DNA of 64,000 nt from Thalassotalea sp. 273M-4 (GTDB lineage Bacteria; Pseudomonadota; Gammaproteobacteria; Enterobacterales; Alteromonadaceae): contig NZ_CP166961.1 in the NCBI RefSeq assembly GCF_041410465.1, positions 2,790,001 to 2,854,000 of the forward strand, read 5' to 3'. Of the stretch, positions 1-64,000 are shown in pieces. Numbering within the stretch: position 1 is the first letter of the stretch; every line of letters begins with the position of its first letter. The notes below the pieces were generated by a model. The model saw only the letters and a program-made list of their open reading frames with translations, was not told the origin of the DNA and ran no database searches. The position numbers and the translations under genes were made by a program.

Positions 1-2
1 TA

Positions 3-530
3 GTGATTGCTCAACCGGTTCTTTTTATGATGATGGGCTGGATGCTCATTAGCGAAACCCAAGATCCCATGTTCCCCAGTACTTATCAAACTATTTGGCT
101 CTATATTCATGTGCTGTTTGGTAAAGTCTTCTTGGGGTTATTTTATATCGCCTTTGCACTTTCTTGTTTTATTTTGCTACGCAAATTTAAAAGTTGTCGG
201 CGCTGGTTTAAACGCTTACCAGCCAATGAGAACATGGCTCTATTGGCCTTTCGCTTTATCGCGGTAGGGATGATTTTTGACACTTTAATGTTAATTGCTG
301 GGGCAATTTGGGCACAAGATGCCTGGGGGCGCTACTGGGCTTGGGATCCATTAGAAACCTGGTCCTTTATCACTTGGTTATTAGTGGCGATGTTATTGCA
401 CGCTAGAGTAACATGGAAAATATCACCACAAGTGAGCTCAGTGCTGGTGATAATTGTGTTTATCGTTGCCTTTGTTACCTTTTTTGGCGTTCCTTTTATG
501 GCCACTGCGCCACACCGTGGGGTTATCTAA
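3..530 (+). CDS. Cytochrome c biogenesis protein CcsA/ResC type, C-terminal part (truncated by window edge)
   Basis: This is the C-terminal 175 residues of a polytopic haem-handling protein of System II cytochrome c maturation. The reading frame is open at the 5' edge of the window, so the GTG at position 3 is not a real start. The family's WWD signature is visible at residues 108-120 (WGRYWAWDPLETW), followed by hydrophobic helices. Histidines at about 36, 133 and 171 are candidate haem ligands of the kind this family uses. CcsA/ResC works with ResB to deliver haem to apocytochromes on the outer face of the inner membrane. The ResB-like gene lies just downstream but on the opposite strand, so the two are convergent. 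Assignment to the CcsA/ResC family is firm; the exact subtype cannot be judged without the N terminus. Confidence 0.85.
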   Translation: MIAQPVLFMMMGWMLISETQDPMFPSTYQTIWLYIHVLFGKVFLGLFYIAFALSCFILLRKFKSCRRWFKRLPANENMALLAFRFIAVGMIFDTLMLIAGAIWAQDAWGRYWAWDPLETWSFITWLLVAMLLHARVTWKISPQVSSVLVIIVFIVAFVTFFGVPFMATAPHRGVI

Positions 531-550
531 AAAGTTAGAACCGCTAATTA

Positions 551-590
551 CAAGCTTTAAATGAGCCTTGAAAGAAACATTTAAAGCTTG
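551..590. terminator. Bidirectional terminator-like hairpin between convergent genes
   Basis: A perfect 13-bp inverted repeat (CAAGCTTTAAATG at 551-563, CATTTAAAGCTTG at 578-590) with a 14-nt loop lies between the convergent CcsA-like and ResB-like genes. Its right arm includes the stop codon of the ResB-like gene. There is no long T tract, so efficiency is uncertain. Confidence 0.55.
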
Positions 591-1561
591 TCTAGCCAAC
601 TACGGCGATTAAATCGTTGCCAATAAAACCAGCTTAAACAAAATACAGATAGCAATGATGATGCGAGTAGGTAGGCTTTAAATGGTTCATAGTGCACCGA
701 AAAGCCCGCCCATGTCCTTAACCCTTGATAGGTTAACACTCCTTCAGCTAGTTTTAGTTGCTCACCCACACGCAAACTATAGCGCTGTTCACCATCTCGA
801 ATAACCAAACTATGATACTTAGGCGGGGTAAGTTTCATCGCTTTTTGTTCCGTCAATAAATCATTATCTGGTGACAGCATGAACCAAAGTTGACGTTCAC
901 TATTGGGTACTTGCCAAGTATTTGTTTGACTAAACTCATTGATTAAATAGGGAGGAAAGTTAATGCTACCCGTTGCAATATCAAAACGATCTAGTTGGTC
1001 AATATTTTGCCAACTCAATACCGCTGAATAGCCAATATTACTTGTTGAATAAAAACGATAGTTATTAATGACGAGAGGTTTATGCTCACCTATCACCAAC
1101 TCTCGTACAGGTTTTTCTTCAGCATATAATCTTATCCGAGTTTTGATATCTGTAATCGCAATAAAATTAGTAAACGCAAGTTCAACCGCTTCTAAAGAAA
1201 ACATGCCTGGCGAGAGATTATATTGATGCCAAAGTCCTTGTTTCACATCATGCAGTTTACCATCAAAAAGCCCACCTTCATGCAAACTAACACGGCCATC
1301 TAGGTAGGTTAAACGGCTCAATCCCGCCAGCACAACGGTAGCAAGTAAACTTAAATGGAAAAATAATAACGGGATATTCGCTTGAAATTTTTTATTACAG
1401 ACAATGGCTGCTGCCAGATTTAGCACCAACAAAACAAATGGCAATATCAACCAGTACAGAAATGATTGTTCAAAGTTATACGCAATTAATAACGCTAACA
1501 ATAAAGCCAACAATAGCGTAAAAGAGAATTTTAATGACGCTAACGCTCTAATAAAAAGCAC
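581..1561 (-). CDS. ResB-like cytochrome c biogenesis protein
   Basis: The 326-residue membrane protein has three N-terminal transmembrane segments (about 8-30, 33-55 and 62-82), a large exported domain, and a fourth segment near residues 294-314. This is the ResB/Ccs1 topology in a short version, since classical ResB proteins are longer. His69 in the third helix and a histidine just before the last helix are candidate haem-handling residues. The start is a GTG at 1561 with a GAGGG ribosome site five bases upstream. The gene begins 38 bases after the 11-haem cytochrome stop with no visible terminator, so it is probably the last gene of that operon. That would tie this System II component to the multihaem cytochromes, although a full System I (ccm) is also present in the window. 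Confidence 0.8.
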   Translation of the reverse strand: MLFIRALASLKFSFTLLLALLLALLIAYNFEQSFLYWLILPFVLLVLNLAAAIVCNKKFQANIPLLFFHLSLLATVVLAGLSRLTYLDGRVSLHEGGLFDGKLHDVKQGLWHQYNLSPGMFSLEAVELAFTNFIAITDIKTRIRLYAEEKPVRELVIGEHKPLVINNYRFYSTSNIGYSAVLSWQNIDQLDRFDIATGSINFPPYLINEFSQTNTWQVPNSERQLWFMLSPDNDLLTEQKAMKLTPPKYHSLVIRDGEQRYSLRVGEQLKLAEGVLTYQGLRTWAGFSVHYEPFKAYLLASSLLSVFCLSWFYWQRFNRRSWLDKL

Positions 1562-1599
1562 TAATCCCTCTAGTATATAAGTGGAAATTGATTGCTAGT

Positions 1600-4005
1600 T
1601 TATCGCCTTCCACAGGTGTTTTCCATCCACTCTTTACCACTATTTCTGCTACTTTTACCGCAATCTTGTTCTCTCCAAGTCCCGCTTTGTCGCCAGTTTA
1701 ATATACGTAAACGGGCATTCTGATAATAAGGGCCGTTCGAATAACTGTTACCTCCGACATTGGTTCCTTCAGGTTGCCCGCCTTCAGGCCCTACATCGTT
1801 TAAATTAACCAATAGCGCTTTATTTTTCCATCCATGCGGAAGCGCGACATGACAAGATGAACAACGATAATTGGCTGAGCGTTCTCGATGATATCGATGC
1901 AAGTTGCCTTTACCGCCACAACAAAAGCCAGTATCGCCACCTGAGCCTCCACCATCCCCTGCATACACATTGCCGTCATGACAACGAAAGCACAATAAAT
2001 TATTGCCAGGGTTGGCACTCCCACTCTCGCTACCCGCAGCCCAAGGCCCCTTTAAAACAAAGTTATTATTCGAGCCGTGAGGTCCCCATGCGTTGTCACC
2101 TGTTGGCTCTGATGTTGTGGTCGCGGTATTGTTGCCATGACAATCGCTACAGTACATGGTTTGGCTACCGACCCCCTCATTCCAAGGCGCTCGCCAACTA
2201 TTGGCGTTAGCCCCCCGAACGCCGGATGTTCGACCTGTTTCAGCCATCACAGGGTGCCATGAGCGATGGTTGTTGGTGGCTAAGCCTCCGGCAGTGCCTT
2301 CGCCTTTATGCGCCTGTGGCGCCTGAAACTCCATTGCCTGATTAGTGTATTGGCTAACCCCATTGGTGCCATTTGGCGTGCCACCACCAGATTCACCGAG
2401 CGCTGGTGGCGTCGCACCAAAACCATAATTGGAATGACATCTTAGGCACACTTGATATTCACGAGTAACATAAGATGCATTGACCGAATCGCTGGCGCCA
2501 GAACTTGGATTGCCCTTTTTCACTTGAAAACTAATCATTGAGTCAGCTAGGCTTGGATTAGTTTCAAATCTATCATTACTGTAAATTGGCTCCACCCCTA
2601 ATGATCCTTTTAAAGCACCTGAAGCAATATTGGAGTGGACTACGCCTGCTCTATGCGCATGGGTACCACTGCTTTGAGAGCCATTGCCATTAAACTTTTC
2701 ATCTTTCATGACCCGATGCGGATTATGGCAATCGCTGCACTCCACATGTCTATTGGCCTTGTTGGTGCGGCCAATATTGGCGCGGGTTTCCGAAAAATCA
2801 GCATCACTGATATTATGCACTGCGACTTTTTGTTGATCGTTATTGGTTATAGGCATGTGCCGCAATGAGGTAAAATCACTATAAATATCAGGTACATTGT
2901 TATTAGTTGAGGTCAATACACTTTGACTTTGCGGGCGGTGACACTGATAACAGGTCTCTTCAATGGCTGGATTGCCCGAGGTTTTTGCGGTGGTAATTCC
3001 ACCTGCTGAATCAACCCCTTCGCGTAATAGTCGACGCGAACCTTGTACCGTGTGGGTATCATGGCAATTTAAACAGCCTGCTTGCCAAACCTTGGTGCCC
3101 CTTGGAAATTCGCGTAAGTCGGCGGCACCATCAGTGTATGTTTCGTTGGCATCAACAGAGTTCGCATGTACCGACATTGCCCAAGCTTGTCCCATTTTAT
3201 CGTGACAAGCGATACAAATTTGATCATTGGCTTCGCTAAAATTACCGCCTGAAGGGGTGACTTTTTGCATCCTGTTGGCGCGTAAAAACTTGCGATTAGG
3301 ATCGGTTTCATCCCAAATATGCGGATCATGACAACTGATGCATTGTACTTTGCCATTTTCAAGCGGAATGGTAGGGTGACTTCCGGGTAATCTATCGCCT
3401 AAATGGCTACTGCTATTGGGATCGCGAAGCTCGCCATCTGCGGTAGCTAAACTGGTATTAAAAGTAAATGAAATAGGATGGTCGTTGCTTAAGTCAGTAC
3501 CTAAGTTTCGAGTAAAGCCGGTATCACTGCCAACATCGGGCATCGAGCCATCGGCAGCGGTGCCTTGCATGCTTATATCGACATTTTGTTGGCCATTAGC
3601 GACATTGACCGAACCAATGGCTAAGGTACCATCATGACAAGATAAGCAAAGTTTAGAAGCACCTCCCGGGGCTGCGGCCATATCATTGGCATCCAACGAT
3701 AATGAGTCATACATGGTATAGGTTGCCGCTGGACTAAGCTCTCGATTCCACAAGGGTCCTGCATCATTAGCCGTATTCGCACCATGAGGCGTATGACAAA
3801 ATACACACACTTGCGATTCACTGGTTGCTTGCACAGAACCAGGTCCTGCTACCGACAAGTTATGTTTTGTCATACTAACATTCGAGTCAGCGGCCATCGC
3901 CCAGTTATGAACAGCAAGCGCAATCAGCAAGGCAATACAAAGGCCAAGCTTGTTATTTACCACCTCAAAAAACGCTCTCGGGCACCAAATATTGACTGCA
4001 TTCAT
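1600..4005 (-). CDS. Eleven-haem c-type cytochrome (doubled CXXCH family) with an OmcE-like N-terminal module
   Basis: About 801 residues with a signal peptide ending near AMA/ADS and eleven CXXCH sites (CVFCH, CLSCH, CISCH, CIACH, CLNCH, CYQCH, CSDCH, CLRCH, CSDCH, CFRCH, CSSCH). The first four, with their accessory histidines (TKHN, HTPHG, NDHP, HDPH), match the arrangement of the tetraheme cytochrome encoded at 23.1-23.9 kb. Seven further haems and a roughly 80-residue haem-free tail follow. The ATG at 4005 is chosen because it gives a clean signal peptide. An in-frame ATG at 4050 would add 15 residues and overlap the upstream gene. It is the fourth gene of the operon starting at 6152, after two triheme cytochromes and a propeller lipoprotein, which suggests a terminal or surface electron carrier. 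No lipobox is seen. Confidence 0.85.
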   Translation of the reverse strand: MNAVNIWCPRAFFEVVNNKLGLCIALLIALAVHNWAMAADSNVSMTKHNLSVAGPGSVQATSESQVCVFCHTPHGANTANDAGPLWNRELSPAATYTMYDSLSLDANDMAAAPGGASKLCLSCHDGTLAIGSVNVANGQQNVDISMQGTAADGSMPDVGSDTGFTRNLGTDLSNDHPISFTFNTSLATADGELRDPNSSSHLGDRLPGSHPTIPLENGKVQCISCHDPHIWDETDPNRKFLRANRMQKVTPSGGNFSEANDQICIACHDKMGQAWAMSVHANSVDANETYTDGAADLREFPRGTKVWQAGCLNCHDTHTVQGSRRLLREGVDSAGGITTAKTSGNPAIEETCYQCHRPQSQSVLTSTNNNVPDIYSDFTSLRHMPITNNDQQKVAVHNISDADFSETRANIGRTNKANRHVECSDCHNPHRVMKDEKFNGNGSQSSGTHAHRAGVVHSNIASGALKGSLGVEPIYSNDRFETNPSLADSMISFQVKKGNPSSGASDSVNASYVTREYQVCLRCHSNYGFGATPPALGESGGGTPNGTNGVSQYTNQAMEFQAPQAHKGEGTAGGLATNNHRSWHPVMAETGRTSGVRGANANSWRAPWNEGVGSQTMYCSDCHGNNTATTTSEPTGDNAWGPHGSNNNFVLKGPWAAGSESGSANPGNNLLCFRCHDGNVYAGDGGGSGGDTGFCCGGKGNLHRYHRERSANYRCSSCHVALPHGWKNKALLVNLNDVGPEGGQPEGTNVGGNSYSNGPYYQNARLRILNWRQSGTWREQDCGKSSRNSGKEWMENTCGRR

Positions 4006-4039
4006 TTTATCTTTACATCGTCCTGAGTACTGCAGCGGT

Positions 4040-5116
4040 TTACTTACCACCTAAAAATTGAAAAACTGAAACCCGACCATTCATCATATCGACCACATAA
4101 ATTCTATCTTGCTGGTCAACCCAAATACCGCTAGGCAAATAAAACTGACCTGGTCCTTGCCCAGTGCCTCCTAATGGCATTAAAAACTGGCCTTGCCTAT
4201 TGTATACCAACATATGGTCAAAATACGATTCAATAATGTACACATTTCCATCTGAATCTGAAGCAACACCTTTGGGTCGCATCACATCGCCTAAGCGCAT
4301 ACCGCGCTGGGCGAAACTTTTTAGAAACTTTAGCTGGCCTTGCTGGTCTTCAATTAGCTGCACTCTGGCCGCTAAAGTGTCAGCAATTAACAAACCATCT
4401 GGATGCTTAGCGATAAATGTTGGGCCATTAAAGTCGCCTTCCCCATTTCCCCGTTTACCTAGGGTGTACAAAAGCGCGCCATCTAAGCTAAAGACTTTTA
4501 TATCGTGGGTTTGCGTATCAACCACATAAATGTTGTTGCTTGCTTGGTCAAAAGTCACGCCTGTCGGCCTTTTTAATGACTCTGCGGCAAGTACACCGTT
4601 AGGCATGCCCGTGCTGGCATCCAACCTAAAGACTTTTCCTAGTTCAGAGTCACTGACTAATATTTCGTTGTCCTTGCCTAAGCTAATACCTATAGGACTG
4701 ACAAACTTCACATGTTCTTTCGCACTGGGCCATTGCGCTAATGAGCCTTGTTTTTGGTCAAAAACAAACACACTTTGGTTGGCAACATCGGTAATATAGA
4801 TGCGCCCATCGGTATTAACCGCGATACTTTGTGGCCGTTTAAGTTCGACTGGGGCTTGCTCACTTTCCCCAATGACAAAGCGCCAAAATTTTTGCAGTGC
4901 GCTTTGTTGTTTTTGTTGTTCTTGCAGTAAATTTTGTTCACCAATGATATCGCCAAGGTAAATGTAATGGGCAATTTCATGACCGTAAGGCCATGATGCG
5001 TTGACATCTTCCTGTTCCAGCACAAATGCAAATTTGTGGTGTTCATCAAGTGCCGTACAGCCTAATAATGAAGTAGACACTATCAAGAACAACAACCGTT
5101 TGAGCGCATTACGCAT
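4040..5116 (-). CDS. NHL-repeat beta-propeller lipoprotein
   Basis: The 358-residue precursor has a lipoprotein signal (LLFLIVSTSLLGC), then NHL-type repeats such as LKRPTGVTFDQASNNIYVVD and FYLPSGIWVDQQDRIYVVD, about six blades in all. Such propellers usually act as binding platforms and no catalytic residues are evident. The ATG at 5116 is preferred over a TTG at 5140, because the longer form overlaps the upstream cytochrome stop and delays the signal peptide. It sits between a triheme cytochrome (stop at 5134) and the 11-haem cytochrome (34 bases downstream), so a role in assembling or docking the surface cytochrome is plausible but inferred. A related NHL lipoprotein lies at 35161. Confidence 0.85.
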   Translation of the reverse strand: MRNALKRLLFLIVSTSLLGCTALDEHHKFAFVLEQEDVNASWPYGHEIAHYIYLGDIIGEQNLLQEQQKQQSALQKFWRFVIGESEQAPVELKRPQSIAVNTDGRIYITDVANQSVFVFDQKQGSLAQWPSAKEHVKFVSPIGISLGKDNEILVSDSELGKVFRLDASTGMPNGVLAAESLKRPTGVTFDQASNNIYVVDTQTHDIKVFSLDGALLYTLGKRGNGEGDFNGPTFIAKHPDGLLIADTLAARVQLIEDQQGQLKFLKSFAQRGMRLGDVMRPKGVASDSDGNVYIIESYFDHMLVYNRQGQFLMPLGGTGQGPGQFYLPSGIWVDQQDRIYVVDMMNGRVSVFQFLGGK

Positions 5117-5133
5117 GCAATTAACTTTGACCT

Positions 5134-5514
5134 TTACCAAATAGAGGGGCCCATAGTTTCATGACCACCATAAATACCACTTTTTAGCCCTGGTTTACCC
5201 GAATGACAACGATCGCAATGATCTAAACCCCAAGCTATTTCTTCGTTATGGCACATCCCACAATAGTCACCGTCCATCAGTTTGACCATCGATATATCAT
5301 TACTACCCGCGCGCATTTCAAAACCAAGTTCTGAGTGACAAACTTTGCAGCGGAATCTAATCCGATGAAACCAATGAGGAAAAATCACTGGACGCATATC
5401 ATTCGCTTCAGCATAGCGGTTTAAAACGACATCACCGTATTCAGCATTGACACTAAATATTGTACCGATAGACAAAGCACAAAGTGCCAATAGTTTTGTT
5501 CTAATACCAGCCAT
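5134..5514 (-). CDS. Small triheme c7-type periplasmic cytochrome
   Basis: The 126-residue exported protein has a signal peptide ending VNA/EYG and three haem sites (CKVCH, CGMCH, CDRCH). It belongs to the c(3)7-type triheme group, recognisable by the FPHWFHRIRFRCKVCH stretch, where the upstream histidines are likely distal ligands. Such proteins shuttle electrons across the periplasm. It is a clear paralogue of the protein at 19394-19819, sharing the EYGDVV start and the MRPV.FPHWFHR.RFRCKVCH core. It lies two bases after the stop of the longer triheme cytochrome and is almost certainly co-transcribed with it. Confidence 0.88.
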   Translation of the reverse strand: MAGIRTKLLALCALSIGTIFSVNAEYGDVVLNRYAEANDMRPVIFPHWFHRIRFRCKVCHSELGFEMRAGSNDISMVKLMDGDYCGMCHNEEIAWGLDHCDRCHSGKPGLKSGIYGGHETMGPSIW

Positions 5515-5516
5515 AA

Positions 5517-6152
5517 CTACTTAACCTCTGTTTCTATTATGGGAGGGTAATTTTTCCCAGGGGTGGGTTGTGGACCAGGTTTGCCGGTAAACGTTTTTCG
5601 GCTTTCACTGTGACAACGTCGACATTCAGTTAAAGGAAAAGCAACGGCACCATGACATCGGCCACAATACTCGCCGGCTAAAATAGCGAACATGTTCACC
5701 GGATTTGCGCCAGATTTTTCAACAAATATTTTCGGGTGACAATTACTGCAATCAAGCCACTCGGTATGCGCTTTATGCGGAAACCGTACCATCGGCATGC
5801 CAGCCGTTGCATCCATAATAATATCTAAATCAAGTACCTTGATTTCAGTGCTTTCAAATAATTGGGTGCGAGGTACAATCACCTGTTGCTCTAATGCTCT
5901 TACCCAGTCAACTTGATTGCCAATCCCTTTATAGTCGCCAGGCATGCCTTTGAAACCATCTTCAGGATTTTGAAGCTCTGCTAAAGCAGGGTTATCAATG
6001 GCATGTAAGTCATCCTTATTGAGCTTTTGCCAATCACGATCACTGGCCATAACCAAATGACTAAGGGAAATAAATAAAATAAAAATCAATGCTTTCAAGA
6101 GAACCTCGCAGAAAAAACGACGAAAAAAACGCCTCTTACTGAGGATTAGCAT
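5517..6152 (-). CDS. Triheme c7-type cytochrome, first gene of the multihaem operon
   Basis: The 211-residue precursor has a long signal peptide ending VMA/SDRD. A region of about 90 residues follows (VDWVRALEQQVIVPR is shared with its paralogues), then three haem sites (CSNCH, CGRCH, CRRCH) in the pattern FPHKAHTEWLDCSNCH. The ATG at 6152 has a GAGG just upstream, and a TTG at 6179 has no ribosome site. The same triheme module recurs at 18451-19383, fused to a class I cytochrome, and at 36425-37498, fused to a Lcl domain. A perfect FNR box lies about 80 bases upstream. Likely periplasmic electron carrier; partners unknown. Confidence 0.87.
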   Translation of the reverse strand: MLILSKRRFFRRFFCEVLLKALIFILFISLSHLVMASDRDWQKLNKDDLHAIDNPALAELQNPEDGFKGMPGDYKGIGNQVDWVRALEQQVIVPRTQLFESTEIKVLDLDIIMDATAGMPMVRFPHKAHTEWLDCSNCHPKIFVEKSGANPVNMFAILAGEYCGRCHGAVAFPLTECRRCHSESRKTFTGKPGPQPTPGKNYPPIIETEVK

Positions 6153-6227
6153 TGTCCTCAAAATATTTATAAGAAGCAATGATACAGCTTAAGACAAGCG
6201 CTAAAAGCAACTTTTATTCCATCTATA

Positions 6228-6241
6228 TTGATAAGGATCAA
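6228..6241 (-). promoter_or_regulatory. Perfect FNR-type box upstream of the 11-haem cytochrome operon
   Basis: TTGATAAGGATCAA matches the FNR consensus TTGAT-N4-ATCAA at all ten specified positions. Its centre is 82 bases upstream of the ATG at 6152, compatible with activation at -41.5 and a short leader. The -10 element at the expected position is weak (TTTAGC-like). Anaerobic induction is inferred. Confidence 0.7.
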
Positions 6242-6566
6242 ATCAACCTAGGGGGGGGCATACGTTACAATGAAGAGAAAATCGTAACCCTAAACTTGAA
6301 TAATAAGTAAGCATAAATTCTCGCAATTAAGAGTGAAATATCAAGAATGAGAATTGTTACGCACATTTTACGACGGAAAAGGCCTTGATAACGACTTTGC
6401 TTTGCGCAATAAACTTTCGCAAGGAAATAAGAATTTACTCAACGTCCTTGGTAAAATGAGTCAAAGCCAAATGGGCTTATCCACTAATTTTTAGGTCTTT
6501 GGGGTTGACGTTTTTAATGGTGTTTTGGTCGAAAGAATTTCTGACATAAAAACAAGTAAGTTCATA

Positions 6567-6582
6567 TGGCATACAATCTGCA
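6567..6582 (+). promoter_or_regulatory. Possible sigma-54 (RpoN) promoter before the small gene at 6645
   Basis: TGGCATACAATCTGCA has the -24 GG and -12 GC at the required 12-base distance, but departs from TGGCAC-N5-TTGC at two specified positions. It would start transcription near 6593, 52 bases before the ATG. It is much weaker than the element at 24082-24098. Confidence 0.3.
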
Positions 6583-6644
6583 TAATACAAACTCGTAAGA
6601 TTCCATATTTGAAAATACATAAGTGAGTAAGTTTCAGGATTATT

Positions 6645-6884
6645 ATGGCAACGCACAAAAACACCAAAAAGAATAACTTTATAGAAGTTTGGAATAAATT
6701 AACCCAGAGCCAAAAAAACATGTTATTTAAACTTGGCCTAAAAGGTTGGCGACTTGACTACGGTCTTTGTCAAAACACCGACTTAGTCATCATTGTCCAT
6801 GAAGAAGGTCAAATTGGCACGGTAAATTCTTTTGGTGAGGTGGAATTTTTAGAAGTTCCACAAAAAGAAAGCGCGTTAATATAG
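6645..6884 (+). CDS. Small hypothetical protein, 79 residues
   Basis: I do not recognise this protein. It starts with a basic stretch (MATHKNTKKNN), followed by a compact soluble segment with a possible beta-hairpin near the end (DLVIIVHEEGQIGTVNSFGE). It has no signal peptide. An AGGA ribosome site five bases before the ATG and ordinary codon use support it being expressed. It stands alone, 324 bases before the GGDEF gene, with a possible sigma-54 promoter upstream. Confidence 0.55.
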   Translation: MATHKNTKKNNFIEVWNKLTQSQKNMLFKLGLKGWRLDYGLCQNTDLVIIVHEEGQIGTVNSFGEVEFLEVPQKESALI

Positions 6885-7208
6885 AGATAAAATAGTTTTC
6901 TATACGCTGAACAATCGGCGAAATAAATGCGCGACTTAGCGAGTAAATCGCTTGCTTAAAGGTTTACATACTGGGATATTAAAGGTCATAAGGTGGGCGT
7001 GTCTACTCAGGGGTAGCATAGACAACCTTACCCTAACGATTAATGTAACCATCGTGTTGAGAATATCTTAAGAGTCTAAGCCGACTTTGCTAAAAATGAA
7101 TCTTACACGGTAGCAATATTTAACTCTGGCCATAACATTATGTTCAAATTTATCCATCAGATTTAAGTTCGGGTAAATACATAAGGGGGCCAACATTAGG
7201 CTGTAATT
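6885..7208. other. 324-base leader/intergenic region before the GGDEF gene
   Basis: No gene or recognised RNA family is seen. A small imperfect hairpin (TGTCTA near 6999 pairing with TAGACA near 7018) could form in a transcript. I looked for the GEMM c-di-GMP riboswitch core because a cyclase gene follows, and did not find it. Confidence 0.45.
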
Positions 7209-9536
7209 TTGCTTACTAACAATAATAAATCTCAGTTGCAGGATGAGTTAATTTCATCCGATGAATTACAAAAGTTGAGAAAATCAACAATCGCCAGTCA
7301 TATTGCTGGCTTGTTGGTCATCTTATCTGTTGCTTTTTTATTAGTGACTTTTGCCCACCTGTACTTTAAGCAGCAAACCCTCAATACGCTCAACACGTCT
7401 GCCCAAAACAGCATAAAATCAATCGATACGATCATCCATAACAATATCAATTTTCTTGAAAACCAAGTCCAAATATTTGCCAATGATTCTGAGCTATATC
7501 GCTTCATAAACACCAAAAATAATATTTCTAAACAATTTATTTTAAATAACTGGCAGACCATCGCTGAGCGTATTCATTGGTTTTCACGTATTGAATATCA
7601 ACCGTATTTCGGTAAAAACTCACTCGCTATTAACTTTGACCCCATGCTCAATATGGCGTTCATTGAAGACAGCAACAGTGAAAACTCTTCGTTGTACAAT
7701 CAACAGAAAAGTTCCGACCATAACACCAATATATTAGAACTGTCTGAAATTCATTTACAAACACGATTTAACGAAGTCATCTACCCGTTAACACCGGTAC
7801 TGTCGATTTCAACACACCTTGATTTTGGTACTTTAAGCTCTTCTGGAATGCTCAAAGTAGATATTTTAGTCGACCGCTTAACCCACCCCATCAATCGAGC
7901 GAGGGAGCAGTTAGCCGGCCATACTTTTTTGTTAAATATGCAAGGTTTTTACATCAATGCAGAAAATGACAAACAAGAATGGGGACAAGCAATCAAGGAG
8001 CGTAAGCAGTTTAATTTTGCTCAAACTTTCCCTCAAGAATGGCAACAAATCAATCAATTAGAACATGGTGAACTGGTTACAGAGAACGGCTCTTTCAACT
8101 TTAAAAAACTGTCTTTTAATCAAGATAATTCAACACCATACACCTACTTACTGGTTAACCACATAAGTCATCAGCAAGTGAGTCAAATTATGGCTAAACA
8201 TAATTTACAATTGGCCGTATTTTCTTTGTTCATTACCATTTTTTCTATGGCCGCTTTGTACTTTAGCTACAAAAGCAAACTCAATGGTAAGATTCAGTCA
8301 TACTCTCAGAGTTTAATTAATGTTTTATTTGATTCTGATGATGCCTTACTGATTGCCGATAAAGATTTTAGAATTACGGGTTGTAACCAAATTTTTTGTA
8401 CGTTATCTGGTTATGGCAAAGAAGAGTTACTTGAAAAAACCATCAGCGACTTATTTGTCGGTCGTAACAACGAAATTTCAATTGAAAAACTAAAATCTCA
8501 AGCAACATTTACCCACTTCACCAGTGAAGAAATTTACTTGTGCAATAAACATCAACAGCACATACCCTGTTCTTATACGATGGCCGAGATAGATCAACAA
8601 ACAAGTGATGGTTCTCGATTTGTACTTCATATTTTAGATATTAGCAAACGTAAAGATATTGAAAATGAATTAAAAATTGCGGCGATTGCTCTGGAAAGTA
8701 ACTCGGGCATTTTAATCACCAACGAATCGGCGCAAATTGTCAGAGTTAACTCCGCTTTTACTCGTATCACCGGCTATGAAGCGGATGAAGTCATAGGAAA
8801 AAACCCTAGGATTTTATCGTCTAATCATCATAACGATAAATTTTATCAAAAGATGTGGCAATCCATTTTATCCAAAGGCAATTGGCAAGGCGAGATCTGG
8901 AATCAACATAAAAATGGCGATATTTACCCACAATGGACCAATATTAATCGAATTATTAATTCAGATAATAGCCAATACTTGGTTGCCACCTTTGAAGATA
9001 TTACTCTGCGCAAAGAGCTGGAAGAAAAACTAAAATCTCTGGCTAGCACCGACCCACTAACAGGGTGCATAAACCGTCGTAGTTTTGAAGCGCAAGCGAC
9101 AAAACAAATCAGTATTGCGAAACGTCATCAACAAGCCCTGAGTGTGGTGTTATTTGATATCGACCACTTCAAAGCGGTGAATGACACGTTTGGTCATGAC
9201 CGTGGTGATGAGATCTTAATCGCGGTGGCTAATACAGCCAGCAAAACACTGCGAGAGTCTGACATTTTTGCCCGCTGGGGGGGCGAAGAATTTTTGGTAT
9301 TACTACCAAACAGTGATGAAGACAGTGGGGTATTAACGGCTGAACGATTGCGCGTTGCTATTGAAAATTGCACCGAAAACCCAGCCGTGACTTGCAGCTT
9401 TGGGGTTTCGGCATTGCACGGTGATGAAAATCTAAATGAGCTCATAAAACAAGCCGACTTAGCGTTATATGAAGCAAAAGAAAAGGGCAGAAACAAAGTG
9501 ATTGCCGCCACCTCGTTACTGCAAACGGAGTGTTAA
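7209..9536 (+). CDS. Membrane diguanylate cyclase: exported sensor domain, two PAS domains, GGDEF
   Basis: The 775-residue protein has a transmembrane helix near 31-51, a periplasmic sensor of about 285 residues, a second helix near 338-358, PAS domains at about 370-480 and 490-605, and a GGDEF domain at about 615-770. The active site reads GGEEF, and an RESD inhibitory I-site sits five residues before it, so the cyclase should be active and product-inhibited. The sensor and second PAS closely resemble the protein at 14707-16605, which has no GGDEF. The start is a TTG at 7209, eight bases after an AGG. An in-frame stop at 7197 rules out a longer ATG start, and the first internal Met lies deep in the sensor. 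The ligand is unknown. Confidence 0.88.
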   Translation: MLTNNNKSQLQDELISSDELQKLRKSTIASHIAGLLVILSVAFLLVTFAHLYFKQQTLNTLNTSAQNSIKSIDTIIHNNINFLENQVQIFANDSELYRFINTKNNISKQFILNNWQTIAERIHWFSRIEYQPYFGKNSLAINFDPMLNMAFIEDSNSENSSLYNQQKSSDHNTNILELSEIHLQTRFNEVIYPLTPVLSISTHLDFGTLSSSGMLKVDILVDRLTHPINRAREQLAGHTFLLNMQGFYINAENDKQEWGQAIKERKQFNFAQTFPQEWQQINQLEHGELVTENGSFNFKKLSFNQDNSTPYTYLLVNHISHQQVSQIMAKHNLQLAVFSLFITIFSMAALYFSYKSKLNGKIQSYSQSLINVLFDSDDALLIADKDFRITGCNQIFCTLSGYGKEELLEKTISDLFVGRNNEISIEKLKSQATFTHFTSEEIYLCNKHQQHIPCSYTMAEIDQQTSDGSRFVLHILDISKRKDIENELKIAAIALESNSGILITNESAQIVRVNSAFTRITGYEADEVIGKNPRILSSNHHNDKFYQKMWQSILSKGNWQGEIWNQHKNGDIYPQWTNINRIINSDNSQYLVATFEDITLRKELEEKLKSLASTDPLTGCINRRSFEAQATKQISIAKRHQQALSVVLFDIDHFKAVNDTFGHDRGDEILIAVANTASKTLRESDIFARWGGEEFLVLLPNSDEDSGVLTAERLRVAIENCTENPAVTCSFGVSALHGDENLNELIKQADLALYEAKEKGRNKVIAATSLLQTEC

Positions 9537-9584
9537 AAATCCAGTTTAGCTAAAGAATTCTGCCTTTTGCTTACATAGGACAAC

Positions 9585-10685
9585 CTAAGGCTCGGTTGGT
9601 CTGATCCAGGTTTGCTTTGGCCGAAAGCGATAGAAATGACTCAAAGGGCTGTTTAAAGGACGTTCTATGCCCGCATTAAATTGGCTTTCAAAGGTGCGGA
9701 TGTAAGCAAGGGCTGCACTGATCTGTTCTGGGCTAATTTTATTGCCCCAATCTGGCATCATATTTATTCCCTGCTCAATACTCAACTTTAATTCAACATC
9801 GTTTTTTTCAAGCCGTTGCCCTAAAGCAAAAGAAGGAGAGTCGAGAAAGTAGGCAATACCATTAAAGCCATGACAACCGGCACAAAATTTTGAATATATT
9901 TGAGCTCCTAATGAAAGCGTAGAGTCAAATTGGTTTTTCAAGTTGCTTTTGCTAAGGGAGGCATCTAAGTCATTATCGTCAACGGCTACTAGCGAGTTTG
10001 CATTAAATTGTTGCCTAAGATAAGCGATCGTCGCCAAGATCATCTGATCAGACAAAACACCTTGCCAGCCTTGCATACCATCAAGGCCGCCTTTAATGCT
10101 TAACGCAAGCTGTTCATCTGTTTTAGACATGACATTTGTAGTTTTAAAGCTTGGTACTAAGGAATAACTGCCATGCCCATCAATACCATGACAGCCACTG
10201 CAGTAGGTTTGAAACAGCGCCTCGCCTTTATCGACTTCACTAGGATATTCGCTATTATAAAAAGTAATGGCGGGAGTGAAATCTGACCTTGGTTGGTAAG
10301 GGTTAAGATTATTTGCTCGTTGAAGCCAATAATTCGCTTCAATGTTATCAATAAAGTGAGCTGGGGTGGCAACATGAAGGCCAGCATGAAACAAGCCTAA
10401 ATTGCGTTGCGCAAGTTTATTCCCTGCTTCTGCTGCCTTATGAAACCAAAAATGTGCTAGTTCTAAATCTTGTTCGACGGTTTCACCAAAAAACAGCATA
10501 TAGCCAATTAAATTCTGTGTGGCTTCATCACCTTTATGAGCCTCTATCAATGCTCTATCGAACGTTGTTTGCTCTAACCAAGGTTCGTCTAATTGGCGCA
10601 GCCAGTCCACATCGGTGCTATTACTGTAACGGCTTAATACGCATAATAAAACGAAACAGATTAAACCTTTATTTCTCTTTATCAT
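9585..10685 (-). CDS. Sel1-repeat / dihaem class I cytochrome c fusion
   Basis: The 366-residue protein has a signal peptide, then Sel1-type helical repeats at about 40-140 (FWFHKAAEAGNKLAQRNLGL), then two class I cytochrome domains with CSGCH and CAGCH. Methionine-containing ligand loops (DGMQGW and NMMPDWGN) follow each haem site. Fusing a protein-interaction scaffold to two c-type domains is unusual and suggests docking to a larger redox complex. It is transcribed divergently from another Sel1 protein at 10890, with a near-perfect FNR-like site between them. No strong ribosome site precedes the ATG, so the start is less certain than the gene. Confidence 0.82.
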   Translation of the reverse strand: MIKRNKGLICFVLLCVLSRYSNSTDVDWLRQLDEPWLEQTTFDRALIEAHKGDEATQNLIGYMLFFGETVEQDLELAHFWFHKAAEAGNKLAQRNLGLFHAGLHVATPAHFIDNIEANYWLQRANNLNPYQPRSDFTPAITFYNSEYPSEVDKGEALFQTYCSGCHGIDGHGSYSLVPSFKTTNVMSKTDEQLALSIKGGLDGMQGWQGVLSDQMILATIAYLRQQFNANSLVAVDDNDLDASLSKSNLKNQFDSTLSLGAQIYSKFCAGCHGFNGIAYFLDSPSFALGQRLEKNDVELKLSIEQGINMMPDWGNKISPEQISAALAYIRTFESQFNAGIERPLNSPLSHFYRFRPKQTWIRPTEP

Positions 10686-10775
10686 GTAATGACTATAGAA
10701 GAGAAAATAAAAAATTGCGTATCTGATTAATGCAATTTTAAAAGTAGATAAAACTTAGAAATGAAGTTTTAACAG

Positions 10776-10789
10776 TTGATTTATATCAG
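10776..10789. promoter_or_regulatory. FNR-like box between divergent Sel1 genes
   Basis: TTGATTTATATCAG matches TTGAT-N4-ATCAA at nine of ten positions. It lies about 97 bases upstream of the leftward gene and 107 bases upstream of the rightward gene, so either could be the target. The rightward gene also has a separate sigma-70-like pair (TTGACC near 10828, TATGCT at 10849-10854). Confidence 0.5.
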
Positions 10790-10889
10790 TTAAATTGATG
10801 AAAGCTAAAGAATTTAATGATTTTTTTTGACCGCATCTTGTGGTTTGGTATGCTAATTAATTATCAGTTTTTATAAAGGCGATACTGTA

Positions 10890-11417
10890 ATGAAGCGCTC
10901 ACTTTCTTCGCTATTAGCCACCACTACGTTGATCTTCTCTTGTGTGGCTTTTGCTAGCCAAACTTTTGAACAAGGGTATGAGTATGCTCAAAAGCAAGAC
11001 TATGGCAATGCCATTAAAATTTGGCTGCCGTTAGCCGAACAAGGAAACCCATTAGCGCAAAGCAACTTAGGCGTTTTGTATGAAAATGGTTGGGGCGTTA
11101 AGGTCGATCTCGATAAAGCAAGATACTGGTATGAGCTTGCGGTTGAAAATAAACAAACCGATGCCATGTTCAATTTAGCCAATATGTATCATCACGGTTT
11201 TGGAGTAGAACAAGATCTTAACATCGCTGGTGAGCTTTATTTACAGGCTGCGGAGCAAAACCATGGACAAGCACAGTTAATGTTGGGGGTCATGTTTCAG
11301 CAAATTGAAGACTTTCAACAAGCGATTCATTGGTTTCAGCTCGCGGTAGAAAACCAAGTCGAAGGCGCACAAAAGAACTTAGACTTTATCTGCCAAATGG
11401 AAGCAATCAACTGTTAA
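10890..11417 (+). CDS. Exported Sel1-repeat protein
   Basis: The 175-residue protein has a signal peptide ending AFA/SQT and about four Sel1-like repeats (for example ARYWYELAVENKQTDAMFNL), a helical solenoid that binds other proteins. No enzymatic motif is present. It ends just before a hairpin shared with the convergent ccmH gene. Its divergence from a Sel1-cytochrome fusion suggests that the two may act together, but no partner can be named. Confidence 0.8.
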   Translation: MKRSLSSLLATTTLIFSCVAFASQTFEQGYEYAQKQDYGNAIKIWLPLAEQGNPLAQSNLGVLYENGWGVKVDLDKARYWYELAVENKQTDAMFNLANMYHHGFGVEQDLNIAGELYLQAAEQNHGQAQLMLGVMFQQIEDFQQAIHWFQLAVENQVEGAQKNLDFICQMEAINC

Positions 11418-11427
11418 GCTAAGCCCA

Positions 11428-11453
11428 CATTAAGCAGGTTTCCCTGCTTAATG
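11428..11453. terminator. Bidirectional hairpin between Sel1 gene and ccmH
   Basis: An 11-bp perfect inverted repeat (CATTAAGCAGG / CCTGCTTAATG) with a TTTC loop lies between two convergent genes. Confidence 0.6.
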
Positions 11454-11466
11454 GTTTCGGCAAAAA

Positions 11467-11934
11467 CTATTTAATTAATTGCTCTAGTTTGGCTTGCTCA
11501 TCGGCGGAAAGCCGATCTTGCTCTTGCTCATCACCTTGAGTACGTCGTCGCAATGACATAAATATAGCACCGAGCACTGCGATAAATAACAATACCGGGC
11601 CAAACCAGAGTACATAGGTCATTTTATTAACCTTTGGTTTGTATAAAACAAAATCACCGTAGCGATACACCATATAGTCGATGATTTCATCGTTACTTTT
11701 ACCTTGTTGTAATTGCTGATAAATAATCTCGCGCAGATCGGCTGCAATAGGCGAGTTTGAATCGGCCAAATTCTGATTTTGACATTTAGGACAACGTAAT
11801 TCCTTGGTCAGTAACTGAAATTGTTGACGCGTTTGCTCGTCCTTAAATACATAGGTATCGACGGGACTGGCAAACGCGGCAAAAGCATAAAACAAAGACG
11901 CTGACGCGATTAAAAGTAAAATCTGTTTATACAT
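11467..11934 (-). CDS. ccmH: Cytochrome c maturation protein CcmH
   Basis: The 155-residue protein has a signal peptide, the redox motif LRCPKCQNQ and a C-terminal membrane anchor (YVLWFGPVLLFIAVLGAIF). CcmH reduces or handles the apocytochrome cysteines and works with CcmF and CcmG at the haem ligation step. It is the short form without a TPR domain, and no ccmI follows in the window. It lies three bases after ccmG and completes the ccmFGH operon. AAAGGG is the ribosome site. Confidence 0.93.
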   Translation of the reverse strand: MYKQILLLIASASLFYAFAAFASPVDTYVFKDEQTRQQFQLLTKELRCPKCQNQNLADSNSPIAADLREIIYQQLQQGKSNDEIIDYMVYRYGDFVLYKPKVNKMTYVLWFGPVLLFIAVLGAIFMSLRRRTQGDEQEQDRLSADEQAKLEQLIK

Positions 11935-11937
11935 AAA

Positions 11938-12489
11938 TTATCCCTTTAAAGCCGCTCGTTCAGCTTCTATTTGTTCGATAAGAGGCAAAAATTTGCGATT
12001 CCATACATTGCCATCAATAGGCCCTGCAAAACGCATACGAATCGTTCCAGTATGGTCAATCACAAAAGTTTCTGGTGCACCAAACACGCCTAAATCAAGA
12101 CCTAGACTGCCATCCACATCAAAAATAGAAAACTGATAGGGATCTTTAAAGTCTTTAAGCCAAAGGTTTGCTTGCTGGCGGGAATCTTTGTAATTTACCC
12201 CATAGAGCTTCACTCGTGGGTTACGCGCTAAGTCGAGCAAATAAGGATGCTCATTCTTACAGGCCGGACACCAGGTTGCCCATACATTTAATAAAACAAT
12301 ATCACCCTGTAAGTCTGCTTTACTAACCGATTTTGTGGCGTCATCAACCACACTCAAGGTAAACTCCGGCACAGGTTTACCAATGAGCGCAGACGGCATT
12401 GCCTGCGGGTTTAAAAACAACCCTCGGTACAATAAAAACCCTAAAGAGAAAAACAACAGTAATGGTAAAAATCGAATAAAACGAGTCAT
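11938..12489 (-). CDS. ccmG: Thiol:disulfide interchange protein CcmG/DsbE
   Basis: The 183-residue membrane-anchored thioredoxin-like protein has an N-terminal transmembrane anchor and the active site WATWCPACKNEHP. It keeps apocytochrome CXXCH cysteines reduced for haem attachment, with electrons supplied by DsbD, whose gene begins at 63414. The GAPETFVID segment is characteristic of CcmG. It starts three bases after the ccmF stop with a GGGAG ribosome site. Confidence 0.94.
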   Translation of the reverse strand: MTRFIRFLPLLLFFSLGFLLYRGLFLNPQAMPSALIGKPVPEFTLSVVDDATKSVSKADLQGDIVLLNVWATWCPACKNEHPYLLDLARNPRVKLYGVNYKDSRQQANLWLKDFKDPYQFSIFDVDGSLGLDLGVFGAPETFVIDHTGTIRMRFAGPIDGNVWNRKFLPLIEQIEAERAALKG

Positions 12490-12491
12490 AA

Positions 12492-14480
12492 TTAGCTCCC
12501 TTGATACGCAGGTGTTGGTACCACGGGCACTGGTTGTTCGGTTCTGGCTTTTATCTTTTGACGATAACGCTTACTTAAAATCGCCAGAACCCCACCGATG
12601 GCCATAAAGAACCCACCAAGCCAAATCCACACAATAAAGGGTTTGTAATACAACCGTACCGACCACGCATTACCTGGTAGCGGATCGCCTAAGGCCGCAT
12701 ATAAATCACGGAACAATCCACTATCAATACCCGCTTCGGTCATACCCATCGTTTGAACTAAATAGGTACGTTGCTCAGGCTGCAGTAAAGCCACCAACTG
12801 GTCGTTTTTATACACCTTAAGTTGTCCTTGAATGGCCGTGTAATTAGGTCCTTTGATGTTACTAGTCCCTTTAAACTCAACCACATAACCAGACAAATCA
12901 ACCCGTTCATTGTGCGCCATACGAACATTTATTTCTTGCTCATAATTTGACACCATTGTGACCCCAACAATACTAATAGCGACCCCAATGTGGGCAATCA
13001 CCATGCCCCAGTGATTTAATTGAATACGACGTGCTTGCCATTTTTCATGACGGCCTTTGCCGTTAATCACAATGTCTTTTATCGCGGTTAATACCACCCA
13101 ACAAGCGATCCCCATGCCTAGGCTAACGAGAAGATTCATTTCACCGGCAAAAATAAATGGCCATAACAGACCAAAGCCCAAGCTGCACAAAGCAGGGCCT
13201 TTAAGTTGTTTGCTAAGTTCCCCCTTGCGGGCTTTTTTCCAGCGAATTAAAGGACCTACCCCCATTAAAATAAACAGTACAGCCATCATCGGAACAAAGA
13301 CCGCATTAAAGTAAGGTGCCCCTACCGAAATTTTACCTAAGCCCATTGCATCAATAATCAATGGGTATAAGGTACCAAGCAAAATGGTAATAACGGTAAC
13401 TAATAAAATACTTGAGGCAATTAAAATAGAGGTTTCACGAGAGAATAAGGTAAAGCGGTTTTTACTGCTTACCTTTGGCGCTCTGATCGCATACAAAAGC
13501 AGGGTTGCACCTACGGTTATCGCCAACAAAATCAGCAAAAAGGCACCACGTTTCGGATCGACAGCAAATGAATGCACGGATGTCAAAACCCCCGAACGAA
13601 CTAAAAACGCTCCTAATAAGTTAAGAGAAAAAGTGAAGATGGCCAATAATAAGGTCCAATTTTTAAAGGTGTCTCGCTTTTCACTTACCGCTAAGGCATG
13701 AATTAAGGCCGTGCCAACGAGCCATGGCATAAAGGAAACATTTTCAACCGGATCCCAGAACCACCAACCACCCCAGCCGAGTTCATAGTATGCCCACCAG
13801 CTTCCTAACGCGATACCAAGAGTTAAGAAAGCCCAAGCAGCAACGGTCCAAGGTCGAGACCAACGTGCCCAAGCGGCATCCATTTTGCCTCCCATGAGCG
13901 CGGCAATAGCAAATGCAAAAGCAACAGCAAAACCAACATACCCCATGTAAAGCATTGGGGGATGAATAATCAAACCAATATCTTGTAATAAGGGGTTTAG
14001 ATCGCGCCCTTCCATCGGAAAATTAGGTAATAAACGCTCAAAAGGATTGGAGGTAAATAACGTGAAGGCAATAAAGCCGACCGCTATGATGCCCATGACC
14101 GCCAACACTCGAGCAATAAACTCTTGCTCCATGGCTTTAGAGAATTTCGCTACCGCAAATGTCCAGCCGGTTAATGCAAACACCCAAAACAGCATCGAAC
14201 CTTCATGCCCGCCCCATACGGCGCTGATTTTAAAATACACAGGTAACATACTGTTTGAATGCCCGGCGATGTATTTCACCGAGAAGTCATCAGTAGCAAA
14301 CCCGTAAGCAAGGATCACAATACTTAAGGTGGTAAATAAAAACATACCAAAACTTAATGGCTTAGCAAAATTCATTAAGCGAAGATTATGTTGCCAAGCA
14401 CCGATTAAAGGCACGATGCTAAGACAGATAGCCAAAGCAAAGGCAATGATTAATGAGATATGACCTAGTTCAGGGAGCAT
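12492..14480 (-). CDS. ccmF: Cytochrome c haem lyase subunit CcmF
   Basis: The 662-residue polytopic protein starts MLPELGHISL, as CcmF proteins do. It contains the WWD signature WGGWWFWDPVENVSFMPWL, preceded by the conserved HPPMLYMGY segment. It transfers haem from holo-CcmE to the apocytochrome. The ATG at 14480 with AGGA six bases upstream is preferred over a TTG at 14519. It heads the ccmFGH operon and a perfect FNR box lies about 100 bases upstream, so maturation capacity probably rises under oxygen limitation. The ccmABCDE genes are about 27 kb away. Confidence 0.95.
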   Translation of the reverse strand: MLPELGHISLIIAFALAICLSIVPLIGAWQHNLRLMNFAKPLSFGMFLFTTLSIVILAYGFATDDFSVKYIAGHSNSMLPVYFKISAVWGGHEGSMLFWVFALTGWTFAVAKFSKAMEQEFIARVLAVMGIIAVGFIAFTLFTSNPFERLLPNFPMEGRDLNPLLQDIGLIIHPPMLYMGYVGFAVAFAFAIAALMGGKMDAAWARWSRPWTVAAWAFLTLGIALGSWWAYYELGWGGWWFWDPVENVSFMPWLVGTALIHALAVSEKRDTFKNWTLLLAIFTFSLNLLGAFLVRSGVLTSVHSFAVDPKRGAFLLILLAITVGATLLLYAIRAPKVSSKNRFTLFSRETSILIASSILLVTVITILLGTLYPLIIDAMGLGKISVGAPYFNAVFVPMMAVLFILMGVGPLIRWKKARKGELSKQLKGPALCSLGFGLLWPFIFAGEMNLLVSLGMGIACWVVLTAIKDIVINGKGRHEKWQARRIQLNHWGMVIAHIGVAISIVGVTMVSNYEQEINVRMAHNERVDLSGYVVEFKGTSNIKGPNYTAIQGQLKVYKNDQLVALLQPEQRTYLVQTMGMTEAGIDSGLFRDLYAALGDPLPGNAWSVRLYYKPFIVWIWLGGFFMAIGGVLAILSKRYRQKIKARTEQPVPVVPTPAYQGS

Positions 14481-14542
14481 CAGAATTCCTAAAAATGATT
14501 GCAAACGTGTTGTCACCAAACATTTGGCATTAAAATTTAAGC

Positions 14543-14586
14543 ATTATTTTAACAAAGTAATCTTTCTCTCAATTGATTACCATCAA
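14543..14586 (-). promoter_or_regulatory. FNR-type promoter of ccmFGH
   Basis: TTGATTACCATCAA at 14573-14586 is a perfect FNR box. On the minus strand an AATAAT element (14543-14548, five of six to the -10 consensus) follows at about the distance expected for a class II activator site. It is preceded by the terminator of the neighbouring operon, so this is a genuine promoter region. Confidence 0.7.
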
Positions 14587-14636
14587 ACCTCAGTTCGCTA
14601 TTGGCTTTTAATTAATCATATATTTACAGCTATTTA

Positions 14637-14664
14637 GACAAAAAAGGAGCGCAAGGCGCTCCTT
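14637..14664 (-). terminator. Rho-independent terminator of the c7/PAS operon
   Basis: A 9-bp stem (AAGGAGCGC / GCGCTCCTT) with a 3-nt loop is followed on the minus strand by six T. It lies downstream of the PAS protein stop at 14707. Confidence 0.85.
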
Positions 14665-14706
14665 CATTAAACCGAATATTGATTGGGTTTTACTCTATTG
14701 TGGCGA

Positions 14707-16605
14707 TCACCGAGAAGATAAGCGCTCGATTTCGCTTTCTAAGCGTTTTCGTTCGGTAATATCTTCAAAAGTTGCGACATAATAACTGACCTCGCCTTCT
14801 TCGTTTTTAATACTCGAAATAGTGATCCATTCAGGATAAATACGGCCATTTTTGTGTTTATTGTAGATTTCCCCCTGCCAAAAGCCTTTATCAATAATCG
14901 CTTGCCACAATTGTTGATAAAATGCCTGATCATGTTTACCTGAGGACAAAATACTAGGGTTCTTACCAATAACATCGGCAAGTTCATAACCGGTTATATC
15001 GGTAAAGGCTTTGTTGGCACGAACAATATTGCCACTTTTATCGGTAATGGTGATAGCGCTGCGGGTATCAAAGGCGGCAGCCGCTATTTTGAGCTCATTT
15101 TCCATCCGCTTGCGTTCCGTTATGTCGACCATTTGCACAACATAATGCGCCACTTTGCCTTTTAAAGACTTAACCGCACTTACGCACATTAAATGGATAA
15201 CTTTATCCTTGTTATCGTTAAGGTATTCAACTTCTCCCATCCAGCTACCAGAGCTTTCCACCTTGGCAGATACCTCAGAGAATACGTCGTTGTTGGCAAA
15301 CAAGGGCAACTCGGCAAATGCCGTATCGATAACATGATCGATTGTTAAACCGCTGGTTTCACTAAACGCTTTATTCACCGCTTCTATCTGCCAATTATGA
15401 TCGGTGATAATGGTGGGTTCTTTAGAAAAGAATAAGGCCGAAATTAATTGCAATGAATTATGTTCAATTTGCTTTTTCACTCGGCTTTTAAAAAATACAA
15501 TAATGGCTAGAACCGCTAACATAACCAATAAAACAAAGACTAAATAAAAGTTGCGTAGCCTGTCTCTCGAGGCTTTAGCCACATCAGTTTGAGAAATGTG
15601 CTGTAGTAAATAATAACGTTGATTACTTTCGACATTTTCGGTGAAGATCATATCTTTGACCACCATAACCCCGTCAGTTAGCTCTAGATTGCGCTTTCCA
15701 GCCTTAATGGCTTGCCATGCTTGAGGGTGCGTTTGCGCAAAGCTCTCCCCTTGTTCTTCGTTAATAAAATAAGACCAGTTTTGATTATTTTTGTAACCTT
15801 GCAGATAATAGCCCTGACTGTCTAGCAATAAAGATTGGCCGGGAAAGTTGTAGGTGACATCGTTTATAATGGCTAACAGTTTATCGGCTAAAAAATTCAC
15901 CACAACATAGCCATCGAGTTGACCGACCGACTGATAAACCGGCATCGCAATTCGAATCACTGGGGTTAAAGGGTAACTGAGCTCGTTGTATTCACGATTA
16001 AGATTAATTTGTGAGACAAACACTTCTGTCGGTTGTAAGTGTTTTAACTTATTAAAATATTCGGTGTGTTTCTTATTTTGCACATCGCCGATAGGATACG
16101 CTGTATCGGAATTTCTATCATATTGAACCTTCAATAACTCATAACCTGATTTATTGATAAAACGAATTTGATGAATCCATTTTAATTGTTCACTGACGGT
16201 AACCCAATTAGCTTCGATAAAGGCTTTAGATAATTCGTTTTTATCCATGATAAATCGATGCAATTCTGATTCCGTTTTCAGTTGAAAAACAATGTTTTTC
16301 AAAAAGTCCATATGACTTTGTTGCAGCGATTTTACGGTATTTAAATTGTAGGATGCCTTGGTTGCCGCTTTACTCAGCTCGTTTTGAGTAATATAGCTGT
16401 AACCAAACATTGCGGAAAAAAACAAAGCAATACTTACTACAATAATCGCTATACCAGCTCTTTTGTAATTTTTTCGTTTTATCTTTGTCAATTCCTTACT
16501 GGAAATAACTTGCTCAATTGAGCCTCTGTTCTGACCGCTCACAATACCACCTAATACGTTATTATAATTTTTTATCCGCTTACCGGGTCCTTCCCGTTTC
16601 GCCAT
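14707..16605 (-). CDS. Membrane PAS-domain sensor without an output domain
   Basis: The 632-residue protein has a transmembrane helix near 48-70, a periplasmic sensor, a second helix near 355-375 and two PAS domains. It then stops at the point (EDITERKRLESEIERL) where a GGDEF domain begins in its paralogue at 7209. The sensor regions align closely (ESELHRFI versus DSELYRFI). With no cyclase, kinase or methyl-accepting domain, it must signal by protein contact or act as a decoy. It is the last gene of the operon led by triheme cytochromes, 27 bases after a helical exported protein. The ATG at 16605 lacks a clear ribosome site. Confidence 0.8.
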   Translation of the reverse strand: MAKREGPGKRIKNYNNVLGGIVSGQNRGSIEQVISSKELTKIKRKNYKRAGIAIIVVSIALFFSAMFGYSYITQNELSKAATKASYNLNTVKSLQQSHMDFLKNIVFQLKTESELHRFIMDKNELSKAFIEANWVTVSEQLKWIHQIRFINKSGYELLKVQYDRNSDTAYPIGDVQNKKHTEYFNKLKHLQPTEVFVSQINLNREYNELSYPLTPVIRIAMPVYQSVGQLDGYVVVNFLADKLLAIINDVTYNFPGQSLLLDSQGYYLQGYKNNQNWSYFINEEQGESFAQTHPQAWQAIKAGKRNLELTDGVMVVKDMIFTENVESNQRYYLLQHISQTDVAKASRDRLRNFYLVFVLLVMLAVLAIIVFFKSRVKKQIEHNSLQLISALFFSKEPTIITDHNWQIEAVNKAFSETSGLTIDHVIDTAFAELPLFANNDVFSEVSAKVESSGSWMGEVEYLNDNKDKVIHLMCVSAVKSLKGKVAHYVVQMVDITERKRMENELKIAAAAFDTRSAITITDKSGNIVRANKAFTDITGYELADVIGKNPSILSSGKHDQAFYQQLWQAIIDKGFWQGEIYNKHKNGRIYPEWITISSIKNEEGEVSYYVATFEDITERKRLESEIERLSSR

Positions 16606-16632
16606 TTTTGTATCTACAATTCGCTACCACTG

Positions 16633-17553
16633 TTAGCCAGGAATAAACACACCACCCATACGAATGGCTTTAACCAATTCTTTAGTTGATTTATCGATTA
16701 TTTCAATAGCCTGTTCAAAGTCGCCATCATCGGCAAATTGTTCGGACTCTAACCGATACTCTTGTGCTTTTGCAACGCGATCGTCAATGCGCTTCTTAAA
16801 GGACTCGGGTTTGCTGGCCAGCTTTTTCTCAACCAAAAGTTTTACCAACATTTTATGTGTTTCATTTCGATCAAGCTCATATGCATATTCTTCTTCTAGA
16901 GTTTCAAAAGATAACTCTCGAACTAAAGACTCGCCACGACGCATATTTTCAATGCCTGTTTTGATTAATAAGTAGGCTTCATCTAATTCAGCTCTGGCTT
17001 TTTCAAACGCTGTTTTGGCTGCCAGTTTAGCCGCGTTGCTTTTTAACTGACTGACATAGTCTTTGATTTTATTGGTTTCTTGTTGATTTTGCTTTTCTAT
17101 CCCTATTCGCCCTAGTGCTTCAAGTAAGGCATTAACACTTAATAAGCGGCGTTCGTAATCACGTTTTTTCTTTCTGTCCGTCATAGCTTTTGGCGATGCC
17201 AGTCGAATGGCCGCATACATTTTTTTAACGGTCTTATCTAATAATAAATCGACTTTATCGTTATCCGTCTCTGAAGCGGCTTGCAAATACACTTTACGCG
17301 CTTCTACGTACGCTTGATGGGCCTCTGAATTGGAACTTTGCATCACTTGCTTTGCGCCTGAAGAGGTTGCCAATAATTTTCGCAAATAAACAAATCTTGA
17401 TGGCTTGCCATCGACATCTTCAGGCAATGGCACATTTTCCAGCATTGATGACAGTTGCGGATTTATTTGTATATCAGCGCTTTTAACGCTAGGGCTCGCC
17501 ATTGCTAATGATACCGCAAAGGGCACTGCAAAAACCCAATATAAAAATCTCAT
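16633..17553 (-). CDS. Exported helical protein of unknown function (paralogue of next gene)
   Basis: The 306-residue protein has a signal peptide ending SVKSA or ASP and is otherwise almost entirely predicted helix, rich in Lys, Glu and Ala, with no cysteine or haem motif. Its C-terminal third (from about residue 220) aligns with the upstream gene product, both ending in a pattern like DKSTKELVKAIRMGG. I do not recognise the family. AGGA eight bases before the ATG supports the start. Its place between triheme cytochromes and a PAS sensor suggests a periplasmic adaptor role, which is inference. Confidence 0.75.
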   Translation of the reverse strand: MRFLYWVFAVPFAVSLAMASPSVKSADIQINPQLSSMLENVPLPEDVDGKPSRFVYLRKLLATSSGAKQVMQSSNSEAHQAYVEARKVYLQAASETDNDKVDLLLDKTVKKMYAAIRLASPKAMTDRKKKRDYERRLLSVNALLEALGRIGIEKQNQQETNKIKDYVSQLKSNAAKLAAKTAFEKARAELDEAYLLIKTGIENMRRGESLVRELSFETLEEEYAYELDRNETHKMLVKLLVEKKLASKPESFKKRIDDRVAKAQEYRLESEQFADDGDFEQAIEIIDKSTKELVKAIRMGGVFIPG

Positions 17554-17563
17554 TCGTCTATTC

Positions 17564-18451
17564 CTAAAAAATATTTAGCCCTGTTGCCCGCAAGGCTTTC
17601 TTTAATTGCTCATTTGCCTTTTCCATCAGCTCAATGGCTAAGGCAAAATCTTCCTTGTTTGCGGCGATTCGCGCGCTTGTGTGTAACGTCTGGGCTTGTT
17701 GCTGCCAATCTTTTAAACGACGTTCTTTTTTCTCGCCAAAAACGTTCTGCTCACGTTGTCGCTCGATTAAAATAGAAAAGCTGGCAAAGCGCTTTACTTT
17801 ATAATCAAATTCATTTTTAGGCTCACTAAAATCAAGGCGAATTAAGGTCGTTTGCTTGTCTTTTAATTTCGATAAGGTCATGACCAAAATTCGATAGGCA
17901 TCATCTAATCGTTTCTTTGCCTCGACCAGATTACCTTGAGAATAATTGCGCTGTGCTTGCGTTTGTAATTGACTGACTTGTTGCCTTTGTTGCTCGCCCC
18001 ACTCATCCGCTTGTTCTGTAAGCGTTTGGTTTAACGATTGCTGAAAATCATCCACTGACTGTTTTAAGGTGTTGTATTCTTGTTTCGTCACGCGCGCATC
18101 AGGTAAGGGCTTTTGCACAAAACTGCGTGCGTAGGTCATATTAATTACCGCTTGATCGGCATGCTGCTTGGCTTTTTGTAACTGGTTATCGTCAATCGCC
18201 TGTTGTGCTAATGACCACTGTTTCTTGGTGTAATTAACACTGTCAGCAAAAAGGCCTGGTTGTTTTAATCTGGCCGCTGATTTTTGCTCGATATCGCTCA
18301 CAACCTGTTCCACCAGTTGCAACTTCTTCGTCAGCTGAAACTTTAACTTGCTATCGTTTGAAGGTGGCGCTGAGGTAGCCAAAACATATGACCCACCTAG
18401 CGCACATAATATCGCCATGGCTTGAATACATTTTTTACCACGGCTATTCAT
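17564..18451 (-). CDS. Exported helical protein of unknown function (paralogue of previous gene)
   Basis: The 295-residue protein has a signal peptide (cleavage near LATSA) and long helices with heptad-like Gln/Lys/Leu runs suggesting a coiled coil. It aligns with the downstream gene product over the conserved region beginning LDFSEPKNEFDYKVKR and at the C terminus (MEKANEQLKKALRATG). The ATG overlaps the stop of the preceding cytochrome gene (TAATG), so translation is probably coupled. No enzymatic motif is seen. Confidence 0.75.
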   Translation of the reverse strand: MNSRGKKCIQAMAILCALGGSYVLATSAPPSNDSKLKFQLTKKLQLVEQVVSDIEQKSAARLKQPGLFADSVNYTKKQWSLAQQAIDDNQLQKAKQHADQAVINMTYARSFVQKPLPDARVTKQEYNTLKQSVDDFQQSLNQTLTEQADEWGEQQRQQVSQLQTQAQRNYSQGNLVEAKKRLDDAYRILVMTLSKLKDKQTTLIRLDFSEPKNEFDYKVKRFASFSILIERQREQNVFGEKKERRLKDWQQQAQTLHTSARIAANKEDFALAIELMEKANEQLKKALRATGLNIF

Positions 18452-19383
18452 TATTTTTTATTACTCGCAACAAGAGGCTTTTTCTTATTTTGGGAATGGC
18501 ATTTACGACAATCCGACACCGGAAAAGCGACTTTACCATGACACACGCCACATTTTTCCCCCATTAAAATGGATGCCATTGATATTTGATTGGCGCCTTT
18601 CTTTGGGATGAAAATATCTGGGTGGCAATTAGAACAATCCAGCCACTCTGTATGTTGTTTATGTGGGTAAACCACATTGGGCATAGAACCTTTTACTTCT
18701 CGAACAATATTTAAGTCCATCACAAAAGGTTGTTTATTCGCATCTTCTTTATCCCAGCGCGGTATAATCAATCCTTTATCTAAAGATTTAACCCAGTCCA
18801 CCCGATTGCCAGAACGCGACTTTTCAATATTATCAAACAGCTCTTTAGGCTCTTGTAACATATACGCCCCTTCACCATCGGGATCATGAATGCCATCTTC
18901 AAACGGTGCGGGGTTCCATTCTGAAGGTGGTTTCATTAAACGGTTAAAATTCATAACCTTAGCATTTTTACGTTTGGCGACCTTAGTTGATGCGGTTGGC
19001 GTTGGTTTAGGTGCAGTGGTTATTGCCTTAGAAGTTGTCGCTTTAGCAACGACCTTATTGCTTGCAATGACCACGCCAGCTTCTTTTAGCATATAAGCGA
19101 CAACATCTTTAATATCTTGCGCACTTAACGAAAAGTTACCACCTTTAGCTGGCATACTGCGCACCCCATTAATCGCATTATTATGCAAACTATCAAGACC
19201 TTTATCAGCGCGAGGTTGCCAGTCATCTTTACTGCCAAGTTTCGGTGCCCCCATGACGCCTGGCTTATGACAAGAAGCACAGAATGCGTCAGAGATTTTG
19301 TTGCCGTTCGCAATATCTGCTGAAAAGGCACTTAATGCTGTTCCCGCTAGGAACAGTCCGGCTAATATGTTTACGTATTTCAT
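18451..19383 (-). CDS. Tetrahaem fusion: class I cytochrome c plus triheme c7-type module
   Basis: The 310-residue protein has a signal peptide ending AFS/ADI, then a class I cytochrome domain at about 25-105 (CASCHKPG, Met in the RSMPAKGG loop). A Ala/Thr/Lys-rich linker follows, then the triheme module with CSNCH, CGVCH and CRKCH. The module shares FEDGIHDP, VDWVKSLDKGLIIPR and FPHKQHTEWLDCSNCH-like stretches with the proteins at 5517 and 36425. Joining a single His/Met haem to three low-potential haems would let it bridge different redox partners in the periplasm. The ribosome site is AGGGG. It follows the small triheme gene by ten bases. Confidence 0.87.
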   Translation of the reverse strand: MKYVNILAGLFLAGTALSAFSADIANGNKISDAFCASCHKPGVMGAPKLGSKDDWQPRADKGLDSLHNNAINGVRSMPAKGGNFSLSAQDIKDVVAYMLKEAGVVIASNKVVAKATTSKAITTAPKPTPTASTKVAKRKNAKVMNFNRLMKPPSEWNPAPFEDGIHDPDGEGAYMLQEPKELFDNIEKSRSGNRVDWVKSLDKGLIIPRWDKEDANKQPFVMDLNIVREVKGSMPNVVYPHKQHTEWLDCSNCHPDIFIPKKGANQISMASILMGEKCGVCHGKVAFPVSDCRKCHSQNKKKPLVASNKK

Positions 19384-19393
19384 TGTTCAGCCC

Positions 19394-19819
19394 CTACTTC
19401 TTTGCTTTTTCGGCTGGACCGACTAACTGCTGTACTGTACTGCCATGAACTTGCGTTGGGGTACCTGGTGTGCCTGAGTGACAAAGATTGCAGTTTTCAA
19501 CTGCCCAAGCAATTTCACCATTATGACAAGCGCCACAGTACTCACCATCAATAATTTTAAGCATGTCAATTTGATTACCACCGGCTTCAAATTTAAAGCC
19601 CAGATCAGCATGACAAACTTTGCAACGAAAGCGCGCTCGATGGAACCAGTGCGGAAATACAACAGGACGCATACCCGCTTCTTCAGAATAGTTATTGATC
19701 ACAACGTCGCCATATTCGGCGTGTGCTTGTTGGGAGGTAAATAGGTTAACTGAAACCAGCAACCCAACAAATAAGGCAAAGATTGGCAACCTTAATCGAA
19801 GGCGATTGGAGAAATTCAC
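19394..19819 (-). CDS. Small triheme c7-type periplasmic cytochrome
   Basis: The 141-residue protein has a signal peptide ending AHA/EYG and haem sites CKVCH, CGACH and CNLCH. It is the paralogue of 5134-5514, sharing FPHWFHRARFRCKVCH and the EYGDVVINNY start. It is the first gene of an operon of five. The operon repeats the short-plus-long triheme pair of the 581-6152 cluster in the opposite order. Confidence 0.88.
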   Translation of the reverse strand: MNFSNRLRLRLPIFALFVGLLVSVNLFTSQQAHAEYGDVVINNYSEEAGMRPVVFPHWFHRARFRCKVCHADLGFKFEAGGNQIDMLKIIDGEYCGACHNGEIAWAVENCNLCHSGTPGTPTQVHGSTVQQLVGPAEKAKK

Positions 19820-19896
19820 ATTGTATCCTTTTTATTTTCTAGGGCTGGATCGTTTAGATTCAATCCTAAATTTCATGTTATTTTTATCTCGGTATA

Positions 19897-19937
19897 ATTG
19901 TAATTAATTGAGGTGGGCAAAATGTGTTCTAAATCAA
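19897..19937 (-). promoter_or_regulatory. Possible FNR-type promoter of the second c7 operon
   Basis: GTGTTCTAAATCAA at 19924-19937 has one perfect FNR half-site and eight of ten matches overall. TACAAT at 19897-19902 on the minus strand is a five-of-six -10 element at the spacing seen in the other FNR-type promoters here. The degenerate half-site makes this tentative. Confidence 0.35.
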
Positions 19938-20005
19938 ATTATGTCAAATTTAGGAAGCAAAACTTTACTTCGTTAGAATTTTTCATTCTTCCATAATGGG
20001 GTTAA

Positions 20006-21814
20006 TTAGAAATTGAAATTACGCTTTATATTCAACGCTAAGTGGTAGTAGTCTTCGGTCATAGTGGCGTTAAAATCTAACTCGAGAAGACCAATTCGAT
20101 AGTCCAGTTTATTATGCCAATTGGCCACTTGTCGGCTATTGCCAAAACGGTTTTCATCGGGCAATAAATCATTAAGGGGTACCCGAAGTTCTGAGGTAAA
20201 GCGTAAATTTTGAATATCCCAGAGCTCGGTATTACGATAAAATAAGTTCCCCCACGCTCGGTTATAAGTTCCGCTACTGCCGTCGTCAAAAACCGTACTA
20301 TTCCACTCGTAAACAAAGTCACCGCCCCAGCTGTCATAGTCACCTAGTTGAGTGCTTCGACGAAGCGTAAGGTATATTTGTTGAAAGCGGTCAAGATCGT
20401 CGGTTAAGTGACGGGTATCAGATAAGGTTAATAAGGCTGTTGAACTCACCCCACCTTGATAAGCGCTCCATTCAAAATCTAAGTCGTGACTTATTTGCCA
20501 TTGTTCTGGATCTACATTTTTAGCATTATTAACTTGGTGAGAAACCAGTTGATCAAAACTGATTTGCAAACTGGTGTCATAAACGCTTATAAATTTGGTA
20601 AAGCCATTACCCATTCTGAATGCGTAATTTTCGCCATTGCGATCGCCTCGGTCTAAACCAATGCCATTATTGACCATAAATTGATAACGGATGGATTCAC
20701 TAAGTTCAGCACTTTGTTGATAACTGGCGTTGGCAAATGCAGCATAAAATTGACTGCCGTTACCATTGCTTTCTGAATAATAAGAATCGATTGAACCATC
20801 AAACTGCCAGTTCTGGTCATAATCATATATGGTGGCAAAATACACACTGGCATTTTTCGCCGTATTGGCACTATTAGAAAATCCGCTTTCCAGCTGGGTC
20901 TGATTGATATAAGCATTAAGGTTATAGGTTAGGTTTTCAATTTCTTTTGAGCGAATAAACGACGACACATTGGTTTGAAAAACATCATAGCCTGAACCAA
21001 TTTTAATACTCTGATTGTTGAGCACGTTAACACTGTCTATAGCGTACTTGTCAGTGCTCACACTGGCATTTAAATAAACACTGTCTTGCTCATTGAACTG
21101 CCAATCCTGAAGATATTGTAAAGACAGGTTTTGGCGTAAATCTTGGCTCAGCAGGTTGTCACTTTCATACTCTATATCTAGCTTGTCTGCTCGTGCGATA
21201 AGCTTATAATCGCCCCTGCTGTGGCTATCGTTAAATTCAAAATCCAACTCATGATCCAGACGTTTGCCATCATCACTTTCTGTACTACTGGCAAATTCAC
21301 GATCAAAAAGAGCTCGATAGTTTATGCGGGTGGAAAAACTAGCCCCAGTCGGTGTATAGGTGTTCGTAACATGAAAGTCGGTGTGAGCATATTCATAGCC
21401 CCGACGTCCGCTATGTGAGCCTAAAGTTTGGCCAAGTCTAAATATGGTCGGGTAATCAGAATCTGGATATAGCTTAATTTGCTGACCCGCAAAAGCAGAA
21501 ATGGTCGAAATGGTTTCATTGCTATTTACATCATAACTACTGGTATTGGCTTTTAATTGCGAGGTTACTATGGTGGTCGCAATCCAAGGTTTGTCGATAT
21601 AGCCAGACCAAACATTCTCATTAAAGATCTCCCCTAACCAAGAGCCTTTACTGCTACTATTGTTAAGGTCATTATCAAATTGGTCGTTTTTGGAAAACGA
21701 AAAACCAACGTAGCCATCGGTACGTTGGTTATTATCGTATAAATTTATCCAATCCGCTGCTTGTACCCAAGTTGGTATCAGACACAAGCTCACTACAGCA
21801 ACCCGTCGGAACAT
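20006..21814 (-). CDS. Outer-membrane beta-barrel protein, candidate cytochrome-conduit porin
   Basis: The 602-residue precursor has a signal peptide ending VQA/ADW. Alternating-residue, Asn/Asp/Tyr-rich strands run throughout, and the C terminus reads IKRNFNF, a typical barrel ending in Phe. The size fits a barrel of well over 20 strands, like the MtrB/PioB or Geobacter porins that sheath cytochromes. It lacks the CXXC pair seen near the N terminus of MtrB, so I do not assign it to that family by name. It follows a parvulin foldase gene by 36 bases and neighbours the tetraheme cytochrome. The ATG at 21814 is used; the codon before it is TTG. Confidence 0.7.
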   Translation of the reverse strand: MFRRVAVVSLCLIPTWVQAADWINLYDNNQRTDGYVGFSFSKNDQFDNDLNNSSSKGSWLGEIFNENVWSGYIDKPWIATTIVTSQLKANTSSYDVNSNETISTISAFAGQQIKLYPDSDYPTIFRLGQTLGSHSGRRGYEYAHTDFHVTNTYTPTGASFSTRINYRALFDREFASSTESDDGKRLDHELDFEFNDSHSRGDYKLIARADKLDIEYESDNLLSQDLRQNLSLQYLQDWQFNEQDSVYLNASVSTDKYAIDSVNVLNNQSIKIGSGYDVFQTNVSSFIRSKEIENLTYNLNAYINQTQLESGFSNSANTAKNASVYFATIYDYDQNWQFDGSIDSYYSESNGNGSQFYAAFANASYQQSAELSESIRYQFMVNNGIGLDRGDRNGENYAFRMGNGFTKFISVYDTSLQISFDQLVSHQVNNAKNVDPEQWQISHDLDFEWSAYQGGVSSTALLTLSDTRHLTDDLDRFQQIYLTLRRSTQLGDYDSWGGDFVYEWNSTVFDDGSSGTYNRAWGNLFYRNTELWDIQNLRFTSELRVPLNDLLPDENRFGNSRQVANWHNKLDYRIGLLELDFNATMTEDYYHLALNIKRNFNF

Positions 21815-21850
21815 CAAATTATTCTGTTAAGATGTAAGTTTGGCCAATGA

Positions 21851-22864
21851 CTACTTAAATTCGTCGTTAATGTGCACGTTAGCCGATTCTACTAAGGCTA
21901 ATCGCGTATCTTGCCACAAGCTATCTGTGGTATCACGCACGGCCAAACGACGCGCTCTGGCTTTGACTTCATCATACGTGTGTCTAGTGGCAGGATTACG
22001 CCCCGTCAATTTAAAGATTGCCACACCATCTAAAATAAATACTGGCGGTGTAATATCGCCAACCTCCATGGTTGCTATAAGCTCTTCCACTTCCGTTGAA
22101 ATCATGCCTTTATGCACTAGCCCCATATTACCACCTTGATCTGCTGTAATATCAGTTGAATGCAACATAGCGAGCTCCGAAAAATCTGCACCATCAACTA
22201 ATTTTGCATGAATTTCATCCACTTGTTCTCGGACCGCTTCCCAGACAAAACGAGTCGCATTAGGTGCAACACCGATAAGGATGACGGCCAGTTTATTTTG
22301 CGGAGGTTGGGTAAATTTATCTCGGTTATTTTCAAAGTAAGAAATGACGTCTTCTTCGCTCAACTTTACAGAATCAACAATATGTTTTTTATAAACTTTG
22401 GCTAATGCCATATTACGATAAAGGGTGCGATACATCGCAATATAATCGTCTTTAACCTCAGGCCATTTGGGATTATCGGCGTTACGGTCAATGGTACTGT
22501 CAAGATCCGCTTCAAGCTTGCTAAAATCAGCCGTTAGTCCTAATTTTCGCGCTGCATTGGCCGCTACAAATAAATGAATTAACTCATCCTTTTGCTCTCT
22601 AGCAAACTTTTCTTCTTCACCTTCTGGTGGCTTACCATGATAATAAGTGTTGCGATTTTGATAGTTATAAAACTCTCTAAACATCGCTACTGAAATAAGC
22701 TCACCATCGACCGTTGCAAACTCTTGCTCAAACACACTAACAGCTTTTGATTCACTCGCTTGTTCAGCGTTTTTGCTTGTCGTAGTCGACTCAGATTGAG
22801 CGAAAGTTGGCACATTCATAGTGATTGAAGATGCAATTAATGTCAGGCATAACCATTTTTTCAT
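21851..22864 (-). CDS. Periplasmic parvulin-type peptidyl-prolyl isomerase (PpiC/SurA-like)
   Basis: The 337-residue protein has a signal peptide ending TFA/QSE, a helical N-terminal region with a SurA_N-like start (FATVDGELISVAMFREFY) and a rotamase domain at about 185-305, with the GGNMGLVHKGMI and VGDITPPVFILDG elements of parvulins. It should help fold exported or outer-membrane proteins. Being co-transcribed with the barrel gene suggests that it is a dedicated foldase for that barrel or for the adjacent tetraheme cytochrome. An FNR-like promoter lies upstream. Confidence 0.85.
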   Translation of the reverse strand: MKKWLCLTLIASSITMNVPTFAQSESTTTSKNAEQASESKAVSVFEQEFATVDGELISVAMFREFYNYQNRNTYYHGKPPEGEEEKFAREQKDELIHLFVAANAARKLGLTADFSKLEADLDSTIDRNADNPKWPEVKDDYIAMYRTLYRNMALAKVYKKHIVDSVKLSEEDVISYFENNRDKFTQPPQNKLAVILIGVAPNATRFVWEAVREQVDEIHAKLVDGADFSELAMLHSTDITADQGGNMGLVHKGMISTEVEELIATMEVGDITPPVFILDGVAIFKLTGRNPATRHTYDEVKARARRLAVRDTTDSLWQDTRLALVESANVHINDEFK

Positions 22865-22965
22865 TATTCTTTCTCTTTGACTTAAAACATGACTTTCAAC
22901 GCGTATTTACCTAACACCTAACTGCCAGTCAGCAGACAAGATAGGAAAATACAGATTTGATCAAA

Positions 22966-23007
22966 ATTTTAACGTTTAGATAAATGTTAATTATTGATAC
23001 AAGTCAT
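22966..23007 (-). promoter_or_regulatory. FNR-type promoter of the foldase/barrel operon
   Basis: TTGATACAAGTCAT at 22994-23007 matches the FNR box at eight of ten positions. TAAAAT at 22966-22971 on the minus strand is a five-of-six -10 element with its centre 32 bases from the box centre, the class II geometry also seen at 47945-47986. Predicted transcription start is near 22959. Confidence 0.5.
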
Positions 23008-23044
23008 TAAAAGCCAGGGTCTTACGAATATCTTGATGCAAAAT

Positions 23045-23079
23045 TTGATAAAAAAAGGCTAACCCTAGGGTTAGCCTTT
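23045..23079 (-). terminator. Strong terminator of the tetraheme cytochrome gene
   Basis: A 26-base perfect palindrome at 23054-23079 (arms AAAGGCTAACCC) is followed on the minus strand by a run of T. It isolates the tetraheme gene from the foldase operon. Confidence 0.88.
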
Positions 23080-23098
23080 GATCTCGATAAAATTAAGT

Positions 23099-23944
23099 TT
23101 ATTTATCGTGACATGCTAAACAAACTGCACTTCCGGTATTATCAATACGTAAGAAGGTGTTTGTTTCAGATTGGTGAGGATCATGACAGCTTGCACATTC
23201 TACGAATGGTTCAATATCACCACTTGTTGTACCTGTGCGGCTATAAAGTACCATATCTTCTTTTTCACGCTTGTCAGTTGCACCACCAGCTGTATCAACC
23301 CACCATACTTGGTTGCCATTGATATTCGCGGTTGCCGGCGCATGGAAGTCCGCATCTTTTTGTTCAACACCAGCGCTTGCTGTAGGATCTGTTGCAGTGT
23401 AACCACCCCCGGCGTATTGAATGCCAATTGGGTGATCGTTTTTAAGTGTTGCTGAATCGCCAGCAACCGCTGCGAAACCATTCATTTTACCGCTAGTTTG
23501 AGTACCACCTTCCCAAACTACAGAAGCAATAGTGTCTTCACCTGAACCAGATTCGTTTGACATCACGTCCATTGCTTGAGAGCCATCGTGACAAGATAAA
23601 CAAGCGATAGATACAGAACCAACCGTTAGCGTTTCACCGTCGATAGAGGTTGAGTTCATATCCGCATAAGTTTCGTATGTGCCGGGCTTAAACGTTTTAT
23701 TCCAAAGTGGCGCATCAATACCAGAATTGGCACCGTGTGGCGTATGACAGAATACACAAATTTCTGTCGCATCTGGTGTTTTACCTGCTTGTGCAGTAAC
23801 CGTTGACAATTTGTTGTTTCCTGCTGCACCACTTGTTCCTAAGTTGTGCTTAGTATCTGCAATACCAGCGTTTGCGGTTGCAGCCGTTAGCAAAGTAGAC
23901 GCGATAATCGCCGCTATTGCATTGGTTTTAGTGAAGAGTTTCAT
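23099..23944 (-). CDS. Tetraheme c-type cytochrome resembling filament-forming OmcE-type cytochromes
   Basis: The 281-residue protein has a signal peptide ending ANA/GIA and four haem sites at C63-H67 (CVFCH), C115-H119 (CLSCH), C250-H254 (CASCH) and C275-H279 (CLACH). The last site is two residues from the C terminus. Histidines outside the motifs occur at 33 (KHN), 70 (TPH), 171 (DHP), 201 and 257 (DPH), enough for bis-His ligation of all four haems. Length, haem number, the CVFCHTPHG start and the C-terminal haem recall Geobacter OmcE, which polymerises into extracellular nanowires. Whether this protein polymerises is inference. It is monocistronic, with a GAGGAA ribosome site, its own terminator and a near-consensus sigma-54 promoter. 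Confidence 0.85.
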   Translation of the reverse strand: MKLFTKTNAIAAIIASTLLTAATANAGIADTKHNLGTSGAAGNNKLSTVTAQAGKTPDATEICVFCHTPHGANSGIDAPLWNKTFKPGTYETYADMNSTSIDGETLTVGSVSIACLSCHDGSQAMDVMSNESGSGEDTIASVVWEGGTQTSGKMNGFAAVAGDSATLKNDHPIGIQYAGGGYTATDPTASAGVEQKDADFHAPATANINGNQVWWVDTAGGATDKREKEDMVLYSRTGTTSGDIEPFVECASCHDPHQSETNTFLRIDNTGSAVCLACHDK

Positions 23945-24081
23945 TGCATGTTCCTCATTTTCAGGGTTTCATCTTCATTGATGTTCGATAACGATGACAT
24001 TACTATTCGTTTGTCTTAGAACTCTCGCTTCAATAATATTTGGATGATAATTTTTAGCAAAAGTGTCTTATACCGTTAATA

Positions 24082-24098
24082 AGCAACCACTGTGCCAA
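24082..24098 (-). promoter_or_regulatory. Sigma-54 (RpoN) promoter of the tetraheme cytochrome gene
   Basis: On the minus strand the sequence reads TTGGCACAGTGGTTGCT, which matches the consensus YTGGCACG-r-N3-TTGCW at every specified base but one. The -24 GG and -12 GC are exactly 12 bases apart. Transcription would begin near 24071, giving a 127-base leader before the ATG at 23944. A sigma-54-dependent response regulator is encoded 4 kb upstream, at 28002-29360. Confidence 0.8.
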
Positions 24099-24474
24099 AA
24101 ACCCAGAACAACAATAAATAAATCACAAAAAAAACGTCTATCAAGCTGTAGAGCCCAACATTACTGTACATGTATTTATTTAATTTAATTTAACCACCAT
24201 GCTCTAACAGGTTGTTATTTCATTTTTTAATGGCTAAGAGGCTGAACTTTCTCATTATTGAGATTGCTCTCTTAGTTGTGGAAATGGCAGTAGAGATAAT
24301 TGCTGAACTGGTTCTAAAAATGACACGCTTGCGATGAGTTTTTCTTCCCTAAAGGTGAACAGAGCGAAAGCAGGAGTGGATAAAGAATGCATTTTAAATG
24401 TCAAAAGCACAAAGGTAGAGGTTAATTTCGGAGCGAACAAACGCCAAAGGTTTAACAAGGATAATAAGCGTAAT

Positions 24475-24503
24475 ATAAAAACCGGAAGCAAGTGCCTCCG
24501 GTT
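24475..24503 (-). terminator. Terminator at the end of the propeller/two-component operon
   Basis: An 11-bp stem with one mismatch (left arm AACCGGAAGCA) is followed on the minus strand by TTTTTAT. It lies about 50 bases after the stop of the propeller gene at 24552. Confidence 0.75.
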
Positions 24504-24551
24504 GGGTAATGATACTGAGCGGTTAACAAAAGTCGTTATGCGAATGTTTTA

Positions 24552-25754
24552 TCAGTGATCAAAATGACTGATCCGAGCGACGCCACCATAGCTACCGATC
24601 CACAGGGTACCGTCATCTTGAACATCCATGGAAAAAATCGCATCGGCAAATAAACCATCTTCTGTGGTATACAAAGTAAACTCGTCACTGTCTTTGGTTT
24701 TCTTCGCCATACCTTTACTGGTACCAATCCACAAAGTGCCTTCTTGATCTCGGTTTAGCATAAAAATATGGTTCGACGGTAAACCATCAATATGGGTGTA
24801 AACTTTCCAATTTTCGCCATCGAAGCGATTTAGGCCTCCACCCCAAGTGCCAACCCAAACGGTACCATCTTCTTCAACGTCCATCGACACAATATAATTG
24901 GGGTTATAAGCCGTATTTACACCGGTTAACCCTTGCTCAATTTTTTGTTGGGCATGATGACGCGAAAAGTTAGCCGGATCGCGCTTAAATGGATTAAAGT
25001 CTTTAACCAACTCATAATCAGCGCCTAATCCATCTTCATGTTGCCAATTTTGCCATTGGCCTTGATTATAGCGCGCTAAACCACCTTCGGTTGCTAGCCA
25101 GATTTGCCCATCGATGCCTTCGGCTAACCCGTAAATCCAATCGTTAGGCACACCTCCATTGGTATTCTCAACGGTATAAAGCTCCCATGCGTTTGGATCG
25201 TCAAGATCGCCACCGACAATACGGTTAACCCCGGTCCACGTGGCAATCCATAGATCGCCATTTTTCGCGGTAAGTACATCATAAACAAAGGCGTCGCCTA
25301 AACCGTTTGGCACATTGTAAATAATCATTTCATCTGTGCTTTCGTTCAATACGGCAAGGCCACCACCATACGTGCCAATGGCCATGCGATTTTTGTCAAT
25401 GCGGCTAACGTGAAACACGCCATTTGCCAGCAAGCCATTACGTACGCTAAAGTGGCGGTAGTCTTCTGTTTGAGTATCGTAACGAATAGCACCACCTGAG
25501 GTGCCGACCCACATGATATCACCATCTGAAAAAATCGATTTTACATTACGATTACCGACGTTAAAGTGAACAAACTTACTTTTTGGTTCGGTTGTTTGCA
25601 ACGTTGGATTTTGTGCTTGTTGAACAGGCTGGTCTGCTCGCTGTTCGATTTGAACCACGTCTTCAGTTTTGCTCTTTTCCTGAGCTTGCTGTGTATCGAA
25701 AAACCAATACAGCGCGCCAGCAAAGATAACAATGATTGCAAAAAAATATTTCAA
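24552..25754 (-). CDS. Membrane-anchored seven-bladed propeller (two-component-regulator-propeller type)
   Basis: The 400-residue protein has an N-terminal membrane anchor (about 3-17), a Gln-rich linker and seven repeats of the type LWIGTSKGMA or VWVGTWGGGL, so a seven-bladed propeller. These repeats are known from sensor parts of hybrid kinases, but here the propeller stands alone outside the membrane. It is a paralogue of the next gene upstream and shares an insertion containing YNPNY. The start is TTG, well supported by AAAGGGG six to seven bases upstream. It is the last gene of the long operon and ends at a terminator. Confidence 0.8.
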   Translation of the reverse strand: MKYFFAIIVIFAGALYWFFDTQQAQEKSKTEDVVQIEQRADQPVQQAQNPTLQTTEPKSKFVHFNVGNRNVKSIFSDGDIMWVGTSGGAIRYDTQTEDYRHFSVRNGLLANGVFHVSRIDKNRMAIGTYGGGLAVLNESTDEMIIYNVPNGLGDAFVYDVLTAKNGDLWIATWTGVNRIVGGDLDDPNAWELYTVENTNGGVPNDWIYGLAEGIDGQIWLATEGGLARYNQGQWQNWQHEDGLGADYELVKDFNPFKRDPANFSRHHAQQKIEQGLTGVNTAYNPNYIVSMDVEEDGTVWVGTWGGGLNRFDGENWKVYTHIDGLPSNHIFMLNRDQEGTLWIGTSKGMAKKTKDSDEFTLYTTEDGLFADAIFSMDVQDDGTLWIGSYGGVARISHFDH

Positions 25755-25816
25755 CGACTTCCCCTTTGTTAAAACAAATTATTAAATAAAAGTATAAGGA
25801 CTTAGTGAGTGCTCAA

Positions 25817-26896
25817 TTACTTGAACACTGTACCTTGCAATCGGGTCACACCACGACGTGTTCCAACCCAAATATCTCCATTAGAGCTTTGCGCTATTGA
25901 ATACACATTATTGTCTAGGAGGCCATTACTTTGATTAAAGTTTTGCCAGTTAACCCCATCAAATCGAGATACCCCACCATTGGTGCCAAACCATAAAGCA
26001 CCGTCTTCGGCTTGAATAATGGCATACACTATATTACCGGCCAAACCATCTTTCGCACTTACATTAGACCACTTACCGTCTTTGAAGTTGGACACCCCTG
26101 CCCCCCAAGTGCCAACCCATACCGAGTTGTCACGAGCGTCTAGTTTCAAGGCGAAAACATAATTGGGGTTATACGTCGCTTTACCGCCGGTTAAGATACC
26201 TAAATCGTGACGAGAGCGGGTACCTAGGCCGGTATTTTTACTAAACGGTAAGCCATCTTCGTTACCAATACCGATACCATCTTCATGGGTCCAGTGGGTC
26301 CAATTTTCACCATCAAAACGGCTTACACCACCTTCGGTGCCAAACCAAACGGTACCATTTTCTTCAATATCTACCCCATAAACCCATTCATTAATCAACT
26401 CTTTTACATAAGTGTCAAACTTTAAGGTTTCGCCATCAACGCGATTTACACCTGCCCATGTACCAACCCACAAACTACCATCGGGGTGATTGGCAAATGA
26501 ATAGACCCAATAATCGGCTAAACCATGAATGGGAAAAAATGTTTTCCATTCACCATCTTTATAACGCGACATCCCCCCCGCATTGGTGCCAAACCATTTA
26601 TAACCTTTTTCATCGACGTTAATTGCAAAGACGTATTCATTCGCTAAGCCATGTTCACGGGTAAATGTGGTTTTTAAATCGCCACTGACGGTGTCAACTT
26701 GATGCACCCCCATGGCGGTACCAACCCAAAGAGAATTTTTTTCAGTTTCAACTGCAAGTGAACGTACAAAAGCATTGTCACCAACGTTATACTGCTCTTT
26801 AACGTTATAAATTACGATATCTGGTTCGGGCTCTGAACAAGCGAAAAGAAAGCTTGAGAGGGTAAATAAAAGCAGATATTTTCTAATCAATGTCAT
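25817..26896 (-). CDS. Seven-bladed propeller lipoprotein (two-component-regulator-propeller type)
   Basis: The 359-residue precursor has a lipobox (SSFLFAC at about residue 20) and seven propeller repeats (for example LWVGTAMGVHQVD, VWFGTEGGVSRFDG, IWVGTRRGVTRLQ). It carries no kinase or DNA-binding domain. It starts three bases after the small cytochrome stop and is followed by a paralogous propeller. A scaffold or docking role for surface or periplasmic redox proteins is inferred from context. Confidence 0.82.
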   Translation of the reverse strand: MTLIRKYLLLFTLSSFLFACSEPEPDIVIYNVKEQYNVGDNAFVRSLAVETEKNSLWVGTAMGVHQVDTVSGDLKTTFTREHGLANEYVFAINVDEKGYKWFGTNAGGMSRYKDGEWKTFFPIHGLADYWVYSFANHPDGSLWVGTWAGVNRVDGETLKFDTYVKELINEWVYGVDIEENGTVWFGTEGGVSRFDGENWTHWTHEDGIGIGNEDGLPFSKNTGLGTRSRHDLGILTGGKATYNPNYVFALKLDARDNSVWVGTWGAGVSNFKDGKWSNVSAKDGLAGNIVYAIIQAEDGALWFGTNGGVSRFDGVNWQNFNQSNGLLDNNVYSIAQSSNGDIWVGTRRGVTRLQGTVFK

Positions 26897-26899
26897 CGA

Positions 26900-27196
26900 C
26901 TAAAGTGTCCTTAAATGCGAAATAAGCCTAACAATCTCCGGATCGCGGAGGATTCCATCATAAGAAGGGCAAATCCGCCCTCCTTTTTTTATTCGTTCAA
27001 GCAAAGCCGCATCGGGCTTTCTCAAACCTTCTTTTTGTTTTAGGTTTGACGCTCTAGGCATCACCGAGTCGCCGTCTTTACCATGGCATCGAGCACAGTG
27101 TTGCAAGTAAGTCTGCTCGCCTGATTTAGCCAACACACTCATTGGAACCAGTAGTGTTGCTGTAAATATACATATTGAAGCAAGATATTTCATCAT
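26900..27196 (-). CDS. Small class I cytochrome c with Cys at the expected Met-ligand position
   Basis: The 98-residue protein has a signal peptide (VLA/KSG) and one haem site at C34-H38 (CARCH). Where class I cytochromes usually have a Met-Pro ligand loop, this one reads GRICPSYDGIL, so Cys76 replaces the methionine. Met46 lies too early to be the normal ligand. Possible consequences are Cys, other or no axial ligation. The ribosome site TGGAG precedes the ATG at 27196. It is flanked by a Sel1 protein and propellers in the same operon. Confidence 0.82.
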   Translation of the reverse strand: MMKYLASICIFTATLLVPMSVLAKSGEQTYLQHCARCHGKDGDSVMPRASNLKQKEGLRKPDAALLERIKKGGRICPSYDGILRDPEIVRLISHLRTL

Positions 27197-27229
27197 AGTC
27201 TCCAGAAAGTAACGCCCTTTAGCCCCTGC

Positions 27230-27928
27230 CTACTCGCCTTGTTTTGCTGTTTTAGAGCCTAAACGGGCTTTTAAAGTTGCAACAATTTCAGCGTTAGGTG
27301 ATTGTCCAAGCAGACCTTGCGTGTGCACATCAATGAGTTTTAATGTCGCCTTATCAAAGTCTTGGTCACTGAGTTTTTGATACAACTTAAGCGCCTTGGC
27401 TGGCTCAACAGCAAGCCCTAACTTGCCATATTCTAGCGCATCGGCAAAAGCAAAAATAGAAGAGCTATCGTTTAATCCCATACCTTTTTGCAAGTAAGCA
27501 ACCGCTTTAGGGTAGTCTTGAAATTCTGGGTTAGCTCTTGCGTAATGCGAAACCAGCTCATTGATTGCTAATAGGTCACCCTTATCTGCAGCCCTAGTCA
27601 ACATAGGAATGGCCTGCTCAACATAGTCAGAATACAAATATAAGTACCCCAATAAACTCTGTGCTTTGGTATGATTTTTATTGGCTGCTTTTGTCAATAA
27701 ATCAAAGGCGGCCATTAAATCATGCCTACGATGGGCATCAGCACCTTGTTGATACCATGACTCAACTTGTTCAGCTTCGCTTAACTGCGCGGGGCTTTGC
27801 GCCACCACAGTAGGCAAACTTTGTTCTTGCAAATCAACTAGGCGAGGTTCAGCCTGCAGTGGTTGTGCCAATACACTCGCTGCCAGTAAAGGTAAAAGTA
27901 ATACGGCTTGTTGTCGTTTTGTCTTCAT
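27230..27928 (-). CDS. Exported Sel1/TPR-type repeat protein
   Basis: About 232 residues with a signal peptide (LLLPLLAASVLA...QA/EPR), then helical repeats of Sel1 type (AFDLLTKAANKNHTKAQSLL, AIPMLTRAADKGDLLAINEL). It lacks enzymatic motifs. The ATG at 27928 gives the better signal peptide; an ATG at 27943 would add five residues, and neither has a clear ribosome site. It lies 58 bases or more after the response regulator and probably belongs to the same transcript. Confidence 0.75.
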   Translation of the reverse strand: MKTKRQQAVLLLPLLAASVLAQPLQAEPRLVDLQEQSLPTVVAQSPAQLSEAEQVESWYQQGADAHRRHDLMAAFDLLTKAANKNHTKAQSLLGYLYLYSDYVEQAIPMLTRAADKGDLLAINELVSHYARANPEFQDYPKAVAYLQKGMGLNDSSSIFAFADALEYGKLGLAVEPAKALKLYQKLSDQDFDKATLKLIDVHTQGLLGQSPNAEIVATLKARLGSKTAKQGE

Positions 27929-28001
27929 AAAGGGTCGCACCATAATCGTTTACAATGTAAATTAAAGCTCCTTGGCTAAAATCGTTTCCAGTTTAAAATC
28001 A

Positions 28002-29360
28002 TTAGGCGTCAACTTGGGTCGACTCTTCTAGCTTGCGATATAAACTCGATAATCCTAAGCCAAGTTTTTGCGCTGCCATTCTTCTGTCTTGAGCACAGTC
28101 ATCAAGCGTTTTTTTGATCATATCAATCTCAAAATCTCGCACCATTTCTCGCAATGTTTTATCACCAGAAACCATTGCTTTTGTATGACTTAACATTTGC
28201 CCTGGTAAATCTTCGGTACGAATAATATCGTCTTCGGCGAGAATTAACGAACGGGCTATAACGTTTTCAAGTTCGCGGATATTGCCTGGATAAGGGTAAT
28301 TAATCAGCAACTCCATGGCTTCGGGTTCGACCTCATAACCTTGGGCTAAACCCAGTTTTTTAGATTCGCGGGCAATAAAGAAATCGATTAATGCGGCAAT
28401 ATCATCTTTTCGTTGCTGGAGCGATGGCAAATGAATATTAAAAATATTTAAGCGAAAGTATAAATCTTCGCGAAATTTGTGCTCTTTAACCATGTCTTGT
28501 AAATCACAGTTCGTCGCGGCAACAATACGAGCATCGATATCCAGAAAGCGCTCACTGCCTACCGGACGTACTTGTTTTTCTTCTAATACATGCAGCAGTT
28601 TAACTTGTAAGTGAAGGGGTAACTCACCGATTTCATCAAGAAAAATGGTGCCACCATCGGCTTCGGCAAATAAGCCTTTTTTCGCTTTTACCGCACCAGT
28701 AAAGGCGCCTTTGGTATGACCAAACAATTCACTTTCAATTAAATGCTCAGGGATGGCACCACAATTGACTGGAATAAAAGGCCCGCTTGCTCTTAAGCTA
28801 TTTTGATGGATGGTCCGAGCCGTTACGCCTTTACCGGTACCGCTTTCACCTGTGATCAATACCGTCGAGTCGGTTTTAGCCACTTTTTTAATCAGTCGCT
28901 CAACTTTAAGCATGGTATCAGATTGCATCGCGCATTGACGGTCACCAATGCCCATAACCAGGCCTCGCAGCACTTTATTCTCTGACTTTAGACCAATGAA
29001 ATCAGCAATTTGCTGAATCCGATGGATCACGTCTTCCGGTCGTAATGGTTTGGTTAAATAATCAAAAGCACCATTGCGCATCGCTTCTATCGCAGTATTA
29101 ACTGAGGCAAACGCAGTCATAATAATAAATTGGCTTTCAATGCCTTTTGCTTGTGCCTTCTTAAGCAGTTCAATACCGGTAAAGTCAGGCATTCTTACAT
29201 CGGAAAAAACCACATCATATTGATTCGTCATCAGCTCAGCTAAGGCAGAGCCAGCATCTTCAGCGGTTTCGACATGGTGTCCCTCTCGCTCAATGATACT
29301 GGTCATGATCTGACGAATAGCGGGTTCGTCATCGGCAATTAAAATGTTTAACTTTTTCAT
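28002..29360 (-). CDS. Sigma-54-dependent response regulator (NtrC family)
   Basis: The 452-residue protein has a receiver domain at about 1-120 (ADDE acidic pocket, SDVRMPD phosphoacceptor Asp), an AAA+ domain at about 145-375 (Walker A GESGTGKG, sigma-54 contact loop GAFTGA, Walker B FLDE) and a Fis-type helix-turn-helix at the end. It should remodel RNA polymerase-sigma-54 at distant promoters. Its start overlaps the kinase stop (ATGA), so it pairs with the upstream kinases. The sigma-54 promoter at 24082 is the strongest candidate target in the window. Confidence 0.95.
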   Translation of the reverse strand: MKKLNILIADDEPAIRQIMTSIIEREGHHVETAEDAGSALAELMTNQYDVVFSDVRMPDFTGIELLKKAQAKGIESQFIIMTAFASVNTAIEAMRNGAFDYLTKPLRPEDVIHRIQQIADFIGLKSENKVLRGLVMGIGDRQCAMQSDTMLKVERLIKKVAKTDSTVLITGESGTGKGVTARTIHQNSLRASGPFIPVNCGAIPEHLIESELFGHTKGAFTGAVKAKKGLFAEADGGTIFLDEIGELPLHLQVKLLHVLEEKQVRPVGSERFLDIDARIVAATNCDLQDMVKEHKFREDLYFRLNIFNIHLPSLQQRKDDIAALIDFFIARESKKLGLAQGYEVEPEAMELLINYPYPGNIRELENVIARSLILAEDDIIRTEDLPGQMLSHTKAMVSGDKTLREMVRDFEIDMIKKTLDDCAQDRRMAAQKLGLGLSSLYRKLEESTQVDA

Positions 29361-30589
29361 AGTGCTCTATCTGTTAATGGCAACGAAAGTGTCACTTTGG
29401 TAAACTTTCCAACTTGCGAGTCAATAGCCAAAGAAGCGTGCATCGACTCGGCTAAATTTTTACAAATAACCATGCCAAGACCCGTGCCTTGCTCTTTGGT
29501 GGTGTAAAATGGCTCAAAAATCTTTTCGATTATTTCGGCTTTAATACCACAGCCGGTGTCCGTAATTTCAATAACTAAATTATGCTCAGTAAGCGAAATA
29601 TTCGTGTTGATTTCACCGTTAGGCTGCTGTTGTAATGCGTCCATAGAGTTGGAGTAAATATTCAGTAAAATTTGTGTCAGCTTACCTTTATGAGCCCTAA
29701 TTGCCGGCACGCCAGTGACGGCCTGATAATTAAACTCAATGTTATGACCACGTTTATCGAACTGTGCTAATTTGATCAGTTGTTTGGTTAAGTTAGCAAT
29801 ATCAATTAAATCGTTTTCATCACTGCTGTGAATGGATATTTGACTAAACTCATTTTTAATTTGGTTGATTCTACTTGCTTGTTGCTGAATTAATTGCAAA
29901 TCATCTTTTAGGGTCTGCAAAACGACATCACTACCGCCCTGTTCTAATTGCCATAACTGGTTGTAGGCAATCCCTTCGATGGCGGCCATAGGATTACCAA
30001 CTTCATGTAAAATGCCCGCCAAAAATTCACCTGTGGTGGCCGCTTTATTTTGCTTTTCTAACTGTTGTTGTAATTGATTAACCGGTCTTTGGTCTGATAA
30101 ATAAAAAGCTAACGAACCATTTTTTAACTTTAACACACTGATGCTAATAGCGACTTCGTTTTGATCTGGGGTCATTAATACAAAATCTTGCTGATCAGGA
30201 CTGATGGTTTGGCAGTTACAAAGCTCACTTTTTTTTATTTTTCGAAATTTTTGATTATTTTGCAAACAAGAAGGTAACTGCGGAATAAGTCGATAAATGC
30301 TACTGCCAATAACATCATTTTCGCGACCACCGATCAATGTCAGTGCGGCATTGTTGAGATACGAAATATTACCTGCATTATCTGTCAGCAAAACAGGCTG
30401 ACTAGCGAACTCCATGACCTCAAAACGTGTCGTCTTTTTCGTGACAACCTGACGATAAATAAAGGCCCCAGAAAACAAAGCGAACAACGGTAAGGCTGCA
30501 ATATGTATTGGCAGTAACTGCAAATAAAGGCTAGCACTGAGAGCATTAAAAGACACAACGGCCATGACAATGAACAATAATTTAAACAT
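29357..30589 (-). CDS. PAS-containing membrane histidine kinase
   Basis: About 410 residues with two transmembrane helices (about 3-45), a PAS domain at about 55-165, a dimerisation/phosphoacceptor segment GILHEVGNPMAAIEG and an ATP-binding domain (NIYSNSMDAL, DTGCGI, GTGLGMVI). The ATG at 30589 overlaps the upstream kinase stop by eight bases and has a good GAGGTGG ribosome site. A longer frame back to 30709 would overlap the neighbour by 128 bases and is rejected. With the preceding kinase it forms a two-kinase, one-regulator set. Confidence 0.88.
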   Translation of the reverse strand: MFKLLFIVMAVVSFNALSASLYLQLLPIHIAALPLFALFSGAFIYRQVVTKKTTRFEVMEFASQPVLLTDNAGNISYLNNAALTLIGGRENDVIGSSIYRLIPQLPSCLQNNQKFRKIKKSELCNCQTISPDQQDFVLMTPDQNEVAISISVLKLKNGSLAFYLSDQRPVNQLQQQLEKQNKAATTGEFLAGILHEVGNPMAAIEGIAYNQLWQLEQGGSDVVLQTLKDDLQLIQQQASRINQIKNEFSQISIHSSDENDLIDIANLTKQLIKLAQFDKRGHNIEFNYQAVTGVPAIRAHKGKLTQILLNIYSNSMDALQQQPNGEINTNISLTEHNLVIEITDTGCGIKAEIIEKIFEPFYTTKEQGTGLGMVICKNLAESMHASLAIDSQVGKFTKVTLSLPLTDRAL

Positions 30590-32084
30590 CGGTAGCCACC
30601 TCGTTGGTAACATGCTGAGCAGTAGTGGCTTGCTGCTCAAAATACACTCTAACTTCGGTGCCTTTATGCTGTTCAGAGGTGATATTAATTCGTCCATTAT
30701 GGGCTTCAATAATGCTTAAGCTGCTATACAAACCAAGCCCACTGTGTTGCAACGGATCTTTTTGGGTAAAAAAAGCATTAAAAGCCTGGGCTAAGGTGGC
30801 ATCGTCCATCCCCTTACCATTGTCTTTAATCGATAATACGATTTCGTTATTGATCAGTAAGGTACGAATTAAAATAGTGTGTTTATGTTGAGATTTAGCT
30901 TCCAGTGAATTATTCAACAAATTACTTAATAACAACTTTAATTGGCCGCTAGAGCCAAATAAAGCGGGCAAATGAGAGGCTAATTCGAGTTCAATTTCTA
31001 TACCATACCAACGCTCATCATAGTTCAGCACATTGGCTATTTGTTCAATCAACTCATTGACATCAATCAAGGTCTGCTGACTGCTGGTTGGGGTCGCAAT
31101 TTTAGCTAAATCGTCTTTTATAATTTGCAGTTTTTGATTGTACTCGCCAATGGTGGCTAAGTTATTTTTTACATCATCGGGCAATTGAGCACCATAGTAG
31201 TCAATTAAACTTAACATCCCACTGATGGCTGCAACAGGGTTGCCTATTTCATGCACCAAACCTGCGGTTAAATGCTCTATTGCGCCCAAACTTTCAGCAT
31301 GCGACTTATCAAGCTTTTCTATTTGCAGTTGACGGTCTCTTTCATCAAGCGCCAGAGACATCTCATTAATACCAAACATCAGTTGACCAATTTCATCATC
31401 ACGGGTGTTTTTAAGTAACGTCGATGGTTTGCGCGCAACAATGTCTCTAATTTGCTTAAGGATTTTTCCCACGTCTTTGTTTACTCGCGAGAAAAATAAA
31501 CTTGCCGTTATAACCAAAAACAACATCCCAGTTAAAGCCAGCATGACCATTCGAAAAGCCACTCGGTCACTGGTTTTTTCATACTCGAAAATCAGGTCGG
31601 TTTGTGCTTGTTTGTTCTCAAGAATCAAAGTATTAAGCTGCGATTTATGAGTTTCTAAGTTTAATCTCACTTGCCTTAAATCTTCGCTATTGGGTGACAT
31701 AACCACTTTAGCCAAGCTACTTAACAAACTGTAAAACGATGGAGCTCGCTCAGGGTATAAGGCGGCAATATTTTCATAATGCTTGGTTAAACCAATAAAC
31801 TGCTGGTGAACTTCAATTAAGACTTCTTTGCGAGCAGCCGGCTCAAATAACACCACAAGTTGGGTTATAGCATCAAATACCGCTAAATCAGCTTCAAGCA
31901 ACAGGCTTTGTGCCTGTTGCAGTTCATAAATACCACTTAGTTTTTGTTCTAAAATTGATTTTTGTTCAAAACTGTAAATAAAAACCGCACCGATACAGAA
32001 GCTCATCAAGGCAATAAACAGTAAAACTTTTCCGCGTATGGTGTTATGAAAGGCTGTTTGATCAAATTTATTATTTTTGTTCAT
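30582..32084 (-). CDS. HAMP-containing membrane histidine kinase
   Basis: The 500-residue protein has transmembrane helices near 20-40 and 175-198, a periplasmic four-helix-like sensor of about 135 residues between them, a HAMP domain, a phosphoacceptor motif GLVHEIGNPVAAISG and an ATP-binding domain (NLLNNSLEA, DNGKGM, GLGLYSS). The ATG at 32084 overlaps the thioredoxin gene by 14 bases, indicating tight co-expression. Its signal is unknown. Co-transcription with a thioredoxin and cytochromes suggests envelope redox state. Confidence 0.88.
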   Translation of the reverse strand: MNKNNKFDQTAFHNTIRGKVLLFIALMSFCIGAVFIYSFEQKSILEQKLSGIYELQQAQSLLLEADLAVFDAITQLVVLFEPAARKEVLIEVHQQFIGLTKHYENIAALYPERAPSFYSLLSSLAKVVMSPNSEDLRQVRLNLETHKSQLNTLILENKQAQTDLIFEYEKTSDRVAFRMVMLALTGMLFLVITASLFFSRVNKDVGKILKQIRDIVARKPSTLLKNTRDDEIGQLMFGINEMSLALDERDRQLQIEKLDKSHAESLGAIEHLTAGLVHEIGNPVAAISGMLSLIDYYGAQLPDDVKNNLATIGEYNQKLQIIKDDLAKIATPTSSQQTLIDVNELIEQIANVLNYDERWYGIEIELELASHLPALFGSSGQLKLLLSNLLNNSLEAKSQHKHTILIRTLLINNEIVLSIKDNGKGMDDATLAQAFNAFFTQKDPLQHSGLGLYSSLSIIEAHNGRINITSEQHKGTEVRVYFEQQATTAQHVTNEVATDV

Positions 32085-32643
32085 ATTCTTCTTTCAGTTG
32101 CTGTATCTCTTTCAACACTTGCTCTGATTGCCACTCTCTTGCACCTTGATAAAAGGCAACAATTTTTCCATTGGCTGAAACTAAATATGTACTGGGATAG
32201 GAATCCGTGTTCAATTTCAACTCTAATTGTTCTCGTTTGACAACATAAGTGGGCAAATTTACACCAGAAGATAACATAAACTCTTTGATTAAATTCCGAT
32301 CTGTATCAATAGAATACAACTTAATTTCAACCCCAATTTGTTCTAGCTTATCTGATGCCTGTTGCAACCAAGGCATTTCTTCACGACAAGGGGCACACCA
32401 AGTCGCCCATACATTTATCAATTGCCAAGCATTGTCTTGATCAATTTGGCCGCCACGTTCAAGCTTTACGCCTTTACTTACACCTGCTTGATGTTCCAAA
32501 AAAGGAGTGACAATAGGCAAAGACCATTGTGGCCAGTTTTTCCCAATGACGGCATTAGGCGCCTTGGTTACTGAGCTTATGGCAATCGTAATAAAGGCAA
32601 CAAGGATGACAAAAATAACGCTAAAAAAATACCTATGACTCAT
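32071..32643 (-). CDS. Membrane-anchored TlpA/ResA-like thioredoxin
   Basis: The 190-residue protein has an N-terminal membrane anchor and a thioredoxin fold with the active site WATWCAPCREEMPW. The SYPSTYLVSANG element contains the cis-proline region. TlpA/ResA proteins reduce cysteines of exported proteins, including apocytochrome CXXCH pairs. It lies between a three-haem cytochrome and a kinase, 18 bases after the former, so it may serve the cytochromes of this operon or convey redox state to the kinases. Distinct from ccmG. Confidence 0.88.
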   Translation of the reverse strand: MSHRYFFSVIFVILVAFITIAISSVTKAPNAVIGKNWPQWSLPIVTPFLEHQAGVSKGVKLERGGQIDQDNAWQLINVWATWCAPCREEMPWLQQASDKLEQIGVEIKLYSIDTDRNLIKEFMLSSGVNLPTYVVKREQLELKLNTDSYPSTYLVSANGKIVAFYQGAREWQSEQVLKEIQQLKEEYEQK

Positions 32644-32661
32644 AAAGTAAACGATGGGACA

Positions 32662-33696
32662 TTAATCATTTAAGGGGTGAAAGGCCTTATCTATATAGAC
32701 AACTATGGCTTCTATTTGTTGTTCGGTAAGTACCGACTCCCAGGCAGGCATCGAGGTATTGGCTTTGCCTTTTTTTATCATTTCTTTTAATACGGCTTTG
32801 TTAATATTTCCCATAAATGCAGGGTCTTGCAAATTTTGCGGTTTTCTCTCTAAAAAGCTACCAATCCAATTTAACCCCGTACCATCCATAGCATGACAAA
32901 AGGCACAATTGTCACGATATAAGGTCTCTCCTAACCTTTCTTGCGTAGTCGCGTTTTCTAACAGCGCAAAGGTATCGTGTTTTTGATAGGTACTGGCGCC
33001 GGTAAAGCCGTCAAACTCGGTGAAAGAGAAATTATTTCTCGGATAAGAGATAGCTTGGGTCGACCAAATTGGTCCTTGCTCTTTGGTGCGAGAGTTGTCA
33101 TGACAGGTAATGCAAGACTCTAAATACAACTGCAACCCTGCTCGCTGTTGTTCGGTCAGTGAGTCTTGTTCTGTATCTAAAGCAATTTCTCCGGTCGCAA
33201 AAGGATAGGCTGCGCTGTACTTTTGATGCTCTGGCCAGCCATTTTCAACCGTATGATAGCGAGTATTTTCTTGCTTTTGTTCCATAAACTCGGTGCGAAT
33301 AAAGTCCACTACAGTGGCGATTTCTTCTGCGTTCATAAATTTGGTAAATCCGGTCATTGCGGTATTTTCACGACCATTAATAACGGCTTCAAGCATTTGC
33401 TCTTTAGATAAAGCCGCTAAATCTGTGGCAGCAAAGTTTCGAGGCGGAGGCACCATATTTCGTGCGGCTAGCGTTTTGGCATCACCAGAATAGCCATGGC
33501 AATAATAACAGCGATAATTGTAGAGCTTGCGCCCGATCTCATGACGGCTGTTTGCGTCCTTGGCTTCATCCACAACCACGGCTTTTATCCCTGATTCTGA
33601 TTTTTCGGATGTCATTAAATCAACGTTATTTGTACTGCCCCATGCAAAGTTGAAAGGCAGTGTACTTAAGAACAATAAACCAAGGATTTTACCCAT
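32662..33696 (-). CDS. Three-haem class I-type cytochrome c
   Basis: The 344-residue exported protein has haem sites CYYCH, CITCH and CAFCH. The first and third lie in recognisable class I domains with Met loops (NTAMTGFTKF, ANTSMPAWES). The middle site (ESCITCHDNS) sits in a less typical segment. The signal peptide ends near AWG/STN. It starts two bases after the related cytochrome upstream. Likely periplasmic or membrane-attached electron carrier; substrate unknown. Confidence 0.87.
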   Translation of the reverse strand: MGKILGLLFLSTLPFNFAWGSTNNVDLMTSEKSESGIKAVVVDEAKDANSRHEIGRKLYNYRCYYCHGYSGDAKTLAARNMVPPPRNFAATDLAALSKEQMLEAVINGRENTAMTGFTKFMNAEEIATVVDFIRTEFMEQKQENTRYHTVENGWPEHQKYSAAYPFATGEIALDTEQDSLTEQQRAGLQLYLESCITCHDNSRTKEQGPIWSTQAISYPRNNFSFTEFDGFTGASTYQKHDTFALLENATTQERLGETLYRDNCAFCHAMDGTGLNWIGSFLERKPQNLQDPAFMGNINKAVLKEMIKKGKANTSMPAWESVLTEQQIEAIVVYIDKAFHPLND

Positions 33697-33698
33697 AA

Positions 33699-34967
33699 CT
33701 ACTTACTCGTTTTCACCTGCACTGGTGATTCATTTTGCTCCGCTTGCGGGCGAATAAAGGTTGAGAATACATATTCAGCCACATCAGCCATTTGTTGCTC
33801 TGTTAATACTTTACCCCAAGCCGGCATTTCAGTGCGCTCAACGCCGGTGCGAACCTGTTCAAATATATGCGCGCGACTAAAACTTTCTCTTGCCGCTGGA
33901 TGGGTAAAGTTACGTGGTTTTGGAAAAATAAAATACGCTCTAGGACCTTTACCATCGCCGTTTTCGCCATGGCAATGAATACAGGTATTTTCGTACAATG
34001 TCTTACCTGCAAAGTATTCGCCACTGAGATCATTTGGCAAAGGATCGTTAATATTTAACTTTTTCCCCATATGCGCTGCATGGTCATGCGCTTCACCGGC
34101 GTAAATATCTGACTCTTCAACAAGGTTAGGATCTTCTTCGACATCATAAGCACTGCTATCAAGGAAGGGATCGACAGCTTTAGGTTTGTCATTAACCGTT
34201 TCTTCTCTCGTTGGTGCGACTTCTGCCACAAGGGATTCATCAAAGGTTTCACCACTTAAAAATGGGTCCGATTTATCCATGGTTTCTCCCATGGAATCAC
34301 CGTATTCGGTCTCTTTGTCACGAACTTTCATAATCGCAGCTCGGATATAATTGACTACCGCGGTGATTTCTTCTGAACTTAAGCGATTTTTCCATGACAC
34401 CATCGCTGTTTCAGGACGACCATTAGTGACTGAAAACAACATGCGTGTTCTATCTAATTCGGCTATTTTTACTGGATCGGTAAAGTTGGCGGGTTTCGGA
34501 TCAAGACCGGTTGCAGTCCACATTGCACCTTGCCCTTGGTCACCGTGACAAACAGAGCAATTATCAGCAAAGACGCCTTTACCCAATTCATAATCTTCAC
34601 CTAGTGCTATTTTTAGGGTGAAATTTTCTCTAAGGTAATCGGTAACCGCAATGATTTCAGCGTAACTCAGTTTATCGCGAAATGCTGGCATAATGGTATC
34701 TGCAACACCATCTCGCACACTTAACAGCATACTTTTTCGGTCAACGGTTTCGGCAAAAGCTAGGCTAGAAAAATCAACAATATTCCCTTGTAATTGCTGT
34801 TTGATTTGTGGCGCACCACGCCCATCTGCACCATGACATGAGGCACAGTTTGCGCGCCAAATTTGGGCACCATTAACCGAGTCATCGGCGAATACAACGC
34901 CGGTTTGTATGATCAGAGAAAACAACAAACCCAGTTTCCCTAACTGGTAGAAAGAATTCATAAGCAT
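33699..34967 (-). CDS. Three-haem class I-type cytochrome c, first gene of long operon
   Basis: The 422-residue protein has a signal peptide ending VFA/DDS and three class I domains with CASCH, CSVCH and CIHCH, each followed by a Met-type ligand loop (TIMPAF, TAMVSW, TEMPAW). An acidic linker of about 100 residues separates domains two and three. ATG at 34967 or 34961 is possible. It heads the probable operon running to 24552 and is divergent from a propeller lipoprotein. An FNR-type promoter lies directly upstream. Confidence 0.87.
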   Translation of the reverse strand: MLMNSFYQLGKLGLLFSLIIQTGVVFADDSVNGAQIWRANCASCHGADGRGAPQIKQQLQGNIVDFSSLAFAETVDRKSMLLSVRDGVADTIMPAFRDKLSYAEIIAVTDYLRENFTLKIALGEDYELGKGVFADNCSVCHGDQGQGAMWTATGLDPKPANFTDPVKIAELDRTRMLFSVTNGRPETAMVSWKNRLSSEEITAVVNYIRAAIMKVRDKETEYGDSMGETMDKSDPFLSGETFDESLVAEVAPTREETVNDKPKAVDPFLDSSAYDVEEDPNLVEESDIYAGEAHDHAAHMGKKLNINDPLPNDLSGEYFAGKTLYENTCIHCHGENGDGKGPRAYFIFPKPRNFTHPAARESFSRAHIFEQVRTGVERTEMPAWGKVLTEQQMADVAEYVFSTFIRPQAEQNESPVQVKTSK

Positions 34968-35001
34968 CCGATTTTAAATTTTCTATTCGCTAATTGTGAA
35001 C

Positions 35002-35043
35002 ATTATAGCGTTAACTATCTTTATATTTTTTGAACTAAGTCAA
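35002..35043 (-). promoter_or_regulatory. FNR-type promoter of the cytochrome/two-component operon
   Basis: TTGAACTAAGTCAA at 35030-35043 matches the FNR box at eight of ten positions and is itself nearly symmetrical. A perfect TATAAT (35002-35007, minus strand) has its centre 32 bases away, exactly class II spacing. It predicts a start near 34995, 28 bases before the ATG at 34967. Confidence 0.6.
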
Positions 35044-35160
35044 CATACTTTAAAGCAATGCCATTAAGATAAATTAACAAGTGCAAGGTTCATTTTATAT
35101 GGCAAGGCCGAATACTAAACAATTAAGCCTTTAAATAATATTCTTATAAAAGGGAAATAA

Positions 35161-36330
35161 ATGCTAATTCTGTCTAAATCAAAATATTTATTGTTATCTG
35201 CTTTGACCGCAGTAACGTTAATCACGGGCTGTTCATCCAATCAGATAACCAAACAAGACATCAAAGAATACCGTTATCCGGCGGCTCCTGATGAAGCTCG
35301 GTTCTATTTCGACAGAATGCTAAGAACCAATCTGAGTGTTGAGTTTGAAACAGAAGATGAACAAATAAAACGCTACTTAACCGGTGCTAGTCGTAAAGCT
35401 CAAGGAATGTTAAAACCCTTTGATATTGCGGTGCATGGTAGCCGAATTTTTGTTAGCGATCCGCCAGCGCGAAAAGTTCATATTTTTGATGTCGCAGAGT
35501 TTTTTTACGACACCATAAAAGAGCCACTTGAAGGTGCATTAAGTCAACCTATGGGCATTGATGTTGATGCTCAAGGTAATCTTTATATTATGGATGCTGG
35601 AGTTGAAAAAATTTACCTTTACGATCGAGATGGCAATTATATCAACCAACTTGGTGAAGACAGTTTTTTTGAGCGCCCTACCGGTTTAGCTGTTACCGCT
35701 GATGGTCGTAAAGTTTACGTATCAAATACCGGCGGTGTAAGCAGTCAAAAACATGATGTGATTGAAGTCGACGTGCAAACGGGTGAACTAACCCAAACGA
35801 TTGGCACCCGAGGTAAAGACGATTTGCAGTTCAACTTACCTAAAGATATTGAGTGGGATGATGAACTGGGTCATTTATACGTTGTTGACAGTGCCAATTT
35901 TCGGGTACAAGTGATTGATGTTAAGAACCAAACTTTGGTGCGAAAATTTGGCTCGATTGGTCGTCAACTTGGTCAGTTTAGTCGACCAAAGGGGATCAGT
36001 ATTGATAAAGACAAAAATGTCTATGTGTCAGATGCGGCCTTTGGCAATTATCAAATATTTAACCCTGAAGGGCGATTATTGATGTTCGTTGGCCAGCGTG
36101 GCAATCAACTTGAACCCGGTGTTTACATGCTTAATTCAGGTATTACGGTTGATGAAGATGGTCGGGTGTTAGTTGCCGACCAATATCATCGCAAAGTCGA
36201 TATCTTCCGTCCTGCGGCGTTAAAGAAAACAGACGGTAACTTAGCGCAAATCGAAAATCTTACTGAAGAAAAATACCTGCAAATTAAAGCCGATATTGCC
36301 AATAAGAAATCGAGTAAAACGAACCAATAA
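35161..36330 (+). CDS. NHL-repeat beta-propeller lipoprotein
   Basis: The 389-residue precursor has a lipobox (TLITGC), then about six NHL repeats at 85-360 (for example GIDVDAQGNLYIMDAG, GISIDKDKNVYVSDA). It is related in architecture to the lipoprotein at 4040-5116. AAGGG nine bases before the ATG is the ribosome site. It is divergent from the three-haem cytochrome operon and monocistronic, ending at a bidirectional terminator. It probably sits on the periplasmic or outer-membrane face as a docking platform; this is inference. Confidence 0.85.
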   Translation: MLILSKSKYLLLSALTAVTLITGCSSNQITKQDIKEYRYPAAPDEARFYFDRMLRTNLSVEFETEDEQIKRYLTGASRKAQGMLKPFDIAVHGSRIFVSDPPARKVHIFDVAEFFYDTIKEPLEGALSQPMGIDVDAQGNLYIMDAGVEKIYLYDRDGNYINQLGEDSFFERPTGLAVTADGRKVYVSNTGGVSSQKHDVIEVDVQTGELTQTIGTRGKDDLQFNLPKDIEWDDELGHLYVVDSANFRVQVIDVKNQTLVRKFGSIGRQLGQFSRPKGISIDKDKNVYVSDAAFGNYQIFNPEGRLLMFVGQRGNQLEPGVYMLNSGITVDEDGRVLVADQYHRKVDIFRPAALKKTDGNLAQIENLTEEKYLQIKADIANKKSSKTNQ

Positions 36331-36350
36331 ACTCTTGTTACTGCCCTATA

Positions 36351-36378
36351 AAAAAAGCTCCAACGTTGGAGCTTTTTT
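36351..36378. terminator. Bidirectional rho-independent terminator
   Basis: A 28-base palindrome (arms AAAAAAGCTCCAA) with A and T tracts on both sides lies between convergent genes. It can terminate transcription from either direction. Confidence 0.88.
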
Positions 36379-36424
36379 GTTTTAAGTTTGCTATTTAATA
36401 CCAATCTCACTAAGTTTTTGCTCG

Positions 36425-37498
36425 TTAGTCTTGCGTAATCTCGGTTAGCATTTTTTGCGCATTTTCAGACATATCTTCATAAGGCACCGAATGGCAGCGT
36501 TCACATGTATTGATATTAAATGCAACACGTCCATGGCAGGCACCACAATGATTACCGGTATAAATGGAGGCCATCGTGATATCGGCTTTCGAGCCGTCAC
36601 TGGCGAATATTTGCTCATGACAATTTTCACATGCCAACCATTGGCTATGCGTCTTATGCGGGAAAATAACCCAAGGCATATTGGCGGTATTTTTGTAGAC
36701 AATGTTATTTGTCCATTCAAACAGTGGCGCTTTATTAGGATCTATTTTCATTCTAGGTTGAACGAGTTTTCTCCTTAACGCTTGTGCCCAATCGGGGTGA
36801 CCTGCGCTGTCGCTCGGTAATGCTTCTATGGCATCTTGATAGGGCTGTAAAAGAGTCAGCTCTGGGTTTGTTAAATCATGAATGCCATCATCCCAAGGCT
36901 CAAGTAAGGCGGTTTCAGACAAGGGGGTTTGTTCCGGCTTACTGAGTTGTAGAGGATTGCCTCGTACCAAACGCACATAAAACGAAGGCGATGACTTGAG
37001 CATGGTCGCCGTTTCGCCATTTTGAAAATTAACAACCCAGGCGTATTCATCGTTAGTGTTCATCTGGGTGGATGTCCAGAAGCGCCAACTTGGCGCATTG
37101 GGAAAAATGCGTCTATTAATGGCGGGGTTTTTACAACTATGCTCAACCAAAGTCATTAATTCATTGCGAGAAGGTAGGCGCCAATCATTTTGGTTATTAT
37201 TATCGACAAAGCGTATGGCAACGTCTTTAGCTGCATCAAATTGAAACCAAGAAGTGACCTGCTTTTTTCTCGCATCGATACAACTTTTCAATTCAGGATG
37301 CCATATTTGACCAACGGCACAACGCGTCCACTCGAGTCCAGTGACTCGGTCACGGACATAGTTCTCGTCGCCAAACAGGACGTAACGCTCATCAGGCATG
37401 GTAGGCTTAACCTTATCATCGCAAATTTGTTTGGCGAAAACGGTAGGGGTATACAGACAAGTTGTTAAAACAAAAAGCTGTAATATGGGTGATTTCAT
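36425..37498 (-). CDS. Lcl-type (DUF1566) domain fused to a triheme c7-type cytochrome module
   Basis: The 357-residue exported protein has two parts. Residues about 40-180 form a Lcl C-terminal/DUF1566-like domain (VRDRVTGLEWTRC, DWRLPSRNELMTLVE, YAWVVNFQNG, YVRLVRG), a fold often found in surface or adhesive proteins. Residues about 200-345 are the triheme module (WDDGIHDL, FPHKTHSQWLACENCH, CGACH, CERCH) shared with 5517 and 18451. The signal peptide ends VFA/KQI. I know of no standard annotation for this fusion. It suggests a cytochrome tethered to, or recognising, a surface partner. It is a single gene, convergent with the NHL lipoprotein. Confidence 0.85.
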   Translation of the reverse strand: MKSPILQLFVLTTCLYTPTVFAKQICDDKVKPTMPDERYVLFGDENYVRDRVTGLEWTRCAVGQIWHPELKSCIDARKKQVTSWFQFDAAKDVAIRFVDNNNQNDWRLPSRNELMTLVEHSCKNPAINRRIFPNAPSWRFWTSTQMNTNDEYAWVVNFQNGETATMLKSSPSFYVRLVRGNPLQLSKPEQTPLSETALLEPWDDGIHDLTNPELTLLQPYQDAIEALPSDSAGHPDWAQALRRKLVQPRMKIDPNKAPLFEWTNNIVYKNTANMPWVIFPHKTHSQWLACENCHEQIFASDGSKADITMASIYTGNHCGACHGRVAFNINTCERCHSVPYEDMSENAQKMLTEITQD

Positions 37499-37630
37499 AG
37501 GACCTGACTCGTGCCATTGATTTAAGTAATAAAATGACTCAATGGTACCTATACCTAAGGAGGTGGTTCAACCACTGCTGGCAAAAATAATTAGAGCTAA
37601 ATCAAAAACCTAGGCTTTTTAATAACAAAT

Positions 37631-38869
37631 TCAATCTAAAGCCTTATTCCTCAGCAGTCTTTGGGTAAGTAACAATGAGGCTATAATTGCAATAAAAGCG
37701 CCAATAACAACGAAAGCGATAGCGACCATTTGCATAGGTTCAAGCACGCCTTGTTGTTGAGCGACGAGTTTACGCCCTATGCCTAACATCCCCGCCAAAC
37801 TCAAACCGAAAACCAAAATCAGTAATGCGAGACTGTAAATCGTGGTCAGCCAAACGGCTTTGCCTTTGGGGTTAAATTGATAGGCTAGAAGGATTAGGGC
37901 AAAGAAGGCAACATTAAAGGCGCCAGTCATTCCGTGATAATGACCGGGTACTGTTAACATCCCTGGGGTAATTAGGGCGCCAACAATCACCCCACAGCCA
38001 GCCAAGACTAAAGAGCAATGTAAGTATAGGTTTTTCACTCTTTGCTTTATAAGTAAGTAAGCAACGACCAACATCGGCAACCAGCTAAAATAGCTCATTT
38101 GCCAAGTAAACACTTGCCGCTTTAGATACAAATCATCTGTTATCTGTGCAATACCAAGGGTCAACACGGTTGTAAAGATGGCCAAAATCGCTGTGGCTTT
38201 TAGCGCTTGAGTACAACGGCTATCCTTTAAATAGCAAGACCAACATGCAGCAATTAATAAGGCGTTCATCACTTGCTGAACATGACCTGGCCCCCATATT
38301 AATTGCTCAAAATAAACGGCACTAGCTGTTGTGATATCAAGTTGAATAAGATTAACAAGCAAGCTAGCGACAAATAACCACCAAGCCCAAACCGCCCAAC
38401 GAAATAAATATTTAGCACTTTGGTTTTGCTTACATTGCCAGTGAATAGCACTGTAAAAAACACTGATAGCTACTAATTGAACAACCAAAGCCCCAAGAAA
38501 CCAAGGGCTAGAAATTGTTGGAAAATAGTTATTCAGATTGACCTGATTGTTTAAGTCAAAGAGTGAGATAAACAGCAACAAGAAAGACAACAAGCTCAAG
38601 CCAATGCTTAGTTTGATTCGCGATTGATTAAGTGAAAATAAATAACCGGCAAACCAGCAACTGATTATTGGAACCCAGAATAACATCGCCAAATTAACGT
38701 GATAAACCAAAAACGGCTTAAATATTTGTTGCGCATAAGAAGGGGTAAAGCCAGGTATTTTCAACAGAACTAAAAACACAGCCAATAGGTTCGCTAACAG
38801 TAGTGACATTAAAGCCAATTTTAAAACAGCCGACAAAATTGCTTTGTTGTTTTCAAAAACTGCTTGCAT
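37631..38869 (-). CDS. Oxidase-subunit-I-like integral membrane protein lacking the CuB histidine pair
   Basis: The 412-residue protein has about twelve transmembrane helices. Its histidines resemble part of the haem-copper oxidase pattern: His57 (LVYHVNLAMLFW, helix II haem ligand), His196 (WGPGHVQQVMNA, resembling the WxxGH helix VI site) and His310/His312 (GHYHGMTGAFNV, resembling the helix X GHVH pair). The adjacent His-His of helix VII, needed for CuB, is absent. It may bind haem and transfer electrons or protons rather than reduce oxygen. No cytochrome c subunit gene is adjacent. A TATAAT at 38922-38927 on the minus strand may be its -10 element. Confidence 0.65.
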   Translation of the reverse strand: MQAVFENNKAILSAVLKLALMSLLLANLLAVFLVLLKIPGFTPSYAQQIFKPFLVYHVNLAMLFWVPIISCWFAGYLFSLNQSRIKLSIGLSLLSFLLLFISLFDLNNQVNLNNYFPTISSPWFLGALVVQLVAISVFYSAIHWQCKQNQSAKYLFRWAVWAWWLFVASLLVNLIQLDITTASAVYFEQLIWGPGHVQQVMNALLIAACWSCYLKDSRCTQALKATAILAIFTTVLTLGIAQITDDLYLKRQVFTWQMSYFSWLPMLVVAYLLIKQRVKNLYLHCSLVLAGCGVIVGALITPGMLTVPGHYHGMTGAFNVAFFALILLAYQFNPKGKAVWLTTIYSLALLILVFGLSLAGMLGIGRKLVAQQQGVLEPMQMVAIAFVVIGAFIAIIASLLLTQRLLRNKALD

Positions 38870-39193
38870 ATGATGCTTATCGACCTTTACTGCTAGGATT
38901 TTAGATGAAATTTATCGCGACATTATAACGTGGAAAATTGTAATTACCCACCTATTTCCATTAAACCTTTTACCGTGTTATCGCTCTTAAGTGCTGACCA
39001 ACTCGCTCTACTTAGTGCTTTGTTTTGCTTAAAATACGACCTAGATCAAACAAACCCTACATAGTCATATGCCGTTGATGAAATCAGCTTAGATGCATGA
39101 GTATACTAAATATTATTAATGCTTTTTCTCGTAGATTTTATTCAATGAGTCGTTGCATAACTTTTTAACATAATAAAATTATTGGAAACGAAT
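38870..39193. other. 324-base intergenic region between divergent genes
   Basis: A TATAAT for the leftward gene lies at 38922-38927. A degenerate FNR-like sequence (39036-39049, seven of ten) was not accepted as a site. Nothing else is recognised. Confidence 0.5.
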
Positions 39194-40114
39194 ATGCCTA
39201 AGAAATTACATTTGCTTGCGCCAGCCTTACTTATCGGTGCGCTAACGGCTTGTGAAAAAGCTCCTGAGCAACAAACCGAGCAAAATACTCAACAAGCTGC
39301 AGTATCTACCCTGCCAGAAAACCACCCACCAATGCCAACTCAATCAACAGAACAACAACTTGGCGCCTTACAAGGTGGTGTTATCAAAGATATCAAAACA
39401 GGCGGTGGTTATACTTATGTTCTGGTTGCACGAGCTGGGCAAGAATTTTGGGCAGCGGGCCCTGAAACGTCGTTAGAAGTAGGTAACTTAGTTGGCTGGC
39501 ATAATGGCACTGTGATGAGAAACTTTACCAGCAAAACTCTTAACCAAACGTTTCCAGAAATTTCTTTTGTTAGTCAGTTTGTCAATCCAAGTACGCAAAT
39601 GACGACATCGACTCAACGACGCACTTCAGCACCGTCAGCAAGCAATAGTACTGGCGGTGTGATCAGTGAAGTTTTAGCTGGTGGCGGTTACACCTATGTA
39701 AAAGTGAACATCCAAGGTAATGATGTTTGGGCTGCAGGTCCTATGGTCAGTGCTAAAGTCGGTGATGCGATTTCATGGCAAGGTGGTTCAAAAATGAGTA
39801 ACTTTACCAGTAGCTCATTAAACCGCACCTTTGACGAAATTTATTTCGTTGGTGGTTTCATTAAAGGCACTCCAAACCAAGCGACCGCTAGTACCTCAGG
39901 CCAAGTAGCGCAAGTAATTGCCTCGGCAGGTTACAGTTATATTGAAGTTGCAATGAGCACCGGCAACGTGTGGTTAGCGGCACCACAAACCAGTGTACAA
40001 TCAGGTGATACGATTAGCTGGCAAGATGGCGCCGTAATGAAAAACTTTAAAAGTAGCTCATTAGATAAAACCTTTGAGCAAATTATCTTTGTCGACAAAA
40101 TTTCAAAAAGCTAA
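39194..40114 (+). CDS. Lipoprotein with three tandem NrfJ-like domains
   Basis: The precursor of 306 residues has a lipobox (LLIGALTAC), a Gln/Pro-rich linker and three repeats of about 75 residues. Each has the pattern GG-V-I...GGGYTYV...WAAGP...G-D-I-S-W...M-NF-S-S-LN-TF-I-FV. This is the small OB-fold-like domain annotated NrfJ-related, often found near nitrite reductase or cytochrome genes and usually present once. The third copy is the most diverged. The ATG at 39194 with GGAA upstream is preferred over a TTG at 39182. It ends at a clear terminator. Function is not established. Confidence 0.8.
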   Translation: MPKKLHLLAPALLIGALTACEKAPEQQTEQNTQQAAVSTLPENHPPMPTQSTEQQLGALQGGVIKDIKTGGGYTYVLVARAGQEFWAAGPETSLEVGNLVGWHNGTVMRNFTSKTLNQTFPEISFVSQFVNPSTQMTTSTQRRTSAPSASNSTGGVISEVLAGGGYTYVKVNIQGNDVWAAGPMVSAKVGDAISWQGGSKMSNFTSSSLNRTFDEIYFVGGFIKGTPNQATASTSGQVAQVIASAGYSYIEVAMSTGNVWLAAPQTSVQSGDTISWQDGAVMKNFKSSSLDKTFEQIIFVDKISKS

Positions 40115-40146
40115 ACCTTAAAACCAAGAACAGCTCATAACCGCAG

Positions 40147-40175
40147 AGCCACTAACTATTGTTGGTGGCTTTTTT
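40147..40175 (+). terminator. Terminator of the NrfJ-domain lipoprotein gene
   Basis: A 10-bp stem with one G-T pair (AGCCACTAAC / GTTGGTGGCT), a TATT loop and six T follow the gene. Confidence 0.85.
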
Positions 40176-40346
40176 ATGGCCGCCAAACAATACCTTACCT
40201 AAAAGCTTGAGCTCTTAGCTTAGTGAATAAACGTCATGGGATGGGGATGACATCATAGGCGTAAGGCAGATTTAATTCATACCAATCAAAAGAAAGGCAT
40301 AAAAAATGCCATGACAAAGCATAGCATTTTAAATGTATGTTCGGTA

Positions 40347-40380
40347 AAAGAGAGTCATTATGGCCTTGCCATCACTCCCT
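40347..40380 (-). terminator. Possible terminator of the small cytochrome gene
   Basis: An imperfect hairpin (ATGGC pairing with GCCAT, extended by AGT/ACT) is followed on the minus strand by four T. It is weaker than the other terminators in the window. Confidence 0.35.
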
Positions 40381-40398
40381 TTTTGTCCAGCAATAACC

Positions 40399-40698
40399 TT
40401 ACTTAAGGCTTGCGTAGTATGCGGCTAGGTTAGCAACATCGGCATCAGAAAGAGGCATCGCCATACCCGACATTACTGGGTCTTTACGAGCACCAGATTT
40501 AAAGTCAGATAATTGCTTAGCAATGTACGCTTCTTTTTGACCAGCAAGATTTGGGTAATTTGGAATCGCTGAAACACCTTCTGCACCGTGACAAGCAACA
40601 CAGCTCGCAGCTGCTGCTTTACCTGCTTCAACGTCCGCTGCCATAGCTGTGCCGGTCATGGCGCCTGTTAGCGCTAATGCAATGAATATTTTTTTCAT
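40399..40698 (-). CDS. Small soluble class I cytochrome c (c553/c5-like)
   Basis: The 99-residue protein has a signal peptide ending AMA/ADV, one haem site (CVACHGAEG) and methionine candidates in the [11 protein letters not shown] loop. It resembles one half of cytochrome c4 and the c553/c554 group of soluble periplasmic electron carriers that feed oxidases or reductases. Ribosome site GAGAAG. It is probably monocistronic, between hemC and the NrfJ-domain gene. Confidence 0.9.
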
Positions 40699-40789
40699 AG
40701 TTTACTTCTCTTGTTGATTAATAAAATGCTTAAAAAGCTTTTTAAAGATACTAAAACCCGCCGTTGTAGCGCGATTTTTAGTTTTGTTC

Positions 40790-40817
40790 ACTGGCTTAAA
40801 GTATGTACTAAGCCAGT
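40790..40817 (-). terminator. Possible terminator of hemC
   Basis: A 9-bp perfect inverted repeat (ACTGGCTTA / TAAGCCAGT) with a 10-nt loop lies 11 bases past the hemC stop on the minus strand. It lacks a strong T tract. Confidence 0.4.
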
Positions 40818-40827
40818 TTAGATCAGA

Positions 40828-41772
40828 CTAAATAGACCCCAATTCGTTTTGATACACTTGCTTTAAAATTTGATCCGCACCGTCTTTTAGCAGTTGTTGC
40901 GCCAATGCATTACCAAGCTCTTCCCCCTGCAGGGCCTTACCTGTAATTTGTTGCTGCAAAATAACGCTTCCATCTGGAGCCCCCACTAAACCACGAAGTT
41001 CGATGTCTTCTCCATCTATCACTGCATAACTGCCAATGGGCACCTGACATCCGCCTTCAAGAGCGCAGTTCATTGCCCGCTCTGCGAGGACTCGTAAGCG
41101 CGTTGTTTTATGTTCTAGTGGTGCTAATAAAGCTTTCACTCGCTGATCATCTGTTCGACACTCGATGCCAACAGCACCTTGACCATTAGCCGGTAACATC
41201 ACTTCTGGCGCAATATACTCACGAATTCGGTCGACCATTTGCAAACGAATTAAACCGGCAGCGGCTAAAATAATGGCGTCATATTGCCCATCATCTAACT
41301 TCGCTAAACGAGTATTAACATTGCCTCGCAGATCACGGATGTCAAGGTCGGGACGCAGAGCTTTAATTTGACATTGACGGCGCAAACTTGAGGTACCTAC
41401 AACGGCACCTTGGGGGAGTTCGGCAAAGCTTTTGATGGTATTTGATACAAAGGCATCACGCGGATCTTCGCGCTCACAGATCACTTCAAGACCTAAACCA
41501 TCTGGAAACTCGACCGGCACATCTTTCATTGAATGTACGGCAATGTCGGCACGGCCTTCGAGCATGGCCACTTCCAACTCTTTAACAAACAACCCCTTAC
41601 CACCAACTTTGGATAATGGCGAGTCCAAAATAATGTCCCCTTTGGTCACCATGGGCAATAGTTCGACCGTTAAATCTGGGTGAAAAAATTCTAAGCGAGC
41701 CTTTACATATTCTGCCTGCCACATCGCTAGGGCACTTTTTCGAGTCGCGATTCTTAGGGTTTGTTTAGTCAT
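40828..41772 (-). CDS. hemC: Porphobilinogen deaminase (hydroxymethylbilane synthase)
   Basis: The 314-residue cytoplasmic enzyme joins four porphobilinogens into hydroxymethylbilane in haem synthesis. The N-terminal [14 protein letters not shown], the catalytic [17 protein letters not shown] region and the dipyrromethane cofactor cysteine ([11 protein letters not shown]) are present, and length is normal. In many gammaproteobacteria hemC is followed by hemD, but here no hemD follows. It lies 77 bases after ccmE and may be read through from the ccm operon, a sensible coupling of haem supply and cytochrome maturation. Confidence 0.95.
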
Positions 41773-41849
41773 TTCATATTCTCTGTTGTTCTAAAGTGCG
41801 AATCGACAGCCCACATAACGCCGTTCACGGTTTATTCGCACCAGTCAAA

Positions 41850-42329
41850 TTAGTTGCTTAATTGTTCTTGGGTATACTCTATCTTTTGATGGTGTTCCCC
41901 TACCGCCTCAGCAACTTCTTTAGGCATATAGTTTTCATCATGTTTTGCTAGCACTTCGGACGCTTCAAGTAGACTGTTACCAATTAAGGTACCATTTGCG
42001 ACGATGCCCTGACCTTCACGGAATAAATCCGGTAAAATGCCATCGTATTGGACTTTAACCATAGGGCCTTTATCCATCAGCTTAAAGCTAACCTTAAGAC
42101 TATTTTCGTCACGTTCGACACTGCCTGGTACAACTAACCCACCAACCCGAATTCTTTGACCAATTTGAGGTTTAATACCGGTATCCGCCTTACCTTCAAC
42201 AATTTCGGTAGGAGTAAAAAACAAATCAATATTTTGGCTTAAGGCATATAAAGTTAACCCAGCGATGGCACTCAATCCGACTAATATTGAACTGACTATA
42301 GTCAACCTTTTTTTTCTACGAGGATTCAT
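41850..42329 (-). CDS. ccmE: Cytochrome c maturation haem chaperone CcmE
   Basis: About 159 residues with one N-terminal membrane anchor and an OB-fold domain. The covalent haem-binding histidine is in [11 protein letters not shown]. CcmE receives haem from CcmABCD and passes it to CcmF. The ATG at 42329 with GGAG nine bases upstream is preferred over a TTG at 42344. It is the last gene of the ccmABCDE cluster. Confidence 0.95.
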
Positions 42330-42333
42330 CAAG

Positions 42334-42561
42334 CTATTCTCCAAGTTGTTCTTGCAAACCTTGGGTTTGCTGTTGTGAACGTTTACGCAATTTATTTTCT
42401 CGGGTTTGTTGTTTGGCTATTTTATCGATGATTGCTTGGTGTTTTGACTTGCCATTTAGAATTAACAAAATAAGCAAGGTCGCGGATACTCCATACGATA
42501 ACCAGACGTAAAACCCGTAACCACCCATATTGATAAAGTCAGTGAACGTTTCAAATTGCAT
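42334..42561 (-). CDS. ccmD: Cytochrome c maturation small membrane protein CcmD
   Basis: About 75 residues with the [18 protein letters not shown] segment typical of CcmD, one transmembrane helix and a basic Gln-rich tail. It helps release holo-CcmE from the CcmABC complex. The ATG at 42561 overlaps the ccmC stop by one base. A longer frame beginning at 42600 is rejected because CcmD proteins start near this methionine. Confidence 0.93.
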
Positions 42562-43307
42562 TATTTTGACTCCTGTTCTGTGGCAAGAGCGCGTACCCAT
42601 GGACGCATACTATTGCGCGTTAACACTTCATTACAAAAACGTTTGCAGGCAATCGCACCAACCAAGAATGAAAACCCAAGTAAACACACTAAGAACGGCC
42701 AGAGCATTTCTGCTGACATTGATGGTTTGTCGAATTTACTGACCGTGGCACCTTGATGTAGGGTATTCCACCATTCAACCGAGTAATGAATAATTGGAAT
42801 GTTGATAACCCCAACAATGGCTAAAATACTGGCAGCCTTACCAGCTAAGATTTTATCTTCAAAGGCATTGTCTAAAGCAATAATGCCCAAATATAAAAAC
42901 AGTAAAATCAATTCAGAGGTTAAGCGAGCATCCCAAATCCACCATGTCCCCCACATAGGTTTTCCCCATGCGGCGCCAGTAAATAAGGCAATCGCGGTAA
43001 ATATCGCGCCAATTGGTGCTAACGCTGCAGCAGAAGCGTTGGCTAACTTAAACTGCCAAACCAAGCTGGTAAAAGCCAAAATCGCAATACTGACATAAAT
43101 CCCCATCGATAACATGGCGGCAGGGACATGCAAGTAAAAGATCCTAAAACTGTCACCTTGTTGATAATCGGCTGGGACAAAAGCTAGTGCCCAGACTATC
43201 CCGATACTCAACAGAGTAGCTGCCAAGAGGGTGAACCATGGGGTTAGTTTATTTGAGAAGTGATATGACACTTCTGGATTTGCATATGGGTGTAACCATT
43301 TCCACAT
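42561..43307 (-). CDS. ccmC: Cytochrome c maturation haem exporter subunit CcmC
   Basis: The 248-residue protein has six membrane helices with the WWD-family signature WGTWWIWDARLTSELIL and flanking histidines (FYLHVPAA, IIHYSVEWWNTLHQG) that hold haem for transfer to CcmE. It overlaps ccmB by one base and ccmD by one base. Confidence 0.96.
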   Translation of the reverse strand: MWKWLHPYANPEVSYHFSNKLTPWFTLLAATLLSIGIVWALAFVPADYQQGDSFRIFYLHVPAAMLSMGIYVSIAILAFTSLVWQFKLANASAAALAPIGAIFTAIALFTGAAWGKPMWGTWWIWDARLTSELILLFLYLGIIALDNAFEDKILAGKAASILAIVGVINIPIIHYSVEWWNTLHQGATVSKFDKPSMSAEMLWPFLVCLLGFSFLVGAIACKRFCNEVLTRNSMRPWVRALATEQESK

Positions 43308-43996
43308 TAGTTAGTACTCACTCTTAAAGCCGCCCCGACAGCAAATGGGGCTAATGTTAATGAACCAAAAAACAGGGCCGCAATGATCGCTAATTGACCG
43401 TTATAAGGCATGTTCATTGCTGCGGTGTCTATGGCACTGGTAGCAAAAATTAACACCGGAATATATAACGGCAGAATAAGCAAACTCAGTAACACACCGC
43501 CTTTTTTAATACCTACGGTTAACGCCACGCCAATAGCGCCAAGCAAACTTAGTACCGGGGTACCTAACAACAAGGTCAAGATTAACGCCCCATAACTTAA
43601 TTCGTGTAAATGCAACATAACCGCCAGCAAAGGAGCAACCAAAATTAACGGTAAACCGGTGATCAACCAATGCGCAAATACTTTTGCCAGCACCACCACA
43701 AACACCGGGTGCGGACTTAATAACATTTGCTCCAAAGACCCATCAAGGTGATCGGACTTAAACAAGCGATCCAATGACAATAAATTCGCTAATAGCGCCG
43801 CAACCCAAATAATGCCTGGTGCAATTCGGGTTAATGTATTGGTTTCAGGGCCGATACCAAGCGGAAACAGTGACACCACAATGATGAAAAACAATAAGGG
43901 ATTCACGATGTCATCACGATGGCGCAAGGCAATGGTAAGATCTCGCATTAATATCAGCTTGAAAACGGCGCGATATGATAAGTTTTTTTCTAACAT
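43307..43996 (-). CDS. ccmB: Cytochrome c maturation ABC transporter permease CcmB
   Basis: The 229-residue protein has six predicted membrane helices and the conserved LFPLGIGPE and RIAPGIIWVAALL segments of CcmB. With CcmA it forms the ATPase that drives release of holo-CcmE. It follows ccmA by 14 bases with a GAGA ribosome site. Confidence 0.95.
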   Translation of the reverse strand: MLEKNLSYRAVFKLILMRDLTIALRHRDDIVNPLLFFIIVVSLFPLGIGPETNTLTRIAPGIIWVAALLANLLSLDRLFKSDHLDGSLEQMLLSPHPVFVVVLAKVFAHWLITGLPLILVAPLLAVMLHLHELSYGALILTLLLGTPVLSLLGAIGVALTVGIKKGGVLLSLLILPLYIPVLIFATSAIDTAAMNMPYNGQLAIIAALFFGSLTLAPFAVGAALRVSTN

Positions 43997-44010
43997 AAGA
44001 TCTCGACTTC

Positions 44011-44652
44011 CTAAAACAAGCGATATTCAAGACTGATTTTTTTAATTTTTTCAGCACTAATAGATAAATCTTGATGGGTTGTTAAAATAACGCATCCACC
44101 ACGTTTTGCATGCTCGACAAAAAGTTGTTCTAGACGCTGAACTCCGGCTTTATCAATGGCAGTAAAAGGTTCATCTAAAATCCATACGGGTGCCGTTGCT
44201 GAAAACAATCTTGCCAATGCAATTCGTCGATGCTGACCCGCACTTAAATGCGACGCTAAACTGTCTTCAAAGCCGTAAAGGTTGACGTCTGATAATCTTT
44301 GCTCAGCTTGTTCTGCATCAATACCGTGTAAGGCAAGATTAAACTCTAAGTTTTCCTGGGCAGACATTTCGCCTTTGACCCCAGGAAGATGCCCTAAATA
44401 AACCAAATTTTGATGAAAATATTCGCGACAATCGTTAATGACTTCATTATTAAACAGCACTTTGCCATCAAATGGTGACGCCAATCCCGAAAGGATACGC
44501 AACAAACTTGTTTTACCAGCCCCGTTTGGACCTTCGATTTGAACGATATCGCCAGAGCTGATGGCAAAATTCAAGTGCTCAAACAGGATCCGATCTTCCC
44601 TAATACAGGTAAGATCAGAAACTTCGATTAATGGCGTATTAGGCTGTGACAA
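44011..44652 (-). CDS. ccmA: Cytochrome c maturation ABC ATPase CcmA
   Basis: The 213-residue ATPase has Walker A GPNGAGKTSLLR, signature LSAGQHRRIALARL and Walker B VWILDEPFTAID. The only plausible start is TTG at 44652, as there is no early ATG in frame and the upstream ribosome site is weak, so translation may be modest. It heads the ccmABCDE operon. An FNR-like box about 102 bases upstream mirrors the arrangement at ccmF. Confidence 0.95.
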   Translation of the reverse strand: MSQPNTPLIEVSDLTCIREDRILFEHLNFAISSGDIVQIEGPNGAGKTSLLRILSGLASPFDGKVLFNNEVINDCREYFHQNLVYLGHLPGVKGEMSAQENLEFNLALHGIDAEQAEQRLSDVNLYGFEDSLASHLSAGQHRRIALARLFSATAPVWILDEPFTAIDKAGVQRLEQLFVEHAKRGGCVILTTHQDLSISAEKIKKISLEYRLF

Positions 44653-44719
44653 TATTTTGCGCTTCTAAAATTTGCAACATCAGCCCTATGCTGATGTTAT
44701 CTGTTAAATTCTAGATACA

Positions 44720-44761
44720 ATGCTATCTTATCTTGGTTGGAACTTGGTTGATCTAGATCTA
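44720..44761 (-). promoter_or_regulatory. FNR-type promoter of ccmABCDE
   Basis: TTGATCTAGATCTA at 44748-44761 matches the FNR box at nine of ten positions. TAGCAT at 44720-44725 (minus strand) is a four-of-six -10 element at the 32-base centre-to-centre spacing. The box-to-start distance is nearly the same as at ccmF. Confidence 0.55.
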
Positions 44762-44849
44762 TTTACTTATTTTGACAATTATTCAACATTTGCAACAAAA
44801 CGTTACGTCCCAGATAAGGGTTGATCTCAGCTCAGTGTTTAGCCGATGC

Positions 44850-45725
44850 TTAAACCGAATGCATACCCGATATTTTATGCCAATAACCATTACACTGGTT
44901 GTCTGCGAGAGTTAGATTTTCGGGATTTTGTAACTGTTGTTTAAATTGCGATAACTGCCACAGTGCATTGTCGTTGTCAGGGCTGATTCGAACAATATCA
45001 ACGCCAACATTGGCCATACTGGTTAAATCATTAATTAAATTATATTGATAACCTGACATGGTTTGGATGCCATTAAGCACAAATACCTGTTGGCCCTCGC
45101 GACTTTTTAACGAGCGTCCTTGAGGATAATTAATACAACAGTATTGGCAATCGTCTTTCTCTCGGTTTTCAGAGCGTGCGGTAAAACAACGAGCAGAATA
45201 AGCCAAAGGAAGATGACCGTAGGCAAATACTTCACTTTCAAAGAGATCGCGTATGCCTTCATCTTCAGCTTGTTGCAAGACCTGTTGCAGCCAATCGCCA
45301 GACAGTTCCACGGGCATAACCCATCGCTTCATACCTTGCTTTAAAAACACTTTAAGGGTTTCTAGGTTATAGCAATTAATGGCCGGTCCAAGGACAAAAG
45401 GGCGCTTTAATTCGGCCATTATTTGCACCCCGCTTAAGTCGTTCGCCTCAACCAGTAATTCGCCGTTATCGCAAAGACTGCGCATGATCTTTACTTCGGC
45501 TGACGATTCCAGTAACGCCATTGTAGAAACGACCACCTGTTTACCACTTTTGGCCACTTCTTTTGCTAACGCTAACCATTGTCCGGCTTTAAGTTCACGA
45601 CGTTTTGAACAAACCGTTTCGCCGAGATAAATAATATCGGCTTCGCTTTCCATCGCCTGTTGATAAAAATGTTCAACCTGCTTCGCTGGCCAAAAAAACT
45701 GACCAGCACCTAATGATAATTTCAT
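44850..45725 (-). CDS. ubiV: UbiV, oxygen-independent ubiquinone hydroxylation protein
   Basis: The 291-residue U32-peptidase-family protein has cysteines 39, 180, 193 and 197, the four that ligate the [4Fe-4S] cluster in Escherichia coli UbiV. With UbiU it hydroxylates the ubiquinone ring without oxygen. It lies 27 bases after ubiU, the arrangement known for this pair. Its presence implies that ubiquinone is needed during anaerobic respiration, matching the cytochrome content of the window. Confidence 0.93.
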   Translation of the reverse strand: MKLSLGAGQFFWPAKQVEHFYQQAMESEADIIYLGETVCSKRRELKAGQWLALAKEVAKSGKQVVVSTMALLESSAEVKIMRSLCDNGELLVEANDLSGVQIMAELKRPFVLGPAINCYNLETLKVFLKQGMKRWVMPVELSGDWLQQVLQQAEDEGIRDLFESEVFAYGHLPLAYSARCFTARSENREKDDCQYCCINYPQGRSLKSREGQQVFVLNGIQTMSGYQYNLINDLTSMANVGVDIVRISPDNDNALWQLSQFKQQLQNPENLTLADNQCNGYWHKISGMHSV

Positions 45726-45752
45726 GATTGTTACCCGTTTGAGATTAGCGCA

Positions 45753-46748
45753 TTATTGCCATTTTCGATGATATGCACCCAATGTGGTTTGAGTACCTTC
45801 TGATAAGCCAGACAGCCCCTGCATCCAATGGTCACTGACTTGATACGATTTAGGATCCTGATGATACCTGTCGATAGCTGCTCGCCAGATACGAGCGATT
45901 TGTTCAACATAAGCTGGACTGCGCTGGCGACCTTCAATTTTGACCGATGCGATGCCCATTTTGGCTAAGTCAGGTAAAAGCTCAAGGGTATTTAAGCTCA
46001 CCGGTTCTTCAAGTGCATGATACGTGTGCCCACCAACATCAAAACGGCCTTTACATAAAGTCGGATAACCAGCATTTTCATCGGCTTGATAGCGATCGAT
46101 TAACACATCGTTTAGACGACTTTCCAAACCGTCTTGGGTTTCTTGCCAGCGAACAAATTTCGCCGGTGAACAAGCACCCACGGTATTGGGCGATTCGCCT
46201 GTTAAATAAGACGACAAATAACACCGCCCTTCAGCCATAATACACAAACTACCAAAAGCGAAAACCTCCAATGCCACTGGAGAGTTTTTCGCAAGCTGTC
46301 GAACTTGCTGAACCGACAAAACTCTAGGTAGAACCACTCGTTTTACCTCAAAGTTCTGTTTATAAAAGTTAATGGCTTCAATGTTGGTGGTGGACGCTTG
46401 CACCGATACATGCAGTTCAATATCTGGGTATTTGTTGGCCGCATAATCAAGCACCCCAATATCGGCCACAATCAAAGCATCCGCGCCAATGGCTACGGCA
46501 TCATCAACCGCTTGGCGCCAGCGCAAGGTGCCATTAGGATGGGCAAAAGTATTGATTGCAACGTGTAACTTTTTCCCATGCAGATGGACATAATCCGCCG
46601 CTTTTTGTAGCTTTTTGCCATTAAAATTCAAGCCCGCGAAATGACGCGCATTGGTGTCATCCTTCATGCCGATGTAGACAGCATCAGCGCCATTATCTAT
46701 GGCCGTTTTTAACGCAGGCAGGTTCCCCGCAGGACAAAGCAATTCCAT
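45753..46748 (-). CDS. ubiU: UbiU, oxygen-independent ubiquinone hydroxylation protein
   Basis: The 331-residue U32-family protein has Cys169, 176, 193 and 232 at the positions known to bind the [4Fe-4S] cluster in the E. coli protein. The MELLCPAGNLPALKTAI start is typical. It forms a heterodimer with UbiV. It is divergent from ubiT, and an FNR-type promoter lies upstream. Confidence 0.95.
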   Translation of the reverse strand: MELLCPAGNLPALKTAIDNGADAVYIGMKDDTNARHFAGLNFNGKKLQKAADYVHLHGKKLHVAINTFAHPNGTLRWRQAVDDAVAIGADALIVADIGVLDYAANKYPDIELHVSVQASTTNIEAINFYKQNFEVKRVVLPRVLSVQQVRQLAKNSPVALEVFAFGSLCIMAEGRCYLSSYLTGESPNTVGACSPAKFVRWQETQDGLESRLNDVLIDRYQADENAGYPTLCKGRFDVGGHTYHALEEPVSLNTLELLPDLAKMGIASVKIEGRQRSPAYVEQIARIWRAAIDRYHQDPKSYQVSDHWMQGLSGLSEGTQTTLGAYHRKWQ

Positions 46749-46793
46749 GATACTTTTTATTCTTTTCTGATTAATAATAATATTTTGACCAGC

Positions 46794-46834
46794 ATTCTAA
46801 TAAGTCAAAACATCGACACATTGATTTAAATTAA
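46794..46834 (-). promoter_or_regulatory. FNR-type promoter of ubiU-ubiV
   Basis: TTGATTTAAATTAA at 46821-46834 matches the FNR box at nine of ten positions. TAGAAT at 46794-46799 (minus strand) is a five-of-six -10 element 31 bases away. FNR control of ubiUV is known in E. coli. Confidence 0.65.
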
Positions 46835-46870
46835 ATTGCCTAGGAATTAAACGAAGCAATCGATGCGAAC

Positions 46871-46911
46871 TTGATCTAATTAGAAGTTTAATTTGCCAAC
46901 CTAGTTATGAT
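46871..46911 (+). promoter_or_regulatory. Promoter of ubiT with a degenerate FNR-like box
   Basis: TATGAT at 46906-46911 is a five-of-six -10 element. TTGATCTAATTAGA at 46871-46884 has one perfect FNR half-site (seven of ten overall), 31 bases away. A start near 46918 would lie after the ATG at 46912, which supports the downstream translation start at 46945. Confidence 0.45.
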
Positions 46912-46944
46912 ATGAGCTTTTATAACCTATTTAGGATGTGTGTC

Positions 46945-47472
46945 GTGACGATCCATAACCCGCTGCTAAGATTGCCTTTGCCCTTTAGAACCAATATCGT
47001 AAATCACTTACCGACGGTCATTCGTCCGGCGCTGAATTTAGTACCTTTTAAGGTACAAAAACTGATTGTTTTGAAACTGTTGTCCGCCATTTTTAAAGAC
47101 GCTATTGAAGACGGCGATTTTGACTTTCTTGAGCATCGTTGGGTAAAAATATCGATTTTTGATTTAAATTTGCACTGGCTGCTAAGCTTTAACCACCGTC
47201 AATTAGAAATGGCGCCAGCAGATGGCACAATACAGCCCGAAGTGGTATTTCGGGCGACCGGTGATGACCTTCTTCTAATTGCAGGGCGTAAAGAAGATCC
47301 TGATTCTATGTTTTTTCAGCGCAGACTTTTAATTGAAGGGGACACCGAACTTGGTTTAGAGCTAAAAAATTTAATCGATGCAGTCGAATTAGATGACTTA
47401 CCAACGTATGTGCATGTGCTCATTGACAATTTAGCCCAATTTATTCAACACACACGCGAGCAAACAAAATAA
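46945..47472 (+). CDS. ubiT: UbiT, SCP2-domain ubiquinone biosynthesis accessory factor
   Basis: About 175 residues with an SCP2 lipid-binding domain and the segments DGDFDFLEHRWVKI and DPDSMFFQRRLLIEGDTELG, which closely match E. coli UbiT (YhbT). It binds prenylated quinone intermediates for the UbiU-UbiV pathway. I place the start at the GTG at 46945, eight bases after AGGA. ATGs at 46936 and 46912 are in frame but have poor ribosome sites, and the latter precedes the predicted transcription start. Confidence 0.92.
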   Translation: MTIHNPLLRLPLPFRTNIVNHLPTVIRPALNLVPFKVQKLIVLKLLSAIFKDAIEDGDFDFLEHRWVKISIFDLNLHWLLSFNHRQLEMAPADGTIQPEVVFRATGDDLLLIAGRKEDPDSMFFQRRLLIEGDTELGLELKNLIDAVELDDLPTYVHVLIDNLAQFIQHTREQTK

Positions 47473-47505
47473 GATAAAACAATGATCCATACTGTAGATT
47501 GCACA

Positions 47506-47533
47506 TCAGGCTGAACCCACACGTTTAGCCTGA
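47506..47533. terminator. Bidirectional hairpin between ubiT and the DGC-protein gene
   Basis: A 10-bp inverted repeat with one mismatch (TCAGGCTGAA / TTTAGCCTGA) lies between convergent genes. Confidence 0.5.
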
Positions 47534-47547
47534 CTTACGATTTTATG

Positions 47548-47919
47548 TTATTGAAATGAAAAGCCTTGCTCATCTAAAGACTGATAAATGGTCTTTAACA
47601 AAACAAAATTATCCAATAATGATGTGCCCCAGTTATCGACGATCTCAGCATCAAAATTACTTAGATTAATATAAAATTTAGGTTGAAATTGATGCGCGTT
47701 GATCGCACTTAGGGCACAGCCTTGGGTACAACCATCAATAGCAACTACCGGATTACCATCAATGTGGGCTTGCTGAATCGACACGTTATCAATTTTTAGC
47801 AGTTGACCAAAATTATCTTTATCCATTGATTTTGCAATACTTTGACCGATTTGACCGTGTCGGCACTTCCAAGCACAAGCGTTAATACTGGTGCAAGAAT
47901 ATATAATTGTATTTTTCAT
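47548..47919 (-). CDS. DGC-domain putative zinc-binding protein
   Basis: About 123 residues with a CxxxxxCxxxC cluster near the N terminus (SCTSINACAWKCRHG) and the motif IDGCTQGCA, characteristic of the small DGC (putative zinc-binding) family. No signal peptide is seen. Biochemical function is not established. The ATG at 47919 is used; the ribosome site is a run of seven G four bases upstream, which is unusual. It has the best FNR promoter in the window, so an anaerobic role is likely. It is convergent with ubiT. Confidence 0.8.
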   Translation of the reverse strand: MKNTIIYSCTSINACAWKCRHGQIGQSIAKSMDKDNFGQLLKIDNVSIQQAHIDGNPVVAIDGCTQGCALSAINAHQFQPKFYINLSNFDAEIVDNWGTSLLDNFVLLKTIYQSLDEQGFSFQ

Positions 47920-47944
47920 GGCCCCCCCATTCAAGTGAGGTCAA

Positions 47945-47986
47945 ATTATAGCCTCACTTGGATTTTTAGCCCTTGATTGAAATCAA
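47945..47986 (-). promoter_or_regulatory. Textbook class II FNR promoter of the DGC-protein gene
   Basis: TTGATTGAAATCAA at 47973-47986 is a perfect FNR box. TATAAT at 47945-47950 (minus strand) is a perfect -10, with centres 32 bases apart, placing the box at -41.5 for a start near 47938 and a 19-base leader. Confidence 0.85.
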
Positions 47987-48080
47987 CCAGCGCCATCACC
48001 AAAAAACAATAAAATGCGATAAATCAATGAGTTAAAATAACTTATCAATATTTAATCTATGGTTAACTTATTTCCATCGA

Positions 48081-49064
48081 CTAGCTGATGGTCATAAAGT
48101 TAAAGGTATAATTTATTCGAACCGACTCGGTGCCTTTTTGCCCAAATTGGATTAACTTTATTCGTCGGATCAATTTATTTTCTAACTCTGCAAAATTTAA
48201 TTCACTGACCAACATGTTGGCCAAGCTCACTTGGCCTTGCGCCGAAATTTCAAGGTTGACAGTAAACTTGCCTTCAATATCGGGCTTTTTACGTAAAGCT
48301 CGGCGATAAATGCTATACAGAGCGCCTTTGTTTTTATCCAAAATAAGTCTAATAGAATCCACGCTTCGACTCTCAACTGGCGCCGTGTTCTTGCTCTCAA
48401 TTGGCGTTGATGGCGCACTTAAGTCACTCCCTACACGATCAGTTTGTGACACCAGTGGATACTGCTTTTTGAGAGTTAAATCGTGTTCAACATCGACAAT
48501 ATTAAGCTCATCACTGAGTCTTTTGCCTTGGGTGTTAACAGTGCTGTTAGTTAATGGTTTGTGCATCCGCTGAGTCGCTACTTGGCTCAGTATTTGTTGG
48601 TGCTGATTTACATCAGAGTCTGGTTGTTCAAAAGGCATTGGATTGGCGGTTGTCGATGGTGCATTTAGGGCGACATTTGGCGTTAGTTTGTTAAGTTCAA
48701 CGGCATCTTTTAATCCCGATAATTGATTACTAAGAGCTAACAGCCCCGAATTTTTCGCCCTTTTACGCGCCATAGCCAAAGCATTAGCCGATTTCAGTTG
48801 AGGTGTTTCTGCTTCGCTCGTCCCCCCTTGCTCTATGTTTGATGAAGGGCGTTTAGGCTTAGGATCAGGCTGTTCGGTTTTCTGTATGCGTACAAACTGC
48901 GTCACCGGCTTTGTCTTTATGGGCTGTAGCTGCTTAGGCAAATCAACAAAGCAAACATAGCCAAAAAACGGCAAAGTAAAACAAAGCAATAATAACACTA
49001 TCCACTTAAGGCGCTTGTTTTCATCTTGCTTTATGCGCAATGAAATGTCGTTATCTTCAATCAC
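48081..49064 (-). CDS. AgmX/PglI-type TonB-like energy transducer
   Basis: The 327-residue protein has one membrane helix near 19-40, a Pro/Lys-rich periplasmic spacer and a C-terminal domain at about 230-325 (SIYRRALRKKPDIEGKFTVNLEIS) of the AgmX/PglI group, the TonB-like domain of adventurous-gliding proteins. It would transmit force from the TolQ/TolR-type motor to the envelope. The start is GTG at 49064, with AGGGG seven bases upstream and an eight-base overlap with the preceding gene. It is the last gene of the operon. Confidence 0.85.
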   Translation of the reverse strand: MIEDNDISLRIKQDENKRLKWIVLLLLCFTLPFFGYVCFVDLPKQLQPIKTKPVTQFVRIQKTEQPDPKPKRPSSNIEQGGTSEAETPQLKSANALAMARKRAKNSGLLALSNQLSGLKDAVELNKLTPNVALNAPSTTANPMPFEQPDSDVNQHQQILSQVATQRMHKPLTNSTVNTQGKRLSDELNIVDVEHDLTLKKQYPLVSQTDRVGSDLSAPSTPIESKNTAPVESRSVDSIRLILDKNKGALYSIYRRALRKKPDIEGKFTVNLEISAQGQVSLANMLVSELNFAELENKLIRRIKLIQFGQKGTESVRINYTFNFMTIS

Positions 49065-49587
49065 GGCTGTCCCCTGCCCTGTATTGAGGGCTACTTACAT
49101 CCGCTGGGTATAATTTTTCTACGGCCAGAGAAATATCCGCAAAACCACTGTCAGCCGATGTATTCATTACCCGCTTTAGCAGGTTATATGGGGTGTTTTT
49201 ATCGGCTAAAATATTAATGGCTAGAGCCTCATCATTGTTTTTTGATACCAAATCAAGTTGTTGTTTATGTTCATTAAGCGCCTTAGTTAGTGACTCGATA
49301 AATTCAGCTTCAGGAACAATATCTTTAATACTGATAAGTTTTTTGCCTTGCAGTAACAGCTCATTCTTGGTGAGGGTAATATTAAGGTTATCTTTTGCCA
49401 CGGCATTAATATGTGAGCTTGGTAGCTCTATGGCGTCATGCTTTTGTAAAACCTGCACTTGAGACGAATTCACCAGTAAGAAAAAGACTAAAATAGTAAA
49501 AATATCCATTAAAGAGACCAGTGACAAACGTGTGGGTTGCGAGGTTTTGCTAAAATACCCTTGCTCAAACTTTATTAACTTACTCAT
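49057..49587 (-). CDS. ExbD/TolR-family protein (second copy)
   Basis: About 176 residues with a cytoplasmic tail, one transmembrane helix carrying the key aspartate (LSLVSLMDIFTILVFFLLV), and a periplasmic domain. It forms a proton-driven stator with the TolQ-like protein. The ATG at 49587 has AGGA seven bases upstream and overlaps the preceding ExbD gene. Two ExbD/TolR proteins with one TolQ homologue is the arrangement in Agl-type motors. Confidence 0.88.
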   Translation of the reverse strand: MSKLIKFEQGYFSKTSQPTRLSLVSLMDIFTILVFFLLVNSSQVQVLQKHDAIELPSSHINAVAKDNLNITLTKNELLLQGKKLISIKDIVPEAEFIESLTKALNEHKQQLDLVSKNNDEALAINILADKNTPYNLLKRVMNTSADSGFADISLAVEKLYPADVSSPQYRAGDSRD

Positions 49588-50134
49588 GAACAATTCCTAA
49601 TGGCGCTGTAATTTTCGGGCCGGCCACTGAACGTAATAAAGGCGCGTCTTTTAATACCACATTGGGAAATAGCTCGGCGTCTACCAAAGATGCCGCGACC
49701 ACGGCTGGGTATGAACGTGTTTTTTCCATTAAGGTAATAATGGTTTGATAGTCAATGTCAGGCTCGAGTGATAACACAATGTCTTTTTTATCAACGCCTT
49801 GTTCTAACAGCATGACTTTTAGCGACTTTAAGGTCGTGATTAAGGTTTGATAATCGTACTTGTGTTGTTTTTTTTCTATCTCGACAAGTAAATTATCTTG
49901 TGGATAAAAAACATAAATCGACTGTTCTCGCACCACCAAATCAATCGGCTGCTGCTGTTGCTCTATTGACAGTGGGGGTAAAGACCACTCAGATGTTGGT
50001 AATTGAATATTAAACACGCTTAGGTGCGAAGACACCATCATGACTAAAAGTACAGGCACCAATACCACCATCAAGTTCAAAAATGAGGTGATATCGAGCT
50101 CGGCTTCAAACTGACTTACTTTAGGTTTTTTCAT
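49580..50134 (-). CDS. ExbD/TolR-family protein (first copy)
   Basis: The 184-residue protein has a short cytoplasmic N terminus, a transmembrane helix at about 15-37 preceded by ELDITSFLNLMVVLVPVLLV, and a periplasmic domain. The aspartate that usually sits at the start of the helix appears as Asp14, displaced relative to the second copy. It lies 27 bases after the TolQ-like gene. Confidence 0.85.
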   Translation of the reverse strand: MKKPKVSQFEAELDITSFLNLMVVLVPVLLVMMVSSHLSVFNIQLPTSEWSLPPLSIEQQQQPIDLVVREQSIYVFYPQDNLLVEIEKKQHKYDYQTLITTLKSLKVMLLEQGVDKKDIVLSLEPDIDYQTIITLMEKTRSYPAVVAASLVDAELFPNVVLKDAPLLRSVAGPKITAPLGIVHE

Positions 50135-50161
50135 CTCTATGTTCTGATTATTTCAACGGCA

Positions 50162-50779
50162 CTATTTTTTTGTTAGCGTATTAAAAACTTTAACACTGGC
50201 TACATGCAGGTGACTGACCAACTCGGCGGTTTTGGTTTGCAACATGGAATGCAGCATCAGTAAAGGAATAGCCGATATTAAGCCAAACGCGGTAGTGTTC
50301 ATTGCCACTGAAATGGACTGTGACAATAGCGACGCCTTCTCGGCAGGATTCGCACTGGCAATGGCAGAGAAGGCCGCGATTAGACCTAAAATGGTCCCAA
50401 GTAATCCAAGCAAAGTGGAAATATTAGCGAGGATAGATAAATAAGGCGTTCGTTTTTCTAACCTTGGCATACTTTCAATTAATGCTTCGTGCATCACCGA
50501 TTCAATATGATCTTTATCTTGTTGTTGTTGCCAACTTTTTGCCCCACTTACCAATACTTTTGACATAAGTGATGGGTGTTCAAGATTGGCTAAAGCATGA
50601 AAATCTCTTTTAGATAAGATAGGTTCAATGATATCTAATGAGGCATTAACCTTACGCTTTTCCTGAAACAAGAAAATTGCCCGTTCAATAGCGATAGCAA
50701 CACCGGTGAATAAAACAACGGCAATGGGTAACATGAAGGCGCCGCCTTCTTGAAAAAAACGAACAATATTGTCTAACAT
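50162..50779 (-). CDS. MotA/TolQ/ExbB proton-channel family protein
   Basis: The 205-residue protein has three membrane helices, with the conserved LSILANISTLLGLLGTILGL and TAFGLISAIPLLML segments that line the proton path. It is the motor subunit partnering the two ExbD/TolR proteins downstream. The ribosome site is GAGAAGAGAAG. Confidence 0.92.
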   Translation of the reverse strand: MLDNIVRFFQEGGAFMLPIAVVLFTGVAIAIERAIFLFQEKRKVNASLDIIEPILSKRDFHALANLEHPSLMSKVLVSGAKSWQQQQDKDHIESVMHEALIESMPRLEKRTPYLSILANISTLLGLLGTILGLIAAFSAIASANPAEKASLLSQSISVAMNTTAFGLISAIPLLMLHSMLQTKTAELVSHLHVASVKVFNTLTKK

Positions 50780-50780
50780 T

Positions 50781-51119
50781 TTACTTCTCTTCTCTCGCTG
50801 ATTTTAACGTATTTGCGCGCTCAAAATATGCTTCGCGCTCAAGGTGTTCTATAGAAACTGGTTTTTTGGCTTTATCCAACTGCAGTGACTTTAACTCGGT
50901 GGTTAACGGCATTGGCTTTAATTGTTGCCAGCTCAAAGCCGCACGAATTTGTGGCTCATGATGAATAGCAACATATTCGCTCTCAATTTCCGCTAACACG
51001 GTCATTTTTTTAGCGTTATTGTCGGTTGCAGGGCCACCTTCTTGTTTTTCCTGGGCAAAAACAGGCCGGATAAATACCGACAAAAATAAGACAAGCACTA
51101 AACTTTTGCTGAGCATCAT
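50781..51119 (-). CDS. Small exported protein of the TolQ/AgmX operon, function unknown
   Basis: The 112-residue protein has a signal peptide ending VFA/QEK and a charged remainder without recognised motifs. The start codon overlaps the stop of the upstream TPR gene (TAATG), and the TolQ-like gene follows after one base. Its fixed place suggests an accessory part of the machine. Confidence 0.7.
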   Translation of the reverse strand: MMLSKSLVLVLFLSVFIRPVFAQEKQEGGPATDNNAKKMTVLAEIESEYVAIHHEPQIRAALSWQQLKPMPLTTELKSLQLDKAKKPVSIEHLEREAYFERANTLKSAREEK

Positions 51120-51868
51120 TACGACTTACTCTCTTGTTGTTTAAGTTGGCGTGATAAATCTTTAATCCAATATTGCACGCTCTTGTCTTGTTCTACGCTG
51201 AGGTCCAAATACCGCTTGTAATGCGCCAGTGCCTGCGTTTTTTGTTGTAAATAGAGATCATATAAAATGCCCAAATTACGATGGGCTAAGGCATAGTCTG
51301 GCCAACTTTTTAATGCCAATAAATAGTGCTGTTTGGCCAATGAAAAGTCTCCCGTTTGTCGATATAATGTCGCCAATCGGTTTTGCGCCACATAATTCAA
51401 GCCATTGACTCTTACGGCCTGTTGATAAAAACCCAGCGCATCATTACGTTTATCTTGCCTCTTTTTAATGTCCCCCAAGTGGACATATAACCCAGATAAG
51501 TTTGGATTTTGCGCTATCAATCGAGTAAACAACTGCTCGGCTTGTTCAAGCTTGCCTTGTTGCTTATGTCTAATCGCCAAATGTATTTGAGCGCGCACTG
51601 CTGGCAAAACCCATACTTTTTGGGCCTTGTAACGGTTGATTTCTTTGTTTTGTTCAAGCGCTTGCGCACTGTTTCTAGAAGATGGTTCTGTTAACAAGGT
51701 ATTGGTTTGTGTTTTAGCGCTTGCTTGCTCTATCGGATCAGAGCGCTTGCTATCATTTGGCACCGAACTCTGATTGCCTGTGCTAACACACGCACTAAGC
51801 AACGCGGCGATACTAAAGGACAAGCACCATCGTTTGGTATCCGATATTCTATTAATGAATGTCTGCAT
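51119..51868 (-). CDS. TPR-repeat lipoprotein
   Basis: The 249-residue precursor has a lipobox (AALLSAC) and TPR repeats at about 95-235 (LYVHLGDIKKRQDKRNDALG, YALAHRNLGILYDLYLQQ). It overlaps the larger TPR gene by 17 bases. Likely periplasmic scaffold of the envelope motor. Confidence 0.85.
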   Translation of the reverse strand: MQTFINRISDTKRWCLSFSIAALLSACVSTGNQSSVPNDSKRSDPIEQASAKTQTNTLLTEPSSRNSAQALEQNKEINRYKAQKVWVLPAVRAQIHLAIRHKQQGKLEQAEQLFTRLIAQNPNLSGLYVHLGDIKKRQDKRNDALGFYQQAVRVNGLNYVAQNRLATLYRQTGDFSLAKQHYLLALKSWPDYALAHRNLGILYDLYLQQKTQALAHYKRYLDLSVEQDKSVQYWIKDLSRQLKQQESKS

Positions 51869-54770
51869 AATCTTGTTCTAATTGCTCTTTTTTAAAGTAT
51901 CTAACGGGTAACAACTGCGCCAATATTGAAAGCGACTGTTCGATATTTGGATCTAGGCCTGTTGAAATGCGCTTCACATTTAATTCGTGCAACTCAATCG
52001 CCTTTTCTTCAAAGGGGTAAGCTTGCTCTTCTAGCATAAATTCGTATTCTTGAAGCTCCAGCTCTGATAATCCATTAGGTCGTTCTGAATTGAGTAAATC
52101 TTTGGCAAAAGTTCGATAGATTTCGGCCATATTAAAATTGGCATCCGTTGCGTACTCATCCACGGCTAAGGCCAAAATATCACTGTAGCCCTGCAAGGCT
52201 GATGCCATTGATTGCTGTTTTTGTTGTAACTTTTGTTCAAAGGGCTGGATCAGTTTAATGGAATTAAATCTTGCCATACTCTCATCGGCAAAGACTTTTA
52301 GCGCCATCGAGGCTAAATAACGTGAACGTTCGGTGCTTTGATTGCCAGCTTGTTTATTCGATTCGACAAGCTTTTGCAGCCAAAACTTTTGTTTACCCAA
52401 TTCACCATTACGCTGATATATTTGACTTAATTTAAACTGAGCCGCCATCGTTTTTGCCAGTGGCATAGGGTAATTATTGGCGTAACTTCGATACGCTATT
52501 CGAGCCTCTTCAATGTTATTAAGCTTCTCAAACAAAGTGGCCGCTTGCCATAACATGGTTTGAGTCTGCTCACTTCTAGGGTGCGTTTGCCAAATAGTTG
52601 CATATAAGGTGGCCGCTTGCTCTAGCTGGTTATTTTGTTCAAACGCATAAGCGAGCTTAATTTGTGCATCGGTTTGCTGCCATGGGCTATTGGGAGTTTT
52701 GACCAGTTGCTGTAAATAAGGAATAGCGTGTGTCCAAGCTTGTTGCTGAATATACAACATGGCCAACTCATAACGCGCAGTAAGTGTAAGAGAGCCTTCG
52801 TAACTCATGGTTAAGAAACGCTTGAAATGCGCAATACTTTGTTGCCTGAAGCGGGTTTTTAGCTTACCACTCGAAGAGTCGACTTGCGCCAAACTTTGCT
52901 CACCTTGTTTATAAATAGCCCGTAAAAAAGCGGCCCTTAAAGGTTTATATTGGTCTGAATCTTGATTAACTAGAGTCAGTGCTTTTGCATATTTTTGCTC
53001 GGCTTGGGCATACTGGTTTAAAGCAAAATGACTGTCTGCGAGAATTAACCATAAGGTTAATTGCTGTCTTTTGGTTAACGGAGCAGGTTGGCCATATGGT
53101 GGTTGAAAAATATTATCGACACTGACAATGACCTCAGGATAACGACTGAGCTGAAAGTATTGCTGGGCTAGACTGATTTGCACCGCTAATGCTCTGACAT
53201 CAAAGAAATACCGCTGAATAAAGCGCTTTTTGGCATCAATCTGTTGAGCAATCACCTTAGTGTTATTCAACGCTGCCTCTTGCCACCTTTGATACAACGT
53301 GATTAAAGCATACGCAGCATCGCTAGACGCTTGTGAGCGAACCCGTGTGCCATTTTTGTGGTCTATATTGGTGTCTGCAGTGATGTCAGAATAGGCTAAG
53401 CGTTGATACGCTTTTTCAGCTAACTTAAAGTCGCCAGATGCCGCGTAGCTGTGCCCAAGACGCAACAAGCTTTGCTCATAGTGCCGATCATTTTCGTAGC
53501 GTTGAGTGTATTGTTTATTCCAATAAATGGCCTTTGCAAACAACGCATTGAGTTGTTGCATTGAGGCTTTATCTCCGAGCTGATTGGCCATCGCCTGAGC
53601 TTGCTCAAACTGCTCTGTCGCTAAGGTAAAAACGATGTCTTTTATTTTATTAAAAGCCTGAGTTTTATAGCTTGATGCCGACGCCTGCCAATAGGGTTGT
53701 CCCATTGCATAATGCTCAACAAAATAAGCCCGTTGATTATACAGTTGCTCTGAATACCCCGCTTGTTCCAAAAGATCTAAAATGGCAAGTTCATAAACAA
53801 TATTTTCAGGGTTTAGACGGTTATTTTCGATTAGGTTTTGATACACTAAAACGCTGTCGCTGTATCTTCTTTCCTGTAAATAATAGGTCGCTAATGCTTG
53901 ATAACTGAGGTCGCTATATGGTGCTTTATTTTGCTGAAAAAAATGATTTATCGAGTCCACACCATCAAGTAATGCAAACATATAGGACATCATGGTAAAA
54001 GATTCTTCGGTAAAGGCCTTATTTCTTGTGGCCATTTGAGCAACTAAACTGGGAATATCTTTCACCGGCTCAGATAATTGATTAAGCGTCGTAAAATCTA
54101 ACACATCCGTAAAAAGGGTTAATGACTGTTGATACTCGGCTAACTTGAAATGACTCCAAGCCAACATGTAGGTTGTCATCAAGTGATATTGTTGATTCGG
54201 CTTTGCCAGTAACACTTGCTTGAATATATCGACGGCTTGTTGATAATCACCATCAAAAAATAAAATTTCAGCGCGTCGATATTTGGCTTCAATAAGGTAA
54301 GGACTATTGGGGTATTGCTCAATTAAGCGTGCAAGGGTATTAAAACTTAATTCGACTTCATCAATACCATCATACACTCGAGCCAACTGATACAACACTT
54401 GATCCTGTTCGTTAAAGTCATCAGAGGTAGATAGGAACGACTCAAGTTGTGTTGCAGTCTTCACTAACTGCTGCTTTTGTTTAGGGCTAAGCGCTGACTT
54501 TTGTTGGAGCATTTGAAGCTGGGAAACCAGCAATTTAGTAAATCCGTTAATCAATCGAACACGCTGTTCTTGGCTTTCAACGTTATCAAAAAGCGTACGA
54601 TAGTTTTCAACAAGCTGTTGAAAATAGACAGGTTCACTACTGCTTTTAGCTCTAGCCAATTGGATCTTTGGCTTAAGTTCTAACTCGTTTATGGTTTTGT
54701 TGTTGGCGCAACCAGATAAAACCAACCCGAGATAAAATAAGAAGATAGCGGTATAAGGTTTATGGCTCAT
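51852..54770 (-). CDS. Large TPR-repeat lipoprotein
   Basis: About 972 residues with a lipobox (YLGLVLSGC) and TPR-like repeats nearly throughout. It resembles the very large TPR proteins of gliding-type machines (AgmU/GltD-like in layout, not shown to be orthologous). The ATG at 54770 lies one base after the upstream stop; a GTG at 54779 would overlap it. Confidence 0.85.
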   Translation of the reverse strand: MSHKPYTAIFLFYLGLVLSGCANNKTINELELKPKIQLARAKSSSEPVYFQQLVENYRTLFDNVESQEQRVRLINGFTKLLVSQLQMLQQKSALSPKQKQQLVKTATQLESFLSTSDDFNEQDQVLYQLARVYDGIDEVELSFNTLARLIEQYPNSPYLIEAKYRRAEILFFDGDYQQAVDIFKQVLLAKPNQQYHLMTTYMLAWSHFKLAEYQQSLTLFTDVLDFTTLNQLSEPVKDIPSLVAQMATRNKAFTEESFTMMSYMFALLDGVDSINHFFQQNKAPYSDLSYQALATYYLQERRYSDSVLVYQNLIENNRLNPENIVYELAILDLLEQAGYSEQLYNQRAYFVEHYAMGQPYWQASASSYKTQAFNKIKDIVFTLATEQFEQAQAMANQLGDKASMQQLNALFAKAIYWNKQYTQRYENDRHYEQSLLRLGHSYAASGDFKLAEKAYQRLAYSDITADTNIDHKNGTRVRSQASSDAAYALITLYQRWQEAALNNTKVIAQQIDAKKRFIQRYFFDVRALAVQISLAQQYFQLSRYPEVIVSVDNIFQPPYGQPAPLTKRQQLTLWLILADSHFALNQYAQAEQKYAKALTLVNQDSDQYKPLRAAFLRAIYKQGEQSLAQVDSSSGKLKTRFRQQSIAHFKRFLTMSYEGSLTLTARYELAMLYIQQQAWTHAIPYLQQLVKTPNSPWQQTDAQIKLAYAFEQNNQLEQAATLYATIWQTHPRSEQTQTMLWQAATLFEKLNNIEEARIAYRSYANNYPMPLAKTMAAQFKLSQIYQRNGELGKQKFWLQKLVESNKQAGNQSTERSRYLASMALKVFADESMARFNSIKLIQPFEQKLQQKQQSMASALQGYSDILALAVDEYATDANFNMAEIYRTFAKDLLNSERPNGLSELELQEYEFMLEEQAYPFEEKAIELHELNVKRISTGLDPNIEQSLSILAQLLPVRYFKKEQLEQDYADIH

Positions 54771-54771
54771 G

Positions 54772-56463
54772 TTATTCACTCACCACGGTGTTTTTTTGCC
54801 CTAAACTACCGGGAGCTTGATGGTCACCAATAAGCTGTGCTTGCTGTAACTGTAGTAGCGCCATACTGGCGTACTGTTGGTAGTAATTTAGCTCTTTCTT
54901 TTGCTGGTTTAGCGAGTTGGTTAATAAGCCGGTTGCCGCTAGTTGTTGCTCAACAAGTCGCTGTTGCAACTGTTGTGTCTTGGCATTAATTTGCATTGCA
55001 ATGTCATTTAACGGGGTTTTTGATTGTTGCCTTATTTCAGCGATCAAACCTTTAATGTTATTTAAACTGGTTTTATCGACGGTTTTTTCTTGACTCATTT
55101 GCAGTGCACTTTGTCTGAGTGCTTGTAAATAATCGTGGCGAAACGAGCGTTCTAAACTAGGGCTTGGTAACCCCCCATGCTGATAAATCCGCACCGCAAG
55201 TTGAGCCAGTTGGTGTTGAAGGCTTTGCAAATACCTAAGCATGTTTTTAAGTTCATTTATTTGCGCTAAGTGCTTGCTAAATTCTGGTGCCCTAACCGGT
55301 TCAGCAATCCCTAAATGAGGACTTAATATGATGTCAAACCCTAAACCTTTTATGGGCTGATAAGACGCTACTTTGGCGGCAATAATGGGATGAAAGTCAT
55401 ACATTGTTGGCAAAAAGGAAGGCTCTGTTACTTTAATCAAGGTTTCATCAATAAATCTTTGCTGCTGACTAAAATAATCTAAACTAGATTGATAGGCATG
55501 AATGGACTGCTCGGGCATGTTCAATTGCTCAAAGGCATAAGCAATAGCAACATAGGCCTCTCGTTTATAAGCTGAGTCGTCTGGTTGATTTAACAGCGTC
55601 TGCCAAATGGTAATGGCTGTTGCTAAGTCTTGCTGCTGAAAGTGTAACCAGCCTAGCCCTAATAAGGCCAGTTGACTTTCCCGACCGTCTAGTCCTACCC
55701 GAGAAAAGGCCGATTTAGCCAATGCATATTCTTCGCTTTGTAAGTAAGTAAAAGCCAGTAATACATTCGCTTTATCGGCTAGCGCAGCTAACAGTTTAGG
55801 ATCATTGGCGTTGAGCCTAGCGCTTATATACGATAAGTGTTCAATAGCCGCTTGTTTGTTACGAGATAATAAATGCTGTGCTAAGGAAAAATGTGAAGCA
55901 AAAAAGTAAGTATCGTGTTCCTTAAAAAGCGATAACTGTTGTTTAGCTTGGCTTAGTTCATTCGCCCGTAAATTCAATTGAACAGCAATATACTGTAGCT
56001 GACTGTTAAACAGCTGAGGAACATTTTTACGCAACCTATCCAATAATTGAAAAGTCAATTGATCATGCCCCTGAGCAAATAGCTCAACAACCAATTGCTG
56101 TAATGTCGAGCTGTTTTCTTGAGCAAGCGATGGTATTAAGTTTTGCTCTAATAAGACTTGATAGGCTTGTTCATGCATACCGAAATAAGCCAGTAATTCA
56201 AGCTCTAGTTGAGCGTACTCGTTGGTTGTTGGCACTTGCCTGTAGCGCTTAGCAATCTCAAATTCAACCAATGCGGAAAAATAGTTGCCCTGCAAATATT
56301 CATTTTTAGCGACTGCATCCATAACGGTCGCTTGATAAGTGGCTAAAGGCTCATTCTCTTTTGTAACAGCATCAGCAAAAAGAGAGGTCATCAGAAGTAC
56401 TGAGGTAGTTAATAAAGCCGACAATTTGCTGAAATGGCCCTTTAGCCCTCTTCCTTGCCACAT
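54772..56463 (-). CDS. Exported TPR-repeat protein
   Basis: The 563-residue protein has a signal peptide ending near FADA, TPR repeats in the first 350 residues and a long Gln/Leu-rich, probably coiled-coil, C-terminal part. It ends just before the large TPR gene. The ribosome site AGGGAAG lies about ten bases from the ATG. A structural role in the same envelope machine is inferred. Confidence 0.82.
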   Translation of the reverse strand: MWQGRGLKGHFSKLSALLTTSVLLMTSLFADAVTKENEPLATYQATVMDAVAKNEYLQGNYFSALVEFEIAKRYRQVPTTNEYAQLELELLAYFGMHEQAYQVLLEQNLIPSLAQENSSTLQQLVVELFAQGHDQLTFQLLDRLRKNVPQLFNSQLQYIAVQLNLRANELSQAKQQLSLFKEHDTYFFASHFSLAQHLLSRNKQAAIEHLSYISARLNANDPKLLAALADKANVLLAFTYLQSEEYALAKSAFSRVGLDGRESQLALLGLGWLHFQQQDLATAITIWQTLLNQPDDSAYKREAYVAIAYAFEQLNMPEQSIHAYQSSLDYFSQQQRFIDETLIKVTEPSFLPTMYDFHPIIAAKVASYQPIKGLGFDIILSPHLGIAEPVRAPEFSKHLAQINELKNMLRYLQSLQHQLAQLAVRIYQHGGLPSPSLERSFRHDYLQALRQSALQMSQEKTVDKTSLNNIKGLIAEIRQQSKTPLNDIAMQINAKTQQLQQRLVEQQLAATGLLTNSLNQQKKELNYYQQYASMALLQLQQAQLIGDHQAPGSLGQKNTVVSE

Positions 56464-56468
56464 AATGA

Positions 56469-56990
56469 CTATACTTCCCTGATGACGAATTCAAGTAAAT
56501 CGGAGTCATTTTCGAATGCTTGTAGATGCAGTAATTTTTCGTATTTTGTTTTTTTAAACTGCGCTTTTAAACCTCTTTTAATCGTTCGTTCGTTTTGGGT
56601 ACCGCTAAAAAACACCGTAATTAGATGCTCTCCAGAGGCCACATTCCCGATAAAGAAGCGTTGCGCACCACCATTATCGAGTGCGACCACTTCTTGATCA
56701 TAAAAGCTTTTTTCAAACACCGGTATACCGTCGATAACCACTTTTATATGATACAAGTCGATTTGAGCAGGAGCTTGATTAGACAAATATAAAACCAAAC
56801 GAGAAGACTGTGGATACAGAAGGTCTTGTTCCACCTCAATAAGCTTGCGCCCCAAGGTGAGCATATCCGATTTAAGGGTGGTTAATGGCAAAGAGGCATT
56901 AGCCCCATGCGCTAATGGCAAAAGTGGGGGCTGCATACATAAAAATAACGTCAGGCCTACGATTATTGCTCGCCTGTATACAAAGTTCAC
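56469..56990 (-). CDS. Exported protein of unknown function in the TPR/AgmX operon
   Basis: The 173-residue protein has a signal peptide (LAHGA/NAS) and a beta-rich middle (SRLVLYLSNQ, DLYHIKVVIDGIPVFEKSF, GGAQRFFIGNVASGEHLITV) suggesting an immunoglobulin-like fold. The start is GTG at 56990 with AGGGG upstream. I do not recognise the family. It is co-directional with its neighbours and five bases before the TPR gene. Confidence 0.72.
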   Translation of the reverse strand: MNFVYRRAIIVGLTLFLCMQPPLLPLAHGANASLPLTTLKSDMLTLGRKLIEVEQDLLYPQSSRLVLYLSNQAPAQIDLYHIKVVIDGIPVFEKSFYDQEVVALDNGGAQRFFIGNVASGEHLITVFFSGTQNERTIKRGLKAQFKKTKYEKLLHLQAFENDSDLLEFVIREV

Positions 56991-57054
56991 CCTAATTCCC
57001 CTAATACTTCTTAATGACGCCCTAAGCCTGAAACCATTTCAACATGCTTCTTGA

Positions 57055-57396
57055 TTAGTCACTAATAACTTGCAGATGACCAAATTTATCTATCGTTATC
57101 GTTTGATTTTCCAAGCCACGAGCCTTCAGTAACTCGGTAGCGCTTATCCAACCAACATGACCATTAAGCGTCCTAATTTTAAAAAAACCTTTGCTTGCAT
57201 CAAAAACCTGAAAAGGTTGTTGCTGCTCAATGCTATAAAACACGTCGCTGTCACTGCTAGGTGCTAGACGCAAGTCTAAATAAGGCTCAACAACTTGCAG
57301 CACTAGATCATCTTTTACCAGGTATAAGTTTGAACAGGCGGTAATGGTGAATAGTAAAATTCCGAAAAAAAACTTAACGAAAGCGACGACATTCAT
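57055..57396 (-). CDS. Small SH3-like domain lipoprotein
   Basis: The 113-residue precursor has a lipobox-like FTITAC and a bacterial SH3 domain at about 30-95 (VVEPYLDLRLAPSSDSDVFY, GHVGWISATELL). Such domains bind peptidoglycan or proteins in the envelope. It is separated from the OmpA-like gene by a region with a large inverted repeat. Confidence 0.78.
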   Translation of the reverse strand: MNVVAFVKFFFGILLFTITACSNLYLVKDDLVLQVVEPYLDLRLAPSSDSDVFYSIEQQQPFQVFDASKGFFKIRTLNGHVGWISATELLKARGLENQTITIDKFGHLQVISD

Positions 57397-57418
57397 ATGC
57401 GTTAACTACTTACTGACG

Positions 57419-57460
57419 ATTTATTTGGCATTATTATTTTTTATATAATGCCAAATAAAT
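57419..57460. repeat. Perfect 16-bp inverted repeat, possible operator
   Basis: Arms ATTTATTTGGCATTAT (57419-57434) and ATAATGCCAAATAAAT (57445-57460) are separated by ten T/A-rich bases. There is no adjacent T tract in the right place for termination of the OmpA-like gene. It overlaps the likely promoter of the SH3 gene, so a dimeric regulator site is possible. Confidence 0.55.
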
Positions 57461-57472
57461 GAGGTTAAATAT

Positions 57473-57486
57473 TTGAACTAGATTAA
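57473..57486 (-). promoter_or_regulatory. Weak FNR-like box upstream of the SH3/TPR/AgmX genes
   Basis: TTGAACTAGATTAA matches the FNR box at eight of ten positions. A four-of-six -10 element (CATTAT) at 57445-57450 on the minus strand has the usual 32-base spacing but lies within the inverted repeat. Tentative. Confidence 0.3.
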
Positions 57487-57519
57487 ATCTTGGTCACAAT
57501 TGTTAAAATAATTTAGCCT

Positions 57520-58572
57520 TTAATAAAATACTTCTATGGTCAAAGTTACGCGTGGCGGTTGTAGATTATTATCCAATTCATGCTCTGGTCGTTTTTCACC
57601 CTGGCGTTTTATCAACAAACGCTCACTCGCAATATCAAATTCTTGCATTAAATATTTTTTCGCAACCAGAGCTCTTTGCCTTGGCATATATAAATTTAAT
57701 GTTGGGGTGTCATCGTGGTGAAAATGCCCTTCAAGTAGCAACTTAGTATTTTGCTGTTGCTTCAATAATCGGCCAATACAAGACAATTTCTTGCTGCTTA
57801 CTTGTGATAACGTGTCGTCAGCATCTAAAAAATAAAGTTCTACCACGTTCTTCTTAAGAGCGTTCTCTGTCGTGATGCAATTGTCAAACCGCTCAACGAG
57901 GGGATATTTAGCCACGACTTGGTCATCGCCTTGGCTTTTTTTTGCCTGCGCAGTTTGGCTGACTAATAAAGCACTATTGTTGCGCTCTTTGGGTAAAAAA
58001 ATTGGTTGTGGCTTACGCGGAGAAAACGTGTACGTTAAGCCAATGTTGGCGATGAAAAAGGAATGGTTATCGGCAACATTAAAATACAGTTTACTCTCAG
58101 CATAGGATGACAAATGTTCTGTCATCGCAAAACGATACCCGACCCCAAGATTTAATGAAAACTGACTGTCTTCAAATTCGAAGTGGTTAACGCCCGCAAC
58201 CGCATAAACCGGAATAATGGTAAAGTGATTGAGTAGCTCAACTGATGTCATCATCTCTTGATGTATAACATCAACATGTCTAAAGTCATTATACTCAATG
58301 TTTCTGTGGCTTAAACGCAAGTCAACGTCGTAGTCTAAGGTGGTACTAAAGTCGAAACCGTAACCTGAACTAAAATCGGTGGATTGTATGGGTTGCTCGG
58401 CTTCTTGGTTTTCGGCTTTAAACCCTAGAGCGTGAGCCCCAAGGTTAAATTCAGTCAACAAAAAGTTATCCTCAGCGGATGCCTGTGGCTGAATGTGATT
58501 GTTCAGTTCTTGAGCCTGCAATGGCAATACAAGTCCCAAAAAAACAAGGTGAATAAAGAAAATCTTTAACAT
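57520..58572 (-). CDS. OmpA-family outer-membrane protein
   Basis: The 350-residue protein has a signal peptide ending LQA/QEL, an N-terminal region of about 170 residues with barrel-like strands (LRLSHRNIEYNDF, FSLNLGVGYRFAM), and a C-terminal OmpA-like peptidoglycan-binding domain (LLLEGHFHHDDTPT, MPRQRALVAKKYLM). It could anchor the TPR/AgmX machine to outer membrane and wall. It is the first gene of the minus-strand series ending at 48081. Confidence 0.83.
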   Translation of the reverse strand: MLKIFFIHLVFLGLVLPLQAQELNNHIQPQASAEDNFLLTEFNLGAHALGFKAENQEAEQPIQSTDFSSGYGFDFSTTLDYDVDLRLSHRNIEYNDFRHVDVIHQEMMTSVELLNHFTIIPVYAVAGVNHFEFEDSQFSLNLGVGYRFAMTEHLSSYAESKLYFNVADNHSFFIANIGLTYTFSPRKPQPIFLPKERNNSALLVSQTAQAKKSQGDDQVVAKYPLVERFDNCITTENALKKNVVELYFLDADDTLSQVSSKKLSCIGRLLKQQQNTKLLLEGHFHHDDTPTLNLYMPRQRALVAKKYLMQEFDIASERLLIKRQGEKRPEHELDNNLQPPRVTLTIEVFY

Positions 58573-58725
58573 ATTTTAAGCTACAAAAACTGTGACTGCT
58601 GCCACGCCAAAGCCAGCAAACGGGTGCGTATAACGACCAACCTAGTTGCATCAATGAGCCTCTAAAGGCCTTGCCTGTTAAACTAACATAGAACCCTTGT
58701 TGGGAGACAAATTAAGGCAGCTTTC

Positions 58726-58739
58726 TTGTTATAGATCAA
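58726..58739 (-). promoter_or_regulatory. FNR-like box upstream of the OmpA-family gene
   Basis: TTGTTATAGATCAA matches the FNR box at nine of ten positions. It is about 160 bases from the start codon and no good -10 element is seen at the class II distance, so relevance is uncertain. Confidence 0.3.
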
Positions 58740-58821
58740 AAGGCTGGCTAGTTTTATAACACACAGAAAAAGAGAGAAGATGGGCAATTCAAACTGGCGA
58801 GATAAGGCGTACTCTTGGGCA

Positions 58822-58849
58822 ATAAAAAAGGCAGTCAGTGACTGCCTTT
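58822..58849 (-). terminator. Terminator of hemE
   Basis: A stem of about 11 bp (AAAGGCAGTCA / TGACTGCCTTT) is followed on the minus strand by TTTTTTATT, 17 bases past the hemE stop. Confidence 0.88.
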
Positions 58850-58865
58850 CATATAGTATATGCTC

Positions 58866-59936
58866 TTACTTTTGATGAAATGGTTTACTAAATTTATGCA
58901 CCGCATCAATAAAGTAACCAGCATGCTTCGGATCGACGTCTGGGTGAATGCCATGGCCTAAATTAAATACATGGCCTGTGCCTTTATCACCAAAACCGGT
59001 CAAAATTCGTTGTACTTCTGACTCAATGCGCTCTTTCGGTGCGTAGAGCATCGATGGGTCCATATTACCTTGTAATGCAACTTTATCGCCGACGCGTTTA
59101 ACCGCATCTTCAATATTAATGGTCCAGTCTAGCCCCACCGCATCACAACCTGTTGCCGCTATATCTTCTAACCACATGCCACCATTTTTAGTAAACAAAG
59201 TGACCGGGACTTTACGACCTTCATTTTGACGATTTAAACCGTCAACGATTTTCGCCATATACTGCAGAGAGAATTCTTTATACATAGCTGGAGAAAGTAC
59301 GCCTCCCCAGGTATCAAACACCATAACCGACTGCGCACCAGCGGCAATTTGTGCATTTAGGTACTCAATAACTGAATCGGCTAATTTATCTAACAACAAA
59401 TGAAGCGTTTGCGGCTCTGCAAACATCATTTTCTTAATTTTTGTAAAGCCTTTTGAACTGCCACCTTCAACCATGTAGGTCGCTAGTGTCCAAGGACTTC
59501 CAGAAAAACCAATTAAAGGAACACTGCCATCAAGCGCTTTTCGAATAGAGCGGACCGCATCCATGACGTATTTAAGTTCACCTTCTGGATCGGGTAAGCC
59601 AATTTTTTTTACATCAGCGGCACAGGTAATTGGACGTTCAAACTTAGGCCCTTCACCGGTTTCAAAGTAAAGCCCTAGCCCCATCGCATCAGGGATGGTT
59701 AGAATATCACTAAATAGAATCGCCGCATCTAATGGGTAGCGACGCAGTGGTTGTAAAGTCACTTCGGTTGCCAGTTCGGTATTACGACATAATGACATAA
59801 AGTCACCAGCATCTTTACGGGTTTCTTGATATTCAGGGAGGTAACGCCCTGCCTGACGCATCATCCACACAGGTGTATATTCTACAGGTTTACCAAGCAA
59901 TGCTCGTAAATAAGTATCGTTCTTTAAATTTGACAT
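58866..59936 (-). CDS. hemE: Uroporphyrinogen decarboxylase
   Basis: The 356-residue cytoplasmic enzyme converts uroporphyrinogen III to coproporphyrinogen III. The family signature [15 protein letters not shown], the [12 protein letters not shown] segment (catalytic Asp) and [10 protein letters not shown] near the end are all present and the length is normal. It is probably a single-gene unit with its own terminator. Confidence 0.97.
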
Positions 59937-60125
59937 AAACTCGACCAGATAGGTTAATCATTATATGTGAGCAATGAGATTCACTGCTTTTTATTATTTT
60001 GTTATTGTATCGAAAATTCAGAGACTTTTACCGATTAGATCAAATTAATTGCATTTATATCAAGATTATTTAATTTTGGTTAAAGCAACGATCTAAAAAC
60101 ACACTTATAAATGAAATTAATCCAT

Positions 60126-60160
60126 AAAAAAACCAGAAACAGCGTGCTGTTTCTGGTTTT
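60126..60160 (-). terminator. Terminator of groES-groEL
   Basis: A 15-bp perfect stem (right arm GCTGTTTCTGGTTTT) with a GT loop is followed on the minus strand by a T tract. Confidence 0.9.
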
Positions 60161-60190
60161 GTAAAAGTGACGTTATTTAACGAACTGGGG

Positions 60191-61861
<1,671 letters not shown>

Positions 61862-61920
61862 TTATCGACAACGACGTTTGTCGTTCATTGTCTGTTCAAT
61901 TGGAGTATGGGAACGAGCAA

Positions 61921-62211
61921 TTATTCAACAATTGCTAAAATATCGCTTTCACTTAGGATAAGCACTTCTTCACCGTCAATTTTCTCGGTTTTAACACCGT
62001 AACCTTCATTAAAGATAACGTGATCGCCAACTTTTACATCCAAGGCGCGAACTTCACCGTTTTCGAGGATGCGACCGTTGCCAACAGCGATTACTTCACC
62101 GCGAGTCGACTTTTCTGCTGCACTGCCTGTTAATACAATTCCGCCAGCAGATTTAGCTTCTACTTCTTTACGTTTAATGATTACACGATCGTGTAAAGGA
62201 CGAATGCTCAT
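61921..62211 (-). CDS. groES: Co-chaperonin GroES (10 kDa)
   Basis: The 96-residue protein starts [16 protein letters not shown], with the mobile loop [18 protein letters not shown] that contacts GroEL. It caps the GroEL ring. An AGGAGA ribosome site and an upstream sigma-32 promoter are clear. Confidence 0.99.
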
Positions 62212-62263
62212 TTATATCTCCTGATACTGATAGATAATGAATTACAATTTTTTGTTAATGAAG

Positions 62264-62291
62264 AAATGGGGTGCAATATTCTGATCTCAAG
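62264..62291 (-). promoter_or_regulatory. Sigma-32 heat-shock promoter of groES-groEL
   Basis: On the minus strand CTTGAGA (62285-62291) and CCCCATTT (62264-62271) are separated by 13 bases, close to the RpoH consensus CTTGAAA-N11-16-CCCCATNT. The predicted start is about 45 bases before the groES ATG. Confidence 0.85.
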
Positions 62292-62310
62292 AGTGAAATC
62301 GAAAAAAATT

Positions 62311-62347
62311 TAAAAAAAAGGCCAAAATTTGATCTTCATTTGGCCTT
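62311..62347 (-). terminator. Terminator of fxsA
   Basis: A 9-bp stem (AAGGCCAAA / TTTGGCCTT) is followed on the minus strand by a long T tract. It separates fxsA from the heat-shock operon. Confidence 0.85.
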
Positions 62348-62369
62348 AATCTTAAGTGAACGTTTTCAA

Positions 62370-62864
62370 TTAATTTTTTCGCTCAAATTCACCTTCTATG
62401 GTGGTGTTATCTTTAACCTTATCTACCGAAGGTGGTTGCCCTTGCTCAAATGAGTCAAAGCTTTGATGGTGAAAAGATTGCGAAAAGCCTTGTTGCGATA
62501 CACTTGAGTGCACAATCAGTTTCTTTTTCACGAGGTTTATCATCATTTGACGGGTAACTGGCCACAAAATTAAAAAGCCAAATATATCGGTAATAAAACC
62601 TGGGGTAATTAGCAACACACCAGATACTAACAACAACAATGCGCCAATAATTTCATCCGATGGCATTTCGCCAGTGTGAAGCTTATGCTGTACTGATTGA
62701 TAAGTCGCCATCCCTTGCTGTTTCACCCGATAAGCACCTAACCATGCGGTAATAATAACTATCGCAATGGTTTGCCATGCCCCAATTAATGCCCCTACAT
62801 TAATTAATACAAGGATTTCTAGGATGGGCATAAAAACAAATAGTAAAAATAAAATTCGAAACAT
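62370..62864 (-). CDS. fxsA: FxsA membrane protein
   Basis: The 164-residue inner-membrane protein has about four hydrophobic helices in the first 115 residues (EILVLINVGALIGAWQTI, LLVSGVLLITPGFITDI) and a hydrophilic tail. FxsA relieves F-plasmid exclusion of phage T7 in E. coli; its normal role is unclear. Location next to groESL is common in gammaproteobacteria. Confidence 0.92.
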   Translation of the reverse strand: MFRILFLLFVFMPILEILVLINVGALIGAWQTIAIVIITAWLGAYRVKQQGMATYQSVQHKLHTGEMPSDEIIGALLLLVSGVLLITPGFITDIFGFLILWPVTRQMMINLVKKKLIVHSSVSQQGFSQSFHHQSFDSFEQGQPPSVDKVKDNTTIEGEFERKN

Positions 62865-63096
62865 ATTGGATCCGCAAGTGACGATAAAACGTTTAAGCCA
62901 ATTAACCCGTTTTTGCCCGTCATAAATATCTGGCTAGGTCGGATAAATTTAACTTGTTACATGAAACTTATATGGGGTTAAAAGGGTCTATTTCAAGCGC
63001 ATAGGTAAGTAAAGCTTGCAATTGGCCTAAGATTAAATCATAAACAGTTTAAATAATACCAATCCCATTAAGATATTTTAAAAAGGGTGTAAGTAA

Positions 63097-63414
63097 ATGT
63101 ATCATCTGGTCTTAACGAACTGCCCAGACCAACAGAGTGCACACAAAATAGCCAATGGTTTAGTTGCAAAGCAACTGGCCGCCTGTGTTAATATAGTGCC
63201 TAAAATTCAATCTGTTTATCAATGGCAGGGCGAGATACATTGCGATAATGAAGTGCAGTTACTAATAAAGTCAAAAGCGAGCCTTTATTTACGCATTGAA
63301 CAATACATAATGGATAACCATCCATATGATGTGCCAGAAGTTATTGCTCTGAATATCCAGCAGGGCAGTAAAGCATATTTAAACTGGATCAACGACACGG
63401 TAGTAGATACGTAA
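63097..63414 (+). CDS. cutA: Divalent-cation tolerance protein CutA
   Basis: The 105-residue trimeric protein has the ACVNIVPKIQSVYQWQGEI and HPYDVPEVIAL signatures. It is linked to copper tolerance in E. coli, with an exact role that is debated. AAGGG ribosome site. Its stop overlaps the start of dsbD (TAATG), as in related genomes. Confidence 0.96.
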   Translation: MYHLVLTNCPDQQSAHKIANGLVAKQLAACVNIVPKIQSVYQWQGEIHCDNEVQLLIKSKASLYLRIEQYIMDNHPYDVPEVIALNIQQGSKAYLNWINDTVVDT

Positions 63415-64000
63415 TGCGCTCGATATTCAGCATATTTTTACTCGTTTTAAGTACTTTTTCTTATTCGGCCCACGCTCAAGATTCTATTTTTGACACGAGC
63501 CTAAACTCATTGTTCAGTAATCAACAAGAGTTTTTACATGTTGATCAAGCTTTCCAACTTGATTTTTACCAGCAAGGTGAAGAGTTAGAGTTATTTTTTA
63601 ATATTGCTGATGGCTACTACCTGTATCAAAACAAATTAAAATTCAGCATAAAAAATGGTGACATTAGCGACACCATTTTACCACCTGCGGTCGATCATGA
63701 GGATGAGTACTTTGGTATTCAACCCGTCTATTATGAACAAGCAAAAATAGGCGTGATAATTAGTCAGGCAGTTGATAATGCCGAACTGACCGTCACCTAT
63801 CAAGGCTGTGCAAGTAAAGGTTTATGTTACCCTCCAACTAAAAAAACATTACCAATAAACAAGCTCATATTGCCAGCAAGCGATGCAAGCGCGGCTTCAC
63901 CGCTGAATGTTTTATCGGCCATTTCTTCGACTGCGAATCCTTTAGAAAATGTATCGAACAATGCACCAGAGGCTATCTCTTTAGCCGACAATTCGGTTAG
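63414..64000 (+). CDS. dsbD: Thiol:disulfide interchange protein DsbD, N-terminal part (truncated by window edge)
   Basis: The first 195 or so codons encode a signal peptide (SYSAHA/QDS) and the periplasmic alpha domain, with the redox pair in CASKGLCYPP. DsbD carries electrons from cytoplasmic thioredoxin across the membrane to CcmG and DsbC, so it supplies the reductant for the cytochrome maturation encoded in this window. The start overlaps the cutA stop. The membrane and C-terminal thioredoxin domains lie beyond the end. Confidence 0.92.
   Translation, partial: MRSIFSIFLLVLSTFSYSAHAQDSIFDTSLNSLFSNQQEFLHVDQAFQLDFYQQGEELELFFNIADGYYLYQNKLKFSIKNGDISDTILPPAVDHEDEYFGIQPVYYEQAKIGVIISQAVDNAELTVTYQGCASKGLCYPPTKKTLPINKLILPASDASAASPLNVLSAISSTANPLENVSNNAPEAISLADNSV

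Follow-up and report, generated by a model that had tools for sequence, protein, structure and literature searches.

Gene Organization of the Uet Locus

The window analyzed here is a stretch of 64,000 nucleotides from Thalassotalea sp. 273M-4, whose genome comprises one contig of 3.37 Mb. It contains, on the reverse strand, a gene for an OmcE-family tetraheme c-type cytochrome and probable filament subunit of 281 aa (23099–23944), which is assigned by its sequence and its neighbors to uetA of the Uet cluster. On the same strand, uetA is followed by uetB (21851–22864), encoding a PpiC-type peptidylprolyl isomerase that resembles PrsA and SurA, and by uetC (20006–21817), whose product is a probable outer-membrane beta-barrel according to its place, its size and its C-terminal aromatic residue. 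The UetC product has no Pfam match and its barrel nature is predicted; by our own count, a C-terminal aromatic residue is found in 48 of 70 relatives at this position. These genes are followed, again on the reverse strand, by a triheme c7 cytochrome gene (uetD-like; TIGR04257, nanowire_3heme; 19394–19819), a gene in which a class I cytochrome c domain stands in front of a triheme c7 nanowire_3heme domain (uetE-like; 18451–19383), an ORF of 295 aa that is a cluster member with no family match above the cut-off (17564–18451), and a conserved cluster member of 306 aa with no Pfam match (16633–17553). Gene order is the basis for the letters given to single triheme and NHL genes.

The second half of the cluster, also on the reverse strand, comprises two triheme c7 genes (5517–6179 and 5134–5514), an NHL beta-propeller gene (uetH/I-like; 4040–5140), and uetJ (1600–4050), which encodes an undecaheme cytochrome with 11 CXXCH motifs. 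The N-terminal third of UetJ is a complete OmcE-like four-heme module (KHN, FCHTPH, NDHP, CHDPH), after which seven more CXXCH motifs follow. The five matches to TIGR04257 in the genome all fall inside this window. Between the two halves, at 11467–14519, lie genes that by eye resemble cytochrome c maturation factors. Elsewhere in the window, at 36425–37498 and adjoining an NHL protein gene, an Lcl_C domain (PF07603) is fused to a triheme c7 domain, which is an unusual combination.

This arrangement recurs in the 80 loci of relatives that were compared. In these, uetA usually comes first, with the isomerase and a barrel-sized ORF behind it; a pair of triheme cytochromes, an ORF of approximately 300 aa and a further one or two triheme cytochromes come next, and an NHL propeller and a large multiheme cytochrome close the series. 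Among the loci with room downstream, the isomerase is present in 76 of 77 (72 of 77 under a stricter rule), the barrel-sized ORF in 71/71, the triheme c7A in 68/68, the c1c7 protein in 66/66, the NHL propeller in 56/58 and the large multiheme cytochrome in 51/58. Uet stands for undecaheme electron transfer, a cluster known from Ca. Tenderia electrophaga and Gallionella. In the portions of the literature covered here, the Uet system comprises the undecaheme UetJ, the extracellular tetraheme UetA, the triheme UetDEG, the peptidylprolyl isomerase UetB, the NHL proteins UetHI and the porin UetC (PMC10734462), and a conserved uetABCDEFGHIJ cluster is reported for Tenderiales (PMC12575090). The window matches these descriptions in its tetraheme cytochrome, isomerase, porin-sized protein, triheme cytochromes, NHL protein and undecaheme cytochrome, and a Candidatus Tenderia contig among our loci carries a homologous block of uetA, the isomerase and two triheme cytochromes. 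By contrast, the Thalassotalea cluster is split into two halves with other genes between them, and genes for two Reg_prop propellers, a pair of kinases and an NtrC-type regulator stand ahead of it. The first-pass annotation had described an isolated gene beside a foldase and a barrel; both neighbors are present as UetB and the barrel-sized UetC, and the idea of an isolated gene was abandoned, since uetA heads a conserved and already published cluster.

Kinship of UetA with OmcE

The UetA product begins with an N-terminus that is signal-like as judged by eye. Its CXXCH motifs are located at residues 63, 115, 250 and 275, and four further histidines stand outside these motifs, in the contexts K-H33-N, TP-H70, ND-H171-P and DP-H257; the chain ends with CXXCH-D-K. 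All eight expected ligand histidines (those of the four CXXCH motifs together with H33, H70, H171 and H257) are kept in every one of the 81 sequences, namely the window and the 80 relatives, while a ninth histidine, H201, is variable. Exactly four CXXCH motifs and a C-terminus two residues past the last of them are found in 80 of 80 relatives, and the terminal K281 is kept in at least 80 of the 81 sequences. These 80 were the highest-ranking of 542 confirmed members, so that more distant ones lie outside the sample, and they were retrieved with peptide patterns covering part of heme motif 1 or motif 2; the conservation of these two motifs is thus partly one of construction. The four motifs, the accessory histidines and the heme two residues from the C-terminus had all been noted in the first-pass annotation, as had a resemblance to OmcE of Geobacter, and each of these points holds in the comparison with relatives and structures.

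Among Pfam and NCBIfam families, UetA matches above threshold only a doubled-CXXCH motif and Cytochrome_C7 (Pfam), and a PHROGs search gave no match. A single-sequence search of the PDB returned 9YUQ (1.4e-21) and OmcE of Geobacter sulfurreducens (7TFS; 4e-19) with one further match at E 0.29, and a profile search built from 17 homologues returned 7TFS (4.9e-33) and 9YUQ (1.1e-32) with the next match at E 0.23. Below E 0.2, therefore, OmcE and 9YUQ are the only relatives of UetA in the PDB, and in the alignment of each with the UetA profile, two segments contain the pattern of eight histidines. OmcE is a tetraheme cytochrome like UetA, and the two share the motif order KH, CXXCHTPH, CXXCHDG, NDHP, CXXCHxxH and a terminal CXXCHxK. 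Their alignment covers both chain ends and leaves the middle unaligned: from NDHP to heme motif 3 there are 79 residues in UetA and 52 in OmcE, and the additional 27-residue stretch of UetA falls where its structure model is predicted with the highest confidence. Monomer models of UetA reached pLDDT values of 37 and 59, and the AlphaFold model with the latter value, a heme-free single chain, is too poor for ligand placement. The 9YUQ entry contains 16 chains of the same protein, a copy number that suggests a filament; the code itself did not occur among the literature matches listed. On these sequence comparisons, UetA is placed in the OmcE filament family.

The position of UetA within this family was examined in a tree of 59 sequences, comprising the window UetA, 21 chosen from the 80 relatives, 18 UetJ modules taken from a larger set, 17 small paralogs and the two PDB chains. 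UetA forms one clade (support 0.70) and the UetJ modules another (1.0), while OmcE and 9YUQ stand beside the N-terminal modules of UetJ with a support of only 0.46. This tree thus gives no grouping of OmcE with UetA in preference to the UetJ module. UetA differs from OmcE in belonging to the Uet cluster and to a clade of its own; an origin as an orphan OmcE ortholog from Geobacter, which we also considered, is unsupported, since the Uet neighborhood and the tree point to a separate proteobacterial clade, in a comparison made among loci from outside Geobacter. Among the publications listed, we found none linking UetA or UetJ with OmcE, although such a statement may have been made elsewhere, for example in Eddie 2022 or Baquero 2023; PMC10734462 does not mention OmcE, and in PMC12575090 it occurs only in the title of a reference. 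UetA adds to the known OmcE-type cytochromes, the Uet cluster itself having already been published.

In several loci, a second small OmcE-like cytochrome ending in CXXCHxK is encoded next to an NHL gene, at a distance of approximately 2 kb upstream from uetA (for example L034:7766-8542, L043:7809-8534 and L069:7841-8608). Of the 17 small OmcE-like paralogs in the tree, 13 form a separate clade. Possibly, these second cytochromes are alternative filament subunits.

Transcription and Regulation of uetA

A sigma-54 promoter of the −24/−12 type lies on the reverse strand at 24082–24097, 153 nt upstream of the ATG of uetA. The sigma-54 consensus is TGGCACG-N4-TTGCW, with GG at −24 and GC at −12, and the site (TGGCACAGTGGTTGCT) matches 11 of its 12 specified bases, that is, all but one, as the first reading of the sequence had stated. 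It is the sole site with at least 11 matches on either strand of the window, where 0.5 would be expected. In the whole genome, however, there are 33 sites within one mismatch against 20 for a reversed-pattern control, so that a single site says little and the weight is carried by its conservation in relatives. In a second Thalassotalea genome (G011), a 12/12 site lies 148 nt upstream of uetA as a conserved block in otherwise diverged intergenic DNA. Upstream DNA of 200 nt or more is available in 78 of the 80 loci; among these, a site with at least 10 matches occurs in 39 and one with at least 11 in 16, compared with 2.6% and 0.7%, respectively, of random control windows that were drawn from the same loci and are unmatched in composition. 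With taxa read from record titles and start codons set by a rule of thumb, a site with at least 9 matches is found 55–135 nt upstream in 28/30 betaproteobacterial, 6/6 Magnetococcales, 8/34 gammaproteobacterial and 6/8 other loci. Judged from these upstream regions, uetA is under conserved sigma-54 control, which was not found described in the literature searched. This regulation is the freshest part of the finding.

Behind uetA, a hairpin with a T-run forms a terminator on the reverse strand (23054–23079), and a terminator-like hairpin on the same strand stands behind the upstream propeller gene (24480–24503). The number of hairpins is not informative in itself, because a simple scan finds two in the uetA stretch and 1.8 in shuffles; support for a monocistronic uetA comes from where the hairpins lie and from the relatives, of which 28 of 80 have a terminator-like hairpin behind uetA compared with 35 of 800 control windows. 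The monocistronic unit with a strong terminator claimed in the first-pass annotation is supported by the position and recurrence of the hairpin, and not by the number of hairpins.

Upstream of the promoter, the palindrome TCTCA-N4-TGAGA (24250–24263) is a candidate enhancer for an NtrC-type regulator. Beyond it, on the reverse strand, are encoded the two Reg_prop beta-propellers (24552–25754 and 25817–26896), an NtrC-family sigma-54-dependent response regulator (28002–29360), which is a candidate activator of uetA, and a PAS histidine kinase (29357–30709), which is its candidate partner. The longer form TTCTCA-N4-TGAGAA was first noticed upstream of uetA in the window, in G011 and in Thalassotalea sp. 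G2M2-11 (L057). The genome contains its core twice, and a reversed control pattern just as often. The exact core is present in only one of seven named regulator-bearing loci and in 0/72 others. When mismatches are allowed, under a rule chosen once the remaining upstream regions were known, the best palindrome reaches at least 10 of 12 bases in eight of nine regulator-bearing loci, five of which reach 11; beyond the three loci that were the source of the motif, these numbers are five of six and two. In shuffles, 2.3% reach at least 10 and 0.1% reach 11. Among the loci with no regulator in view, 12/72 reach 10, which is above the shuffles, and 0/72 reach 11. The palindrome lies 164–187 bp upstream of the −24 element in seven of the nine regulator-bearing loci, the others having 121 bp (L049) and 89 bp (L103). 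It is possibly an enhancer bound by the NtrC-type regulator. On the other hand, sigma-54 sites with at least 11 matches are found in 0/7 loci with the regulator and in 16/71 with no regulator in view, a distribution that counts against a tie between promoter and regulator, although an NtrC-type regulator may escape notice where the flanks extend 10 kb at most.

Possible Function of UetA

The reading that we favor, and consider reasonably probable, is that UetA is an OmcE-family cytochrome that forms an extracellular heme filament switched by sigma-54. Membership in the OmcE family, the Uet cluster and a conserved promoter of its own together make conductive surface filaments probable. The family, the set of ligand histidines, the cluster, and the return of both promoter and palindrome among relatives are observed; from these, we infer the following course. 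UetA would be exported to the periplasm and loaded with four bis-His hemes, and would then cross the outer membrane, UetB and UetC perhaps assisting. There it likely polymerizes into an extracellular heme filament, in which one of the four non-CXXCH histidines would ligate a heme of the next subunit; an inter-subunit histidine ligand of this kind is described for OmcE in the portions covered of PMC9473688, PMC12954529 and PMC12307469. The triheme cytochromes would feed this filament, and UetJ, whose N-terminal module is of the same filament-compatible kind, could dock on its end. The gene would be switched on alone by sigma-54, here probably via the nearby NtrC-type regulator and the palindromic enhancer.

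UetA may instead be a monomeric shuttle, soluble or bound to the surface, which connects a conduit of UetC and the triheme cytochromes to UetJ and whose own eight histidines ligate its own hemes. This is an unlikely alternative, albeit one that deserves serious weight. The same four-heme pattern is one module of the larger UetJ in 44 of 49 UetJ-like ORFs, many of which are cut by the ends of their loci, and such a module can therefore exist without polymerizing; moreover, the excerpts covered of the Gallionellaceae study (PMC10734462) term UetA an extracellular tetraheme cytochrome and leave filaments unmentioned. However, the solved relatives are the OmcE filament and 9YUQ with its 16 chain copies, and a free-standing chain that ends at its last heme in 80/80 relatives, combined with a terminator, better suits a subunit made in bulk for a structure. 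The frequent pairing of UetA with UetJ (51 of 58 loci with room downstream), together with the histidine arm and four-heme pattern that UetJ shares with it (44/49), could also mean that UetA forms only short heteropolymers, or a stub with UetJ as its cap, so that the outer-membrane conduit is extended by a few nanometers and does not become a micrometer wire. We regard this as improbable, because uetA has its own promoter and a recurrent terminator-like hairpin (28/80 vs. 35/800), which suggests that UetA is made in excess over the remaining Uet proteins.

It is also conceivable that the sigma-54 site and the palindrome are due to chance and that uetA is expressed from an ordinary promoter. 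The small excess over the reversed control (33 vs. 20), the palindrome core that is neither rarer nor commoner than its own control, the exact core in only one of seven named regulator-bearing loci and the unmatched composition of the control windows all speak in this direction. Nevertheless, this explanation is very improbable in view of the 12/12 site in a conserved block of G011, of sites with at least 9 matches at 55–135 nt in 28/30 betaproteobacterial and 6/6 Magnetococcales loci, and of a palindrome of 11/12 bases in five of nine loci with the regulator and in none with no regulator in view.

It is tempting to extend the filament reading to the whole Uet pathway, which cathode- and iron-oxidizing bacteria are known to use as a porin-cytochrome route. 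The pathway may be a nanowire system in which UetA is the wire subunit and UetJ its cap or base via the shared module; Betaproteobacteria, Magnetococcales and some Gammaproteobacteria would then share a dedicated sigma-54 switch, driven by an enhancer, for wire production. This wider reading is offered tentatively, as somewhat less likely than not. By description, the Uet cluster recalls the Osc cluster of the OmcS nanowires of Geobacter (Shen et al., 2025, as cited in the portions covered of PMC13194489), in which a foldase, secretion parts and a morphology protein are encoded with the filament cytochrome; OmcS is a hexaheme cytochrome without sequence similarity to OmcE (PMC9473688, in part). 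If UetA polymerizes, OmcE-type wires would be present in many Proteobacteria, including iron oxidizers and cathode-associated lineages, and hence beyond Geobacter-like metal reducers, and named isolates would be available for testing the disputed role of cytochrome wires. From the conserved promoter, one can predict the type of regulator by which a wire gene is switched on.

Divergence, Distribution and Host Context

The GroEL of the host is 94% identical to that of Thalassotalea sp. G2M2-11 and 93% to that of G011, which belongs to the same genus. In comparison with G2M2-11, UetA, UetB and UetC show identities of 47, 44 and 32%, and the first triheme cytochrome, the propellers and the regulator 71–75%; with G011, the corresponding values are 61, 49 and 45%, and 76–84%. 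The median pairwise identity across loci is 48% for UetA, 38% for UetB, 23% for UetC, 59% for UetD and 53% for UetE. Such fast divergence would fit an exposed filament and its export parts, without being specific to them. Indeed, a fast-evolving UetA/UetB/UetC trio could not be upheld as distinctive, since the kinase (41% vs. G2M2-11, 47% vs. G011), the Sel1 protein (39 and 37%) and the 295-aa ORF (45% vs. G011) diverge fast too; the small cytochrome is at 47% with G2M2-11. In a mirror-tree analysis, UetB co-varies with UetC (partial correlation 0.34) and not with UetA (0.01). A foldase dedicated to UetA thus receives no support from this analysis, and UetB may serve the barrel.

Besides its own genome, UetA was found in one (G011) of the 58 relatives searched, 14 of which belong to the same genus. 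Across the class, a UetA match at 1e-10 or better occurs in 50 of 368 genomes; 39 of these matches reach E 1e-30 or better by our own count, and the rest match other multiheme proteins. This patchy occurrence fits patchy acquisition or loss. The 542 confirmed relatives belong mainly to Beta- and Gammaproteobacteria and Magnetococcales, with Thalassotalea, Dechloromonas, Aromatoleum and Ramlibacter among the named carriers, so that UetA is not peculiar to this gammaproteobacterium.

As for the direction of electron flow, RuBisCO has no match in the host genome, and electron uptake for Calvin-cycle autotrophy is therefore unlikely. An MtrB_PioB-family porin is encoded elsewhere in the genome (G000:C1:1875924-1877630) as a second possible electron conduit, and MtrCAB of Thalassotalea is mentioned in the portions covered of PMC8805035. 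On these three grounds, outward electron transfer appears the likelier direction in this host. Outside the Proteobacteria, a contig labelled Caldilineales (Chloroflexota; L087) carries a UetA at 46% identity, which may reflect transfer or contamination of the metagenome-assembled genome.
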